DNA of 64,000 bases from Streptomyces sp. NBC_00539 (GTDB lineage Bacteria > Actinomycetota > Actinomycetes > Streptomycetales > Streptomycetaceae): the NCBI RefSeq assembly GCF_036346105.1, contig NZ_CP107811.1:2982501-3046500 (forward strand), read 5' to 3'. A program made the translations under genes and the position numbers. Below the pieces are notes generated by a model that ran no database searches, was not told the origin of the DNA, and worked only from the letters and a program-made list of their open reading frames with translations. Position 1 is the first letter of the stretch. Every line of letters starts with the position of its first letter. Shown here in pieces: positions 1 through 64,000 of this stretch.

Positions 1-32
1 CGGAGCGGCGGGGGGCTTCTTCATACGAGCTG

Positions 33-3932
<3,900 letters not shown>

Positions 3933-3994
3933 TGTGCGTCAATCCCTCTTTCGGGGTCGAGTCTCAATCATGGTCTGAACGGTCCCGGGGATGA

Positions 3995-4020
3995 CGGGGG
4001 GCTCTTGAGCGAGCCCCCCG
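3995..4020 (-). terminator. hairpin in the rpoB-rpoC spacer
   Basis: A perfect 10-bp stem (CGGGGGGCTC against GAGCCCCCCG) with a 6-nt loop fills the spacer right after the rpoB stop. There is no U-tract, so it is more likely a processing or partial-attenuation structure than a full terminator, because rpoC has no obvious promoter of its own here. Confidence 0.6.
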
Positions 4021-4029
4021 TCAGGCCCG

Positions 4030-7512
<3,483 letters not shown>

Positions 7513-7692
7513 GAGGGGGTCCTTCCGAGGGCTCGGACTCACTACGCGCGTACCGGTCCCAGCCGACACAGAAGACAGACGCTTTCAATCTGGTCCAAAA
7601 GACCAGGTCAGGGCGGATCAGTCAGGTGTGCTCGAGCGTGGGCATGCCCCTGGCGACGGGCAGGGGGCAGCTAACAGGCAGCGCAAAGGGTC

Positions 7693-7721
7693 AGTGTAGC
7701 CACTTGGCTCACTGATGTCCA
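7693..7721 (-). promoter_or_regulatory. probable rpoBC promoter (HrdB type)
   Basis: On the minus strand a -35 TGGACA is followed after 17 nt by a -10 TACACT. This fits the principal streptomycete sigma factor consensus. It lies about 180 bp upstream of the rpoB start. The resulting leader contains a small hairpin at 7590-7606 (CTGGTC, 5-nt loop, GACCAG). Together with the terminator behind rplL, this suggests rpoBC is largely transcribed independently of rplJL. Confidence 0.65.
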
Positions 7722-7726
7722 GACCA

Positions 7727-7740
7727 GGTTTCCGGAAACC
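7727..7740. promoter_or_regulatory. perfect palindrome next to the rpoBC -35
   Basis: GGTTTCCGGAAACC is a perfect 14-bp palindrome ending 5 bp upstream of the proposed -35. Its placement suits an activator or repressor site, but no regulator is known to me for it. Confidence 0.45.
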
Positions 7741-8057
7741 GGCAACAGGCCTTCCCCACTCGATCCACCAACACCGTGTTCGTCGAACACCGCGTCCTAC
7801 TCTGCCGCGCTCTGACACAGAGCGCGTATCAGTACTGCCCTCTTCGTAGTCGATCCATGCCTCGGATCGCCGATCCGTACCCTCGGGTCCCGGAGCGGTG
7901 CGGGCAGGTCTCCCACGACCGGTCTGAGAATTGCGCGCCGCCGCCCGTTCGTCAAGGCCCCCTGCTCCGAGCGGATCACCGGCGGACCGGCCCCGAGACA
8001 ACGAAGATCACCCTACTCCCCAACGAGAGCAGGGCAAATCAGGCACTCCGGGTACGC
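7741..8057. other. rplL-rpoB intergenic region, no gene seen
   Basis: This is the far upstream part of a 600-bp gap between rplL and rpoB. Its composition is less GC-rich than the flanking genes. The reading frames through it show no start with a ribosome site and no recognisable protein. Additional rpoBC promoters could lie here, but none was convincing by eye. Confidence 0.5.
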
Positions 8058-8093
8058 CAAAGGGCGACCACCCTTACGGGTGACCGCCCTTTG
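8058..8093 (-). terminator. terminator or attenuator behind rplL
   Basis: An imperfect 15-16-bp stem (CAAAGGGCG side paired with CGCCCTTTG, two internal mismatches, TTAC loop) lies 28 bp after the rplL stop. It has the position expected for the partial terminator between rplJL and rpoBC. Confidence 0.75.
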
Positions 8094-8120
8094 AAGAGGC
8101 CTCAGAGGGCCTCAGAGGTG

Positions 8121-8504
8121 TTACTTGACCTCGACGCCGGCACCGGCGGCCTTGAGGGCCTCGGCGGCCTTGTCAGCGGCCTCCTTGTTGACCTTCTCGA
8201 GGACCGGCTTCGGGGTGCCGTCCACGAGGTCCTTGGCCTCCTTGAGACCCAGGGAGGTCAGCTCGCGCACGACCTTGATGACCTGGATCTTCTTGTCGCC
8301 GGCACCGGTGAGGATGACGTCGAACTCGTCCTTCTCCTCCTCGGCCTCGACAACGGCGCCCGGGCCGGCCGGACCGGCAACGGCGACGGCCGCGGCGGCG
8401 GTGACGTCGAACTTCTCCTCGAAGGCCTTCACGAACTCGGAGAGCTCGATGAGGGTCATCTCCTCGAACTGGGCGAGGAGGTCGTCCTGAGAGAGCTTCG
8501 CCAT
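8121..8504 (-). CDS. rplL: 50S ribosomal protein L7/L12
   Basis: L7/L12 is the multi-copy stalk protein that recruits translation GTPases. The 127-residue product starts [10 protein letters not shown] at an ATG with GGAAGGA upstream, so a longer frame start six codons earlier was rejected. It shows the N-terminal dimerisation helix, an Ala/Gly-rich hinge with Val-Ala-Val-Ala-Gly-Pro, and the acidic C-terminal domain with the conserved [13 protein letters not shown] segment. It is cotranscribed with rplJ. Confidence 0.97.
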
Positions 8505-8614
8505 GATGGGCGATCCTTCCACTAATTCGGCAGGTGCCGGATGTATATAGAGGCGGGCGTAACGGCCCGCTACGACCCACGCACTAGGCGGCGTGGATCA
8601 GTGCGCGAGCCGAA

Positions 8615-9145
8615 TTACTCGGCACCGCCCTGCTCGGCGAGCTTGACGCGAAGCGCTTCCGCGGTGCGGACGAACTTCGACGGCAGCGCCTGGAAGAGCG
8701 AGGCAGCCTGGGACTGCTTGCCCTTGAACGCGCCGGCCAGCTTGCTGAGCAGAACCTCGCGGGACTCGAGGTCCGCAAGCTTCTTGATCTCATCAGCGGT
8801 GAGCGCCTTACCATCAAGGACACCCGCCTTGATGATGAGGTTCGGGTTGTCCTTGGCGAAGTCACGCAGGCTCTTCGCCGACTCCACCGGGTCACCGGTG
8901 ATGAAGGCGACCGCGGTCGGACCAGCGAAGTGCTCGTCCAGCGCGGTGATCCCGGCCTGGTTGGCCGCAATCTTGGTCAGCGTGTTCTTCACCACGGCGT
9001 ACTGGGCGTTCTCACCGAGAGAGCGACGCAGCGTCTTGAGCTGCGCGACGGTGAGACCCCGGTACTCGGTCAGCACGGCGGCGTTCGAGCTCTGGAACGC
9101 GTCCGTGAGCTCGGCTACCGCGGCAGCCTTGTTGGGCGTCGGCAT
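8615..9145 (-). CDS. rplJ: 50S ribosomal protein L10
   Basis: L10 anchors L7/L12 dimers to the ribosome and usually represses its own operon by binding the mRNA leader. The 176-residue product starts at an ATG behind GAAGGAGG. The N-terminal [14 protein letters not shown] segment and the C-terminal helix that binds L7/L12 are recognisable. rplL follows after about 110 bp. Confidence 0.97.
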
Positions 9146-9194
9146 AGTGCGTCGGCCTCCTTCCGGGTGATGAGGACCGCTCAGAAGGGGCTAC

Positions 9195-9350
9195 ATACAA
9201 AACGCCCCGGCGCAGGCGCCAGGGCGTAGCTCAACCGGATCGTGAAATCCGGGAACTTTCCTCAGTCACCTACGCGGGTCGTCCGCATCCAGCGGATCCT
9301 TCGGCCGCCGCACCCTTGCGGGCACGGCAACGACCAGCGGTCTTTGGCTT
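9195..9350 (-). ncRNA. L10 leader of rplJL
   Basis: The transcript upstream of rplJ contains AAAGACCGCTGGTCGTTG (9329-9346), which I recognise as the conserved part of the bacterial L10 leader bound by the L10(L12)4 complex, and ends in a hairpin just before rplJ. The outer limits are estimated. A covariance-model search with the Rfam L10_leader family would settle it. Confidence 0.75.
9202..9227 (-). terminator. attenuator-like hairpin upstream of rplJ
   Basis: A stem ACGCCCTGGCGC / GCGCCGGGGCGT with a short loop is followed on the minus strand by four T residues, a rare feature in this GC-rich genome. It sits inside the L10 leader, 57 bp before rplJ, so it could be a conditional terminator as well as the L10-binding platform. 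Confidence 0.55.
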
Positions 9351-9377
9351 CTGGGGAACTGTACGTGAAGCACGCGA

Positions 9378-9399
9378 CCCGAGGCAAATCGCCCTCGGG
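9378..9399 (-). terminator. possible terminator behind the lipoprotein gene
   Basis: A 7-bp inverted repeat (CCCGAGG / CCTCGGG, 8-nt loop) lies 23 bp after the lipoprotein stop codon. It has no T-tract and is modest in size. Confidence 0.35.
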
Positions 9400-9421
9400 C
9401 CCGCCTCCCGGTCCCCGGGGC

Positions 9422-10306
9422 TCAGCCCTGGGCGCCGCCGTCCTTCATCATCTCGGCGAGGTCCACGACCTGGTCGGCCGGGGGCGCCACGATCTCGACG
9501 GGCTTGTTGTAGTCGGTGAACTTGATCGTGACGTCCATAGGCCCCTTGGCGGTCTGGCCCTGGGTGCGCACCTGCTTGGTGTGGTGGGTGCCGTCGATCC
9601 ACATGTCCACCACGAGGCTCTGCACGCCCTGGGCCTCGAGCTGCTTGACGGACTTGTCCTGGCGCTCCTTGGCCTCGGGCGAGCCCGCGGCCGCCGCGGC
9701 CTTCATCTGGTCCAGGCTGACCGTTCCGGACAGGTGCGTGGTCTTCTGCCCGTCGATGGTCTCTTCGCCGACCATCTTGAGGTCCTTGGCGCCCTGGAGC
9801 TGGCCCGCCCGGTCGCCCGGGTTCTCGCCGCTCTGGCCGGCCTTGCCGAGGGCGTCCAGCTGGGCCGCCGCGTCCGGGTTCGCGCTCTTGAGGTCGAGCT
9901 TGAGGAACTTGCCCTCGCTGCCGATGTACATCACGCCGCCGATGAGGCGCAGGTCGACGGTCCCGCCCTCGGCCTCCGGGGAGGCCATCTTCATCGACAT
10001 GCCCACTTCGGGCTTCATGCGCATGGCCACGTCACCCGAGACCGGCTGGCCGGCCACGCTGCCGGACATGGTGTAGCGCAACGAGGTGATCTCCTCGGAG
10101 CCCTTCCTCACCTGCTCCAGGTAGGCGGCCGGCTCCACCTGCACCGGCTTCTGCGCGCCGGGAGCACCGGACGCGCCGGCAGCGCTCTTCGAGGGAGCGG
10201 CGGCGCCGTCCTTCTTGCCGCCGTCGCAGGCGGTGGCCCCGCCGGCGAGCAGCACGGCCGCGGCCACGGCCACGACGGTCTTCTTGCGGTACGCGTTCAC
10301 GCTCAT
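9422..10306 (-). CDS. secreted LppX/LprG-like lipoprotein
   Basis: A predicted 294-residue lipoprotein. The start is the ATG at 10306, with AGGGGTGGGG upstream. An N-terminal YRKK is followed by a hydrophobic stretch and the lipobox-like GGATAC with the lipidated Cys near residue 27. The rest has repeated beta-rich segments of the LppX/LprAFG (LolA-like) fold, such as LRYTMSGSVAG and IDGQKTTHLSGTVSL. Mycobacterial relatives carry lipids across the envelope. Whether this one does is inferred. It lies between rplA and rplJ but is flanked by hairpins, so it is probably its own unit. Confidence 0.8.
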   Translation of the reverse strand: MSVNAYRKKTVVAVAAAVLLAGGATACDGGKKDGAAAPSKSAAGASGAPGAQKPVQVEPAAYLEQVRKGSEEITSLRYTMSGSVAGQPVSGDVAMRMKPEVGMSMKMASPEAEGGTVDLRLIGGVMYIGSEGKFLKLDLKSANPDAAAQLDALGKAGQSGENPGDRAGQLQGAKDLKMVGEETIDGQKTTHLSGTVSLDQMKAAAAAGSPEAKERQDKSVKQLEAQGVQSLVVDMWIDGTHHTKQVRTQGQTAKGPMDVTIKFTDYNKPVEIVAPPADQVVDLAEMMKDGGAQG

Positions 10307-10384
10307 GGAAATCCCCACCCCTGTCTCTGCTGATCAGCAGGCACATTACTGGTGGGTCATGACGACGGTCGAACGGGTATGCGC

Positions 10385-10428
10385 GAACGGGCCCCCCGCT
10401 CCCCGTGAGGGGAGCGAGGGGCCCGTTC
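10385..10428 (-). terminator. strong terminator behind rplKA
   Basis: A 20-bp stem with one mismatch (GAACGGGCCCC… against …GGGGCCCGTTC) closes on a GTGA loop about 48 bp past the rplA stop. Confidence 0.85.
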
Positions 10429-10475
10429 AGCCACTCGGTGAGCCGTGACGCGCGTCAGGCTCGGCCCGGTCGGAC

Positions 10476-11204
10476 TCAGACGGCGGCCGGGTCTTCCTCG
10501 ACGAGGAGGTTCCGGGTGCGGTTGGAGTCCAGCTGGATGCCGGGGCCCATCGTAGTGCTGAGGGCGGCCTTCTTGACGTAGCGGCCCTTGGCGGCGGACG
10601 GCTTGAGACGAAGGATCTCGTCCAGCGCGGCGCCGTAGTTCTCGACCAGCTGCTCATCGGTGAAGGAGACCTTGCCGATGATGAAGTGCAGGTTCGAGTG
10701 CTTGTCGACGCGGAACTCGATCTTGCCACCCTTGATCTCGGTGACAGCCTTGGCGACGTCCATCGTGACGGTGCCGGTCTTCGGGTTCGGCATCAGGCCA
10801 CGGGGACCGAGCACGCGGCCGAGGCGGCCGACCTTGCCCATGAGGTCCGGCGTGGCGACAACGGCGTCGAACTCGTTCAGGCGGTTGCCCTTGGCGATCT
10901 CGTTGATCAGCTCGTCGTCGCCGACGATGTCGGCGCCGGCGGCTTCCGCGGCCGCAGCACGGTCACCGGTCGCGAAGACCAGGACCCGGGCGGTCTTACC
11001 GGTGCCGTGCGGGAGGTTCACGGTGCCGCGGACCATCTGGTCGGCCTTGCGCGGGTCGACACCCAGGCGGAAGGCGACCTCGACGGTGGCGTCGAACTTG
11101 GTCGTGGAGGTCTCCTTGGCGAGACGGACGGCCTCGAGCGGGGCGTACAGCTTCTCCCGGTCGACCTTGGCGTCCGCAGCGCGGAGAGTCTTGCTGCGCT
11201 TCAC
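10476..11204 (-). CDS. rplA: 50S ribosomal protein L1
   Basis: L1 binds 23S rRNA at the E-site stalk and often represses rplKA. The product has 242 residues, GTG start with AGGAG upstream. The family segment [20 protein letters not shown] (about residues 125-145) is present, as is the N-terminal [20 protein letters not shown]. It follows rplK by 87 bp on the same strand. Confidence 0.97.
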
Positions 11205-11291
11205 TTCTGCTCCTGTGTTTCGGATTCAGGCATGGAGTCGTGGTGCGGGCCAGCGCTTGGCCCTACCACTGGTGGTGCTGGGGTGGCTGAA

Positions 11292-11726
11292 TCAGCCTTC
11301 GACCGTGATGCCCATGGAACGGGCGGTGCCGGCGATGATCTTCTCGGCGGCGTCGAGGTCGTTGGCGTTCAGGTCGGGAAGCTTGATCGTGGCGATCTCG
11401 CGGACCTGGTCACGCGTGAGCTTCGCGACCTTGGTCTTGTGCGGCTCGCCCGAGCCCTTCTCGATGCCCGCGCTCTTCAGGATGAGGCGCGCGGCCGGCG
11501 GAGTCTTGGTGATGAAGGTGAAGGAGCGGTCCTCGTAGACCGTGATCTCCACCGGCACGACCATGCCACGCTGCGACTCGGTCGCGGCGTTGTAGGCCTT
11601 GCAGAACTCCATGATGTTGACGCCGTGCTGACCGAGCGCGGGGCCGACCGGCGGAGCCGGGTTGGCCGCACCGGCCTTGATCTGGAGCTTGATAAGCCCC
11701 GTGACCTTCTTCTTCTTGGGAGGCAT
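11292..11726 (-). CDS. rplK: 50S ribosomal protein L11
   Basis: L11 is part of the GTPase-associated centre, binding site of thiostrepton and needed for the stringent response through RelA. The 144-residue length is typical. [19 protein letters not shown] and the Pro-rich [20 protein letters not shown] segment near residues 22-43 identify it. It starts at an ATG behind GGAGAGAG and forms a unit with rplA. Confidence 0.97.
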
Positions 11727-11832
11727 TGCTCTCTCCGGGTCCTAGTGAGAGTTTTTCGCCGCCAATCCGGTCATCCGGATGGAGGCATACCGCACCACGA
11801 TAACGGGTATCGGTGCGGGGCTGAAAACCGAG

Positions 11833-11868
11833 CAGGTCAGACCGCCCCTTACGGGACGTTCTGACCTG
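11833..11868 (-). terminator. terminator between nusG and rplK
   Basis: A 16-bp stem with few mismatches (CAGGTCAGA… / …TCTGACCTG) and a TTAC loop lies 23 bp after the nusG stop, so secE-nusG and rplKA are probably separate or only partly linked units. Confidence 0.8.
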
Positions 11869-11891
11869 TTCGGAAGCGTGGATTCAGAAGA

Positions 11892-12839
11892 TCAGTTCTT
11901 CTGGATCTGGTCGAAGCTCAGCTCGACCGGGGTCTCGCGACCGAAGATCTCGACGAGGCCCTTGACCTTCTTCGAGTCCGGGTTGATCTCGTTGATCGTC
12001 GCCTGGAGCGTCGCGAACGGGCCGTCGGTGACGGTGACCGAGTCGCCGACCTCGAAGTCGAGGACCTCGATCTGGCGCTTGACGGCGGGCGCGGGCAGGC
12101 CGGCCTCTTCCGCGGCGGCCTTGGCGGCCTTCTCCTGCGCCTCCGGGGCGAGCATCTTGACGATCTCGTCCAGGGTCAGCGGGTACGGGTCGTAGGCGTT
12201 GCCGACGAAGCCGGTGACGCCCGGGGTGTTGCGGACGACGCCCCAGGACTCGTTCGTCAGATCCATGCGGACGAGAACGTAACCGGGCAGCTTGTTCTGC
12301 CGGACGTTCTTGCGCTCGCCGTTCTTGATCTGGACGATCTCTTCCTCGGGCACCTCGGCCTGGTAGATGAACTCCTCGACGTTCAGCGAGACGGCGCGCT
12401 GCTCCAGGTTGGCCTTCACGCGCTTCTCGTAGCCCGCGTAGGTGTGGATCACGTACCACTCGCCGGGCAGCAGGCGGAGTTCGTTGCGCAGCGCCTCGAT
12501 GGGGTCGACCGGCTCGGCGGGCTCTTCGGCCTCGGCCTCGGCGGCGTCCTCCACGGCGTCGGCGTCGGCGGCGTCATCAGCAGCGGACTCGTCGTCGGAC
12601 CCGGCCTCGGCGGCGTCGGCGGCCGCAGCGTCATCGGCGTCGGCTTCGTCGGAGGCCTCGTCGGCGGAGACCTCGTCGTCGGACTCGACGTGCAGGGCGG
12701 ATTCCTCGGCAGCGGCACCCGCTTCGGCGTCGGCGGCCTCGGCCTCATCGAGGTCCGCGTCCGCCGCCTCGACGATGTCGAGCTCGTCCTCGACGGACTC
12801 GACGGAGTCGTGGCTCGCGTTCAGGTTCGGGTCAGACAC
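11892..12839 (-). CDS. nusG: transcription termination/antitermination protein NusG
   Basis: NusG binds RNA polymerase through its NGN domain and contacts Rho or S10 through its KOW domain. The GTG at 12839 is taken as the start, giving 315 residues beginning [12 protein letters not shown]. An upstream extension in the same frame has no ribosome site. The first ~130 residues are a highly acidic Asp/Glu/Ala low-complexity extension typical of actinobacterial NusG. The NGN domain begins near [15 protein letters not shown], and the C-terminal KOW motif reads [19 protein letters not shown]. It is cotranscribed with secE. Confidence 0.95.
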
Positions 12840-12923
12840 GGTGGCTGCTTCTTCCTGGATACAAAAGGTGGTCGAACATGCGAAAACGGGCGGCACCCAT
12901 CAAGGCGCCGCCCTCCGCGGGGA

Positions 12924-13205
12924 TCAGCCGAAGACGAACTTGATGGCTTCCTGGAACCCATAGTCAATCACGGTCACCAGACCGATCATGATGACGACGA
13001 AGACAATCACCACAGTGGTGTACGTCGTGAGCTGGTTGCGAGTCGGCCAGACGACCTTGCGGAGTTCCGCGACGATCTGGCGGTAGAAGAGCGCGAGCCG
13101 GCCCAGAGGACCCTTCTTGCCGCGCTTGCCGCCCTTGCGGGCCTTCTTCTCGCGGGTGTCGTCCTCGGCGTCAGGCATGTCGATGGAGCCCAGGGCGTCC
13201 GTCAC
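12924..13205 (-). CDS. secE: preprotein translocase subunit SecE
   Basis: SecE stabilises SecY in the general secretion channel. The product has 93 residues with a GTG start placed directly behind AGGTGAGA, beginning VTDALGSIDMPD. A longer in-frame reading would run back into the tRNA region and was rejected. A Lys/Arg-rich cytosolic part is followed by the SecE signature FYRQIVAELRKVVWPTRNQL and one transmembrane helix (TVVIVFVVIMIGLVTVI). It precedes nusG by 84 bp. Confidence 0.95.
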   Translation of the reverse strand: MTDALGSIDMPDAEDDTREKKARKGGKRGKKGPLGRLALFYRQIVAELRKVVWPTRNQLTTYTTVVIVFVVIMIGLVTVIDYGFQEAIKFVFG

Positions 13206-13310
13206 GTCTCTCACCTGAATCCGGGTCGTGGCCGTAGCCGCGCCCGGTTGCGCCGCACGGCGTTGCATCGAAGTACGTACCTGCGCACACGTCCGAGAAG
13301 GAGTGTGGAG

Positions 13311-13383
13311 CAGGGCCGGAGGGACTCGAACCCCCAACCGCTGGTTTTGGAGACCAGTGCTCTACCAATTGAGCTACGACCCT
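13311..13383 (-). tRNA. tRNA-Trp (CCA anticodon)
   Basis: A 73-nt cloverleaf reads AGGGTCG at the 5' end, pairing with CGGCCCT at the 3' end. It has the D-loop AGCTCAATTGGTAGAGC, anticodon loop CTCCAAA and T-arm GGGGGTTCGAGTCCCTC. CCA is not encoded. It lies just upstream of secE. Confidence 0.97.
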
Positions 13384-13584
13384 TTGCGTTCCTCAACCTA
13401 CCGCATCCGGGCGGGTGCACGGAGTGCTCACGCTCTGGGGCGGCTGGTGAGGACCAACGACAGGTGAGTGTACGTGGTCTGGGCCCTGACGTCGAACAGA
13501 AGCCGCCGGGGGCGATGCGGATCTTCTCCGTCCGGTAGCTGAAACGGTGTGCGGCGCCGGTTTGCCGTCTGGGACGATTGCCGC

Positions 13585-14811
13585 ATGACCTCTGCAACGC
13601 CTTCCTCCGAGCGCCGGGTGTCCGCCCGTATCGGCGCAATCTCCGAGTCCGCCACCCTCGCCGTGGACGCCAAGGCCAAGGCCCTCAAGGCCGCCGGGCG
13701 CCCGGTGATCGGCTTCGGCGCGGGCGAGCCCGACTTCCCGACCCCGGACTACATCGTCGAGGCCGCGGTCGAGGCCTGCCGCAACCCGAAGTACCACCGC
13801 TACACGCCGGCCGGCGGCCTGCCCGAGCTCAAGACCGCGATCGCGGCCAAGACGCTCCGCGACTCCGGCTACGAGGTCGACGCGTCCGAGGTCCTGGTGA
13901 CCAACGGCGGCAAGCAGGCCATCTACGAGGCGTTCGCCGCGATCCTCGACCCGGGCGACGAGGTCATCGTCCCGGCCCCGTACTGGACGACGTACCCCGA
14001 GTCGATCCGCCTCGCGGGCGGTGTCCCGGTGGAGGTCGTCGCCGACGAGACCACCGGTTACCGGGTCTCCGTCGAGCAGCTGGAAGCCGCGCGCACCGAG
14101 CGCACCAAGGTCGTCCTGTTCGTCTCCCCCTCGAACCCGACCGGCGCCGTGTACAGCGAGGACGACGCGCGCGCCATCGGCGAGTGGGCGGCCGAGCACG
14201 GCCTGTGGGTGCTGACCGACGAGATCTACGAGCACCTCGTCTACGGCGACGCGAAGTTCACCTCGCTCCCGGTGCTGGTCCCGGCCCTGCGCGACAAGTG
14301 CATCGTCGTGAACGGCGTCGCCAAGACGTACGCGATGACCGGCTGGCGCGTGGGCTGGGTCATCGCGCCGAAGGACGTCATCAAGGCCGCGACCAACCTG
14401 CAGTCGCACGCCACCTCCAACGTCTCCAACGTGGCGCAGGTCGCGGCGCTGGCCGCCGTCTCGGGCAACCTGGACGCGGTCGCGGAGATGCGGAAGGCGT
14501 TCGACCGCCGCCGCCAGACCATGGTCAAGATGCTGAACGAGATCGACGGCGTCTTCTGCCCGACCCCCGAGGGCGCGTTCTACGCGTACCCGTCGGTCAA
14601 GGAGCTCCTCGGCAAGGAGATCCGCGGCAAGCGCCCGCAGTCCTCGGTCGAGCTGGCGGCCCTGATCCTGGACGAGGCCGAGGTCGCGGTCGTCCCGGGC
14701 GAGGCCTTCGGCACCCCGGGTTACCTGCGCCTGTCCTACGCGCTGGGTGACGAGGACCTGGTGGAGGGCGTGTCCCGCATCCAGAACCTCCTGGCGGAGG
14801 CCAAGGCCTGA
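13585..14811 (+). CDS. aspC: aspartate aminotransferase (class I/II)
   Basis: A PLP enzyme that interconverts aspartate and oxaloacetate with glutamate and 2-oxoglutarate. The 408-residue product starts [11 protein letters not shown]. The in-frame reading 12 codons earlier is not needed. Fold-type I signatures are present: [10 protein letters not shown] near residue 44, [19 protein letters not shown], and the PLP-lysine in [14 protein letters not shown]. It diverges from tRNA-Trp/secE and ends in a strong terminator. The close homologue prephenate aminotransferase cannot be excluded without alignment. Confidence 0.92.
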
Positions 14812-14840
14812 GCCTTTGGCGGTCCCCATGGACCCACCCC

Positions 14841-14874
14841 TGAGCGGCGCCTCCCACCCGGGAGGCGCCGCTCA
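14841..14874 (+). terminator. terminator of aspC
   Basis: A perfect 15-bp stem, TGAGCGGCGCCTCCC paired with GGGAGGCGCCGCTCA, begins 29 bp after the aspC stop. Confidence 0.9.
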
Positions 14875-14906
14875 GCTGTTTCCCGGCGCCCGGAGCCGTT
14901 CCCAGC

Positions 14907-14950
14907 CCCGCCGGCGCTCGAGGCACGGGACCGGGCGGAGCCCGGAAACC
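14907..14950 (-). repeat. dispersed intergenic repeat, copy 1 (reverse orientation)
   Basis: Read on the minus strand this is GGGCTCCGCCCGGTCCCGTGCCTCGAGCGCCGGCGGGGCTGG-like sequence. It matches, with changes, the units at 19937-19995 and 41519-41575. All three sit in gaps between genes. Confidence 0.6.
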
Positions 14951-15029
14951 GGCCGCGCGCGCGTTCGAGCAAGCCCCCGATCAGGAAAACCCCCTCCCGC
15001 CGAGCGCAGCGGTACGGCAGGATCACCGG

Positions 15030-16049
15030 ATGGAGCACGTACGCGATCTCACGCTTCTGCCGAAAGCCCACCTGCACCTGCACTTCACGGGTTCGATGCG
15101 GCCGACCACCCTGCTGGAGCTCGCCGACAAGTACGGCGTGCGCCTGCCCGACGCCCTGACCGCCGGCGCGCCGCCCAAGCTGCGGGCCACCGACGAGCGC
15201 GGCTGGTTCCGTTTCCAGCGGCTCTACGACGCCGCCCGCTCCTGCCTCCGCGAGCCCGACGACATCCGGCGCCTGGTCCGCGAGGCCGCCGAGGAGGACG
15301 TCCGGGACGGCGCGGGCTGGCTGGAGATCCAGGTGGACCCCACCTCCTACGCCCCCCTGCTGGGCGGCATGATCCCGGCCGTCGAGATCATCCTCGACGC
15401 GGTCGACGCCGCCTCCCGCGACACCGGCCTCGGGATGCGCGTCATCATCGCCGCCAACCGCATGAAACACCCCCTCGACGCCCGCACCCTGGCCCGTCTC
15501 GCCGTCCGCTACGCCGACCGCGGTGTCGTCGGGTTCGGGTTGTCCAACGACGAGCGCCGGGGCATGGCCCGCGACTTCGACCGGGCCTTCGCCATCGCCC
15601 GTGAGGGCGGCCTGCTCGCGGCCCCGCACGGCGGCGAGCTGACCGGCCCGTCCTCCGTGCGGGACTGTCTCGACGACCTGCACGCCGCGCGCGTCGGGCA
15701 CGGCGTCCGGGCCGCCGAGGACCCCCGGCTGCTCAAGCGGCTCGCGGACCGGCAGGTCACCTGCGAGGTCTGCCCCGCCTCCAACGTGGCCCTCGGGGTG
15801 TACGAACGGCCCGAGGACGTGCCGCTGCGCACGCTCTTCGAGGCGGGGGTGCCGATGGCGCTGGGCGCGGACGACCCGCTGCTGTTCGGGTCCCGCCTGG
15901 CGGCCCAGTACGAGATCGCGCGCCGCCACCACGCCTTCACGGACGAGGAACTGGCGGAGCTGGCGCGGCAGTCGGTGCGCGGTTCCGCGGCGCCGAAGGA
16001 GGTGCAGGCCAAGTTGCTGGACGGGATCGACCACTGGCTCACCGGGTGA
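15030..16049 (+). CDS. add: adenosine deaminase family protein
   Basis: A 339-residue zinc hydrolase of the adenosine/adenine deaminase family. Family residues are all visible: the HLHLHF pair of metal histidines near residue 15-19, HGGE (His plus catalytic Glu), GHGVRA, CPASN and the metal Asp in GADDP. Start ATG has AGGA 7 bp upstream. The true substrate (adenosine, adenine or another aminopurine) cannot be read from sequence. Its stop overlaps the convergent 16039-16455 gene by 11 bp. Confidence 0.85.
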   Translation: MEHVRDLTLLPKAHLHLHFTGSMRPTTLLELADKYGVRLPDALTAGAPPKLRATDERGWFRFQRLYDAARSCLREPDDIRRLVREAAEEDVRDGAGWLEIQVDPTSYAPLLGGMIPAVEIILDAVDAASRDTGLGMRVIIAANRMKHPLDARTLARLAVRYADRGVVGFGLSNDERRGMARDFDRAFAIAREGGLLAAPHGGELTGPSSVRDCLDDLHAARVGHGVRAAEDPRLLKRLADRQVTCEVCPASNVALGVYERPEDVPLRTLFEAGVPMALGADDPLLFGSRLAAQYEIARRHHAFTDEELAELARQSVRGSAAPKEVQAKLLDGIDHWLTG

Positions 16050-16455
16050 GCCGCAGGTCCCCTTCGTAGCAGTCGGCCCGCACCCGGACCCCGTCGGCGA
16101 AGCCGATCTCCAGGAGGGTGCGGCCGGTCTCGGGCGCGGCGTACTCGGCGACGGTGGCGACGGTCTCGCCGAGGTGGCGCAGGAAGGGGTGGTCGCCGAG
16201 GTCCTCACCGACCTCGATGCGGCCCCACTCGCCCATGTCGTACGGCTGGTGCGGGGTCTCGGACTCCACGATGAGGCACTGGTCGGAGCCGGTGGTGATG
16301 CGGGTGGACTCGCCCTCGCTGTCGAGGAGCCAGACGTCGAGCGGGGCCTCGGAGCGTTCGCCCTCGTAGACGTGCCAGGACGCGACGACCGCCTTGATCT
16401 CGCGGCCCACCAGCCGCGTGGGGTCCGTACCGGCCCCGTGCAGGGGACAACGCAT
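16039..16455 (-). CDS. conserved hypothetical protein
   Basis: A 138-residue soluble acidic protein that I do not recognise. It has no signal peptide or membrane segment. The composition (for example ITTGSDQCLIVESETPHQPYDMGEWGRIEV) looks like a small beta-rich domain. It starts at an ATG with GAGGGG about 11 bp upstream and lies 15 bp after the murB stop on the same strand, so the two are probably cotranscribed. Its end overlaps the end of the convergent deaminase gene. Confidence 0.7.
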   Translation of the reverse strand: MRCPLHGAGTDPTRLVGREIKAVVASWHVYEGERSEAPLDVWLLDSEGESTRITTGSDQCLIVESETPHQPYDMGEWGRIEVGEDLGDHPFLRHLGETVATVAEYAAPETGRTLLEIGFADGVRVRADCYEGDLRLTR

Positions 16456-16470
16456 GGCGGCCGGTACCCC

Positions 16471-17526
16471 TCAGATGCTGACGCCGACCGTCACCGGTTC
16501 GTTGACCAGGGTGACGCCGAAGGCCTCGTGGACGCCCGCGACGACCTCGCGGGCCAGGGCGAGGAGGTCCTCGGTGGTGGCCTCGCCCCGGTTGGTGAGG
16601 GCGAGGGTGTGCTTGGTGGAGATGCGCGCGGGGCCGGTGCCGTAGCCCTTGGTGAAGCCGGCCTTGTCGATCAGCCAGGCGGCGCTGGTCTTCGTACGGC
16701 CCTCGCCGGCGGGGTAGGCGGGCGGGCTGGTGTCGGCGCCGAGGCGGTCCTGGACGCGGGCGAGGAAGGCGGCGTAGGCCTCGTCGGTCAGGATCGGGTT
16801 GTGGAAGAAGGAGCCGGCGGACCAGGTGTCGTGGTCGGCGGGGTCGAGGACCATGCCCTTGCCGGCGCGCAGGCGCAGGACGGTCTCGCGGGCGACGGCG
16901 GCCGGGACCCGGTCGCCGGCCTCGACGCCGAGGGCGCGGGCGGTCTCGGGGTACTTGATGGGGGCGGAGAGCCCGCCGGCGTCTTCCAGGGCGAAGCGGA
17001 CGCGCAGGACGACGTAGCGGTCGGGCTGGTCCTTGAAGGTGCTGTTGCGGTACCGGAAGTCACACTCGGCGGCGCTGAGGGTGACCGTTTCGCCGGTGGT
17101 GCGGTCGTACGCGACGACCTCCGTGATGGTGTCGCAGACCTCCTGGCCGTACGCCCCCACGTTCTGGATCGGCGTGGCGCCGGCGGAGCCGGGGATCCCG
17201 GCGAGGCACTCGATCCCGGCGAGGCCGGCGTCGACGGTGCGGGCGACCGCGTCGCTCCAGTTCTCTCCCGCGGCGAGCTCCAGCCGGGTGCCGTCGAGGT
17301 GGAAGCCGGTGGTGGCGATGCGCAGGGCGGTGCCGTCGAAGCCCTTGTCGCCGATGACGAGGTTGCTGCCGCCGCCGATGACGAGCAGCGGGGTGCCGGC
17401 GGCGTCCGCGGCGCGGACCGCGTCGACGACCTCGGCGTCGGTGGTCGCGGTGACCAGCCGGGCGGCGGGGCCGCCGAGCCGGAAGGTGGTCAGCGGGGCG
17501 AGGGGGGCGTCGTGGAGTTCCTGCAC
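16471..17526 (-). CDS. murB: UDP-N-acetylenolpyruvoylglucosamine reductase
   Basis: MurB is the FAD/NADPH enzyme that reduces UDP-GlcNAc-enolpyruvate to UDP-MurNAc in peptidoglycan synthesis. The start is taken as the GTG at 17526 (VQELHDAPLAPLTTFRLGGP), giving 351 residues. The FAD-binding segment VIGGGSNLVIGDKGFDG, the catalytic region YGQEVCDTI, and the C-terminal catalytic Glu region (LVNEPVTVG) are visible. No Shine-Dalgarno sequence precedes the GTG, so the mRNA may be leaderless. An MFS-gene terminator lies immediately upstream. Confidence 0.93.
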   Translation of the reverse strand: MQELHDAPLAPLTTFRLGGPAARLVTATTDAEVVDAVRAADAAGTPLLVIGGGSNLVIGDKGFDGTALRIATTGFHLDGTRLELAAGENWSDAVARTVDAGLAGIECLAGIPGSAGATPIQNVGAYGQEVCDTITEVVAYDRTTGETVTLSAAECDFRYRNSTFKDQPDRYVVLRVRFALEDAGGLSAPIKYPETARALGVEAGDRVPAAVARETVLRLRAGKGMVLDPADHDTWSAGSFFHNPILTDEAYAAFLARVQDRLGADTSPPAYPAGEGRTKTSAAWLIDKAGFTKGYGTGPARISTKHTLALTNRGEATTEDLLALAREVVAGVHEAFGVTLVNEPVTVGVSI

Positions 17527-17538
17527 GGGGACAAGAGT

Positions 17539-17578
17539 ACGGTCCGTGCCCCTCGCATCCTCGCGGGGCACGGACCGT
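17539..17578 (-). terminator. terminator of the MFS exporter gene
   Basis: A perfect 14-bp stem (ACGGTCCGTGCCCC / GGGGCACGGACCGT) with a 12-nt loop lies between the transporter stop and the murB start. It ends only 13 bp before the murB start codon. Confidence 0.85.
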
Positions 17579-17598
17579 GGCTCGGCGGTCGTTTCGGC

Positions 17599-19044
17599 TC
17601 AGCTCGCGGCAGGCACCTTCCGGCCCGCGATCCGGTCGGCCGGGACCACGGCGGACGGGGTCTTCGCCTTGCGCGGCAGCAGCATGGCCAGCGCGGCGGC
17701 GAGCGCCACGGCCCCGGCGCCTATCCACAGCGCCGGGACGGTGCCGTCGGTGAAGGCCTGCGGGGTCTCGTAACCGCCCTGCGCGGAGAACACGGAGGCC
17801 AGGACGGCGACCCCGAGGGCGCCGCCGACCTCGCGCAGGGCGTTGTTGGTGCCGGAGGCCTTGCCCTGGTCGGCGGGGGCGACGGTGGACATCAGCGCGT
17901 TGGAGGCGGGGGCGAAGTACAGCGCCATGCCGATGCCGCTGAGGACGAGGGCGGGCAACTGGGCCGCGTAGGAGACGTCCGCGCTCAGGATCACCGCGAA
18001 CCAGGCGAGCCCGACGGCCTGGAAGGCGAGCCCGACGGTGACCACGGGCCGGCTGCCGATCCGGTCGGACAGGATCCCGGCGATCGGCGCGACGATCATC
18101 GGCATTCCGGTCCAAGGGAGCATGCGCAACCCCGCCTCGGTGGGCGAGTAGCCGGCGACGCCCTGGAGGAACTGGCTGAGCAGGAATATCGACCCGAACA
18201 TGCCGAGGAACATCAGGAGGCCGGCGAGGTTGATCCCGAGGAAGCCGCGGTTGCGGAAGAGGCGCATCGGGAGCATGGCGTGCGGGTTGCCGGAGCCGTG
18301 CCGGATGAAGCCTCCGACGAGCGCCGCGCCGACGATCAGGCCGGTCAGCACGGGAGCGCTGGTCCAGCCCTCGGCGTTGGCGTTGACCAGGGCGTAGACG
18401 ATCCCGAAGAGGCCACCGCTGATGAGGAGGGTGCCGGGGACGTCGAGCCGGGCGCCGGGGGCGGTGGACTCGGCGAGGCGCAGGCGGGCGAGCGGGATCA
18501 GGGCCACGCCTATCGGGACGTTGATCCAGAAGATCCACTGCCAGGAGACGTGCTCGGTGAGGCTGCCGCCGATGAGGGGCCCGCTGGCGACGGCGAGGCC
18601 GGTGACGGCCCCGTAGATGCCGAGGGCCATGCCCCGGCGTGCGGCCGGGACCGCGGCGGTGAGCAGGGTGAGGGTGAGCGGCATCATGACGGCGGCGCCG
18701 ACGCCCTGGACGGCGCGGGCGGCGATGAGCTGGTCGATGCCGGGCGAGAGGGCGGCCGCGGCGGAGGCGGCGGTGAACACCGAGAGCCCGCCGATGAAGA
18801 GCCGGCGGCGGCCGAAGCGGTCGCCGAGGGCGGAGCCGAACATGAGGAGGACGGCGAAGGTGAGCGTGTAGGCGTTCACCGTCCACTCCAGGTCTTCGAG
18901 CTTCCCGCCGAGGTCCGCGCGGATGGCGGGCAGGGCGGTGGTGACGACGAGGTTGTCGAGGGCGGCCATGAAGCTGGCGGCCCCGGTGAGGACGAGGGCC
19001 CAGACGGCGGAGCGGCCGAGCGCGGGTGGTGCCTGTTCGTTCAT
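17599..19044 (-). CDS. MFS drug exporter, DHA2 (EmrB/QacA) family
   Basis: A 481-residue membrane protein with about 14 predicted transmembrane helices, the size of proton-driven multidrug exporters of the DHA2 family. The first helix contains the family segment FMAALDNLVVTTALPAI, followed by GSALGDRFGRRR (motif A), GVGAAVMMPLTLTLL and the motif C-like GLAVASGPLIGG. It starts at an ATG behind GGGGGA and follows a tetR gene with a matching operator in the gap, so it is probably repressed by that TetR. The substrate is unknown. Confidence 0.9.
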   Translation of the reverse strand: MNEQAPPALGRSAVWALVLTGAASFMAALDNLVVTTALPAIRADLGGKLEDLEWTVNAYTLTFAVLLMFGSALGDRFGRRRLFIGGLSVFTAASAAAALSPGIDQLIAARAVQGVGAAVMMPLTLTLLTAAVPAARRGMALGIYGAVTGLAVASGPLIGGSLTEHVSWQWIFWINVPIGVALIPLARLRLAESTAPGARLDVPGTLLISGGLFGIVYALVNANAEGWTSAPVLTGLIVGAALVGGFIRHGSGNPHAMLPMRLFRNRGFLGINLAGLLMFLGMFGSIFLLSQFLQGVAGYSPTEAGLRMLPWTGMPMIVAPIAGILSDRIGSRPVVTVGLAFQAVGLAWFAVILSADVSYAAQLPALVLSGIGMALYFAPASNALMSTVAPADQGKASGTNNALREVGGALGVAVLASVFSAQGGYETPQAFTDGTVPALWIGAGAVALAAALAMLLPRKAKTPSAVVPADRIAGRKVPAAS

Positions 19045-19056
19045 TTCTCCCCCTGA

Positions 19057-19074
19057 TTAGTTATCACTGACTAA
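19057..19074. promoter_or_regulatory. TetR operator O2, upstream of the exporter
   Basis: TTAGT-N8-ACTAA inverted repeat in the tetR-exporter gap, 12 bp before the exporter start. It has the same half-sites and spacing as the site in front of tetR itself. Confidence 0.65.
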
Positions 19075-19118
19075 GTTCGCTGCCCAGCCGGATCCCCGGC
19101 CCGGCCGCTGCCCGACGC

Positions 19119-19679
19119 CTACGAGGTCCGGCCCTTGCCCGCGGGGTAGCACCCTTCCCAGACCCGGTGGCCGGGCGGGAAGCCGAGGGCGACGAGGGTG
19201 TTGATGAGCATCCCGTGCGCCATGAAGCCGGTGGTCTCGTCGACGTCGGCCCCGAGCGCGAGGTGGACGGTGTCCCACAGCTTCATCCAGCCGGCCCGCA
19301 CCATCTCCCCGAACTCCGTCTCGCCGGCGGCCTCGGCGGCGGCGACGGTGAGGCTCGCCTGGAGCTGCATCTGCAGCTTGTCGGGGTGCTCGGCGATCAG
19401 CTTGAGGTAGGCGTCACCCATGGCGAGGTGCGCCTCCTCGCTGGTGCGGCCCTCGGCGGCCTCTTCGAAGACGAGCCGGATGTCTTCGGTGCAGCGGGCG
19501 ACGGCGGCGACGAAGATGGCCTGCTTGTTCGGGAAGAGCCGGAACAGGTACGGCTGCGAGACGCCGACGCGCTTGGCGATCGTCTCGGTGGACGTCCCGT
19601 AGTAACCGCCGCGGGCGAACTCGTGCATCGCCGCGCGGATGACGCTCTCGCGCCGCTCTTCTGCGCTCATCCTTGCCAT
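19119..19679 (-). CDS. TetR family repressor
   Basis: A 186-residue one-component regulator. The N-terminal helix-turn-helix is typical of the family (TSTETIAKRVGVSQPYLFRLFPNK, residues about 27-52). The C-terminal ligand domain is not informative. It precedes the DHA2 exporter on the same strand with a 74-bp gap. The start is uncertain: ATG at 19679 has no ribosome site and lies 7 bp from the operator, so leaderless translation or a start at the ATG three codons downstream is possible. Confidence 0.88.
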   Translation of the reverse strand: MARMSAEERRESVIRAAMHEFARGGYYGTSTETIAKRVGVSQPYLFRLFPNKQAIFVAAVARCTEDIRLVFEEAAEGRTSEEAHLAMGDAYLKLIAEHPDKLQMQLQASLTVAAAEAAGETEFGEMVRAGWMKLWDTVHLALGADVDETTGFMAHGMLINTLVALGFPPGHRVWEGCYPAGKGRTS

Positions 19680-19685
19680 GCCGTT

Positions 19686-19709
19686 AAGTTAGTGCTCAAT
19701 CACTAACTT
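19686..19709. promoter_or_regulatory. TetR operator O1, upstream of tetR
   Basis: A perfect 9-bp inverted repeat, AAGTTAGTG-CTCAAT-CACTAACTT, located 7 bp upstream of the tetR ATG. The core TTAGT-N8-ACTAA recurs at 19057-19074, which supports autoregulation plus control of the exporter. Confidence 0.75.
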
Positions 19710-19936
19710 GTCCAGGCCCACCCCGAGCGGGATTCGCCGCCCGAGCACCCCCGGCCGCGCAGCTGGGCGCAGCCGGCCTCTGCCCAGCCGGTGGGCGTGT
19801 TCGACGCCAGACGAGCTCAGCTGTGTAGCGAGTCGTTGGCGGCTTATGTCCGGCCCATGTCGGGCTGCGGACGCCGTGCCGGGGGGAGCGCGTAGCGATC
19901 TGTCGCGCGGGTGGGTGGTCCCCCTCGCTGCGCTCG

Positions 19937-19995
19937 GGGCTTCCTGGGGCTCCGCCCCAGGCCCCGCGCCTCAATCGCCGGCGGGGCTGAATTTG
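19937..19995 (+). repeat. dispersed intergenic repeat, copy 2
   Basis: The unit contains the hairpin CTGGGGCTCCGCCCCAG followed by GCCCCGCGCCTCAATCGCCGGCGGGGCT. It is almost identical over about 55 bp to 41519-41575 and related to 14907-14950. Confidence 0.75.
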
Positions 19996-20119
19996 CCGAC
20001 CGGCGTCGAGCGCTTGAAGGGGCTTCGCGTCGCTGAGACCGGGTCATCGGAACATGACCCCCCGGCCGTTTCCTTGGGGGCTTCCCGGCAGTCTTTGGCG
20101 TTTTGGGGCGGGACGGGCA

Positions 20120-20176
20120 GTCAAGGGTGGCCGCAGGCCATCGCGGAGCGACGCGAGCGCAGCGAGCGCCCTTGAC
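20120..20176. repeat. 57-bp element with GTCAAGGG/CCCTTGAC ends
   Basis: Perfect 8-bp terminal inverted repeats flank a GC-rich interior containing GGCCGCAGGCC and GAGCGCAGCGAGCGC. The whole unit can fold into one long hairpin. It resembles recurring Streptomyces intergenic elements known to me only by sight. Only one copy is in this window. Confidence 0.5.
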
Positions 20177-20305
20177 GGACCGGACCGACACGAAAGGACA
20201 GTGGACTGACGGGACGCCCCCAACACCCCCTGATACCGCCCAAGGGGAGCTCCGCCACCGCAGCCCCCGCACCCCGCCACCCACACCCCGCAGGGAAAAC
20301 GCCCC

Positions 20306-20734
20306 CTACCCCAGCTGGACCACCGCGCGGGACATCCCCAGGACCTTCTGGCCCGCGCTCATGGCCGTCAGGTCCACCCGGACCCGGTTGTCGTCCAGCT
20401 TGGCGGCGACCTTCGCGGTGACCTCGATCAGCGCGCCCCGCTCGTCGTTCGGGACGATGACCGGCTTCGTGAACCGCACCCCGTACTCGACGACCGCACC
20501 CGGGTCGCCCACCCAGTCGGTCACCACCCGGATCGCCTCGGCCATGGTGAACATGCCGTGCGCGATCACGTCCGGCAGCCCGACCTCCTTGGCGAACTTC
20601 TCGTTCCAGTGGATCGGGTTGAAGTCCCCCGAAGCACCGGCGTACTGCACGAGCGTGGCGCGCGTCACGGGGAAGGCCGCCGCGGGCAGCTCGGTGCCGA
20701 CCTCGACATCGGCGTACTGGATCTGCGCGGTCAT
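20306..20734 (-). CDS. MaoC-type dehydratase, catalytic subunit (HadB-like)
   Basis: A 142-residue single hot-dog protein. The R-hydratase motif YAGASGDFNPIHWNEKFAKEVG (residues 31-52) contains the catalytic Asp and His. It matches HadB of the mycobacterial HadAB 3-hydroxyacyl-ACP dehydratase. It starts 1 bp after the stop of the HadA-like gene, so both are translated together and probably form a heterodimer. Because Streptomyces makes no mycolic acids, the acyl substrate is unknown. Confidence 0.85.
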   Translation of the reverse strand: MTAQIQYADVEVGTELPAAAFPVTRATLVQYAGASGDFNPIHWNEKFAKEVGLPDVIAHGMFTMAEAIRVVTDWVGDPGAVVEYGVRFTKPVIVPNDERGALIEVTAKVAAKLDDNRVRVDLTAMSAGQKVLGMSRAVVQLG

Positions 20735-20735
20735 C

Positions 20736-21188
20736 TCAGGCCTCCTCAGGGGCGCGGGACACGAGCTTGGTCCACGCCGTCACCACGTGCTCGCCGGATT
20801 CGTCGTGCACTTCACCACGGATGTCGATGATGTCGTTGCCCGCCATCGACTTCACGGCCTCGATCGTGGACGTCACCGACAGCCGGTCACCCGCCCGCAC
20901 CGGCCGCACGTACACGAACTTCTGGTCGCCGTGAACGACGCGGCTGTAGTCCAGGCCGAGCTGCGGATCCTCGACCACCTGGCCCGCGGCCTTGAACGTG
21001 ATGGCGAACACAAAAGTCGGCGGCGCGATCACATCCGGGTGACCGAACGCCTTGGCGGCCTCGGGATCGAGGTACACCGGATTTTCGTCACCGAGCGCAA
21101 CCGCGAATTCGCGGATCTTCTCCCGGCCGACCTCGTACGGATCGGTGGGCGGGTAGCTCCGCCCCACGAAGGTCTGGTCGAGGGCCAT
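20736..21188 (-). CDS. MaoC N-terminal-type dehydratase subunit (HadA-like)
   Basis: A 150-residue hot-dog protein of the UPF0336/HadA type. The motif position reads ALGDENPVYLDPEAAKAFG. The Asp is kept, but Tyr replaces the His of the catalytic NPIH motif, as expected of the partner subunit that supplies substrate binding rather than catalysis. It is the first gene of a two-gene operon with the HadB-like gene and lies downstream of rpmG, as in mycobacteria. Confidence 0.85.
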   Translation of the reverse strand: MALDQTFVGRSYPPTDPYEVGREKIREFAVALGDENPVYLDPEAAKAFGHPDVIAPPTFVFAITFKAAGQVVEDPQLGLDYSRVVHGDQKFVYVRPVRAGDRLSVTSTIEAVKSMAGNDIIDIRGEVHDESGEHVVTAWTKLVSRAPEEA

Positions 21189-21294
21189 GGCTCACTACCT
21201 CCAGTTGAGGGACACGATCGTCAGTCATCAAGTACCGGGCCCCGGGAATCGGGCACCGAGCATCGGGGCGCGGGCCGCGGGCCGGAAACGACAC

Positions 21295-21325
21295 GAGGCC
21301 GCCCCCAATGAATGGGGACGACCTC
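21295..21325 (-). terminator. terminator of rpmG
   Basis: A 13-bp stem with two mismatches (GAGGTCGTCCCCA / TGGGGGCGGCCTC) lies 33 bp past the rpmG stop. Confidence 0.75.
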
Positions 21326-21358
21326 ATGACGGTGCCTGTGTTCGAGACTCGCTAAGGC

Positions 21359-21523
21359 TTAGCGGGTCTCGCGGTGCGCGGTGTGCGAGTTGCAGCGCGG
21401 GCAGTGCTTCTTCATCTCAAGACGGTCCGGGTTGTTACGCCGGTTCTTCTTGGTGATGTAGTTCCGCTCCTTGCACTCCACGCAGGCCAGCGTGATCTTC
21501 GGGCGGACGTCGGTGGCAGCCAC
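21359..21523 (-). CDS. rpmG: 50S ribosomal protein L33
   Basis: A 54-residue protein starting at GTG ([20 protein letters not shown]) with AAGGAG upstream. It keeps both CxxC pairs (CVEC and CPRC) and so is the zinc-binding form of L33, the version used under zinc-replete conditions when a genome has two paralogues. The family ending HTAHRETR is present. It is downstream of two tRNA genes, on the same strand. Confidence 0.96.
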
Positions 21524-21612
21524 GTGAGTGCTCCTTGACGGACAATTGGGACGGATGAACGCATACAAGAGTAGCCGACCGGGAGACCGACCCCGCAATC
21601 GGCTACTGTGTG

Positions 21613-21685
21613 TAGCGGCGACCGGACTTGAACCGGTGACACAGCGATTATGAGCCGCTTGCTCTACCGACTGAGCTACGCCGCT
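21613..21685 (-). tRNA. tRNA-Met (CAT anticodon)
   Basis: A 73-nt cloverleaf with acceptor AGCGGCG/CGCCGCT, D-loop GCTCAGTCGGTAGAGC, anticodon loop CTCATAA and T-loop GGTTCAAGTCC. The fully paired first acceptor base pair marks it as the elongator form rather than initiator. Confidence 0.95.
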
Positions 21686-21732
21686 TTGATGTGATCGACT
21701 CCCCACCGAGGGTGGGGAACCTCTCTCACCAG

Positions 21733-21805
21733 AGCCCCAATGCGGAATCGAACCGCAGACCTTCTCCTTACCATGGAGACGCTCTACCGACTGAGCTATT
21801 GGGGC
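21733..21805 (-). tRNA. tRNA-Thr (GGT anticodon)
   Basis: A 73-nt cloverleaf with acceptor GCCCCAA/TTGGGGC, anticodon loop ATGGTAA and T-arm TGCGGTTCGATTCCGCA. It is 47 bp upstream of tRNA-Met on the same strand and probably cotranscribed with it. Confidence 0.97.
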
Positions 21806-21816
21806 GAGCGATGAAG

Positions 21817-21846
21817 ACATTACACGGTTGCCCGCCGATCGCCCAA
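21817..21846 (-). promoter_or_regulatory. probable promoter of the tRNA-Thr/tRNA-Met/rpmG unit
   Basis: On the minus strand TTGGGC and TAATGT are separated by 18 bp. The -10 ends 11 bp before the tRNA-Thr 5' end, a suitable distance for a short-leader stable RNA transcript. Confidence 0.5.
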
Positions 21847-22209
21847 ATCCTTTGGGGCGCCCGGGCTCCGGGCCGCTCCGCCCGCGATTCCCGGCCGGCG
21901 CACGAGCCACGTCCGACCCGTTTTCCCCACCGATTCGCGGAGTTTGTGGCGGACGTCACGCACCCGCACGAGCCGACCGGGCCGCGGACCCGTGCCCACG
22001 CCGCCGCCCCGCACCACAACGCCCCGCCACACCCCCACCCCCCAACGCGCCGCGCCACTCCGCGCCACCACACCGGTACGACTATTTCCCTCCTCCACAA
22101 ACCGGACACCCCCGCGCCCTAGGCTCTGAACACGCTGCGTGATCTTGGGTCGCAGGCCACCGGCCACCGGCCCTGGCCCAGGAACCGCCCGAGCCACCGC
22201 AGGAGCGCG
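21847..22209. other. divergent intergenic region, no gene seen
   Basis: About 360 bp between the tRNA promoter and the amidohydrolase-like gene. It contains a long C-rich, A/C-only tract around 22010-22070 and no protein-like reading frame with a ribosome site. Confidence 0.5.
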
Positions 22210-23559
22210 ATGTCCGACAGCCAGCCGCAGCAGCCCTCCCCTCCCCCGCGCGGCGGCCGGGGTGACGGCGGCGGGTACGGCCCCCCGGCGGCCGGCCCCG
22301 CCGGGGGGCCGGCCGCCGGGGGCGCCGAAGCCACCACGCTGCTCCTGGCCGGGGCACGCCTCACCGACGGCCGCACCGTCGACGTCCGGCTCGGCGGCGG
22401 CCGCATCCAGGAGGTGGCTACCGCCGGCGCCCTCCCCTCCCGCGCCCCGGCCTCCCGCGCCCTGACCCCCCGCGCCCCGGCCCCCCGCGTCGACCTCACC
22501 GGCTACCTCCTGCTCCCCGCCCCCGCCGAACCGCACGCCCACGGGGACACCGCCCTGACCGCCGACGGCGAGGGCCCCGTCTCGTACGGCACCGACGAGG
22601 TCCAGCGCCGGGCCACCGAGTCCGCCCTGCTCCAGCTGGGCCACGGCGCCACCGCCGTGCGGTCCCACGTACGGATCGGCGACGCCCACGGACTCGCCCC
22701 CATGGAGGCCGTGCTGCAGGCCCGGCGCTCCCTGCGCGGCCTCGCCGACCTGACGACGGTCGCCGTCCCGAGGCTGCTCACCGGGATCGCCGGGGCGGAC
22801 GGGCGGGCCATGCTGCGCGACGCCGTCAAGATGGGCGCCTCGGTGATCGGCGGCTGCCCGGACCTGGACCCCGACCCGGCCGGCTACCTCGAAGCCGTCC
22901 TCGAACTGGCCGACGAGCAGGGCTGCCCCGTCGACCTGCACACGGACGGTGACGACCCCGCCCGCCTCACCCGGCTCGCGACGATGGCCCGCGGCCTGCG
23001 TCCCGGTGTGACCATCGGCCCCTGCGGCGGCATGTCGCGGCTCCCGCTCGACGTGGCGGGCCGGGCCGCCGACGAGCTGGCCACGGCCGGAGTCAGGGTG
23101 ACCTGCCTCCCGCAGGGCGACTGCGCCGCCCTGGAGCGCCGGGGCCTGCGCACCGCGCCCGTACGCCTCCTGCGCTCCGCCGGGGTCAGGGTCGCGGCGG
23201 GCAGCGGAGCACTGCGGGACGCGGGCAACCCCGTGGGACGCGGCGACCCGCTCGAAGCCGCGTACCTGCTGGCCTCCCAGGGCGGTCTGCGTCCGGCGGA
23301 GGCGTACGAGTCGGTCAGCGCCGCCGCCCGGGACGCGATGGGCCTTCCGGAAGTCCGGGTGGAATCCGGTTTCCCGGCGGAGCTGCTCGCCGTACGCGGT
23401 GACCGCATCGCGGGGGTGCTGTCCCTGGCGTACAGCCGGATCGTGATCCACCGCGGCCGGGTGGTAGCCCGTACGAGTGCCGTACGGGAGTACTGCGACT
23501 CGGCGGTCGCGGTGGCCCTGGACCTGCCCCGGCAGGGGCGTACGGAGCCGGGCCCCTGA
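22210..23559 (+). CDS. amidohydrolase-superfamily protein with lost active-site residues
   Basis: A 449-residue relative of cytosine deaminase. The first 40 residues and residues 75-95 are Pro/Ala/Gly-rich and probably disordered. The N-terminal metal pair His109/His111 (PHAHGD) and the barrel His244 (VDLHTD) remain. However, the later His region reads GPCGGM (270-275) and the GHDD region that supplies the catalytic Asp reads GSGAL (331-335). By family knowledge it should bind metal poorly and may not be a hydrolase. ATG follows AGGAG. A second redox-type gene lies downstream. Confidence 0.75.
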   Translation: MSDSQPQQPSPPPRGGRGDGGGYGPPAAGPAGGPAAGGAEATTLLLAGARLTDGRTVDVRLGGGRIQEVATAGALPSRAPASRALTPRAPAPRVDLTGYLLLPAPAEPHAHGDTALTADGEGPVSYGTDEVQRRATESALLQLGHGATAVRSHVRIGDAHGLAPMEAVLQARRSLRGLADLTTVAVPRLLTGIAGADGRAMLRDAVKMGASVIGGCPDLDPDPAGYLEAVLELADEQGCPVDLHTDGDDPARLTRLATMARGLRPGVTIGPCGGMSRLPLDVAGRAADELATAGVRVTCLPQGDCAALERRGLRTAPVRLLRSAGVRVAAGSGALRDAGNPVGRGDPLEAAYLLASQGGLRPAEAYESVSAAARDAMGLPEVRVESGFPAELLAVRGDRIAGVLSLAYSRIVIHRGRVVARTSAVREYCDSAVAVALDLPRQGRTEPGP

Positions 23560-23634
23560 CCCGTACCGAACCGGCACCGGCCGTTCGCCGCCCGTTCGCG
23601 GGCGGGCGGGCCCGGCTCGTCGTACGGTCGGGGC

Positions 23635-24291
23635 ATGCGCATCGTCATCGCAGGTGGACACGGTCAGATCGCGCTGCGGCTGGAGCGGCTGCTCTCCGCG
23701 CGCGGGTACGAGGTCGCGGGCATCATCCGCGACCCGGAGCAGGGCGACGACCTGCGGGAGGCGGGCGCCGAACCGGTGCTGTGCGATCTGGAGTCGGCCA
23801 CGGTGGAGCACGTGGCGGGGATCCTCCAGGGCGCCGACGCGGCGGTGTTCGCCGCCGGCGCCGGGCCGGGCAGCGGCATCGAACGCAAGGACACGGTGGA
23901 CCGTGCGGCCGCGGTGCTGTTCGCGGACGCGGCCGAACGCGCGCGCGTACGCCGCTTCCTGATGGTCTCCTCGATGGGCGCGGACGCCCGTCACGAGGGC
24001 GAGGAGGTGTTCGACTACTACCTCCGCGCCAAGGGGGAGGCCGACGACCACCTCCGTACGCGCCTGGGCCTGGAGTGGACGGTGCTGCGCCCCGGTGCGC
24101 TGACCGACGACGACGGTACGGGGCTGGTGCGCCTGGAGGCGCACACGGGGCCCGGGGCGATCCCGCGTGACGATGTGGCGGCGGTGCTGGCGGAGCTGGT
24201 GGAGACCCCGGCGACGGCCGGCCTGACGCTGGAGGTCGTCTCGGGATCCACCCCGGTCGCGGTGGCCGTCAAGGACGTGGCGGGCAACTGA
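23635..24291 (+). CDS. atypical SDR family NAD(P)-binding protein
   Basis: A 218-residue Rossmann protein of the SDR_a5/YwnB-YhfK type. The nucleotide loop is GGHGQIALRL at residues 7-16. SSMGAD (about 105) and the WTVLRPGALTDD segment are typical. The catalytic Tyr-x3-Lys of classical SDRs appears as YYLRAK. The substrate is unknown; relatives are often stress-linked flavin or quinone reductases or NAD(P) sensors. The ATG is 75 bp downstream of the amidohydrolase-like gene on the same strand. Confidence 0.8.
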   Translation: MRIVIAGGHGQIALRLERLLSARGYEVAGIIRDPEQGDDLREAGAEPVLCDLESATVEHVAGILQGADAAVFAAGAGPGSGIERKDTVDRAAAVLFADAAERARVRRFLMVSSMGADARHEGEEVFDYYLRAKGEADDHLRTRLGLEWTVLRPGALTDDDGTGLVRLEAHTGPGAIPRDDVAAVLAELVETPATAGLTLEVVSGSTPVAVAVKDVAGN

Positions 24292-24303
24292 CCGTACCCG
24301 CCC

Positions 24304-24381
24304 GCCCGGGCCCGCACGCGCCGGGACCGCATGCCCCGGACCTGGACGCCCCGGGCCCGCACGCGCCGGGACCGCACGCCC
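24304..24381. repeat. short tandem repeat behind the SDR gene
   Basis: Two 33-bp copies (24304-24336 and 24349-24381) containing CCCGCACGCGCCGGGACCGC differ at about one position, with a 45-bp period. The repeat occupies most of the 117-bp convergent gap. Confidence 0.6.
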
Positions 24382-24408
24382 CGGGCCGGAATCCGCCCCC
24401 GGCCGCCG

Positions 24409-24849
24409 TCAGAACTCCGCCGTCACCTCGTCGTCGGAGCGGCCGACGGAGTCCTGTTCGTACTGCCGCTCGTACGCCTGGCGGATCCGCTCGATGCGCA
24501 CGCTGCGGTCGTCGGCCTCCCGCTCCGGGTAGAGCAGCACCACCTCGTACGACGTCTCGTGGACGATCGTCCCGTCCTTGCCGCGCCACTGGCCGTGTGC
24601 GTCCTGGACGGTGAGCCCCTCGGGGAAGGCGGGGGTCACCTCGCGGTCGATGAAGTGGTTGAACTCCGCCTCGGTGACCGGGCTCTGACCGCCGGGCCGC
24701 GCGGTGCCGAAGTAGAGCCGGGTCTCCTGGTAGGAGTGCCCGACATGGGGGTGCAGGGCCGCCCCGAGCAGGGCCGGGAGCCCCGCGCCCAGCAGGGCGA
24801 TGAGGACTCCGCCGCCGACCTTGCCACGTGTATTCGATGTCCAGTTCAC
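24409..24849 (-). CDS. secreted DUF3574 family protein
   Basis: A 146-residue protein with an N-terminal hydrophobic signal or anchor (VGGGVLIALLGAGLPALLGAAL), then a small domain with ETRLYFGTARPGGQ and FIDREVTPAFPEGLTVQDAHGQW that I assign to DUF3574. Function unknown. The start is the GTG at 24849 (VNWTSNTRGK). Its Shine-Dalgarno sequence is weak, and earlier in-frame starts lie inside the divergent gene's upstream region. A perfect palindrome overlaps the start. Confidence 0.7.
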   Translation of the reverse strand: MNWTSNTRGKVGGGVLIALLGAGLPALLGAALHPHVGHSYQETRLYFGTARPGGQSPVTEAEFNHFIDREVTPAFPEGLTVQDAHGQWRGKDGTIVHETSYEVVLLYPEREADDRSVRIERIRQAYERQYEQDSVGRSDDEVTAEF

Positions 24850-24860
24850 GCCCCGTGAAC
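24844..24860. promoter_or_regulatory. palindrome over the DUF3574 gene start
   Basis: GTTCACG-CCC-CGTGAAC, a perfect 7-bp inverted repeat with a 3-bp centre, covers the proposed start codon. It could be an operator for the divergent pair or an mRNA hairpin that masks initiation. Confidence 0.35.
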
Positions 24861-24952
24861 GACGGGACGCGTTGATCGTTGCGCCCGGGGCGCCCGATAG
24901 GGTCACTGCGGTTCGGCTGCAGGGGGCGGTCGCGTGGGGTACCGGGGTGGGC

Positions 24953-25462
24953 ATGGGCGACGGCGAGTGGCGCGTGGGCGAGGCGCAGGGCGGCCGGCTC
25001 GCCGCCCGGTGGTGGAAGTGGGCCCTCTCGGCGCCGCAGGACCAGAGCCCGGTCGCCGATACGACGGGGCGCAACGCCGGGTGGCGCCAGCCCGACGACC
25101 TCTGGTTCCTCGCGGGCACGTACGGCGGCCGGGTGGTGCGGCGGTGCAGCGTCCCGGCGGCCCGTCCGCTGTTCTTCCCGGTGCTGAACACCCAGCGCAG
25201 GGCGGTGCCGTTCGTGACCAAGCCGTGGGCGCTCTCCGTGGCGCGCGCGTCGGCGGCGCTGAACAGCACTCCGCTGACGGTGCGCGAGTACAGCTCCAGG
25301 ACCTTCCACGCGGGGGGCACTCCGCGGGTGGCCTGGGGGCTGTGGTGCGGCCTCACCCCGCTGCCGCCGGGCCAGTTCGTGCTGGAGATCGACGCTGCCA
25401 CGACGAACGGCTTCCGCGTCGACACGACGTACCACCTGACGGTGACGCAGCCGGGGAAGTAG
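24953..25462 (+). CDS. conserved hypothetical protein
   Basis: A 169-residue protein that I do not recognise by name. It starts MGDGEWRVGEAQGGRLAARW with GGGGTGG directly upstream. Trp-rich segments (ARWWKWALS, WRQPDDLWFLAGTYGG) followed by a beta-rich half (TPLTVREYSSRTF, GQFVLEIDAATTNGFRVDTTY) suggest a cytosolic or secreted beta-sandwich. No signal peptide or membrane helix is clear. It is divergent from the DUF3574 gene. Confidence 0.7.
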   Translation: MGDGEWRVGEAQGGRLAARWWKWALSAPQDQSPVADTTGRNAGWRQPDDLWFLAGTYGGRVVRRCSVPAARPLFFPVLNTQRRAVPFVTKPWALSVARASAALNSTPLTVREYSSRTFHAGGTPRVAWGLWCGLTPLPPGQFVLEIDAATTNGFRVDTTYHLTVTQPGK

Positions 25463-25524
25463 CCGCCGTCGGCCGCTCGGCGGGGCGCTTGCACCGCGCC
25501 GCTCCTCGCTCGCGGACATGCGAA

Positions 25525-25566
25525 GAGACCCCCGCCCCCTACGTTTCCGTAGAAGGCGAGGGTCTC
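25525..25566. terminator. bidirectional terminator
   Basis: An imperfect long stem (GAGACCC… / …GGGTCTC with inner CGCC/GGCG) sits between the convergent hypothetical gene and tRNA-Tyr, 8 bp from the tRNA 3' end. Confidence 0.7.
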
Positions 25567-25573
25567 ACTCGCG

Positions 25574-25655
<82 letters not shown>

Positions 25656-25855
25656 ATGGGATGTTGCCGTTTTTCCGCCTTGCGGCGGCGCTCCGTGGCA
25701 ACGACGTAAACAATACCCGATGCCCGGGGGTGCTTCGCCACCGGATTGATCAGCACCGCACGGGGGCGCGGTGGCTAGGCTTTGCGGAGCGGTCCGGGGA
25801 TGTCCGGCCGCGGCCCCACGGGGCACAGCCAGCCGATTTCAAGGAGCCACAGCAC

Positions 25856-26344
25856 ATGGCCGACTCCAGTTTCGACATCGTCTCGAAGGTCGAGCGGCAG
25901 GAGGTCGACAACGCCCTCAACCAGGCCGCCAAGGAGCTTTCGCAGCGCTACGACTTCAAGGGCACGGGCGCCTCGATCGCCTGGTCCGGCGAGAAGATCC
26001 TCATGGAGGCGAACTCCGAGGAGCGCGTGAAGGCCATCCTCGACGTCTTCGAGACCAAGCTGGTCAAGCGTGGAATCTCGCTCAAGGCGCTGGACGCCGG
26101 CGAGCCGCAGCTGTCCGGCAAGGAGTACAAGATCTTCGCGACGATCGAGGAGGGCATCTCCCAGGAGAACGCCAAGAAGGTCGCGAAGATCATCCGGGAC
26201 GAGGGGCCCAAGGGCGTCAAGGCGCAGGTCCAGGGCGAGGAACTGCGCGTCAGCTCCAAGAGCCGCGACGACCTCCAGACCGTCCAGGCGCTCCTCAAGG
26301 GCAAGGACCTGGACTTCGCGATCCAGTTCGTGAACTACCGCTGA
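25856..26344 (+). CDS. YajQ family (UPF0234) nucleotide-binding protein
   Basis: A 162-residue protein starting [20 protein letters not shown] with AAGGAG upstream. Typical features are [15 protein letters not shown] and the end FAIQFVNYR. The family has two small ferredoxin-like domains. Xanthomonas homologues bind cyclic di-GMP and act with a LysR regulator, and an E. coli homologue binds GTP/tRNA. Which applies here is unknown. It diverges from tRNA-Tyr and is followed by a long hairpin. Confidence 0.92.
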
Positions 26345-26385
26345 TCCGGGTCCGCGAGCCGCGCATGCGCTTCTAGCGAGCCGGC

Positions 26386-26451
26386 AGGGCACAACGGGGG
26401 CACACCGCCGAAGGCCGAGGACCGCCTCGACGGCTGCCCGCGTTGTGCCCT
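26386..26451 (+). terminator. long hairpin behind yajQ
   Basis: Perfect 11-bp arms AGGGCACAACG / CGTTGTGCCCT enclose a 44-nt interior that itself pairs partly (GGGGGCA with TGCCC, CGCCGA with GACGG). It lies 41 bp after the yajQ stop. Confidence 0.75.
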
Positions 26452-26648
26452 CGCCGTTTCTCCGCCCCGTTTCCCCGCGCGGTGTCCCCCGCACGGTGTC
26501 CCCCCGTACCCGGGGGCGGGGCTCTCGGGTGGGGTGCGCCGGGCGTGAGCGGCGCGTGCTCCGCCAGGGCTCCCGGTGGTCACTAGGCACCGGCTCGTGC
26601 GCCCGTCACGCTGAGTGCCATTCGTCACCGCGTGACAGGGGGACTCGC

Positions 26649-28091
26649 ATGCCCGGGACCGGCACGTTCCGCGAAGACTTCGGGGCGTCCGTGGTCGTCG
26701 CGCTCGTCGCGCTGCCCCTCTGTGTGGGGGTGGCCGTCGCTTCCGGCGTGCCGGCCGAGCTGGGCATGGTCACCGGGGTCGTCGGCGGGCTGCTGACCGG
26801 CTGGTTCCGCGGGAGCTCGCTCCAGGTCAGCGGGCCGGCGGCGGGGCTGACCGTCCTCGTCTACGAGGCGGTGCAGGCGTACGGTCTGCCCGCGCTCGGG
26901 GCGCTGGTGGCTGCTGCCGGGGTGATGCAGCTGGGCATGGGGCTGCTGCGGTTCGGGCGGTGGTTCCGGGCGATCTCGGTCGCCGTGGTGCACGGGATGC
27001 TGGCCGGGATCGGCCTCGTGCTGATCGCCGGGCAGCTCTACGCCCTGGGCGGCGTACGGGCCCCGGCGAAGACCCTCGACAAGCTGGCGGGGACCGCCGC
27101 GTTGGGCTCGCAGGGCGACTGGGTGGCCGTGGCGCTCGGGGTCGGGACCATCGGCGTTCTCGTGGCGTGGCGCCGGCTGCCGGCCCGGCTGCGGCTCGTA
27201 CCCGGGGCGCTGGTCGGGGTGGCCGCGGCCACCGCGACGGCCGCGCTGTTCGGGCTGCCGGTCGAACGGGTACGGGTGACGGGCGTACTGGACGCGGTGT
27301 CGCTGCCCCGCTGGGAAGACGCCGGGGCGCTGGCTTCCGTCGGGGCGTTCGGGACCGTGGTGGCGCTCGCGCTGATCGCCTCCGCGGAGACCCTGTTCAG
27401 TGCGGCGGCGGTGGACCGGATGCATGACGGGCCCCGCACCGACTACGACCGGGAACTGGTGGCCCAAGGCGTGGGCAACCTGACGTGTGGGCTGCTCGGG
27501 GCGCTGCCGATGACGGCCGTGATCGTACGCAGCGCCACCAACGTGGAGGCCGGGGCGCGGACCCGGGCGTCCAGGGTCCTGCACGGTGGCTGGCTCCTGC
27601 TGTTCTGCGTGGCCTTCCCCCGGGCGCTGGAGGCGGTACCGCTGGCCGCGCTCGCCGGGGTGCTGCTGCACGCGGGGTGGAAGCTGCTCCGGGTCAAGGT
27701 GCTCGCCGCCCTGTGGCGGACCCACCGGGGCGAGGCGGTGGTCCTGGTGGCGACGGCCGGCGCGATCGTGGCCACCAACCTCTTCGAGGGCGTGCTGGTC
27801 GGGCTGGGCCTGGCGGTGGCCAAGGCGGCGTGGGAGACCTCCCAGCTGCACATCGAGGAGGTCTGGGAGGCGGAAGGGGACGTGCTGTGCGTGCGGATGG
27901 TCGGGACCGCCAGCTTCCTGCGGCTGCCCAAGCTGCTGGACTCCCTGGACGGTCTGCCGCCGGGCCAGCCGGTGCGGCTCGACCGCAGTGGCCTGCGGCA
28001 TCTGGACCACGCCTGTCTGACCGCCCTCGACGGATGGGAGAGGCAGCGCCCGCCGCTCCCGCCGCTCCCGCGGCCCCGGAACGTCAGCTAA
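26649..28091 (+). CDS. SulP family anion transporter with shortened STAS domain
   Basis: A 480-residue protein starting MPGTGTFREDFGASVVVALV after a GGGGGA ribosome site. The SulP core is clear: FRGSSLQVSGPAAGLTVLVYE in the second repeat helix, about 10-12 hydrophobic helices, and the NLTCGLLGALPMTAVIVRSATN segment. The C-terminal part after residue 400 is a STAS-like stretch of only about 70 residues (ESQL… VRMVGTASFLRL… LDRSGLRHLDHACLTALDGW). Likely substrates are sulfate or bicarbonate. No carbonic anhydrase domain is fused. Confidence 0.87.
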   Translation: MPGTGTFREDFGASVVVALVALPLCVGVAVASGVPAELGMVTGVVGGLLTGWFRGSSLQVSGPAAGLTVLVYEAVQAYGLPALGALVAAAGVMQLGMGLLRFGRWFRAISVAVVHGMLAGIGLVLIAGQLYALGGVRAPAKTLDKLAGTAALGSQGDWVAVALGVGTIGVLVAWRRLPARLRLVPGALVGVAAATATAALFGLPVERVRVTGVLDAVSLPRWEDAGALASVGAFGTVVALALIASAETLFSAAAVDRMHDGPRTDYDRELVAQGVGNLTCGLLGALPMTAVIVRSATNVEAGARTRASRVLHGGWLLLFCVAFPRALEAVPLAALAGVLLHAGWKLLRVKVLAALWRTHRGEAVVLVATAGAIVATNLFEGVLVGLGLAVAKAAWETSQLHIEEVWEAEGDVLCVRMVGTASFLRLPKLLDSLDGLPPGQPVRLDRSGLRHLDHACLTALDGWERQRPPLPPLPRPRNVS

Positions 28092-28500
28092 CGGCCGGAC
28101 GCGGGGCGGTCACATACGGGAGCTCTCACTGGATCGCGATCGCGAACATCTGCGCGTGGGCTCTGTATTCAGGCGTCAAGGAGCGGGCCGCGGCAGCGGC
28201 AAGGGAGTGGGGACGGCGATCCATGCCGCGCGGGGGCGGGGCGGGCACACCGGTTGAGGGCCGATCAGGTCAGGGCGCGCCGGGGCGGAGGGCGCGGCCG
28301 GACGCGGCCTGCCGGGCGGCCGGCGCGGGACCGGGTACCGGTTTCCGGCAAGGCCGTTGAGGACCCTGCGTACGCCCGGGCGGAGTTGGGTCGTCGGTGT
28401 GGAAGTTGCTGCGGCAACTTCTGTGCTTCGTCCATGCATTCATCGTGCACCACCCCACTGACAAGCGCCCCGGCCTGTGGATAACCACGAGGCGAAGCCG
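28092..28500. other. unexplained convergent intergenic region
   Basis: About 410 bp between two convergent genes. It contains TCGCGATCGCGA (28134-28145), a perfect hairpin GAAGTTGC-TGCG-GCAACTTC (28402-28421), and TGTGGATAA (28476-28484), which equals the E. coli-type DnaA box. A plus-strand frame from a GTG at 28397 begins VWKLLRQLLCFVHAFIVHH and could be a small membrane peptide, but it has no clear ribosome site. Confidence 0.45.
28402..28421. promoter_or_regulatory. perfect inverted repeat GAAGTTGC/GCAACTTC
   Basis: 8-bp arms and a 4-nt centre. As DNA it could be an operator, as RNA a tetraloop hairpin. It is in a convergent gap with no annotated gene start nearby, which makes its role unclear. 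Confidence 0.45.
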
Positions 28501-28893
28501 CTACCGGGAGGCGAAGGGGGCGTCCGTCGGGACGATCTCGCGGCCCAGCGGGAGCAGGGAGAGCGGGACCATCTTGAAGTTGGCGATGCCGAACGGGATG
28601 CCGATGATCGTGACGCACAGGGCGAGGCCCGTGACGATGTGGCTGATGGCCAGCCACCAGCCGGCCAGGACGAGCCACAGCACGTTGCCGACGCATGAGG
28701 CGGCGCCGGCGTCGCGGCGCTCGACGGTGGTGTAGCCGAAGGGCCACAGGGCGTACAGCGCGATGCGGAAGGCGGCGATCCCGAAGGGAATGCCGATGAT
28801 GGTGACGCAGAGGATCAGGCCCGCGAGGCAGTAGCCCAGGAACAGCCACACGCCGCTGAGTACGAGCCAAATGACGTTCAGAACGGTCTTCAC
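28501..28893 (-). CDS. YccF family membrane protein
   Basis: A 130-residue protein made of two repeats, each with [16 protein letters not shown]- or [16 protein letters not shown]-like helices followed by [13 protein letters not shown]. This duplicated pattern identifies the YccF domain pair. About four transmembrane helices are expected. Function is unknown. The GTG start overlaps the htpX stop by 4 bp (GTGA), so it is the second gene of an htpX operon. Confidence 0.85.
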
Positions 28894-29753
28894 TGGGTCC
28901 GGCCTGCCATCTGTTCGAGCCGGGCGATGCGCTCGGCCATCGGGGGGTGCGTGGAGAACATCTTGGACAGTCCCTGGCCGGGACGGAAGGGGTTGGCGAT
29001 CATCATGTGGCTCGCCGTCTCCAGTCGGGGCTCGGGCGGCAGCGGAAGCTGCCTGGTGCCCGCGTCGAGCTTGCGCAGGGCGCTGGCCAGCGCCAACGGG
29101 TCTCCGGTCAGCTGGGCGCCGGAGGCGTCCGCCTCGTATTCGCGCGAGCGGCTGATCGCGAGCTGGATCACGGATGCGGCCAGCGGGCCCAGGATCATGA
29201 CCAGCAGCATGCCGAGGATGCCGGGCCCCTCCTCGTCGTCGGAGCGCCCGACCGGGATCAGCCAGGCGAAGTTCACCAGGAACATGATCACGGAGGCGAG
29301 GGCCCCGGCGACCGAGGAGATGAGGATGTCCCGGTTGTAGACGTGGCTCAGCTCGTGGCCGATGACGCCGCGCAGCTCGCGCTCGTCGAGGATGCGCAGG
29401 ATGCCCTCGGTGCAGCACACGGCGGCGTTGCGCGGGTTGCGGCCGGTGGCGAAGGCGTTGGGGGCTTCGGTGGGCGAGATGTAGAGCCGGGGCATCGGCT
29501 GGCGCGCGGAGGTGGAGAGCTCGCGCACCATGCGGTAGAGGGCGGGGGCCTCGAACTCGCTGACGGGACGGGCGCGCATCGCGCGTAGAGCCAGCTTGTC
29601 GCTGTTCCAGTACGCGTACGCGTTCGTCCCGAGCGCGATGAGGACGGCGACGATCAGGCCGGTCCGTCCGAAGAAGCTTCCGATGACGATGATGAGTGCC
29701 GACAGCCCGCCGAGGAGTACGGCGGTCTTCAGCCCGTTGTGCCGGCGGTGCAC
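28890..29753 (-). CDS. htpX: membrane zinc metalloprotease HtpX
   Basis: A 287-residue M48 protease for quality control of membrane proteins. Two N-terminal helices ([18 protein letters not shown] and [18 protein letters not shown]) precede the HELSH zinc site in [14 protein letters not shown] (near residue 133) and the third ligand in [14 protein letters not shown] start with GGAGGG upstream. It overlaps the YccF gene. A GGTCCA-G-TGGACC palindrome lies at 29819-29831 in the promoter region. Confidence 0.93.
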
Positions 29754-29954
29754 GGTACGCCCTCCAAATGGTGCGGCAGGGGGAACCCGTCCGGGATCTG
29801 TGGAACAAAGGGTCTTCCGGTCCAGTGGACCCTCCCTTCCTGGTCAACGCGAGGTGAACGCGCCAGGTTCCCGGGCCGCGCCCCGGCGGACCGCCCCGGC
29901 GGGCGGGCAGGCCGGGGCGGCATGCGGCGTTGCTCCGTACGGGTTGCCGCACGA

Positions 29955-29990
29955 GCGCGGGCCGCGCGGGATCACACGTGCGGCCCGCGC
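29955..29990 (-). terminator. terminator of the partial complex I operon
   Basis: An 11-bp perfect stem GCGCGGGCCGC / GCGGCCCGCGC with a 14-nt loop lies 79 bp beyond the nuoN-like stop, in the 315-bp gap before htpX. Other GC-rich short palindromes fill the same gap. Confidence 0.6.
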
Positions 29991-30068
29991 GGGCCACCAC
30001 GAGGCGGGCCGGCGCGGGCCACTGCCGCACCGGGCGGGCGGGGCGACCGGCGGGATGGGCGGCCCCGG

Positions 30069-31613
30069 CTACTGCGGGAACAGACTGCCCGACGCGAAGC
30101 GCAGCACCAGCTGCGGCGCCCCCGAGAGGATCAGGGCGGTGACCCCGGTGAGCAGGATCGCGACGGTGACGGGCCAGGGCGCCGGGGCGGTGGTGCGCGC
30201 CTGGTCCGCGGCGGCGGGGCGGAAGAGCAGGGCCGTCCAGCGCAGGTAGTAGTACAGGGCGATGACCACATTGACGGCCATGACCACGGCCAGCCACCCC
30301 AGACCCGCGTCGATCGCGGCCCGGAAGACGGTGACCTTGGCGAACAGGCCGATGATGCCCGGCGGCAGGCCGGCCAGGCAGAGCAGGAAGAAGGCCAGCG
30401 TCAGGGCGGCGAGCGGGCGCTCGGCGTACAGCCCGCGGTAGTCGTCGATCCGGTGCAGCGGCTTCGTACGGGCCGCCAGCGCGGCCACGGCGAAGGCGCC
30501 GAGGTTCACGGCGCCGTACATGAGCGCGTAGGCGACGGTGGAGCCGATCTGGTCGCGCTCGGCGTACGCGGCGGCGGCGATCGGCACGAGCAGGTAGCCG
30601 GCCTGTCCGACCGAGGACCAGGCGAGCAGCCGTACGGCGCTGTTCGCGCGGTCGGCGGACTGGCGCAGGGCGGCGACGTTGCCGACGGTCATGGTGAGGG
30701 CGGCGAGGACGGCGAGCGCCGGGCCCCAGATGTCGGAGTACGCCGGGAAAGCGATCACGGTGACCAGGATCAGGCCGGTGAAGCCGACGGCCTTGCCGAT
30801 GACCGAGAGGTAGCCGGCGATGGGCAGGGGCGCGCCGACGTAGGTGTCGGGGACCCAGAAGTGGAAGGGGACGGCGGCCGTTTTGAAGGCGAAGCCGACG
30901 AGGGTGAGGGCGACGCCCGCCATGGCGAGGGTGGTGAGCTGCGCGGGGACGTCTTCGAGGCGGTCGGCGACCTGGGTGAGGTGCAGGGAGCCGGTGACGG
31001 CGTAGACGAAGCTGACGCCGAGCAGCGACACGGCCGTGGCGGTGACGGAGGACAGGAAGAACTTGAGGGCGGCCTCGGAGGAGAGCCGGTCGCCGCGGCG
31101 CATGCCGACGAGGGCGAAGGCGGGCAGCGAGGCGACTTCGAGGGCGACGATGAGGGTGGCGAGGTCGCGGGCGGCGGGCAGCAGGGCCGCGCCGGCGGCG
31201 GAGGAGAGCAGCAGGAACCAGTATTCGCCCGCGGGCATGCGCATCTCGTCGACGGCGGTCAGCGACAGCAGGGCCGTGACGAGGGCGCCGGCCAGGACGA
31301 GGAACTGGATGACGAGCGTGAAGTGGTCGGCGGTGTAACTGCACGCGCCGACATCGCCGGCGAGGCAGAAGGTGGCGCGGTCGCCGGCGCGCAGCGGCAG
31401 CAGGGTGGCGGTCGCGGCGGCGAGTCCGGCGACGGAGAGCCAGCCGAGGAGCGGCTTGTGCCTCTGCGCTGTGAACAGGTCGGCGACGAGTACGACCAGG
31501 GCGACGGCGGCGGGGATCACGACGGGGGCGATCGCGAGCCAGTCGACGGACTGGACGAGGCTGGGCGCGGCCGGGCCGGGGGCCGTGGCGGCCGCGACGG
31601 ACAGGACCGTCAT
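30069..31613 (-). CDS. nuoN: complex I-like subunit N (second locus)
   Basis: A 514-residue antiporter-like membrane subunit. The TM5 Glu (ALEVASLPAFAL), TM7 Lys (AFKTAAVPFHFWVPDTY) and a later Lys in GLFAKVTVF are present. The usual KRLLAYSS motif is altered to VRLLAWSSVGQAGY. About 14 helices are expected. It is the last gene of the ten-gene operon and overlaps nuoM by ATGA. It differs clearly from the canonical-locus NuoN at 59-60.7 kb. Confidence 0.92.
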   Translation of the reverse strand: MTVLSVAAATAPGPAAPSLVQSVDWLAIAPVVIPAAVALVVLVADLFTAQRHKPLLGWLSVAGLAAATATLLPLRAGDRATFCLAGDVGACSYTADHFTLVIQFLVLAGALVTALLSLTAVDEMRMPAGEYWFLLLSSAAGAALLPAARDLATLIVALEVASLPAFALVGMRRGDRLSSEAALKFFLSSVTATAVSLLGVSFVYAVTGSLHLTQVADRLEDVPAQLTTLAMAGVALTLVGFAFKTAAVPFHFWVPDTYVGAPLPIAGYLSVIGKAVGFTGLILVTVIAFPAYSDIWGPALAVLAALTMTVGNVAALRQSADRANSAVRLLAWSSVGQAGYLLVPIAAAAYAERDQIGSTVAYALMYGAVNLGAFAVAALAARTKPLHRIDDYRGLYAERPLAALTLAFFLLCLAGLPPGIIGLFAKVTVFRAAIDAGLGWLAVVMAVNVVIALYYYLRWTALLFRPAAADQARTTAPAPWPVTVAILLTGVTALILSGAPQLVLRFASGSLFPQ

Positions 31614-33187
31614 GAGTTGCCTCCTGCGAGGAGCTTCTGGACGGCCGGGTCGGTGAGGCCGAGGAGGACGGCGGGCCACAGGCCGGCGAGGACGGTGAGG
31701 GCGACGAGCGGGGTCCAGGCGGCGAATTCGTAGTGCTGGACGTCGGCCAGGGAGAGCTCGGGGCCTTCCTTCGGGTCGCCCATGCACACCCGCCGTACGA
31801 CGATCAGAAGGTATGCGGCGGTGAGCAGCGTGCCGAAGGCGCCGACGGCCATGTACGTCAGGAAGGCCGGACGGGACAGGCCCGCGGCCGGGTCGAACGC
31901 GCCGAACAAGGCCAGCATCTCGCCCCAGAAACCGGCCAGGCCGGGCAGGCCGAGGGAGGCGACGGCGGCGAAGGCGAGCAGCGCGCCGAGGCGGGGGGCG
32001 CGGCCGTACAGGGCGGCACCGGTGGCTCCGGCGAGGGTGTCGAGGTCGGCGGTGCCGTAGCGGTCCTTGAGCGCGCCGACCAGGAAGAAGAGCAGGCCGG
32101 TGATCAGGCCGTGGGCGATGTTGGCGAAGAGCGCGCCGTTGACGCCGGTGGGGGTCATGGACGCGATGCCGAGGAGCACGAAGCCCATGTGGCCGACGGA
32201 GGAGTACGCGATGAGGCGCTTGAGGTCGCCCTTGTTGCCCTTGCGGGTCAGCGCGAGGCAGGCGAGGGACCCGTAGACGATGCCGATGGCGGCGAACGCC
32301 CCGAGGTAGGGGGCGAAGGTGTGCATGCCGTCGGGGGTGACCGGGAGCAGGATGCGTACGAACCCGTACGTGCCCATCTTGAGCAGTACGCCCGCGAGGA
32401 GGACGGAGCCGACGGTGGGCGCTGCGGTGTGGGCGTCCGGCAGCCAGCTGTGCAGCGGCCACATCGGGGTCTTCACGGCGAGGCCGATGCCGATGGCGAG
32501 CACGGCCAGCAGCTGGGTGGTGTGGGTCAGTCCGCGGCCGTTGTCAGAGGCGAGTGCCACCATGTCGAACGTGCCGCTGTTCAGTCCGATCAGCAGCAGA
32601 CCGAGCAGCATGACCACGGATCCGAGGAGGGTGTAGAGGATGAACTTCCAGGCGGCTGCCTGCCGCTGAGCACCGCCCCAGCGGGCGATGAGGAAGTACA
32701 TGGGGATGAGGACCATCTCGAAGGCGAGGAAGAACAGCAGCAGGTCGAGGACGGCGAAGGTCGCGAGGGTGCCGGACTCCAGGACGAGGAGCAGTGCGAC
32801 GAAGGCCTTCGGGGAAGGGCCGTCGGGGAGCTTGAAGTAGCTGTAGAGCGCGCACAGGAAGAACAGCAGCGCGGTCATCAGGAGGAGGGGGAGCGAGATG
32901 CCGTCGACGCCGAGGTGGATCCGGATGTTCAGCGCCTGGATCCAGCTGATGTCCGTCGTCGCCTGGAAGCGGGACGGGGTGTCGTGGTCGAAGCCCGCGG
33001 CGAGGGCGATCGCCGCGGCGAGGATCACGCCGGTGACGGTCACGCCGTGGCGCAGCACGGCCTGTTCGGGGCTCTTCCCCCTGAGCCCGGGCGGGGCGGG
33101 CAGCAGGGCCGCGACGGCGCCGAGGAGCGGTGCGGCCACGATGAACGCCAGAAGGAACTGCATCACGGACGGGCTGATATCAATCAC
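31610..33187 (-). CDS. nuoM: complex I-like subunit M (second locus)
   Basis: A 525-residue proton-translocating antiporter-like subunit. It starts at GTG (VIDISPSVMQF). Key residues are visible: Glu in LAFEMVLIPMYF, Lys in AVKTPMWPLHSWLPDAH, and KRLIAYSSVGHMGF. It lies 14 bp after nuoL and overlaps nuoN by 4 bp, so translation is coupled. Confidence 0.93.
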   Translation of the reverse strand: MIDISPSVMQFLLAFIVAAPLLGAVAALLPAPPGLRGKSPEQAVLRHGVTVTGVILAAAIALAAGFDHDTPSRFQATTDISWIQALNIRIHLGVDGISLPLLLMTALLFFLCALYSYFKLPDGPSPKAFVALLLVLESGTLATFAVLDLLLFFLAFEMVLIPMYFLIARWGGAQRQAAAWKFILYTLLGSVVMLLGLLLIGLNSGTFDMVALASDNGRGLTHTTQLLAVLAIGIGLAVKTPMWPLHSWLPDAHTAAPTVGSVLLAGVLLKMGTYGFVRILLPVTPDGMHTFAPYLGAFAAIGIVYGSLACLALTRKGNKGDLKRLIAYSSVGHMGFVLLGIASMTPTGVNGALFANIAHGLITGLLFFLVGALKDRYGTADLDTLAGATGAALYGRAPRLGALLAFAAVASLGLPGLAGFWGEMLALFGAFDPAAGLSRPAFLTYMAVGAFGTLLTAAYLLIVVRRVCMGDPKEGPELSLADVQHYEFAAWTPLVALTVLAGLWPAVLLGLTDPAVQKLLAGGNS

Positions 33188-33201
33188 GGCTGGCTCACGG
33201 C

Positions 33202-35208
33202 TCACGATCCGGCGTTGACGTTGGCGATGACGGCGGTGGCGATGGCCAGGACCACGGCGCCGGCGAGCAGGGCGCTCAGGTAGCTCTGCACGTTGCCGGT
33301 CTGGGCGCGGCGTACGAGGAGGCCGAGCAGCCGGGGGCCGGCGCCCGCGCCGGTGACGTACGTGTCCACCACCTCGCGGTCGAGGAAGCGGACCAGGCTC
33401 GCGGCGCCGCGGACGGGGCGCACGAAGAGCCGGGCGTAGACGGCGTCGAGGTGGAAGCCGTCGGCGGCGTGGCGGAACAGCGGGCCGAGGAGGGCCTTGC
33501 CGGGGTCGGGGGCGGGACCGGCGGGCACGGCCGGGTGGTCGTGGGTGACCTCGGCGACCTCGGGGGTCTCGGCGGCCGACTCCGCGGCGGTGGCGGCGGC
33601 GGGCACCGCGGTCGCATCGGAGGGGGCTCCGGCGGCGGCCTTGGCGGTGGCGCGCTGCCACAGGCCGTAGGTGAGCAGGGCTCCGATGAGTGCGGCGCCG
33701 GTGCCGAGGAGGGAGGTCGTCACGGTCGGGGTGAGCCGGCGGCCGTCGAACCAGTCGGCGATCGGTCCGGCGGCGAGGCCGAAGCCGATCGACGGGATCG
33801 CCAGCAGCCACAGCACGCCGGTCATGGCGAAGGGTTCCCTGCCGTGGTCGGGGGCGGCGGCGCCCCGGCCGCGGAAGGCCATCAGCCACAGGCGGGTGGC
33901 GTAGCCGGCGGTGAGCAGGGCGGTCAGCACACCGGCGACCAGGACGACCCAGCCGGCGGTACTGGGCGCGACGTCGGAGTGGCCGCCGGCGGCGTGTTCG
34001 GCGGCGACGAGGACGGCTTCCTTGGAGAAGAAGCCGGCGAAGGGCGGGATCGCGGCGAGCGCGAGGAGCGCGATCGTCATGGTCCAGAAGGCGTCGGGGA
34101 TGCGCTTGGCCAGGCCGTCCATGCGGGACATGGCGGCCAGGGAGTTCGTCCCGGCGGCGTGGATGATGACGCCCGCGCCGAGGAAGAGGAGTGCCTTGAA
34201 GGCGCCGTGGGACAGGAGGTGGAAGATGGCGGCCCCGCGGTCGCCGACGGCCAGGGCCCCGATCATGTAGCCGAGCTGGCCGACGGTGGAGTAGGCCAGG
34301 ACGCGTTTGATGTCGTCCTGCGCCAGGGCGGCGAGGCCCGAGCCGACCATCGTGACGGCCGCCATGACGGCCATGACCACCAGCGCGGCCCGGGAGGCCG
34401 CGAAGACGGGCAGGAGTCGGGCGATGAAGTAGACACCGGCGGCGACCATCGTCGCCGCGTGGATCAGGGCGGAGACCGGGGTGGGGCCCGCCATGGCGTC
34501 GGGGAGCCAGGTGTGCAGCGGGAACTGCGCGGACTTGCCGGCGACTCCGGCCAGCAGGAGCAGCGCGATCAGCGTCGGGTGGCTCAGGCCCCCGGAGGCG
34601 ACGGCGCCCAGGATCTTGGTGATCCGGAAGGAGCCCGCGTCGGCGGCGAGGGCGAACAGGCCGATGAGGAAGGGCACGTCGCCGAGCTTGGTGACGAGGA
34701 AGGCCTTGAGGGAGGCGGAGCGGGCCGCCTCGGTCTCCCAGTAGTGGCCGACCAGGAAGTACGAGCAGATGCCCATGACCTCCCAGCCGACCAGCAGGAC
34801 CATCAGGTCGCCGGAGTAGACGACGAGCAGCATGGCGGAGGTGAACAGGGAGACCAGAGCCGCGTACGACGGGTAGCGCGGGTCGTCGCGCAGGTAGGCC
34901 GTCGAGTAGATCTGCACGCAGGTGGCGACGACCCCGACGAGGACGGCGACCAGCACGGCGAAGCCGTCGAGGTAGAGGGAGAGGTCGATCGGCACGGAGC
35001 CGGTCGGGGTCAGTTCGGTGGCGGTGTCGATCGCCTTGCCGCCGCCCTGGCGGACGGCGACGAGCACGGCCAGTACGGCGGTGCCCAGCGTCGGCAGCAC
35101 GGCCAGCGGCCGGACGAACCCGGGGGCACGGCGGCCCGAGAGGAGTCCGGCGACTGCGCTCAGGAAGGGGAGGAGGGGGACGAGGACCGCGAGGGTCGTG
35201 GTGCTCAC
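33202..35208 (-). CDS. nuoL: complex I-like subunit L (second locus)
   Basis: A 668-residue distal antiporter-like subunit. Glu143 ([12 protein letters not shown]), Lys225 ([17 protein letters not shown]) and [15 protein letters not shown] are conserved, so the proton path looks intact. A 100-residue Ala/Pro-rich stretch (about 500-560) interrupts the C-terminal region before the long lateral helix and the last membrane helix. GTG start, GTGA overlap with nuoK. Confidence 0.93.
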
Positions 35209-35576
35209 GCGGTGACCTCGCTCTGCTGGTTCGCGGCGGTGGAGGAGTCGGGGGCGGCCGGGGGCTCGTGGCCTTCGGCGGTGTCGCGCAGCCGGTCGAT
35301 GTCCGAGGTGCCCCGGTTGCGGTACACCATCAGCACGATCGCGAGACCGATGCCGATCTCGGCGGCGGCGATGGCGATGGTGAACAGGGTGAGGGCCTGG
35401 CCGGCGTGGAGGGTGTCGCGCATCCAGACGTCGAAGGCCACCAGGTTGAGGTTGACGGCGTTGAGCATCAGCTCGACGGACATCAGGACCAGGATGGCGT
35501 TGCGGCGGGCGAGCACTCCGTACAGGCCGGTGCAGAACAGCAGCGCCGCGAGCACGGCGGGGTAGGCGAGGTGCAT
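35205..35576 (-). CDS. nuoK: complex I-like subunit K (second locus)
   Basis: A 123-residue subunit with three transmembrane helices. The two buried glutamates needed for proton transfer are Glu35 ([18 protein letters not shown]) and Glu73 ([12 protein letters not shown]). A charged tail of about 35 residues after the last helix is longer than usual. Its ATG overlaps the nuoJ stop (TGATG) and its stop overlaps the nuoL GTG. Confidence 0.94.
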
Positions 35577-36241
35577 CAGCGCGGCCCCTTGTCGGTGGGG
35601 CGGTGGGCCGCGGGGCGGGTGCCGGCGGCGCGGGGGGCGGCCGGCCCGGGGTCGCCCGGGCCGGAGTGGCCCGGGTCTGTCCTGCGGGAGAGCACGATGG
35701 CGCCGATCAGGGCGGCGAGGAGCAGGACGGACAGCGCCTCGAAGGGCAGCACCCAGTGCCGGAAGAGGATCTCTCCGGAGACCTTGGTGGAGCCCTGGAC
35801 GGGGCCGTCGAGGTCGATCCAGGTGGTGCGGAAGGCGTCGACGACGACCCACACCAGCGCGGCGGCGGCGACCACGGCGACACCGACCGCGACCGGGCGG
35901 TTGCGGGAGTCGGAGTCCGGGGACGGGCCGATGGGGGCCTTGGTGAGCATCAGCCCGAAGAGCAGGAGGACGATCACGGAACCGAGGTAGATCAGTACCT
36001 GGACCCAGGCGATGAACTCGGCGGTCAGCAGCAGGTACTCGACGGCGATCCCGCCGAGCGCGACGACCAGCCACAGGGCGGCGTGCACGAGCTGCTTGGT
36101 CGTCACGGTGACGGCGGCCGCGCCGAGGGTGGCGAGGCCGACGAGGGCGAAGGCGATCTCGACACCGGTCGGGGACAGGAAACCCGGTCCCGTCGTCGCG
36201 GCCAGGGTGAGGACGGCGGGGCTGAGGACGGCGGGGCTCAC
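35576..36241 (-). CDS. nuoJ: complex I-like subunit J (second locus)
   Basis: A 221-residue subunit with five predicted helices. The family region [32 protein letters not shown] is intact, including the conserved Tyr of helix 3. The first 20 residues and the last 35 ([17 protein letters not shown]…) are Pro/Ala-rich extensions. GTG start overlaps the nuoI stop by 4 bp. Confidence 0.92.
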
Positions 36242-36861
36242 GCGTCTGCCTCCGGCGTGCTGTCGGCGCCCGGTTCGGCAGCGGGCTCGGTGGTGGTCGG
36301 CTCGGCGGCAGCCGCGGCAGCAGCAGCGGCCGCGGCGGCAGCAGCTTCGGCCTTCTCCACCGCCTTGCGGGCGGCGGCGACTTCCTTCGGCTCCTCGGCG
36401 GCCGGGTCCAGGGCGGGCGGGGCCGGCACGGTCCACATCCATTCGCGCAGCTTGTCGCGCTCGTGGGTGAGTTCCAGGATGTCCGTCTCCGCGTACTCGA
36501 ACTCCGGCGACCAGAACAGGGCGTCGAAGGGGCACACCTCGATGCAGATGCCGCAGTACATGCAGAGGGAGAAGTCGATGGCGAAACGGTCGAGGACGTT
36601 GCGGCTGCGCTCGCGGCCGCCGGGGGCGGCGGCCGGCACCGTCTCCTTGTGGGAGTCGATGTAGATGCACCAGTCGGGGCACTCACGTGCGCACAGCATG
36701 CAGACTGTGCAGTTCTCCTCGAACAGGCCGATGACCCCACGGCTGCGGGGCGGGAGCTCGGGCTGCACGTCGGGGTACTGGGCGGTGTGCGAGCGCTTCG
36801 TCATCGTGCGCAGGGTGACGGCCAGCCCCTTGGCGAGGCCGGAACCGGGGATGGGGGGCAT
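36238..36861 (-). CDS. nuoI: complex I-like subunit I, 2[4Fe-4S] (second locus)
   Basis: A 207-residue ferredoxin-like subunit. Both [4Fe-4S] motifs are complete: Cys51/54/57/61 and Cys100/103/106/110, each followed by Pro, so it can hold clusters N6a and N6b. After the conserved domain a tail with a run of about 15 alanines and a Thr/Glu/Pro end is unusual. Its ATG overlaps the nuoH stop (TAATG). Because NuoE, F and G are missing, NuoI is the likely entry point for electrons. Confidence 0.93.
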
Positions 36862-37829
36862 TACTGGATCGCCACCTTCACGATGCCGGTGAGCGCGATC
36901 TGGGCGAGCGCGAGGGGGATGAGTACGGTCCAGGCGAGCTTCTGGAGCTGGTCCTCGCGCAGTCGCGGGTAGCTCACGCGGAGCCAGATCACCACGAAGG
37001 CGAGGACCGCGACCTTGAGGAGGGTCCAGACCCAACCGAGGCCGTCGGCGCCGAAGGGGCCGTGCCAGCCACCGAGGAACAGGACGGTGGTCAGGGCGCA
37101 GAGGACGACGATGCCGGCGTACTCGGCGAGCAGGAACAGCGCGAAGCGCAGGCCGGTGTACTCGGTGTACGCGCCGAAGATGATCTCGGAGTCGGCGACG
37201 GGCATGTCGAAGGGGGGCCGCTGGAGTTCGGCGAGGCCGGCGGTGAAGAAGACGACGGCGCCGACGATCTGCCAGGGCAGCCACCACCACTGGAACTCTT
37301 CGAGGATGCCGGGCAGGGACACGGTCCCGGCGGCCATGGCGACCGAGGCGGCCGCGAGCAGCATGGGCAGCTCGTACGCGAGGAGCTGGGCGGCGGTGCG
37401 CAGGCCGCCGAGCAGGGAGAACTTGTTGGCGGAGGCCCAGCCGGCCATCAGGCTGCCGAGTACGCCGACGCCCATGACCGCGAGCGCGAAGAAGAGCCCG
37501 GCGTCGATGACCTGGCCGACGGCGCCCTTGCCGGGGCCGAGGGGGATCACGATGAGGACGAGGAGGTACGGGAGCAGCGCGACGGCGGGGGCGAGCTGGA
37601 AGATCCGGCGGTCGGCGTTGGCCGGGACGACGTCTTCCTTCTGCGCGAACTTCACTCCGTCCGCGACGAGCTGTGCCCAGCCGTGGAAGCCGCCGGCGTA
37701 CATGGGGCCGAGGCGGCCCTGCATGTGGGCCATGACCTTGTGCTCGGTCTGGCCGACGACGAGCGGGAGCACGAGGAAGACGGCGAAGACGAGGACCAGG
37801 CGCAGGGCGACGTCGAGTACGTCGTTCAC
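36861..37829 (-). CDS. nuoH: complex I-like subunit H (second locus)
   Basis: A 322-residue membrane subunit that normally forms the quinone chamber with NuoB and Nuo[37 protein letters not shown] and [18 protein letters not shown] match the family. The loop reads [10 protein letters not shown], where many NuoH proteins have an acidic LPEAE-type motif (from memory). GTG start, GTGA overlap with nuoC. Confidence 0.92.
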
Positions 37830-39031
37830 GCGTCGCCTCCATCGTGGTGGTCGGGGGTGGTGCCGTCGGACGGGTCGTCCGCGGCGGGCTCGGGCGGAAC
37901 GGGGTCGTCCGCGGCGGGCTCGGGCGGAACGGGGTCGCCTGCCGCGGGCTTCGGCGGGGCCGGGTCCTGTGCCGCGGGCTTCGGCGGGGCCGGGTCCTGT
38001 GCCGCGGGCTTCGGCGGGGCCGGGTCCTGTGCCGCGGGCTTCGGCGGGGCCGGGTCCTGTGCCGCGGGCTTCGGCGGGGCCGGGTCTTCGAAGGCGGGCT
38101 TCGGGTCGTGCCACGGAGCGTCTCGGCCGGCCGGCGGCTTCGCGGTGGGGGTCTCCGCCCCCGGCGCGGGCACCTGCCCGGCGGCAGGGCTGCCCTCGCC
38201 GGGCGGGGTCGCCTGGCTCGCCGAGCCCTGTGACACCGAACGCGTACGGCGGGCCGGGCGCGGGGCCGGGGCCTCGGCCGGAGCGCCCTCCACCGGGGTC
38301 GCCTGGCTCGCCGAGCCCTCCGACACCGAACGCGTACGGCGGGGTGCGCGGGGCGGCGCGGCGTCGGCGGGGGCGTCCGTGGACGCCGGGCCCGGACGGC
38401 GGGTCGGGGCGCCGGCGCGGGGGGTGCGGGCCGGCCGGGCAGGGGCCGGCGGGAGCTGGCCCTTGAGCGGGCCCCAGTCGTTCGGGTCGGGCACTCCCGG
38501 CGGCAGCATCTGCCGCCGCTTCGGCGCGTCCGGGTCGTGTGCCTCGCCCGGCTCCTTGGCACCCGGCCACGCCTTGGCCACGCGCGCCGCCAGGACGAAG
38601 TCCTTGCGCAGCGGGTGGCCCTCGAAGTTCTCGGGAAGCAGCAGCGGCACCAGGTGCGGGTGGTCGGTGAAGGTCACCCCGAACATCTCGAAGGTCTCCC
38701 GCTCGTGCCACTCCGCGCCCGCGTAGACCGCGACCGCCGACGGCAGCGACGGCGCCGCGTGCGGAACCGTCGTCCGCAGCAGGAGGCGACGTACCCGGTG
38801 GCCCTCCAGCGCGACGACGTGCGCGCAGATCCGCAAGCCCGTGCCCGGCTCGTCCACCGCGCTCAGCCAGTCGAAGTAGGTGCAGCCCAGCTTGTCGCGG
38901 GCGATCTCCAGCGCCGGGATCCAGGATCCGACGGGCACGTCGACCGTGAGGACGTCGTACGCGGACGAGCCGACGGCCTCGGCTCCGAAGACCGTCGGGG
39001 CGGCGTCGGGCAGGGTGTCGTAGAGGTTCAC
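37826..39031 (-). CDS. nuoC: complex I-like subunit C with long repetitive tail (second locus)
   Basis: A 401-residue product. The first ~190 residues are a normal NuoC domain, with [12 protein letters not shown] and [18 protein letters not shown] ending GHPLRKDF. The remaining ~200 residues are Pro/Ala-rich, low complexity, and end in [10 protein letters not shown] decapeptide repeats. No NuoD domain is fused. The tail is in frame to the stop and the stop overlaps nuoH, so it is genuinely coded. It could be an extended linker or surface tether. GTG start overlaps the nuoB stop. Confidence 0.92.
37871..38110. repeat. 30-bp tandem repeat inside nuoC
   Basis: Eight consecutive 30-bp units in frame with the gene. 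Four (37961-38080) are identical (CGGGTCCTGTGCCGCGGGCT plus TCGGCGGGGC), while the outer units diverge. Each encodes ten residues on the minus strand, mostly [10 protein letters not shown] with [10 protein letters not shown] variants at the C-terminal side. Confidence 0.95.
38205..38343. repeat. two 49-bp near-identical units inside nuoC
   Basis: 38205-38253 and 38295-38343 agree at 47 of 49 positions with a 90-bp period. Each contains GGGGTCGCCTGGCTCGCCGA and CACCGAACGCGTACGGCGGG. On the coding strand they give RTRSVS[E/Q]GSASQATP. Confidence 0.85.
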
Positions 39032-39651
39032 TTCCCCGCCCCCTCGGCGGCGGGCGGCGCGACCAGGCCGCTGGTGAGCTGGGCGACCGAGGAGCCGGCG
39101 GTGGCGTAGCGGTCGGCGAGCGACTCCCTGGCGATCTTCTCCTGGAGCTTGAGGATCCCCTGGAGCAGCGCCTCGGGACGCGGCGGGCAGCCGGGGACGT
39201 AGACGTCGACGGGGATGATCTGGTCGACGCCCTTCGTCACCGCGTACGAGTCCCAGTAGGGGCCCCCGCAGTTGGAGCAGGCACCGAAGGAGATGACGTA
39301 CTTCGGCTCCGGCATCTGCTCGTAGAGCCGCTTGACGGCCGGGGCCATCTTGTCCGTGACGGTCCCGGAGACGATCATCAGGTCCGCCTGGCGCGGGCCG
39401 GGCGCGAACGGGATGACGCCGAGCCGGATGAAGTCGTGCCGGGCCATCGACGCGGCGATGAACTCGATCGCGCAGCAGGCCAGGCCGAAGTTGAAGACCC
39501 ACAGGCTGTACCGGCGGCCCCAGTTGAGGACCACCTTCATGGGTTCGGGGGCCAGCCGGGAGAGCACGCCCAGCCTCTTCGGCTCCGGCAGGAGCTCCGG
39601 GACGGTCACGGCCGGGCCAACGGCCGGTGTGGGGGCGGGTGTCACGTCCAT
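39028..39651 (-). CDS. nuoB: complex I-like subunit B, cluster N2 (second locus)
   Basis: A 207-residue subunit carrying the terminal [4Fe-4S] cluster N2. The expected ligands are present: tandem Cys59-Cys60 (LACCAIEF), Cys125 (GACSN) and Cys155 (PGCPP); Cys128 is extra. N2 can therefore be built even though NuoD is not encoded here. ATG overlaps the end of nuoA by 10 bp. The last 20 residues are Ala/Pro-rich. Confidence 0.94.
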
Positions 39652-40049
39652 TCGAGGACGCCCTTCTTGTACGCGTAGAGCAGGCCGACGGCCAGGAAGC
39701 CCAGGAAGACGAACATCTCCACGAGCGTCGTGGCGCCGTAACCGGCGGCGGCGAAGACCGTCGCCCACGGGAAGAGGAAGATCGAGTCGACGGCGAAGAT
39801 GACGTAGAGGAAGGCGTAGACGTAGTAGCGGACCTGGGTGTGCGCCCAGCCCTCGCCCACCGGGTCCACGCCGCATTCGTACGTCAGCAGCTTTTCGGGG
39901 GTGGGGACCACGGGCCGCAGCAGACGGCCGGCGCCGAAGGCCACGGCGACGAAGAGCACGCCGAGTACGGCGAGCAGGCCGACGACCGAATAGCTTCGGA
40001 AGTAGTCCGCCGCGAGCTCGTTTACGGTCGATACCGTTGGGTCGGGCAC
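39642..40049 (-). CDS. nuoA: complex I-like subunit A (second locus)
   Basis: A 135-residue subunit with three helices and the conserved loop [40 protein letters not shown]. The start is the GTG at 40049 with GAGGA upstream. The reading upstream of it is rejected. It is the first gene of the operon and is divergent from the first histidine kinase gene, with 156 bp between them. Confidence 0.93.
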
Positions 40050-40128
40050 GTCCGTTCCTCGCTCCTCGGCCACTGTCGACGATCTGGATGATCTGGTACG
40101 CACGGGAGTCTAGAGCCTGGGCCACGGC

Positions 40129-40145
40129 GGGTGGGGTTATCCCCC
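40129..40145. promoter_or_regulatory. shared motif, site A (nuo operon / kinase 1)
   Basis: GGGTGGGGTTATCCCCC, a near-palindrome, lies in the divergent gap, 80 bp from nuoA and 60 bp from the kinase gene. A nearly identical sequence lies upstream of the second kinase gene (41705-41721). Confidence 0.5.
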
Positions 40146-40205
40146 GTTCACCGCGGGCGGGCCACCCCATGGCATCGGGAGTGCGCAGTTGGCAGGCTGT
40201 GGCGC

Positions 40206-41399
40206 ATGGACGCCAGCAGCCGCACCCCAGATGACGACCGCCCTCCCCGAGTCCGGGGCCCCTTCGACGCCTCGACGTGGAGGGAGATCGCGTACCTGCT
40301 GATCAATCTGCCGGTGGCGTTGATCGGTTTTGTTTACACGGTTGTCATGGTTGCGGCGACGGGTGCGCTGTCCGTGACCGTGGTCGGACTGCCGTTGCTC
40401 GTGTGTGGTCTGTGGGGAGCACGGCAGCTCGGGAAGCCGGAGCGCGCGCGGGCGCGGACGCTGCTCGGGATACGGGTGGACGAGCCGACGCCGATACCGG
40501 GGCCGGGACGGTCCGGCGGGTTCTTCCCCTGGCTGTGGACGGGCATCAAGGATCCGGTGGCCTGGCGGACCGTGCTGTACGCGCTGGTCCGGCTGCCGTG
40601 GGGACTGCTGACTTTCAGTATCGCGCTGGTCGGGCTGTTCGTGCTGTGGCCGGTGCTGCCGTGGCTGGTGCGCGCCCTGGCCAATGCGGACCGGGCGATG
40701 GTACGGGGCCTGCTGTCGCCGTCCGACGGGCTGGAGCGGCGCATCGCGGAGCTGGAGTCCGGGCGGGGGGTGGTCGTGGACACGGCCGCCGCCGACCTGA
40801 GGCGGATCGAACGGGACCTGCACGACGGGGCGCAGGCGCGGCTGGTGGCGCTGGCCATGGGGCTGGGCCTGGCGAAGGAGAAGCTGCTGGAGGACCCGGA
40901 CGCGGCGGCGGCCATGGTGGACGAGGCGCACGGGGAAGTGAAGATCGCCCTCCAGGAGCTGCGGGACCTCGCGCGCGGGATCCATCCGGCGGTGCTGACG
41001 GACCGGGGGCTGGACGCGGCGCTGTCGTCGGTGGCGTCGCGGTGTCTGGTGCCGGTGGACGTGGCGGTGGACCTGCCGGGGCGGCCGGCGGCGGCGATCG
41101 AGGGGATCGCGTACTTCGTGGTGTCGGAGCTGCTGCAGAACGTGAGCAAGCACGCGGGGGCCGGGGCGGCGAGCGTGGAGGTGTGGCGGGCCGACGGCCA
41201 CCGCGGTGGGGGCCGGCTGCTGCTGAGGGTGTCGGACGACGGGCGGGGCGGAGCCGATCCCCTGGCCGGGGGTGGGTCGGGGCTGGGGGGGCTCGCCGAG
41301 CGGGTGGGGGCGGTGGACGGGGTGTTCGTGGTGGACTCGCCGCCCGGCGGGGGGACCGTGGTGACGGCGGAGCTGCCGTGGCGGGACCGCGAGGCGTAG
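40206..41399 (+). CDS. sensor histidine kinase 1 (HisKA_3 type)
   Basis: A 397-residue kinase. The N-terminal half resembles the 'putative sensor' domain with two pairs of hydrophobic segments ([40 protein letters not shown]) and little extracellular sequence, so it may sense the membrane or redox state. The phospho-acceptor is His206 ([10 protein letters not shown]), the N box includes Asn312 ([10 protein letters not shown]) and the G1 box reads SDDGRGGAD. It has no clear ribosome site, so it may be leaderless. It is 40-50% like kinase 2 by eye. Confidence 0.9.
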
Positions 41400-41704
41400 G
41401 CCGCCGGCGGTTGGCGGGCGGTTGCGCTGCCCTGCCGGGCCGGGTTCCGTGCGGCGCCGCTGCGCTGCGGGGCCGGGTTCCGTGCGGCGCCGCTGCGCTG
41501 CGCGGAACCCGGCTGCGCCGGGCTTTCTGGGGCTCCGCCCCAGGCCCCGCGCCTCAAACGCCGGCGGGGCTGGAATGGCTCGGCGGGGCCGGGATGTAGC
41601 CCGGGGCTGGAGTCGGCTCGGCCATGACGGGCCGTATCCCCGGGCTGGAGCCGGCTCGGCCGGGCCAGGACGCACCCCCGGGGCTGGAGTCGGCTCGGCC
41701 GGGG
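41400..41704. repeat. repeat-filled gap between the two kinase genes
   Basis: Two copies of about 33 bp containing GGGCCGGGTTCCGTGCGGCG (41437-41502) are followed by the dispersed repeat at 41519-41575. Then come several GGGGCTGGAGTCGGCTCGGCC-like units, roughly 45-50 bp apart (41564-41702). There is no protein-like frame. Confidence 0.75.
41519..41575 (+). repeat. dispersed intergenic repeat, copy 3
   Basis: CTGGGGCTCCGCCCCAGGCC followed by CCGCGCCTCAAACGCCGGCGGGGCTGG, nearly identical to 19937-19995. Confidence 0.75.
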
Positions 41705-41721
41705 GGTGGGGTTAACCCCCC
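41705..41721. promoter_or_regulatory. shared motif, site B (kinase 2)
   Basis: GGTGGGGTTAACCCCCC contains the perfect palindrome GGGGTTAACCCC. It starts 102 bp upstream of the kinase 2 start. It matches site A at 15 of 16 core positions. A weaker relative (GGAGAATTCCCCAC) is at 43103-43116 upstream of the response regulator. Confidence 0.5.
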
Positions 41722-41806
41722 GGGGGACAGGCCCACGTGCCGGATGGTTTGGGCAGGTGGGCGGCGGGAGGCTGGGGGTACCGAGAAGACACGGAGGGGT
41801 GGGGAC

Positions 41807-43096
41807 ATGGCCGGCGGCAGTGGGGTGTGGCGAGTGGTGCGGGGGCCCGTGGCGGGGCGGACCTGGAAGGAGTTCGGGTACCTGATCACCGGGTTCCCGC
41901 TGGCGTTGCTGTACTTCGGGCTCACCGTCGCCGGGCTGAGCATCGGCGCCGGGTTGCTGGTCACCTTCCTCGGGGTGCCCGTGCTGGCCGGGGTGCTCGC
42001 GATGGGCCGGGGCTTCGGCCGGGTGGAGCGGGCCCGGGTGCGCGGGCTGCTGGGCGGACGGCTCGGGGAGCCGGCGCCGATCCGGGCCCGCAAGCCGGGG
42101 GCGTTCGCCGCCATGGGGGCCGTGCTCAAGAGCGGGAGTGCCTGGCGGCACGTCCTGTACCCGGTGCTGCACTTCCCCTGGGCGATGTTCGGGTTCACCC
42201 TGGCACTGGTGTTCTGGGCGTGCGGTTGGGCCATGCTGCTCTATCCCCTGTACTTCTGGGTCTTCCCGGCCTTCACCGACCAGCCCGGGCTGATCGTCTT
42301 CCAGAACGACAGCTACGCCTTCTACCTGGACTCCCCCGCGGCCATCGCCGCCACCGCCGCGGCCGGCCTCGCCCTCACCCTCGCCACCCCGTGGGTGATC
42401 CGCGCCCTGACCACCGTCGACCGCGTCCTGGTGACCTCCCTCCTCGGCCCGTCCCGCCTGGACAGCCGCGTCAGCGAGCTGGAGTCCGACCGCGGTGCGG
42501 TCGTGGACACGGCCGCCGCCGACCTGCGCCGGATCGAGCGCGACCTGCACGACGGGGCCCAGGCGCGTCTGGCGGCCCTGGCCATGGATCTCGGGCTGGC
42601 CAAGGAGAAGCTGGCCGAGGACCCGCGGAGCGCCGCCCGGATGGTGGACGAGGCGCACGGCGAGGTGAAGATCGCCCTCCAGGAGCTGCGGGACCTGGCC
42701 CGCGGGATCCATCCGGCCGTCCTCACCGACCGGGGCCTCGATGCGGCGCTGTCCTCGGTGGCCGCGCGGTGCGCGGTACCGGTGAAGGTGGCGGTGGAGC
42801 TGCCGGAGCGGCCGTCGGCCTCGGTCGAGGGGATCGCGTACTTCACCGTCTCGGAGCTGCTCCGGAACATCAGCAAGCACGCGCGGGCCCGTAGCGCGAG
42901 CGTCGACGTGTGGCGGTCGGGGGACCGGCTGCTGCTCCAGGTGAGCGATGACGGCCGGGGCGGTGCGGACGCACGGGCGGGGACGGGGCTCGCGGGGCTC
43001 GCCGGGCGGCTGGACGCGGTGGACGGGGCGCTGGCCGTCGACTCCCCCGCCGGCGGGGGCACGACCGTGACCGCCGAGGTGCCCTGGCGCGCGTAG
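41807..43096 (+). CDS. sensor histidine kinase 2 (HisKA_3 type)
   Basis: A 429-residue paralogue of kinase 1 with the same domain order. The sensor half has helices LITGFPLALLYFGLTVAGLSI, ALVFWACGWAMLLYPLYFWV and AAIAATAAAGLALTLATPW, and a longer extracytoplasmic loop than kinase 1 (FPAFTDQPGLIVFQNDSYAFYLD). The catalytic half is nearly the same: [33 protein letters not shown] follows GGAGGGGTGGGG. Probably cotranscribed with the response regulator 123 bp downstream. Confidence 0.9.
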   Translation: MAGGSGVWRVVRGPVAGRTWKEFGYLITGFPLALLYFGLTVAGLSIGAGLLVTFLGVPVLAGVLAMGRGFGRVERARVRGLLGGRLGEPAPIRARKPGAFAAMGAVLKSGSAWRHVLYPVLHFPWAMFGFTLALVFWACGWAMLLYPLYFWVFPAFTDQPGLIVFQNDSYAFYLDSPAAIAATAAAGLALTLATPWVIRALTTVDRVLVTSLLGPSRLDSRVSELESDRGAVVDTAAADLRRIERDLHDGAQARLAALAMDLGLAKEKLAEDPRSAARMVDEAHGEVKIALQELRDLARGIHPAVLTDRGLDAALSSVAARCAVPVKVAVELPERPSASVEGIAYFTVSELLRNISKHARARSASVDVWRSGDRLLLQVSDDGRGGADARAGTGLAGLAGRLDAVDGALAVDSPAGGGTTVTAEVPWRA

Positions 43097-43219
43097 CCGG
43101 TCGGAGAATTCCCCACTTGGCCCGGACTCCTCGGTTCCGGGCCATCGGGCTGGGATGCTTGGCCCAGCCGGTGATCAGCGGGGTTCCGGCCTACGAGTGG
43201 ACGCGGGAGCTGCTGAGTC

Positions 43220-43891
43220 GTGGAAGACAGGGTGCGGGTGGTCATCGCCGAGGATTCAGTGCTGCTGCGTGAGGGCCTGACCCGGCTGCTGACCGACCGG
43301 GGGCATGACGTCGTGGCGGGCGTCGGGGACGCGGAGGCCCTGGTCAAGACGGTGGCGGAGCTGGACGCGGAGGGTGCCCTGCCGGATGTGGTGGTGGCCG
43401 ACGTGCGGATGCCGCCGACGCACACCGACGAGGGGATCCGCGCGGCGGTGCGGCTGCGCCGCGATCACCCGGGGATGGGCGTCCTCGTGCTGTCGCAGTA
43501 CGTGGAGGAGCAGTACGCCACCGAACTGCTGGCCGGTTCCACCACGGGGGTGGGGTACCTGTTGAAGGACCGGGTGGCCGAGGTACGGGAATTCCTGGAC
43601 GCCGTCGTGCGCGTCGCCCGGGGCGGCACCGCCCTGGATCCCGAGGTGGTCGCCCAGCTGCTCGGACGCAGCCGCAAGCAGGACGTGCTCGCGGGCCTGA
43701 CGCCGCGCGAGCGCGAGGTGCTGGGGCTGATGGCCGAGGGGCGCACCAATTCGGCGGTGGCCAAGCAGCTCGTGGTGAGCGACGGGGCGGTGGAGAAGCA
43801 CGTCGGGAACATCTTCATGAAGCTCGGCCTGTCCCCCAGTGACGGGGATCACCGGCGCGTACTGGCCGTTCTCACCTATCTGAGGTCCTGA
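43220..43891 (+). CDS. NarL/LuxR family response regulator
   Basis: A 223-residue two-component regulator. The receiver domain has Glu11/Asp12, the phospho-acceptor Asp61 (VVADVRMPP) and Lys in YLLKDR. The LuxR helix-turn-helix spans about residues 155-215 ([25 protein letters not shown]…[14 protein letters not shown]). It is the only regulator next to two kinases, so both may signal to it. GTG start; a Shine-Dalgarno sequence is not obvious. Confidence 0.92.
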
Positions 43892-43912
43892 TCGACTGAC
43901 ACTCTTTCAGAC

Positions 43913-43953
43913 GAGACGGCCGGCGCGTCCCCACCGACGCACCAGCCCGTCTC
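43913..43953 (+). terminator. terminator of the two-component operon
   Basis: Outer stem GAGACGG / CCGTCTC with inner GCGTC / GACGC pairing, 21 bp after the response regulator stop. Confidence 0.6.
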
Positions 43954-43999
43954 GAGGGCCGCACCGTCGGCGGTGCGGCATATTCGCGTATGGCACGGC

Positions 44000-44014
44000 G
44001 TCTGTCGGACAGAC
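44000..44014. promoter_or_regulatory. candidate operator upstream of korAB
   Basis: GTCTGTC-G-GACAGAC, a perfect 7-bp inverted repeat, followed by another GTCTG arm at 44016-44020. It lies 110 bp upstream of the korA start, a normal promoter-proximal position. Confidence 0.45.
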
Positions 44015-44123
44015 CGTCTGCGAAACGACGGTCCAGAATACGGGCGACCCAGGGAGCGAGCGGCCTGACGGACGTAGAGTTGACCTTGGGAGCGAACGCC
44101 CGCCTCGAAGGAGGTCCAGTTCA

Positions 44124-46073
44124 GTGACCAGCCAGGTCAGCAGCCCAGCCGAGCAGGCCGACGGGGCCGGAGAGTCCGTCGTCGGCGAGCAGCGCACGCC
44201 ACCGCGACCAACCGGGGGCGGCAAGGAGATCCGCCGTCTCGACCGCGTGATCATCCGCTTCGCGGGTGACTCGGGTGACGGCATGCAGCTCACCGGAGAC
44301 CGCTTCACTTCGGAGACGGCGTCGTTCGGGAACGACCTTTCCACGCTGCCGAACTTCCCGGCCGAGATCAGGGCGCCTGCCGGCACTCTTCCGGGTGTCT
44401 CGTCGTTCCAGCTGCATTTCGCGGACCACGACATCCTGACCCCCGGGGACGCGCCGAACGTGCTGGTGGCGATGAATCCGGCGGCGTTGAAGGCGAACAT
44501 CGCCGATGTGCCGCGCGGCGCGGAGATCATCATCAATACGGATGAATTCACCAAGCGCCCGATGGCGAAGGTGGGCTACGAGACCTCCCCCCTGGAGGAC
44601 GGCTCCCTTGCGGCGTACAACATCCACCCGGTGCCGCTCACGACGCTGACGGTGGAGGCGCTCAAGGACTTCGGGCTCTCACGGAAGGAGGCCGAGCGCA
44701 GCAAGAACATGTTCGCGCTGGGCCTGCTGTCGTGGATGTACCACCGGCCGACGGAGGGCACCGAGGCGTTCCTGCGGAGCAAGTTCGCGAAGAAGCCGGA
44801 CATTGCCGAGGCGAACGTGACGGCGTTCCGGGCGGGCTGGAACTTCGGGGAGACGACCGAGGACTTCGCGGTCTCCTACGAGGTCGCCCCCGCCACCCGC
44901 GCCTTCCCGACCGGCACCTACCGCAACATCTCGGGGAACCTGGCCCTCGCCTACGGGCTCATCGCCGCAGGTCAGCAGGCTGATCTGCCGCTCTATCTGG
45001 GCTCGTACCCGATCACGCCCGCCTCGGACATCCTGCACGAGCTGAGCAAGCACAAGAACTTCGGCGTGCGGACCTTCCAGGCCGAGGACGAGATCGCCGG
45101 CATCGGCGCGGCCCTCGGCGCGGCCTTCGGCGGCGCCCTGGCGGTGACCACCACCTCCGGCCCCGGTGTCGCCCTCAAGTCCGAGACCATCGGCCTCGCG
45201 GTCTCGCTGGAGCTGCCGCTGCTGATCGTGGACATCCAGCGCGGCGGGCCCTCCACGGGCCTGCCCACCAAGACGGAGCAGGCCGATCTGCTCCAGGCGA
45301 TGTACGGGCGCAACGGCGAGGCCCCGGTGCCGATCGTCGCGCCCCGCACCCCGGCGGACTGCTTCGACGCCGCTCTGGACGCGGCGCGGATCGCGCTGAC
45401 CTACCGCACGCCCGTCTTCCTGCTCTCCGACGGTTACCTCGCCAACGGCTCCGAGCCCTGGCGGATCCCGGAGGTCGCCGACCTGCCCGACCTGCGCACC
45501 CGGTTCGCCGCCGCCCCGAACCACACCCTGGCCGACGACACCGAGGTGTTCTGGCCCTACAAGCGGGACCCGGAAACCCTGGCCCGCCCCTGGGCCGTCC
45601 CCGGCACCCCCGGCCTCGAACACCGCATCGGCGGCATCGAGAAGCACGACGGCTCGGGCAACATCTCCTACGACCCGGCCAACCACGACTTCATGGTCCG
45701 CACCCGCCAGGCCAAGATCGACGGGATCACCGTCCCGGACGTGGAGGTCGACGACCCGGACGGGGCCCGCACGCTCGTCCTGGGCTGGGGGTCCACGTAC
45801 GGCCCCATCACCGCCGCCGTCCGCCGTCTGCGCGCCGCCGGCCTGCCCGTCGCACAGACCCACCTGCGCCACCTGAACCCGTTCCCGAGGAATCTCGGTG
45901 AGGTCTTGGGGCGTTACGACAAGGTAGTGGTGCCGGAGATGAACCTCGGGCAGCTGGCCACCTTGATCCGGGCGAAGTACCTGGTGGACGCCCAGTCGTA
46001 CAACCAGGTCAACGGAATGCCCTTCAAGGCGGAGCAGCTCGCGAAGGTTCTCGAGGAGGCCATCAATGACTGA
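44124..46073 (+). CDS. korA: 2-oxoacid:ferredoxin oxidoreductase subunit alpha
   Basis: A 649-residue fused gamma-alpha subunit of the KorAB type. It oxidises a 2-oxoacid, probably 2-oxoglutarate, to the acyl-CoA and reduces ferredoxin. The gamma domain begins near VIIRFAGDSGDGMQLTG (residues about 41-57), and the alpha (pyrimidine-binding) domain near GNLALAYGLIAAG with YPITPASDI and TTTSGPGVALKSE. The GTG start has GAAGGAGG upstream. It overlaps korB by 8 bp. Mycobacterial KorAB supports the CO2-dependent TCA variant, so a link to ferredoxin-based respiration is plausible here. Confidence 0.92.
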   Translation: MTSQVSSPAEQADGAGESVVGEQRTPPRPTGGGKEIRRLDRVIIRFAGDSGDGMQLTGDRFTSETASFGNDLSTLPNFPAEIRAPAGTLPGVSSFQLHFADHDILTPGDAPNVLVAMNPAALKANIADVPRGAEIIINTDEFTKRPMAKVGYETSPLEDGSLAAYNIHPVPLTTLTVEALKDFGLSRKEAERSKNMFALGLLSWMYHRPTEGTEAFLRSKFAKKPDIAEANVTAFRAGWNFGETTEDFAVSYEVAPATRAFPTGTYRNISGNLALAYGLIAAGQQADLPLYLGSYPITPASDILHELSKHKNFGVRTFQAEDEIAGIGAALGAAFGGALAVTTTSGPGVALKSETIGLAVSLELPLLIVDIQRGGPSTGLPTKTEQADLLQAMYGRNGEAPVPIVAPRTPADCFDAALDAARIALTYRTPVFLLSDGYLANGSEPWRIPEVADLPDLRTRFAAAPNHTLADDTEVFWPYKRDPETLARPWAVPGTPGLEHRIGGIEKHDGSGNISYDPANHDFMVRTRQAKIDGITVPDVEVDDPDGARTLVLGWGSTYGPITAAVRRLRAAGLPVAQTHLRHLNPFPRNLGEVLGRYDKVVVPEMNLGQLATLIRAKYLVDAQSYNQVNGMPFKAEQLAKVLEEAIND

Positions 46074-47139
46074 CGTGACCGACGCGCCGACACCGTCGCT
46101 GCTCTCGCTGGTGCCCAAGGCCCAGGCCAAGCAGTCGATGAAGGACTTCAAGTCGGACCAGGAGGTCCGCTGGTGTCCGGGCTGCGGTGACTACGCCGTG
46201 CTGGCCGCCGTGCAGGGCTTCATGCCCGAACTCGGCCTGGCGAAGGAGAACATCGTCTTCGTCTCGGGCATCGGCTGCTCCTCCCGCTTCCCGTACTACA
46301 TGAACACGTACGGGATGCACTCCATCCACGGCCGCGCGCCCGCCATCGCCACCGGCCTGGCCACCTCGCGCCGCGACCTGTCCGTCTGGGTCGTCACCGG
46401 CGACGGCGACGCCCTGTCCATCGGCGGCAACCACCTCATCCACGCCCTGCGCCGCAACGTCAACCTCAAGATCCTGCTGTTCAACAACCGGATCTACGGC
46501 CTCACCAAGGGCCAGTACTCGCCCACTTCGGAGCTCGGCAAGATCACCAAGTCCACGCCGATGGGCTCCCTCGACGCCCCCTTCAACCCGGTCTCGCTCG
46601 CGCTCGGCGCCGAAGCCTCCTTCGTGGCCCGCACCGTCGACTCCGACCGCAAGCACCTCACCGAGGTGCTGCGCCAGGCGGCCGACCACCGGGGCACCGC
46701 CTTGATCGAGATCTACCAGAACTGCAACATCTTCAACGACGGCGCCTTCGAGGTGCTCAAGGACCAGGAGCAGGCCCAGGAGGCCGTGATCCGCCTCGAA
46801 CACGGACGGCCGATCCGGTTCGGCGTCGACGGCCACAAGGGCGTCGTGCGCAACCAGGCCACCGGTGACCTGGAGGTCGTCGCCGTCACGCCGGAGAACG
46901 AGGCGCGGATCCTGGTCCACGACGCGCACGCGGCGAGCCCGACGACCGCCTTCGCCCTCTCCCGCCTCGCCGACCCCGACACGCTCCACCAGACGCCCAT
47001 CGGCGTCTTCCGCGACACCGACCGCCCGGTCTACGACACCCTCATGGCCGACCAGCTCGACACCGCGATCGACCAGCGCGGCAAGGGCGACCTGACCACG
47101 CTGCTGACCGGCAACGACACCTGGACGGTCGTTGGCTGA
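46066..47139 (+). CDS. korB: 2-oxoacid:ferredoxin oxidoreductase subunit beta
   Basis: A 357-residue thiamine diphosphate and iron-sulfur subunit. The TPP motif is GDGDALSIGGNHLIHALRRN followed by LLFNNRIYG. Cysteines that can bind one [4Fe-4S] cluster are in RWCPGCGDY, SGIGCSSRF and YQNCNIFND. With korA it makes a two-subunit enzyme without a fused ferredoxin, so a separate ferredoxin is needed; none is encoded in the window. It ends convergent to the HxlR gene. Confidence 0.92.
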   Translation: MTDVTDAPTPSLLSLVPKAQAKQSMKDFKSDQEVRWCPGCGDYAVLAAVQGFMPELGLAKENIVFVSGIGCSSRFPYYMNTYGMHSIHGRAPAIATGLATSRRDLSVWVVTGDGDALSIGGNHLIHALRRNVNLKILLFNNRIYGLTKGQYSPTSELGKITKSTPMGSLDAPFNPVSLALGAEASFVARTVDSDRKHLTEVLRQAADHRGTALIEIYQNCNIFNDGAFEVLKDQEQAQEAVIRLEHGRPIRFGVDGHKGVVRNQATGDLEVVAVTPENEARILVHDAHAASPTTAFALSRLADPDTLHQTPIGVFRDTDRPVYDTLMADQLDTAIDQRGKGDLTTLLTGNDTWTVVG

Positions 47140-47175
47140 CCCGCCGCCCGCCGCGCCGCGCCCGCCCGGACCCCG

Positions 47176-47568
47176 CTACGAGGTCCGGGCTTCGTCGTAG
47201 GCGAGGCGGGCCGCCTGGACGTCGGGCGTACGCCGCTCGGTCCAGCGCGCGAGCGCCCAGACCTGCTCGGCGGCCTCGCGGCCGAGCTCGGTGAGCGAGT
47301 AGTCGACGCGCGGGGGGATCACCGGATGCGCGTGGCGCAGCAGGAACCCGTCACGCTCCAGGGTCCGCAGGGTCTGGGTGAGCATCTTCTCGCTGACACC
47401 GCCCACCTCCCGGCGCAGTTCTCCGAACCGGTACGGCCGCTCCACCAGCGCGGCCAGGACGAGCACGCCCCACTGGCTGGTGACGTGTTCCAGCACCCCC
47501 CGCGAGGGGCACATCGGGGCTTTCACACTGGCGGTCTCCGCCGCTCCGGGCTCTTCCCTTACTCCCAT
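47176..47568 (-). CDS. HxlR family regulator (YtfH/QorR-like)
   Basis: A 130-residue winged-helix regulator. The HxlR domain covers residues about 20-110: CPSRGVLEHVTSQWGVLVLAAL, RFGELRREVGGVSEKMLTQTLRTLERDGFL. Cys20, just before the first helix, sits where redox-sensing members such as YodB and QorR have their reactive cysteine. It is divergent from a quinone-reductase-like gene, the same arrangement as E. coli ytfH-ytfG, which suggests repression relieved by electrophiles or oxidants. Confidence 0.9.
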   Translation of the reverse strand: MGVREEPGAAETASVKAPMCPSRGVLEHVTSQWGVLVLAALVERPYRFGELRREVGGVSEKMLTQTLRTLERDGFLLRHAHPVIPPRVDYSLTELGREAAEQVWALARWTERRTPDVQAARLAYDEARTS

Positions 47569-47571
47569 ACC

Positions 47572-47596
47572 AGTACCTTACTTCGAAGTGGGTACT
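47572..47596. promoter_or_regulatory. candidate HxlR operator
   Basis: AGTACC and GGTACT arms (47572-47577, 47591-47596) enclose the perfect decamer ACTTCGAAGT (47580-47589). It lies 3 bp from the regulator start and 65 bp from the reductase start, in the middle of the divergent promoter region. A TAGGGT that could be the reductase -10 is at 47619. Confidence 0.6.
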
Positions 47597-47661
47597 TCCG
47601 GAAAGTTAGCGCTCTCCCTAGGGTAGTGACACAAGGCAACGCCGCACCAAGGAGAGCCACC

Positions 47662-48519
47662 ATGAGCCGCATCGTCGTCACCGGAGCCACCGGAGCCCTC
47701 GGACGCCTGGTCGTCGGGGAACTGCTGACGCGGGTCCCCGCGGACCGGATCAGCGTCGTCGTCCGCAACGAGGAGAAGGCCGCCGACCTCGCCGCGCGGG
47801 GCATCGACGTACACGTCGCCGACTACGACGACCCGGCGAGCCTTACCGGCGCCTTCGCCGCGGGCGACCGGGTCCTGCTGATCTCGGGCAGCGAGGTCGG
47901 ACGCCGCGTCCCGCAGCACACCGCCGTGATCGGGGCGGCCAAGGCGGCGGGCGTCGCGCAGCTCGCCTACACCGGGATCCTCGGCGGCCCGGAGGCGGAC
48001 TTCGACCTGGCGGCCGAACACAAGGTCACCGAGCAGGCGATCCTGGACTCCGGGCTGCCCTACACCTTCCTCCGCAACGGCTGGTACCACGAGAACTACA
48101 CCGCCCAGCTCCCCGTCGTCCTGGAGCACGGCGCGGTCGTGGGCAGCGCCGGCGAGGGCCGGATCGCCTCCGCCGCCCGGGCCGACTACGCGGCCGCCGC
48201 CGCGGCGGTGCTGACCGGCGAGGGGCACCTGAACCGGGTCTACGAGCTCTCGGGCGACACCGCCTGGAGCCTCGACGAGTACGCGGCCGAGGTGGCGAAG
48301 CAGTCCGGCCGCGAGGTCACGTACGCGGCGGTCCCGGCCGATGCCCACCTGGACATCCTGACCGGCGCCGGCGTCCCGGAGGGGTTCGCCGCGATCCTCG
48401 TCGACGTGGACGCGGCGATCTCGCGCGGGCGGCTGGCCGGCGCCAGCGGCGACCTGTCCCGGCTGATCGGGCGGCCGACCACACCCGTGGCGCAGGCGAT
48501 CGCCTCGGCCCTGGCCTGA
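47662..48519 (+). CDS. NmrA/SDR family NAD(P)H:quinone oxidoreductase-like protein
   Basis: A 285-residue protein like YtfG (QOR2). The NADP-binding loop is VTGATGALGRLV at residues 5-16, and VVRNEEKA follows for cofactor choice. LAYTGILGG, EHKVTEQAILDSGLPYTFLRNGWYHENY and the C-terminal DTAWSLDEYAAEV segment match the family. It lacks the Tyr-x3-Lys of classical SDRs. AAGGAGA is 8 bp before the ATG. Expected role: reduction of quinones or sensing of redox state, under the divergent HxlR protein. Confidence 0.88.
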   Translation: MSRIVVTGATGALGRLVVGELLTRVPADRISVVVRNEEKAADLAARGIDVHVADYDDPASLTGAFAAGDRVLLISGSEVGRRVPQHTAVIGAAKAAGVAQLAYTGILGGPEADFDLAAEHKVTEQAILDSGLPYTFLRNGWYHENYTAQLPVVLEHGAVVGSAGEGRIASAARADYAAAAAAVLTGEGHLNRVYELSGDTAWSLDEYAAEVAKQSGREVTYAAVPADAHLDILTGAGVPEGFAAILVDVDAAISRGRLAGASGDLSRLIGRPTTPVAQAIASALA

Positions 48520-48553
48520 GCCCGCGGGGCTCCGGCCACCCGGGGTCCCCGGA

Positions 48554-48590
48554 GATGTCATGAGTATCTCCCGTTGACGGGCATGACATC
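48554..48590. promoter_or_regulatory. inverted repeat upstream of rarD
   Basis: Perfect 9-bp arms GATGTCATG / CATGACATC separated by 19 bp. It lies 67 bp upstream of the rarD start and 34 bp after the quinone reductase stop. It could be an operator with half-sites on one DNA face (28-bp centre-to-centre) or a weak terminator. Confidence 0.4.
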
Positions 48591-48656
48591 GGGGCGCTGC
48601 GGCGCTACGGTCGTGGGGTTGTGAGATTGGCCGAAAAGTCGCACTGGAGGCGCCCC

Positions 48657-49658
48657 GTGAAGGCGGAGAACGAGCAGCGCACGGGTTTGCTCTACGGATT
48701 CGGCGCGTACGGGATGTGGGGGCTGGTGCCCCTCTTCTGGCCGCTGCTCAAGCCTTCCGGGGCGATCGAGATCCTCGCCCACCGCATGGTGTGGTCCCTG
48801 GCCGTGGTCGGTGTCGCACTCCTCGCGCTGCGCCGGTGGGGCTGGATCGCCGATCTGGTGCGCCGTCCGCGCAAGCTGGGCCTCACCGCGCTGGCCGCCT
48901 TCGTGATCAGCGTGAACTGGGGTCTGTACATCTGGGCGGTCAACAACGGCCAGGTGGTCGAGGCGAGCCTCGGCTACTTCATCAACCCGCTCGTCACCAT
49001 CGCCATCGGCGTCCTGGTCCTGGGCGAGCGGCTGCGCCGGGCGCAGTGGGCGGCGGTCGCCATCGGCTGCGCCGCCGTGGTGGTGCTCGCCGTCGGGTAC
49101 GGACGTCCGCCGTGGATCTCGCTGGTGCTGGCCTTCTCCTTCGCCACGTACGGGCTGATCAAGAAAAAGCTCAACATGGGCGGCCTGGAGTCGCTGACCG
49201 CCGAGACCGCGCTGCTGTTCCCGCCCGCCCTGGCGTACCTGGTGTGGCTCGGGGTGCGCGGCGAGTCGACGCTCACCTCCGAGGGTCTGGGGCACGGCGC
49301 GCTGCTCGCCGCCACGGGCCTGGTGACGGCGCTCCCGCTGATCTGCTTCGGGGCCGCCGCGATCCGCGTGCCGCTGTCCACCCTGGGGCTGCTCCAGTAC
49401 CTGGCGCCGGTGTTCCAGTTCGGGCTCGGGGTCGTCTACTTCCAGGAGGCGATGCCGCCCGAGCGCTGGGCCGGCTTCTCCCTGGTCTGGGTCGCGCTGG
49501 TGATCCTGACGTGGGAGGCGCTGCGCACCTCGCGCCGCAACCGGGCCCGCCTCGAAGCGCCCGCCCCGGCCACCGCCGCCGCCCCGGTCGGCACCACCGT
49601 CCCGGGCGTCACCGCCGTACCTCCCGCGGCCGCGGCACCGGCCCGCGAGCCCGCGTAA
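48657..49658 (+). CDS. rarD: RarD family EamA transporter
   Basis: A 333-residue membrane protein with ten predicted helices in two EamA repeats. The family start GLLYGFGAYGMWGLVPLFWPLL, ISVNWGLYIWAVNNGQVVEASLGYFINPL and QYLAPVFQFGLGVVYFQEAM match RarD. Start is the GTG at 48657, chosen because GGAGG lies 7 bp upstream. A GTG 12 codons earlier has no site. The substrate is unknown; the E. coli gene is linked to chloramphenicol sensitivity. The last 45 residues are Ala/Pro-rich. Confidence 0.92.
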   Translation: MKAENEQRTGLLYGFGAYGMWGLVPLFWPLLKPSGAIEILAHRMVWSLAVVGVALLALRRWGWIADLVRRPRKLGLTALAAFVISVNWGLYIWAVNNGQVVEASLGYFINPLVTIAIGVLVLGERLRRAQWAAVAIGCAAVVVLAVGYGRPPWISLVLAFSFATYGLIKKKLNMGGLESLTAETALLFPPALAYLVWLGVRGESTLTSEGLGHGALLAATGLVTALPLICFGAAAIRVPLSTLGLLQYLAPVFQFGLGVVYFQEAMPPERWAGFSLVWVALVILTWEALRTSRRNRARLEAPAPATAAAPVGTTVPGVTAVPPAAAAPAREPA

Positions 49659-49677
49659 CAGCCGCCCGCAGCACCTC

Positions 49678-49714
49678 ACGATCCCCGGTACGGACCACCC
49701 GTACCGGGGATCGT
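49678..49714 (+). terminator. strong terminator of rarD
   Basis: A perfect 16-bp stem ACGATCCCCGGTACGG / CCGTACCGGGGATCGT with a 5-nt loop, followed by CCGTTTT. Confidence 0.92.
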
Positions 49715-49752
49715 CCGTTTTCCGAACGCCCCTGACCGGATTGCGCTCTTGA

Positions 49753-51189
<1,437 letters not shown>

Positions 51190-51211
51190 CCGCCCCCGCC
51201 GCCCGGCTTCG

Positions 51212-51628
51212 CTACGCGTCCTCTCCGTGGCCGCGCAGCGAGGCCGGCAGCGGTTCCCTTATGAGGGCGCGCAGTTCCTCGGCCACCGTCCCGACATCCG
51301 CGCGGCCGGTCTTCGCCGCCTCGACCAGATCGCCGAGATCCTCCGGCGAGGGCAGCTGCTTCGCTCCCGCCACGCGCAGGTAGGAGCGGGTGGCGGCGGC
51401 CGCGTAGAACTCGTTCATCGGGGATTCGAGCGCCGGGCAGACCGCGAGGGTGTGCAGGAACGCGGCGGCCCGCCACGCGGTGTCCGGGGCGGGCTGTTCG
51501 GGCACGAGGACGAGGTCGTTCTGGTGCCGGGCGACGGCGGCGGCCACCCCGGAGGGGTCCCATACGGCGGGATCCGACGGCAGGTGATGGGCCAGGGCGG
51601 TCCAGGCCCATTCCATGGTGATCTTCAA
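51212..51628 (-). CDS. Doc/Fic-like protein with destroyed Fic motif
   Basis: A 138-residue protein that aligns by eye with Doc toxins: DPSGVAAAVARHQ, then AWRAAAFLHTLAV, and later FYAAAATRSYLRVAG match the helices around the Fic loop. The loop itself should read HPFxDGNKR but reads CPALESPMNE (residues 64-73), so the catalytic His, Asn and Arg are gone. It starts at a TTG that overlaps the upstream gene stop (TTGA), or at an ATG four codons later. It could be an inactive toxin or a repurposed partner. Confidence 0.7.
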   Translation of the reverse strand: MKITMEWAWTALAHHLPSDPAVWDPSGVAAAVARHQNDLVLVPEQPAPDTAWRAAAFLHTLAVCPALESPMNEFYAAAATRSYLRVAGAKQLPSPEDLGDLVEAAKTGRADVGTVAEELRALIREPLPASLRGHGEDA

Positions 51629-51828
51629 TTGCCGAACCGCTCCTGGAAGTAGCCCCAGTGGTCGGCGAACTCGTCTATGCCGGACAGGAACGACTTGCGG
51701 TCCTCGTCCAGTTCGCGTTCGGTGACCTCGGTGATCAGCGCGGTGACCGTCGTACCCAGTGCCGCCGCGCGCGCCTTGAGGCGTTCGTGGAACTCTTCGT
51801 CCAGGCGGATGGTGACGTGTCTCGACAT
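51625..51828 (-). CDS. ribbon-helix-helix antitoxin-like protein
   Basis: A 67-residue protein starting MSRHVTIRLDEEFHERLKARAAALGTTVTALITEV. This is a CopG/Arc-type ribbon-helix-helix DNA-binding domain, followed by a C-terminal acidic segment (RKSFLSGIDEFADHWGYFQERF) of the kind that neutralises a toxin. It overlaps the Doc-like gene by 4 bp, the typical antitoxin-first arrangement. Confidence 0.8.
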   Translation of the reverse strand: MSRHVTIRLDEEFHERLKARAAALGTTVTALITEVTERELDEDRKSFLSGIDEFADHWGYFQERFGN

Positions 51829-51875
51829 GCCCTCACCGTACAGCGGCCGCGCTGTACGCGGGAGCGGAACGGCGT

Positions 51876-51910
51876 GGGGGTGGCCCGGGACACAGTCCCG
51901 GGCCACCCCC
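51876..51910 (-). terminator. terminator of the LolA-like gene
   Basis: A perfect 15-bp stem GGGGGTGGCCCGGGA / TCCCGGGCCACCCCC with a 5-nt loop, 13 bp past the stop. Confidence 0.9.
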
Positions 51911-51923
51911 GTTTCCCGCGCGG

Positions 51924-53147
51924 TTACTTGGCGGAGTTGGCCGTCTTCACGAGCGCGTCCTTGGTGACCGCGCCCACGTAGACCTTGCCGTCGTCCGTGA
52001 TCAGGGCGTTGACCAGGCGGGTCGAGAAGATGCGGCCCGAGCCGAAGGAGCCGTTGACCTTGTCCCCGAGGGAGTCGAGGAACTGCTTGGCCTCCTTCGG
52101 GGCGTCCTTGCCGTTGGCCGCGCTCTCGGCGTCCTTGAGGCCCTTGCCTCCGGGTACGGAGATCTGGGCGACCGAGGCCCAGCCCTCGCCGAGCACCTTC
52201 ACCTCACCCTTGCCGGCGCCGGCGGCACCGCCCGTCAGGCCCTGGAAGCCGGGGAGGGACTCCAGGCCCTTCCACTCCTTGCCGTGGCCGGCGTCCTTGC
52301 CGTGCCCGTCCGTGCCCTCGGTCAGCTTCGCGCCCTTGGGCGTGGTGAAGGCGAAGGTGTCGGCGGCCGGCTTGGCGAAGTCGACCTTGGTGAAGCCCGC
52401 GTCCACGATCGGCTTGCCGCCCTGGCTGGACAGCACCTGTACGCGCAGCGGCACACCGTTCTTGGCGTCCACGGCGATCTGCACCGAACCGACGGTGGAG
52501 CCGGCCTGCTTGGGCTTGAGCACCAGCTGGTAGGCGTCCCGCCCGGCCACCTGGGCGGTGTCGCCCACGCTGACGTCCGTCGTGGGGCCGGCGGCCTTGA
52601 GTGCCTCCTGCGCCATCTCCTGCGGCGAAGCGGGCATCCGCTCGCCCGCCTTGGGCTGGGCGCCCGGGCCGGAGTGGACGTCCTTCTCGTGGAAGACCTG
52701 GTTGGACTTGCTGTCGTACCCCCACACGTCCTTGCCGTTGTGGGTCAGGCTGTACTCGTCCTTCCCGTCGAGGAAGGTGAGCTTCTGGCGGTCCGGGCCG
52801 TCGGCCGCGATGCGGAAGGTGTGCGTCCCGTTCGCCAGCTGCGCGAGCTTGTCCTGCGGGTCGGCCGAACCACCGGTGACACCGCCACCGCCGCCGGCCC
52901 GGCCCAGCAGACCGCCCGCGAGGGTGGGCAGGCCCAGGTCGGTGCTGATCTTCGCGCTCCCGGAGAGCTGCTGGACGTCCGAGGCCGCGATCTTCTCGAT
53001 GAGCTGCTGGGCGGTCACCTTCGGCAGGTCCGGATTCCCGGCGTTGGCGAAGGCCGGGACCATCGCGATGGTCGCGGCCGCCACGCCGAACACCGCGACC
53101 GGTACGGCGTACCGAGCGGCCTTGCGGGTCTTCGTGTTCGTTGCCAT
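51924..53147 (-). CDS. secreted LolA-like protein
   Basis: A 407-residue protein starting MATNTKTRKAARYAVPVAVF. The signal sequence ends near FANAGNP (residue about 38). The rest shows LolA/LppX-like repeated beta strands (THTFRIAADGPDRQKLTFLDGKDEYSLTHNGKDVWGYDS, AYQLVLKPKQAGSTVGSVQIAVD, PLRVQVLS) and a Gly-rich segment near residue 85. It contains no lipobox. It probably binds a hydrophobic ligand or another cell-envelope protein; the exact role is unknown. Confidence 0.8.
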   Translation of the reverse strand: MATNTKTRKAARYAVPVAVFGVAAATIAMVPAFANAGNPDLPKVTAQQLIEKIAASDVQQLSGSAKISTDLGLPTLAGGLLGRAGGGGGVTGGSADPQDKLAQLANGTHTFRIAADGPDRQKLTFLDGKDEYSLTHNGKDVWGYDSKSNQVFHEKDVHSGPGAQPKAGERMPASPQEMAQEALKAAGPTTDVSVGDTAQVAGRDAYQLVLKPKQAGSTVGSVQIAVDAKNGVPLRVQVLSSQGGKPIVDAGFTKVDFAKPAADTFAFTTPKGAKLTEGTDGHGKDAGHGKEWKGLESLPGFQGLTGGAAGAGKGEVKVLGEGWASVAQISVPGGKGLKDAESAANGKDAPKEAKQFLDSLGDKVNGSFGSGRIFSTRLVNALITDDGKVYVGAVTKDALVKTANSAK

Positions 53148-53302
53148 CTTCTCTGCCTGCCTCCGTAGATGCGTCGCGTCCACCCCCGGCCGTCACTCTC
53201 ACCCGATCTGGTGGGGATGTGCCTCTATCTGACCAAAGGGGAGGGGCCGAAGGCGTCACTCCCCGGACTCAACCGGGCGTACAACCCAGGGATGACACGA
53301 CA

Positions 53303-53342
53303 CGGGCCCGGCATCCCCTACCCGTAGGGGATGCCGGGCCCG
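53303..53342 (-). terminator. very strong terminator of the polyprenyl synthase gene
   Basis: A perfect 19-bp palindrome CGGGCCCGGCATCCCCTAC / GTAGGGGATGCCGGGCCCG with a 2-nt centre, 18 bp past the stop. Confidence 0.93.
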
Positions 53343-53360
53343 TCGGGGAAGCCGTACGGA

Positions 53361-54371
53361 CTAACCGGCGCGGTGGACCACCGCGTCGCACAGCTCTTCG
53401 AGCGCCGACTTCGCGAAGCACTCGGGGAGGGGGGCCAGCGTGGCCCGCGCGTCCTGCGCGTAGCGGATGGTGTCGCGCCGGGCCTGCTCCAGGGCGGGGT
53501 GCACGCGCAGCCGGGCCAGGGCCTCGGCGTGCCGGGCGTCGTCGCTCAGGTCGCCGTCCAGGAGCCGTACGAGGTCCAGGTCGTCGGGGTCGCGGTCCCG
53601 CTCCGCCATCTCGCGCAGGCGCAGGACGGGCAGGGTGGGGATGCCCTCGCGCAGGTCGGTGCCGGGGGTCTTGCCGGACTCGTGGGAGTCGGAGGCGATG
53701 TCGAGGACGTCGTCGGCCAGCTGGAAGGCGATGCCGAGCCGTTCGCCGTACTGGGTCAGGATGTCGACCACGGACTCGTCGGCGCCCGCCATCAGCGCGC
53801 CGAACCGGCCGGAGACGGCGATCAGCGAGCCGGTCTTGCCGGCCATGACGTCGAGGTAGTGGGCGACGGGGTCGCGGCCGTCGCGCGGGCCGGCCGTCTC
53901 GAGGATCTGGCCGGTCACCAGCCGCTCGAAGGCCTCCGCCTGGATGCGTACGGCCTCGGGGCCGAGGTCGGCCAGGATGTGCGAGGCGCGGGCGAAGAGG
54001 AAGTCACCCGTCAGGACGGCGACCGAGTTGCCCCAGCGGGTGTTGGCGCTCTCCACCCCACGGCGCACCTCCGCCTCGTCCATGACGTCGTCGTGGTACA
54101 GCGTGGCCAGGTGGGTGAGCTCCACGACCACCGCGGACGGCACGATCCCGGGGGCGTACGGATCTCCGAAACGGGAGGCGAGCAGCACCAGCAACGGGCG
54201 GAACCGCTTGCCTCCGGCCCGCACCAGGTGCTGCGCGGCCTCGGTGATGAAGGGGACTTCGCTCTTGGTGGCCTCCAGCAGACCCGCCTCGACGGCGGCC
54301 AGTCCGGCCTGGACATCGGTCTCAAGAGCCTGGTCCCGCACGCTCAGTCCGAACGGCCCGACGACGGTCAC
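53361..54371 (-). CDS. polyprenyl diphosphate synthase
   Basis: A 336-residue trans-isoprenyl diphosphate synthase. GGKRFRPLL binds isopentenyl diphosphate, LYHDDVMDEA is the first Asp-rich motif (about residues 92-101), and FQLADDVLDIASD is the second. Small residues before the first motif predict a long (C35-C50) product. In Streptomyces such a chain would feed menaquinone, which fits the nearby complex I genes, but this is inferred. GTG start with AGGAG upstream. The gap to the divergent hydrolase is 387 bp. Confidence 0.92.
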   Translation of the reverse strand: MTVVGPFGLSVRDQALETDVQAGLAAVEAGLLEATKSEVPFITEAAQHLVRAGGKRFRPLLVLLASRFGDPYAPGIVPSAVVVELTHLATLYHDDVMDEAEVRRGVESANTRWGNSVAVLTGDFLFARASHILADLGPEAVRIQAEAFERLVTGQILETAGPRDGRDPVAHYLDVMAGKTGSLIAVSGRFGALMAGADESVVDILTQYGERLGIAFQLADDVLDIASDSHESGKTPGTDLREGIPTLPVLRLREMAERDRDPDDLDLVRLLDGDLSDDARHAEALARLRVHPALEQARRDTIRYAQDARATLAPLPECFAKSALEELCDAVVHRAG

Positions 54372-54758
54372 GAGGGGTACTCCTGTCTGCTGACGATCAC
54401 CTTGACGATCACATGGATTGTCGATGTGTCGCTGCCATCACTCAAGCCAGCGTATCCGGTCTGTTTTCGATCACCCAGAGCGCCTGCCCGGTCGGCACGC
54501 GCGCACCGCCCGATGTACACCGGTATGTTCGTCACGAGCCGAGACAACCGGAGATTGCCTTTTGTCCAGAACTGTCACCGGCACGGACGAGCCGGGGGAT
54601 CCGGGGGCGGGCCGGCCGCCGCCCGGACCCCCGTCGGCGCGGCCGTCGTCGCAGCCCTTCCGGCCTCCCCCGGACGGCTGAGGGCGGGCCGCTTCGCCGT
54701 CACCGTGCTCGCGCCCCGGCCGAGGCGCACGACGCATACGTTCCCCGAGGCGGTCCGC
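54372..54758. other. divergent intergenic region, no gene seen
   Basis: A 387-bp gap between polyprenyl synthase and the CocE/NonD gene. It is less GC-rich near 54400-54560, where promoters could lie. An open frame leads through it into the hydrolase, but it has no ribosome site and its composition is not protein-like. Confidence 0.5.
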
Positions 54759-56762
54759 ATGATCATCCGTACCGACTTCCCCTACGAGACCACCCGCGAG
54801 GATGTCCGGATCCCGATGCCCGACGGGGTCGAGCTGTACGCCCGGATCTGGCGCCCGGTCACCGACGGGCCGGTCCCGGCGCTGCTGGAGTACCTGCCGT
54901 ACCGCCTCACCGACTGGACCGCGCCGCGCGACGGGCAGCGCCACCCCTGGTACGCGGGCCACGGCTACGCCTCCGTGCGGGTGGACGTGCGCGGCCACGG
55001 CTGCAGCGGCGGCGTCCCCGGCGACGAGCACGACGCGCGGGAGCTCGCCGACGGGGTCGCGGTGGTGGAGTGGCTCGCGGCGCAGCCGTGGTGCACGGGC
55101 GCGGTGGGCATGTCCGGGATCTCCTGGGGCGGCTCCAACAGCCTCCGGATCGCAGCCCTCGCCCCCCGGGCGCTCAAGGCGGTCGTCACGGTCTGCTCCA
55201 CCGACGACCGCTACGACAACGGGGGGCACTACCTGGGCGGCTCCGTCCTCGCCGCCGACATGCCCGCGCGGGCGGCGACGATGCTGGCCTTCGCCGCGCG
55301 GCCCCCGGACCCCCGGTACGCCGGCGACGGCTGGCGGGAGCAGTGGCTCACCCGTCTGGAGGCCCTGGAACCGCTGATCCACACCTGGCTCGCCCACCAG
55401 ACCCGCGACGCCTACTGGAAGCACGGCAGCGTCCGCGAGGACCACGGGAACATCCGCGCGGCCGTCCTCGCGGTCGGCGGCTGGCACGACCCGTACCGGG
55501 ACACCGTGCTGCGCCTGGTCGAGCACCTGCCCCGGGGCCGTGTCCGCGGGCTGATCGGCCCCTGGTCCCACCAGTACCCCGACCGGGGGCTGCCGCCGGG
55601 CCCGGCGATCGGCTTCCTCCAGGAAACCCTGCGCTGGTGGGACCACTGGCTCAAGGGCGAGGACAACGGGGTCATGGACGAACCGCTGCTGCGCTCCTGG
55701 ATCAGCGAGTCGCACCCGCCGGCCACCGTCTACCCACGTATGGAGGGCCGCTGGGTGGGCGACGCCGCCTGGCCCTCGCCCTCGGTCGTGCCGGTGTCCT
55801 ACGGGCTCCAGGGCGCGCCGGTGACGGTCGCCTCCCCGCAGCACACCGGGCTGGACGCGGGCCGGTTCCTCCCCCGCGGCAACGACGCGGACCTCCCGCC
55901 CGACCAGCGGGAGGAGGACGCCAAGTCGGCGTGCTTCGAGTTCCCGGTCGCGCCGGGCGAGCCGGTGGAGGTCCTGGGCCGGGCCCGGGTGACGCTGCGG
56001 CTGCGGATGGACGTCCCGTACGGGCAGGTGGTCGCCCGGCTCTGCGACGTCGCCCCCGACGGAGCCTCGACGCTGGTCACGCGCGGCGCGCTGAACCTGT
56101 CGGCGCGGGGCGGGCGGGAGCGGGCCGCGCCCTGGCCGGTGGGCTCGTACGAGGAGGTCACCTTCGAGCTGAACGGCATCGGGCACGCGTTCCCGCCGGG
56201 CCACCGGATCCGGCTGGCGCTGTCGTCGGCGTACTGGCCGTGGATCTGGCCCCGGGCCGGCTCGGAGGCGGGCTGGACCCTCGACCCGGCGGGCAGCACG
56301 CTGGAGCTGCCGCTGCGCACGGCGGGCCCGCTGGACGACGGCATCGTCTTCGAGGCGCCGGAGCAGGCGGAGCCGCTGGGGGTGGTGCAGCCGGCGACGC
56401 TGGACGAGCCGCGCCCGGAGCGGGTCGTCGTGCGGGACGTGGCCCGCGGGTCCTGGCGGCTGGAGGTGGACCCCCGGTACGGGGGGACGCGGGTGTACCC
56501 GGACGGGCTGGAGTGCGGTGAGGACGCGGTGGAGGAGTACGAGATCCGGTCGGCGGACGCCCTGTCGGCGCGGGCCCGCTCGCGCTGGCGGATCCGGCTG
56601 CACCGGCCGGAGCTGGGCTGGGAGGTCACCGTGGAGACCCGCTCGGAGGTCTCCTGCGACGCGGGCGGGTTCCTCACGTCGAACGAGGTGGTGTGCCGGG
56701 AGGGCGGCGAGGCGGTCTTCCACCGCACCTGGGAACGCCGCCTCCCGCGCACGGCGGGCTGA
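54759..56762 (+). CDS. CocE/NonD family hydrolase
   Basis: A 667-residue alpha/beta hydrolase of the X-Pro dipeptidyl-peptidase S15/CocE family. The start MIIRTDFPYETTREDVRIPM follows GAGGCGG. The oxyanion-Tyr region is PALLEYLPYR, the nucleophile elbow is GMSGISWGGSN (Ser at about 123), and the catalytic His is probably in GPWSHQYPD. The C-terminal beta-sandwich (PVEVLGRARVTLRLRMDVPYGQVVARLCDVAPDG) closes the active site. It cleaves an ester or amide of unknown identity in the cytoplasm, as no signal peptide is present. Confidence 0.9.
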   Translation: MIIRTDFPYETTREDVRIPMPDGVELYARIWRPVTDGPVPALLEYLPYRLTDWTAPRDGQRHPWYAGHGYASVRVDVRGHGCSGGVPGDEHDARELADGVAVVEWLAAQPWCTGAVGMSGISWGGSNSLRIAALAPRALKAVVTVCSTDDRYDNGGHYLGGSVLAADMPARAATMLAFAARPPDPRYAGDGWREQWLTRLEALEPLIHTWLAHQTRDAYWKHGSVREDHGNIRAAVLAVGGWHDPYRDTVLRLVEHLPRGRVRGLIGPWSHQYPDRGLPPGPAIGFLQETLRWWDHWLKGEDNGVMDEPLLRSWISESHPPATVYPRMEGRWVGDAAWPSPSVVPVSYGLQGAPVTVASPQHTGLDAGRFLPRGNDADLPPDQREEDAKSACFEFPVAPGEPVEVLGRARVTLRLRMDVPYGQVVARLCDVAPDGASTLVTRGALNLSARGGRERAAPWPVGSYEEVTFELNGIGHAFPPGHRIRLALSSAYWPWIWPRAGSEAGWTLDPAGSTLELPLRTAGPLDDGIVFEAPEQAEPLGVVQPATLDEPRPERVVVRDVARGSWRLEVDPRYGGTRVYPDGLECGEDAVEEYEIRSADALSARARSRWRIRLHRPELGWEVTVETRSEVSCDAGGFLTSNEVVCREGGEAVFHRTWERRLPRTAG

Positions 56763-56782
56763 CCGCCCGCCGGGGGGGTGCG

Positions 56783-57601
56783 TCAGCGGAACAGCCGCTC
56801 CAGGACCACCGCGATGCCGTCGTCCTCGTTCGACAGCGTCACCTCGTCGGCCACCGCCACCAGTTCCCGGTGGGCGTTGGCCATCGCCACCCCGTACGCC
56901 GCCCACCCGAACATCGGGACGTCGTTGGGCATGTCGCCGAAGGCGATCGTGGCCGAGGCGGCCAGGCCCAGGACGTCCGCGGCGCGCGAGAGGCCGCTCG
57001 CCTTGTCGATTCCCGGCGGCTGGAGCTCCACCGTGTGCTCCCCCGCCATCGTCACGTTGACGAGGTCCCCGACCACCCCGCGCGCGAGGCGCGTCAGTTC
57101 GTCGTCGTCCAGCTCAGGGTGCTGGAGCAGCACCTTGTTGATCGGCGCCGACCACAGGTCCGCGCGGCGCCCTACCCGGACCGTCGGCAGGTGCGGATGC
57201 GGCATCCGGTAGCCCGGCCCTATCAGCATCTCCGCGTCCACCCCCTCCTGGTCGACCGCCACGTACACCTCGCCGATCTCGGCCTCGATCTTGCCGAGGG
57301 CGACCTCCGCCAGACCCCGGTCCATGCACACGGAGTGCAACAGGCGCCCGCGCGCCGCGTCGTACACCTGCGCGCCCTGCCCGCACACCGCGAGCCCCGT
57401 GTAGCCGAGGCCGTCCAGTACGTGGCGCACCTGCGGGACCGGGCGGCCGGTCACGATGATGTGTTCGGCGCCTGCGGCGCGGGCACGCGCGAGGGCGGTG
57501 TGGGAACGGGCCGAGACGGTGTCCCCGGCGCGCAGCAGAGTCCCGTCCAGGTCGGTTGCGATCAAGGCGAAGGGAGGGGCCGGAGGCGGGGCGGAAGTCA
57601 C
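56783..57601 (-). CDS. Cof-type HAD superfamily phosphatase
   Basis: A 272-residue hydrolase. The start is a GTG at 57601 (VTSAPPPAPPF). HAD motif I is ATDLDGTLLR with two Asp (about residue 16-20), motif II is IIVTGRP, and motif IV is AFGDMPNDVPMF. The inserted cap is of the Cof/C2 type. Likely substrates are sugar phosphates or nucleotides. It ends convergent with the CocE gene 20 bp apart. Confidence 0.9.
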   Translation of the reverse strand: MTSAPPPAPPFALIATDLDGTLLRAGDTVSARSHTALARARAAGAEHIIVTGRPVPQVRHVLDGLGYTGLAVCGQGAQVYDAARGRLLHSVCMDRGLAEVALGKIEAEIGEVYVAVDQEGVDAEMLIGPGYRMPHPHLPTVRVGRRADLWSAPINKVLLQHPELDDDELTRLARGVVGDLVNVTMAGEHTVELQPPGIDKASGLSRAADVLGLAASATIAFGDMPNDVPMFGWAAYGVAMANAHRELVAVADEVTLSNEDDGIAVVLERLFR

Positions 57602-57741
57602 GGCGCAAGGATACGGACCCCTTTGGACAAGTCCTACAAATAGCGCCCTAATCCGGCCTCCCGCCCGCCCCACCAGCAACGTAACGTGTCAACAAGCCCC
57701 CGGGACACCCCCGGACCGCGTCGAAAGCGAGGCAGCAACCC

Positions 57742-58965
57742 ATGCCCCAGCAGAGCCCCCTCGATGTCCCCGAGGGCGACCCGTTCGGACCGCACAACCT
57801 GCCCTACGGCGTGTTCTCCACCGCCGAGGACCCCCGGCGCCGGGTCGGTGTGCGGATCGGCGGGTACGTCCTGGACGCCGGAGCGGCCGCGCTCGCGCTC
57901 GGTTCCCCCTACGCGGGCCTGCTCGGCCGGCCCTCGCTCAACCCGCTGCTCGCCGCCGGCCGGACCGCCTGGCGCGACGTACGGCGCGCGCTGACCGCCT
58001 GGGTGACCGACCCCGGCCACCGCGACACGGTCGAGCCGCACCTGATGCCGCTCGACGCCGTCACCCTGCACCTGCCGTACGAGGTCGCCGACTACGTCGA
58101 CTTCTACGCGAGCGAGCACCACGCCACGAACGTCGGGAAGATCTTCCGCCCGGACGGTGACGCCCTCACCCCCAACTGGAAGCACCTGCCGATCGGTTAC
58201 CACGGCCGCTCCGGCACCATCGTGGTCTCCGGCACCGACGTCGTACGCCCCAGCGGGCAGCGCAAGGCGCCCACCGACCCGGCCCCCGTCTTCGGCCCGA
58301 GCGTCAAGCTCGACATCGAGGCCGAGGTCGGCTTCGTCGTCGGCACCCCCTCGGAACTCGGCCGCCCGGTCGCGCTCGGCGAGTTCGAGGACCACGTCTT
58401 CGGCCTGTTCCTCCTCAACGACTGGTCCGCACGGGACATCCAGGCCTGGGAGTACGTGCCGCTGGGCCCGTTCCTCGGCAAGTCCTTCGCCACCTCCGTC
58501 TCCGCCTGGGTCACCCCGCTGGAGGCCCTGGACGCCGCCCGCGTCGCGCCGCCCGCCCGGGACTTCCCGCTGCTGCCGTACCTGGACGACTCGGACGCCG
58601 ACCGCCCCGGCGGCTTCGACCTGCACATCGCCGTCTCCATCAACGGGCAGGAGGTGGCCCGGCCGCCGTTCGCCTCCATGTACTGGACCGCTGCCCAGCA
58701 GCTGGCCCACATGACGGTCAACGGGGCCTCCCTGCGCACCGGTGACGTCTACGGCTCCGGCACCGTCAGCGGCCCCGAGACCGACCAGCGCGGCTCCCTG
58801 CTGGAGCTGACCTGGAACGGCCGCGACGCCATCGAGCTCGCCGACGGCAAGCGCACCTTCCTGGAGGACGGCGACACCGTCACGCTCACCGCCTGGGCGC
58901 CCGGCCCCGACGGCAGCCGGGTGGGCCTCGGCGAGGTCACCGGCCGCATCACCGCCTCCCGCTGA
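57742..58965 (+). CDS. fahA: fumarylacetoacetase
   Basis: A 407-residue enzyme for the last step of tyrosine breakdown, cleaving fumarylacetoacetate to fumarate and acetoacetate. VDFYASEHHATNVGKIFRP (about residues 114-132), LPIGYHGRSGTIVVSG, KLDIEAEVGFVVG, LFLLNDWSARDIQAWEYVPLGPFLGKSFATS give all metal and catalytic residues. The start ATG has GAGG upstream. The rest of the pathway (homogentisate dioxygenase, maleylacetoacetate isomerase) is not in this window. Confidence 0.96.
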   Translation: MPQQSPLDVPEGDPFGPHNLPYGVFSTAEDPRRRVGVRIGGYVLDAGAAALALGSPYAGLLGRPSLNPLLAAGRTAWRDVRRALTAWVTDPGHRDTVEPHLMPLDAVTLHLPYEVADYVDFYASEHHATNVGKIFRPDGDALTPNWKHLPIGYHGRSGTIVVSGTDVVRPSGQRKAPTDPAPVFGPSVKLDIEAEVGFVVGTPSELGRPVALGEFEDHVFGLFLLNDWSARDIQAWEYVPLGPFLGKSFATSVSAWVTPLEALDAARVAPPARDFPLLPYLDDSDADRPGGFDLHIAVSINGQEVARPPFASMYWTAAQQLAHMTVNGASLRTGDVYGSGTVSGPETDQRGSLLELTWNGRDAIELADGKRTFLEDGDTVTLTAWAPGPDGSRVGLGEVTGRITASR

Positions 58966-58997
58966 GCCCGGCCGGGGCGACGGACGTCCCGGTCAGC

Positions 58998-59040
58998 CCG
59001 AGGGCCCGGCCCCCCTTCCTGCGGGGAGCCGGGCCCTCGG
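58998..59040. terminator. bidirectional terminator between fahA and nuoN
   Basis: A 12-bp perfect outer stem CCGAGGGCCCGG / CCGGGCCCTCGG with further C/G pairing serves both convergent units. Confidence 0.85.
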
Positions 59041-59054
59041 TACACCCGTAGGTG

Positions 59055-60710
59055 CTACCGCACGAACGTGCTCGCGTGCCCGGCCAGGTCGAGGAAGTAC
59101 TGCGGCGCCACACCCAGGACCAGCGTCACCGCCACGCCCACCGCGATCGTGGTCATCGTCAGCGGCGAGGGCACCGCGACCGTCGGGCCGTCGGCCTTCG
59201 GCTCGCTGAAGAACATCAGCACGATCACCCGGATGTAGAAGAACGCGGCGACGGCGGACGAGAGCACACCGACCACGACCAGCACCCCGGCGCCGCCCTC
59301 CGCCGCCGCCTTGAACACGGCGAACTTCCCGGCGAAGCCGGACGTCAGCGGGATGCCCGCGAAGGCCAGCAGGAACACCGCGAAGACCGCCGCCGTCAGC
59401 GGCGAACGACGGCCGAGCCCGGCCCACTTCGACAGGTGGGTGGCCTCGCCGCCCGCGTCCCGCACCAGCGTGACCACGGCGAACGCGCCGATCGTCACGA
59501 AGGAGTAGGCGCCCAGGTAGAACAGGACGGACTTGACGCCCTCGGCGGAGGTGGCGATCACACCGGCCAGGATGAAACCGGCGTGCGCGATCGAGGAGTA
59601 CGCCAGCAGCCGCTTGACGTCCGTCTGGGTCACGGCGATCACCGCGCCCGCCAGCATCGTGACGATCGCGACGCCCCACATCACCGGCCGCCAGTCCCAG
59701 CGCAGGCCCGGGAGCACCACGTACAGCAGACGCAGGAGCGCGCCGAATGCCGCGACCTTCGTCGCCGCCGCCATGAACCCGGTGACCGGGGTCGGGGCGC
59801 CCTGGTAGACGTCCGGCGTCCACATGTGGAAGGGGACGGCGCCGACCTTGAACAGCAGGCCCATCAGGATCAGCGCGCCGCCGATGAGCAGCAGCGCGTC
59901 GTTGCCCATGGTGGAGGCCAGCGCCGGGTCGATCTTCGAGACCGTGCCGTCCACGACGTCGGCGATCACCGCGTAGGAGACGGAGCCGGCGTAGCCGTAG
60001 AGCAGCGCGATGCCGAACAGCAGGAACGCCGAGGAGAACGCACCCAGCAGGAAGTACTTGACCGCCGCCTCCTGCGACATCAGCCGCTGGCGGCGGGCGA
60101 GGGCGCAGAGCAGGTACAGCGGGAGGGAGAAGACCTCCAGCGCGATGAACAGCGTCAGCAGGTCGTCGGCCGCCGGGAAGATCAGCATCCCGGAGATCGC
60201 GAACAGGGCCAGCGGGAAGACCTCGGTGGTCGTGAAACCGGCCTTGACGGCCGCCTTCTCGCTGTCGCTGCCGGGGACCGACGCGGCCTGCGCGGCGAAG
60301 GAGTCGACCCGGTTGCCGTGGGCCGCCGGGTCCAGGCGCCGCTCCGCGAAGGTGAACACGGCCACGATCGAGGCCAGCAGGATGGTGCCCTGCAGGAACA
60401 GCGCCGGTCCGTCCACGGCGATCGCGCCCATGGCGGCGATGCGCGCCTTGGCGTTCCCGTACCCGCCGGCTGCAAGGCCGACGACCGCCGCGAAGGCCGC
60501 GGCCAGCGCGGCGACGGCGAGGAACACCTGGACGTGGTAGCGGTACTTGCGCGGTACGAAGGCCTCGACGAGGACGCCGAGGACCGCCGCGCCCACCACG
60601 ATGAGCGTGGGCGCGAGCTGCGCGTATTCGATGTGCGGGGCCGGGATCTTGGTGGCCGGGTCCGCGGCCGCCACTGTCAGCAGGCCCTGGGCAGCAGTCA
60701 GCGTGCTCAC
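59055..60710 (-). CDS. nuoN: NADH-quinone oxidoreductase subunit N (canonical locus)
   Basis: A 551-residue antiporter-like subunit of complex I. LFIALEVFSLPLYLL (TM5 Glu), LLFKVGAVPFHMWTPDVYQGAPTPVTGFM (TM7 Lys) and VKRLLAYSSIAHAGF are all intact, in contrast to the altered copy at the other locus. GTG start overlaps the nuoM stop by 4 bp (GTGA). It is the last gene of this operon. Confidence 0.95.
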   Translation of the reverse strand: MSTLTAAQGLLTVAAADPATKIPAPHIEYAQLAPTLIVVGAAVLGVLVEAFVPRKYRYHVQVFLAVAALAAAFAAVVGLAAGGYGNAKARIAAMGAIAVDGPALFLQGTILLASIVAVFTFAERRLDPAAHGNRVDSFAAQAASVPGSDSEKAAVKAGFTTTEVFPLALFAISGMLIFPAADDLLTLFIALEVFSLPLYLLCALARRQRLMSQEAAVKYFLLGAFSSAFLLFGIALLYGYAGSVSYAVIADVVDGTVSKIDPALASTMGNDALLLIGGALILMGLLFKVGAVPFHMWTPDVYQGAPTPVTGFMAAATKVAAFGALLRLLYVVLPGLRWDWRPVMWGVAIVTMLAGAVIAVTQTDVKRLLAYSSIAHAGFILAGVIATSAEGVKSVLFYLGAYSFVTIGAFAVVTLVRDAGGEATHLSKWAGLGRRSPLTAAVFAVFLLAFAGIPLTSGFAGKFAVFKAAAEGGAGVLVVVGVLSSAVAAFFYIRVIVLMFFSEPKADGPTVAVPSPLTMTTIAVGVAVTLVLGVAPQYFLDLAGHASTFVR

Positions 60711-62299
60711 TTCGCCGCCTCCCCGTTCTTGGCTTCGACGGCGACCTCGGGCTTGGGGTCCGTCCGCTTCACGTCCGACATGGTGTGCTTCACCGCCGGG
60801 TTGACGATCTCGGTCAGCGGCTTCGGGTACACGCCCAGCCCGATCAGCAGCGCGATCAGCGGGGCCACCACCAGCACCTCCCGCAGGCGCAGGTCCGGCA
60901 TCGTGCGGACCTCCTCCTTCACCGGGCCGGTCATCGTGCGCTGGTAGAGCACCAGCGTGTACAGCGCGGCCAGCACGATGCCGATGGTCGCGATGACGCC
61001 GACGACCGGGTAGCGGGTGAACGTGCCGACCAGCACCAGGAACTCGCTGACGAACGGGGCGAGGCCGGGCAGGGACAGCGTCGCGAGACCGCCGATGAGG
61101 AAGGTCCCGGCGAGGACCGGGGCCACCTTCTGCACGCCGCCGTAGTCGGCGATGAGCCGGGAGCCGCGCCGCGAGATCAGGAAGCCGGCGACCAGCATCA
61201 GCGCCGCCGTGGAGATCCCGTGGTTGACCATGTACAGCGTCGCGCCCGACTGGCCCTGGGAGGTCATCGCGAAGATGCCCATGATGATGAAGCCGAAGTG
61301 CGAGATGGAGGCGTAGGCCACCAGCCGCTTGATGTCCCGCTGGCCGACCGCGAGCAGCGCTCCGTAGACGATGCTGACCAGGGCCAGGACGAGGATCACG
61401 GGCGTCGCCCACTTGCTGGCCTCGGGGAAGAGCCCGAGGCAGAAGCGGAGCATCGCGAAGGTGCCGACCTTGTCCACGACCGCGGTGATCAGTACGGCGA
61501 CCGGGGCGGTGGCCTCACCCATCGCGTTGGGCAGCCAGGTGTGCAGCGGCCACAGCGGGGCCTTCACCGCGAAGGCGAAGAAGAACCCGAGGAACAGGAG
61601 CCGTTCGGTGCTGGTCGCCAACTCGAGCGTGCCCGCGGCGCGGGCGGCGGTGATCTCCTGGAGGGAGAAGTTGCCGGCGACCACGTACAGCCCGATGACG
61701 GCGGCCAGCATGATCAGTCCGCCGGCGAGGTTGTAGAGGAGGAACTTGACCGCCGCGTACGAGCGCTGCGCGGCCGCGTTCTCATCGGTCCCGGCGTGCG
61801 CCCGGTCCCCGAAGCCGCCGATGAGGAAGTACATCGGGATGAGCATGGCTTCGAAGAAGATGTAGAAGACGAAGACGTCGGTGGCCTCGAAGGAGATCAC
61901 CACCATCGCCTCGACCAGCAGGATCAGGGCGAAGAACCCCTGCGTCGGGCGCCAGCGGGACGAGTGGGTCTCCAGCGGGTCGGCGTCGTGCCAGCCGGCC
62001 AGGATGATGAACGGCATCAGCAGGGCGGTGAGCGCGATCAGCGCCACCCCGATGCCGTCGACGCCCAGCTCGTAGCGGACCCCGAAGTCGGAGATCCAGG
62101 CGTGCGATTCGGTGAGCTGGTAACGGGCGCCACCGGGCTCGAAGCGGACCGCGATCAGCACGGCCAGCGCCAGTGTCGCCAGGGAGACGAGCAGCGCGAG
62201 CCACTTGGCGGCGCCCCTGCGTGCGGCCGGGACGGCCGCCGTCAGGATCGCGCCGGCCGCGGGTACGGCCGCCGTCACCGTCAGAAGCGGGAAACTCAT
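60707..62299 (-). CDS. nuoM: NADH-quinone oxidoreductase subunit M (canonical locus)
   Basis: A 530-residue membrane subunit with about 14 helices. Glu in FYIFFEAMLIPMYFLIGGFG, Lys in AVKAPLWPLHTWLPNAMGEATAP, and IKRLVAYASISHFGFI show an intact proton pathway. The ATG is 1 bp after the nuoL stop. Confidence 0.95.
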   Translation of the reverse strand: MSFPLLTVTAAVPAAGAILTAAVPAARRGAAKWLALLVSLATLALAVLIAVRFEPGGARYQLTESHAWISDFGVRYELGVDGIGVALIALTALLMPFIILAGWHDADPLETHSSRWRPTQGFFALILLVEAMVVISFEATDVFVFYIFFEAMLIPMYFLIGGFGDRAHAGTDENAAAQRSYAAVKFLLYNLAGGLIMLAAVIGLYVVAGNFSLQEITAARAAGTLELATSTERLLFLGFFFAFAVKAPLWPLHTWLPNAMGEATAPVAVLITAVVDKVGTFAMLRFCLGLFPEASKWATPVILVLALVSIVYGALLAVGQRDIKRLVAYASISHFGFIIMGIFAMTSQGQSGATLYMVNHGISTAALMLVAGFLISRRGSRLIADYGGVQKVAPVLAGTFLIGGLATLSLPGLAPFVSEFLVLVGTFTRYPVVGVIATIGIVLAALYTLVLYQRTMTGPVKEEVRTMPDLRLREVLVVAPLIALLIGLGVYPKPLTEIVNPAVKHTMSDVKRTDPKPEVAVEAKNGEAAK

Positions 62300-62300
62300 C

Positions 62301-64000
62301 TCACACCGCCCTCATCAGCAGGGTCGCGGCGATGAGGATCGCCGTGCCCCCGAACATCGAGACCGCGTAACTGCGGGCGTAGCCGTTCTGCAGCTTGCGC
62401 AGCCGGCCCGACAGTCCGCCGACCGAGGCCGCCGTCCCGTTGACCACCCCGTCGACCAGGCTGTGGTCGACGTACACCAGGGAGCGGGTCAGGTGCTCCC
62501 CGCCGCGCACCAGCACGACGTGGTTGAAGTCGTCCTGGAGCAGGTCGCGCCGGGCGGCCCTGGTGAGCCAGCTCCCCCGGGGGGCGACCACGGGGACGGG
62601 CCCCCGCCCGTACTGCACGTACGCGAGGCCCACGCCGATCAGCAGGACCACGATCGTGGCGGCGGTGATGGCGCCGGCGCCCAGCGGCGGGTTCCCGTGC
62701 TCGAAGGAGGTCACGGGCTCCAGCCACTTCACGAACGCCTCGTTGATGCTGAACAGGCCGCCGGCGAAGACCGAGCCGATGGCGAGCACGATCATCGGCA
62801 GGGTCATGGTCTTCGGGGACTCGTGGGGGTGCGGCAGCTTCCCGGCCTGGTGTTCGGCGGCGGGTTCGGCGCTGGGCACGGCGTCGGCGTCGGGCGCCGG
62901 CTGCCAGCGCTTCTCGCCGAAGAAGGTCAGCAGCATCACGCGGGTCATGTAGAAGGCGGTGATGGCGGCGCCCAGCAGGGCCACTCCGCCGAGGATCCAG
63001 CCCTCGGTGCCGCCCTTGGCGAAGGCCGCTTCGATGATCTTGTCCTTGGACCAGAAGCCCGAGAGGCCCGGGAAGCCGATGATGGCGAGGTAGCCGAGGC
63101 CGAAGGTGACGAAGGTGACCGGCATGTACTTCCGCAGGCCGCCGTACTTGCGCATGTCCACCTCGTCGTTCATCCCGTGCATCACGGAACCGGCGCCGAG
63201 GAAGAGTCCGGCCTTGAAGAAGCCGTGCGTCACCAGGTGCATGATCGCGAAGGCGTAGCCGATGGGCCCGAGGCCGGCCGCGAGGACCATGTAGCCGATC
63301 TGCGACATCGTGGAGCCGGCCAGGGCCTTCTTGATGTCGTCCTTCGCGCAACCGACGATCGCACCGAAGAGCAGCGTCACCGCGCCGACCACGACGACCG
63401 CGGTCTGCGCGTCCGGCGCGGCGTTGAAGACCGCACCGGAGCGGGTGATCAGGTACACGCCGGCGGTGACCATGGTCGCCGCGTGGATCAGGGCCGAGAC
63501 CGGGGTCGGGCCCTCCATCGCGTCACCGAGCCAGGACTGGAGCGGCACCTGCGCGGACTTGCCGCACGCGGCCAGCAGCAGCATCAGGGCGATCGCCGTC
63601 AGCTTGCCCTCGGACGTGCCGTCCACCGCCCCGAACACCGGCCCGAAGGCGAACGTCCCGAAGGTGGCGAACATGATCATGATCGCGATCGAAAGGCCCA
63701 TGTCGCCGACCCGGTTGACCAGGAAGGCCTTCTTCGCGGCCGTGGCCGCGCTGGGCTTGTGCTGCCAGAAGCCGATGAGCAGGTACGAGGCCAGGCCCAC
63801 GCCCTCCCAGCCGACGTACAGCAGCAGGTAGTTGTCGGCGAGGACGAGGAGCAGCATCGCCGCGAGGAACAGGTTCAGGTAGCCGAAGAAGCGGCGGCGC
63901 CGCTCGTCGTGCTCCATGTACCCGATGGAGTAGATGTGGATGAGGGTGCCGACACCGGTGATCAGCAGGACGAAGGTCATCGACAGCTGGTCGAGCTGGA
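62301..64000 (-). CDS. nuoL: NADH-quinone oxidoreductase subunit L, N-terminus cut by window edge
   Basis: The frame stays open to the end of the window, so the start lies outside. About 565 residues are visible, which means that roughly the first 70-90 are missing. [56 protein letters not shown] and [19 protein letters not shown] confirm NuoL. The C-terminal lateral-helix region is present. Followed by nuoM and nuoN, as in a standard 14-gene operon. Confidence 0.95.

Follow-up and report, generated by a model that had tools for sequence, protein, structure and literature searches.

A second set of nuo genes with a separate nuoD2 has already been published for Streptomyces (PMC3765725, 2013; PMC8388888, 2021; both used here in part). 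According to the sections of PMC3765725 that we draw on, this set, nuo2, is devoid of the genes for the N-module, and the data suggest that it is a single operon. In those of PMC9239103 the function of nuo2 is called unclear, and a hybrid machinery is suggested. For an eleven-subunit enzyme of Desulfitobacterium, ferredoxins have been proposed as the electron donors (PMC11238625, in part). The paper on KorAB of Mycobacterium tuberculosis (PMC2773412) contains the term “nuo” zero times. Here we compare the nuo2 locus of Streptomyces sp. NBC_00539 and its relatives with these systems.

Gene content of the nuo2 locus

The window, i.e. the whole stretch of DNA that was analysed, comprises 64,000 nucleotides (G000:C1:2982501-3046500) of a 7.5 Mb host genome in two contigs. 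It holds ten nuo genes, which run along the minus strand from 40103 to 30069 and are arranged A B C H I J K L M N, and every one of their products is matched by both Pfam and NCBIfam families. These matches bear out the original prediction as to the ten nuo genes and korAB and their positions, which are as follows:

nuoA2, 39642..40103, minus strand: Oxidored_q4 (Pfam); alternative starts at 40073 or 40049
nuoB2, 39028..39651, minus strand: Oxidored_q6 and NuoB families; cluster N2 cysteines and GGPYWDSY by alignment
nuoC2, 37826..39031, minus strand: Complex1_30kDa; long Pro-rich repeat tail
nuoH2, 36861..37829, minus strand: NADHdh; loop [10 protein letters not shown]
nuoI2, 36238..36861, minus strand: Fer4 and NuoI families; two 4Fe-4S motifs and a ninth Cys (CPDWC)
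nuoJ2, 35576..36241, minus strand: Oxidored_q3
nuoK2, 35205..35576, minus strand: Oxidored_q2
nuoL2, 33202..35208, minus strand: Proton_antipo_M and Proton_antipo_N
nuoM2, 31610..33205, minus strand: NDH_I_M above its cut-off; the start may be 33187
nuoN2, 30069..31613, minus strand: Proton_antipo_M; NDH_I_N match below its cut-off
histidine kinase 1, 40131-41399, plus strand: between nuo2 and korAB
histidine kinase 2, 41624-43096, plus strand: between nuo2 and korAB
response regulator, 43220-43891, plus strand: between nuo2 and korAB
korA, 44124..46073, plus strand: POR_N, POR and PFOR_II
korB, 46066..47139, plus strand: TPP_enzyme_C

Adjacent nuo2 genes are joined by overlaps of 1-10 bp; with its alternative start at 33187, nuoM2 would lie 14 bp after nuoL2. 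The two subunits of KorAB carry the POR and TPP domains of a 2-oxoacid:ferredoxin oxidoreductase. By their position, the two kinases and the regulator (40131..43891) probably correspond to the AbrC1-C3 system of S. coelicolor, in which AbrC is described beside SCO4599-4608 (PMC9739823, in part).

The first genes of the canonical nuo operon lie at 59-64 kb of the window; this operon continues past its end and has its own NuoD, E, F and G. Compared subunit by subunit, the nuo2 products are 27-50% identical to their canonical paralogues. The absence of nuoD, E, F and G that had been claimed for nuo2 holds for the operon, in which the Pfam and NCBIfam searches found none of the four, but not for nuoD in the genome as a whole, where an intact gene lies elsewhere. 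Family searches of the entire genome returned one match each for NuoE and NuoG, both of them canonical, and no second copy. An NADH module of its own at another place was considered and rejected: there is just one additional NuoF-family protein (L229:5729-7177), and it is a ferredoxin-domain fusion at a different locus. Lacking its own NuoE, F and G, nuo2 does not qualify as a 14-subunit NADH:quinone oxidoreductase.

The distant nuoD2 gene

Searching the genome for the NuoD family yielded two proteins, canonical NuoD and NuoD2. The latter is encoded by an intact gene of 380 amino acids at G000:C1:3928671-3929810. In the host genome some 0.91 Mb separate this gene from nuoA2, and its neighbours include no further nuo gene. 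A NuoD2-type gene is present in 118 of the 121 genomes of the genus, near full-length and with 86-100% identity in 117 and partial in one; the three genomes that lack one are drafts, broken into about 460, 810 and 1300 contigs.

NuoD2 and NuoB2 occur together. With presence defined as at least 600 bits for NuoD2 and at least 299 bits for NuoB2, 70 of 296 genomes of the class have both among the matches listed, three have NuoD2 only, three NuoB2 only and 220 neither (Fisher p about 3e-60, a value that ignores kinship). Outside the genus, again among the matches listed, the corresponding numbers are 42, 3, 3 and 220. In each of four families (f17, f19, f26 and f33) genomes with both proteins occur alongside genomes with neither. 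The six mismatch genomes are drafts of 230-470 contigs, in which the partner may be missing by chance: the three genomes with NuoD2 only (G125, G152 and G169) do have NuoH2, and G169 also a partial NuoB2; G140 has a partial NuoD2; and G134, G140 and G222 are only 72-80% complete.

On this sequence evidence, nuo2 and nuoD2 together encode a complex I of eleven subunits that has no N-module and whose nuoD has been displaced; A, B, C, D and H to N are all encoded, ten in the operon and NuoD2 elsewhere. The “ten-subunit” complex of the original prediction thus overlooked a subunit, and its proposal that NuoD is borrowed from the canonical locus finds no support, since a dedicated NuoD2 exists and groups with nuo2. 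As to the two observations that it had named in advance as counting against it, a nuoD elsewhere that groups with the locus was found, and NuoE-G homologues belonging to the locus were not. An enzyme truly made of ten subunits, functioning without any NuoD, would match the operon as it stands. We find this hardly credible, since NuoD2 is encoded at another place in the genome, is co-inherited, and in relatives from other classes is linked to the operon.

Ancestry of nuoD2

Within the class, nuoD2 stands apart from the operon. None of nuoA, B, C, H, I, J and K was found near NuoD2 in stretches of 12-20 kb from 20 genomes of other families, 12 further stretches contain NuoD2 alone, and NuoD2 occurs in none of 80 stretches centred on NuoI2. 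In one stretch (L055), two matches to antiporter families (30% and 42%) lie next to NuoD2. The other classes of the phylum were represented by 20 loci, of which 14 hold nuoD2 within an A-B-C-D-H-I-J-K-L-M-N operon without E, F and G; 13 of these show all eleven genes and one shows A to L. Of the remaining six, five are complex I loci of other types, and one is a short contig on which nuoD2 is the only nuo gene.

A quick NuoD tree was built from 60 rows, with SH-aLRT support only and with six near-identical NuoD2 sequences of the genus left out. In it the NuoD2 clade comprises 52 rows (SH-aLRT 99). The linked nuoD2 genes form a grade, and the unlinked genes of the class form one clade inside this grade (SH-aLRT 100). 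By this nesting, the ten-gene operon and the distant nuoD2 both descend from an eleven-gene operon without N-module genes, and the best explanation is that nuoD2 became separated from the other ten genes in an ancestor belonging to this class.

The same results bear on the hybrid machinery proposed for S. coelicolor (PMC9239103, in part), in which nuo2 subunits would mix with the canonical complex, including NuoD1 and the NADH module, as alternative parts; a regulated exchange of NuoL and NuoM isoforms has been discussed as well (sections of PMC8388888). We consider such mixing improbable, as NuoD2 is dedicated and co-inherited with NuoB2, the whole set derives from a free-standing eleven-gene operon, and the identity within the paralogue pairs is merely 27-50%.

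Quinone site, cluster ligands and pump residues

Residues of NuoD2 were numbered by alignment to T. thermophilus Nqo4. His38 is kept (as His29), while Tyr87 is replaced by Trp78. We compared 58 sequences of the NuoD2 clade: 15 from other classes, 26 from full forms and 17 from reduced forms, which are described in the next section. Trp occupies the Tyr87 position in all 58, and Tyr in all eight other NuoD proteins (three canonical and five of other types). Arg84 is likewise kept in 58/58, and the position of His169 is His in 58/58 versus 1/8 of the other NuoD proteins. His38 is retained in all 41 linked and full forms and in 14 of the 17 reduced forms. A lack of NuoE-G alone is not a marker of Trp87: the loci L222 and L224 show A-B-C-D-H-I-J-K-L-M-N without E, F and G in their stretches, yet have Tyr.

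The altered NuoH loop noted in the original prediction is real and conserved. The first Glu of PFDxPE is replaced by V, I or L in 17/17 intact relatives of the class and by V or I in 14/14 linked relatives of other classes; L221, with a NuoD of the Tyr type, also carries Val in this loop. The VRLLAWSS motif of NuoN, which had also been singled out, is indeed distinct within this genome's pair (AVRLLAWSS in NuoN2 vs. DVKRLLAYSS in NuoN1). GGPYWD is present in all 47 NuoB2 sequences of the class, and the ninth Cys of NuoI2 (CPxWC or CPxKC) in all 44 NuoI2 sequences of the class; canonical NuoI1 does not have it. Alignment agreed with two further claims, namely that all cluster cysteines of NuoB2 and NuoI2 are present and that the Glu and Lys residues of the NuoL and NuoM channels are kept: at the positions compared in NuoK2, L2, M2 and N2, which we take to be the proton-channel residues, Glu and Lys are the same as in the canonical paralogues.

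The exchange of Tyr87 for Trp suggests an acceptor that is bound, or reacts, in another way than in standard complex I. Given this exchange and the loss of the first Glu of the NuoH loop, reduction of menaquinone by the usual route is not assured.

Reduced forms without a membrane arm

A search for NuoH2 in 42 genomes found it in ten, while in 30 the sole match was a NuoH resembling the canonical one, about 40% identical; of the other two, G149 has broken NuoH2 remnants and the incomplete genome G177 gave no match. Thirty loci, 29 of them from these 42 genomes and one from a further genome (G290), are reduced to nuoB-nuoC-nuoI with a distant nuoD2. Membrane genes are absent from 29 of them, and one has remnants; one locus (L088) ends at a contig end after nuoC, and a canonical locus (L105 in G229) was left out of the set. 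The reduced loci are spread over 15 family codes. The best 80 of at least 514 relatives, taken from NuoI2-centred loci, are full forms: NuoH2 is present in 79, and the other locus starts near a contig end.

The redox core of the reduced forms is preserved. Even the divergent NuoB, C and D of three reduced-form genomes score above the Pfam cut-offs, the NuoB cysteine motifs are present in all 30 loci (in one after correction of the start), and both NuoI motifs in 29/29. Other parts have decayed. The segment preceding the first Cys of NuoI measures 12-31 residues in 25 of 29 reduced forms vs. 45-65 in 15 full forms; the other four have 45, 50, 93 and 95, the last two probably owing to the choice of start. 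In NuoD of reduced forms several residues between 20 and 41 are relaxed, and an acidic residue (Glu or Asp) stands at position 130 in 5/17 vs. Glu in 26/26 full forms. Loss of His38 was dismissed as a trait of the reduced forms, being found in just 3/17. As judged from sequence, the eroded parts should be those that touch the membrane arm.

The tree requires the reduced state to have arisen three times: in G149, in G274 together with G136, and in a clade of 14, whose grouping is less sure as several reduced-form rows are long-branched. Three is a minimum, since only origins forced by supported branches were counted. It thus seems that the membrane arm disappeared in three lineages or more, which retained nuoB-C-I and the distant nuoD2. 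Because the full form keeps the canonical gene order, it is simpler to assume that A, H and J-N were lost than that they were gained, and the repeated loss indicates that these relatives can do without pumping, a point against the pumping role proposed below. The membrane-side segment of NuoI and the cavity loop of NuoD have decayed, while the Fe-S wire, Trp78 and the surroundings of N2 are kept, so the acceptor must be reached without NuoH. We see about an even chance that in many actinomycetes a pump-bearing complex of the nuo2 type was stripped, at least three times, to a soluble or peripheral NuoB-C-D-I module that is mostly fed by KorAB and ends at N2 without a membrane arm. Docking of this module on the canonical membrane arm is not favoured, and the shortened NuoI speaks against it.

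Could the complex, with the same subunits and donor, pass its electrons at N2 to an acceptor other than menaquinone, with Trp78 and the altered loops marking the site of another oxidant and the membrane arm being optional? The invariant Trp points in this direction, as does the pattern in the reduced forms, where Trp78, Arg75 and His160 persist whereas position 130 and the loop around His38 are less conserved. A precedent for such a switch of acceptor is MBS, which is without both quinone residues and reduces polysulfide at its proximal cluster (PMC7684303, in part). On the other hand, His38 is kept in nearly all forms, the full forms keep NuoH and the pumps, and the candidate oxidant is hypothetical. 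We therefore regard another acceptor in the full enzyme as unlikely, though worth keeping in view.

KorAB as a candidate donor

In 21 of the 30 reduced loci korA lies in the stretch, always divergent and 103-2353 bp from the NuoB match; in full-form loci outside the host genome the count is 10/17, again always divergent, at 426-8471 bp. Some loci without korA end at contig or stretch ends. Of the best 80 of at least 514 relatives (NuoI2-centred loci), 56 have korA in the stretch. Among the matches listed, no KorA was found in ten of 117 genomes with NuoD2-like genes, including two full-form ones (G241 and G359), two KorA matches on this side are weak (G303 and G307), and 126 genomes without NuoD2-like genes do have KorA. 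The pairing is therefore not exclusive. Moreover, in three genomes without NuoD2 (G157, G174 and G204) korA lies about 20 kb from canonical nuoB1, so that the nearness of korA and nuo2 may in part be an inherited neighbourhood.

Electron entry at NuoI, perhaps from KorAB by way of ferredoxin, had been put forward in the original prediction, and it fits the lack of a second NuoE or NuoG and the divergent korA; the non-exclusive pairing weakens it. KorAB or ferredoxin is plausible as the donor. KorAB is likely to be the main donor, and other ferredoxin-producing enzymes are possible.

Sequence gives us the set of genes, NuoD2 as the partner together with its descent, the conserved cluster ligands and pump residues, and the single NuoE and NuoG; from these we infer how the complex may assemble and work. 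Oxidation of a 2-oxoacid by KorAB would deliver electrons to NuoI2, directly or via ferredoxin, from where they would cross the two NuoI2 clusters to N2 in NuoB2. Menaquinone would then be reduced in the cavity formed by NuoB2, NuoD2 and NuoH2, and in the full form this reduction would drive proton pumping by NuoL2, M2 and N2. We assign a probability of roughly 0.7 to this reading as a whole, i.e. that nuo2 and the distant NuoD2 form an N-module-less complex I that is fed by KorAB at NuoI2, reduces menaquinone and pumps protons.

Complex I-type enzymes are reversible. The proton-motive force might thus drive electrons from menaquinol to ferredoxin, for carboxylation by KorAB or other low-potential work, and korAB is found beside nuo2 in many genomes. 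However, forms without a membrane arm adjoin korAB just as often (21/30 loci), and these could not be driven by the proton-motive force. Reverse running is, in our estimate, quite improbable; forward transfer from KorAB through NuoI2 to menaquinone is the reading that we prefer.

Significance and comparison with known systems

The Trp87 clade, its linked ancestor and a NuoBCDI module beside korAB find no mention in the portions of the open-licence literature that we found, including PMC12361115 and PMC4859585. Relative to that literature, the ancestry, the co-inheritance, Trp87 and the pump-less form appear to be new. For the second complex I of Streptomyces, the NuoD subunit has been located and the enzyme assigned to a clade that is marked by a quinone-site signature; experiments can thereby target the right subunits. 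The invariant change from Tyr87 to Trp offers a way to test what the quinone tyrosine does, and the repeated loss of the pump with retention of the redox core amounts to natural deletion experiments on the peripheral arm of complex I alone. Actinobacterial KorAB, an oxygen-stable enzyme of the ferredoxin type in aerobes, gains a candidate electron acceptor.

The closest counterpart is SCO4599-4608 with nuoD2 of Streptomyces, which has the same genes and layout and likewise no N-module genes (sections of PMC3765725 and PMC8388888). In PMC9239103, as far as the part used here goes, nuo2 lacks NuoC and NuoL, whereas both are present in nuo2 here. KorAB of M. tuberculosis is a two-subunit enzyme of the same family as KorAB here and is stable under aerobic conditions (PMC2773412, in part). 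The MBS sulfane sulfur reductase is a ferredoxin-fed relative of complex I with an altered quinone site, but its MbsJ is without the adjacent CC pair that NuoB2 has (PMC7684303, in part). NuoD2 and NuoB2 match complex I and NDH chains better than MBS (for NuoD2, 2.5e-81 vs. 2.7e-53); the best matches of NuoD2 are complex I and NDH, with MBS and MBH far lower, which argues against close kinship with the latter two. The enzyme of Desulfitobacterium hafniense and cyanobacterial NDH-1 likewise consist of a core without NuoE, F and G for which ferredoxin is the proposed donor (PMC11238625, in part); nuo2 differs from both in its displaced nuoD, the Trp at the Tyr87 position and its korAB neighbour.

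Genes adjoining nuo2 and features within it

The ten minus-strand genes of nuo2, nuoA2 to nuoN2 without nuoD, E, F or G, have the following neighbours in the window:

28890-29753, M48 (HtpX-like) protease, follows nuo2
40131-43891, AbrC-like two-kinase regulatory system, between nuo2 and korAB

Homologues of the protease also follow the clusters of many relatives, both the full form, which carries the membrane-arm genes, and the reduced form, a nuoB-nuoC-nuoI cluster that lacks them and has its stand-alone nuoD2 at a distance. The protease may be a member of the nuo2 gene set.

Within nuo2, the tail of nuoC2 at window 37871-38137 is made up of tandem repeats, 30-bp and longer, with an encoded sequence rich in Pro, Ala and Asp, and a 90-bp repeat is located at 38204-38375. 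Away from nuo2 in the same genome, a single-cluster ferredoxin domain is fused to a NuoF-family protein (L229:5729-7177).

Clusters and nuoD2 loci in relatives

Two reduced clusters without korAB are adjoined by a CorA-type-transporter-like gene, named by eye (L086:8500-10946 and L087:4640-7028). Partial clusters occur in Tetrasphaera australiensis (L178), with C, H and I only, in Phycicoccus avicenniae (L160), where A and B are absent from the stretch, and in genome G149 (L074), which retains a nuoH2 remnant with a deletion inside the gene.

Near the stand-alone nuoD2, genes resembling folP, folB or folK, again named by eye, are found at four loci (L048, L050, L056 and L066). In genome G147 (L055) it is adjoined by antiporter-family genes, with 30% to NuoM1, the canonical paralogue, and 42% to NuoL2, which perhaps represent an Mrp system.

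Other complex I types

Further genomes of the phylum contain other types of complex I (L220-L224), two of which likewise lack E, F and G within the stretch (L222 and L224), and these types have Tyr87 at the quinone site of NuoD, the position occupied by Trp in the NuoD2 clade.
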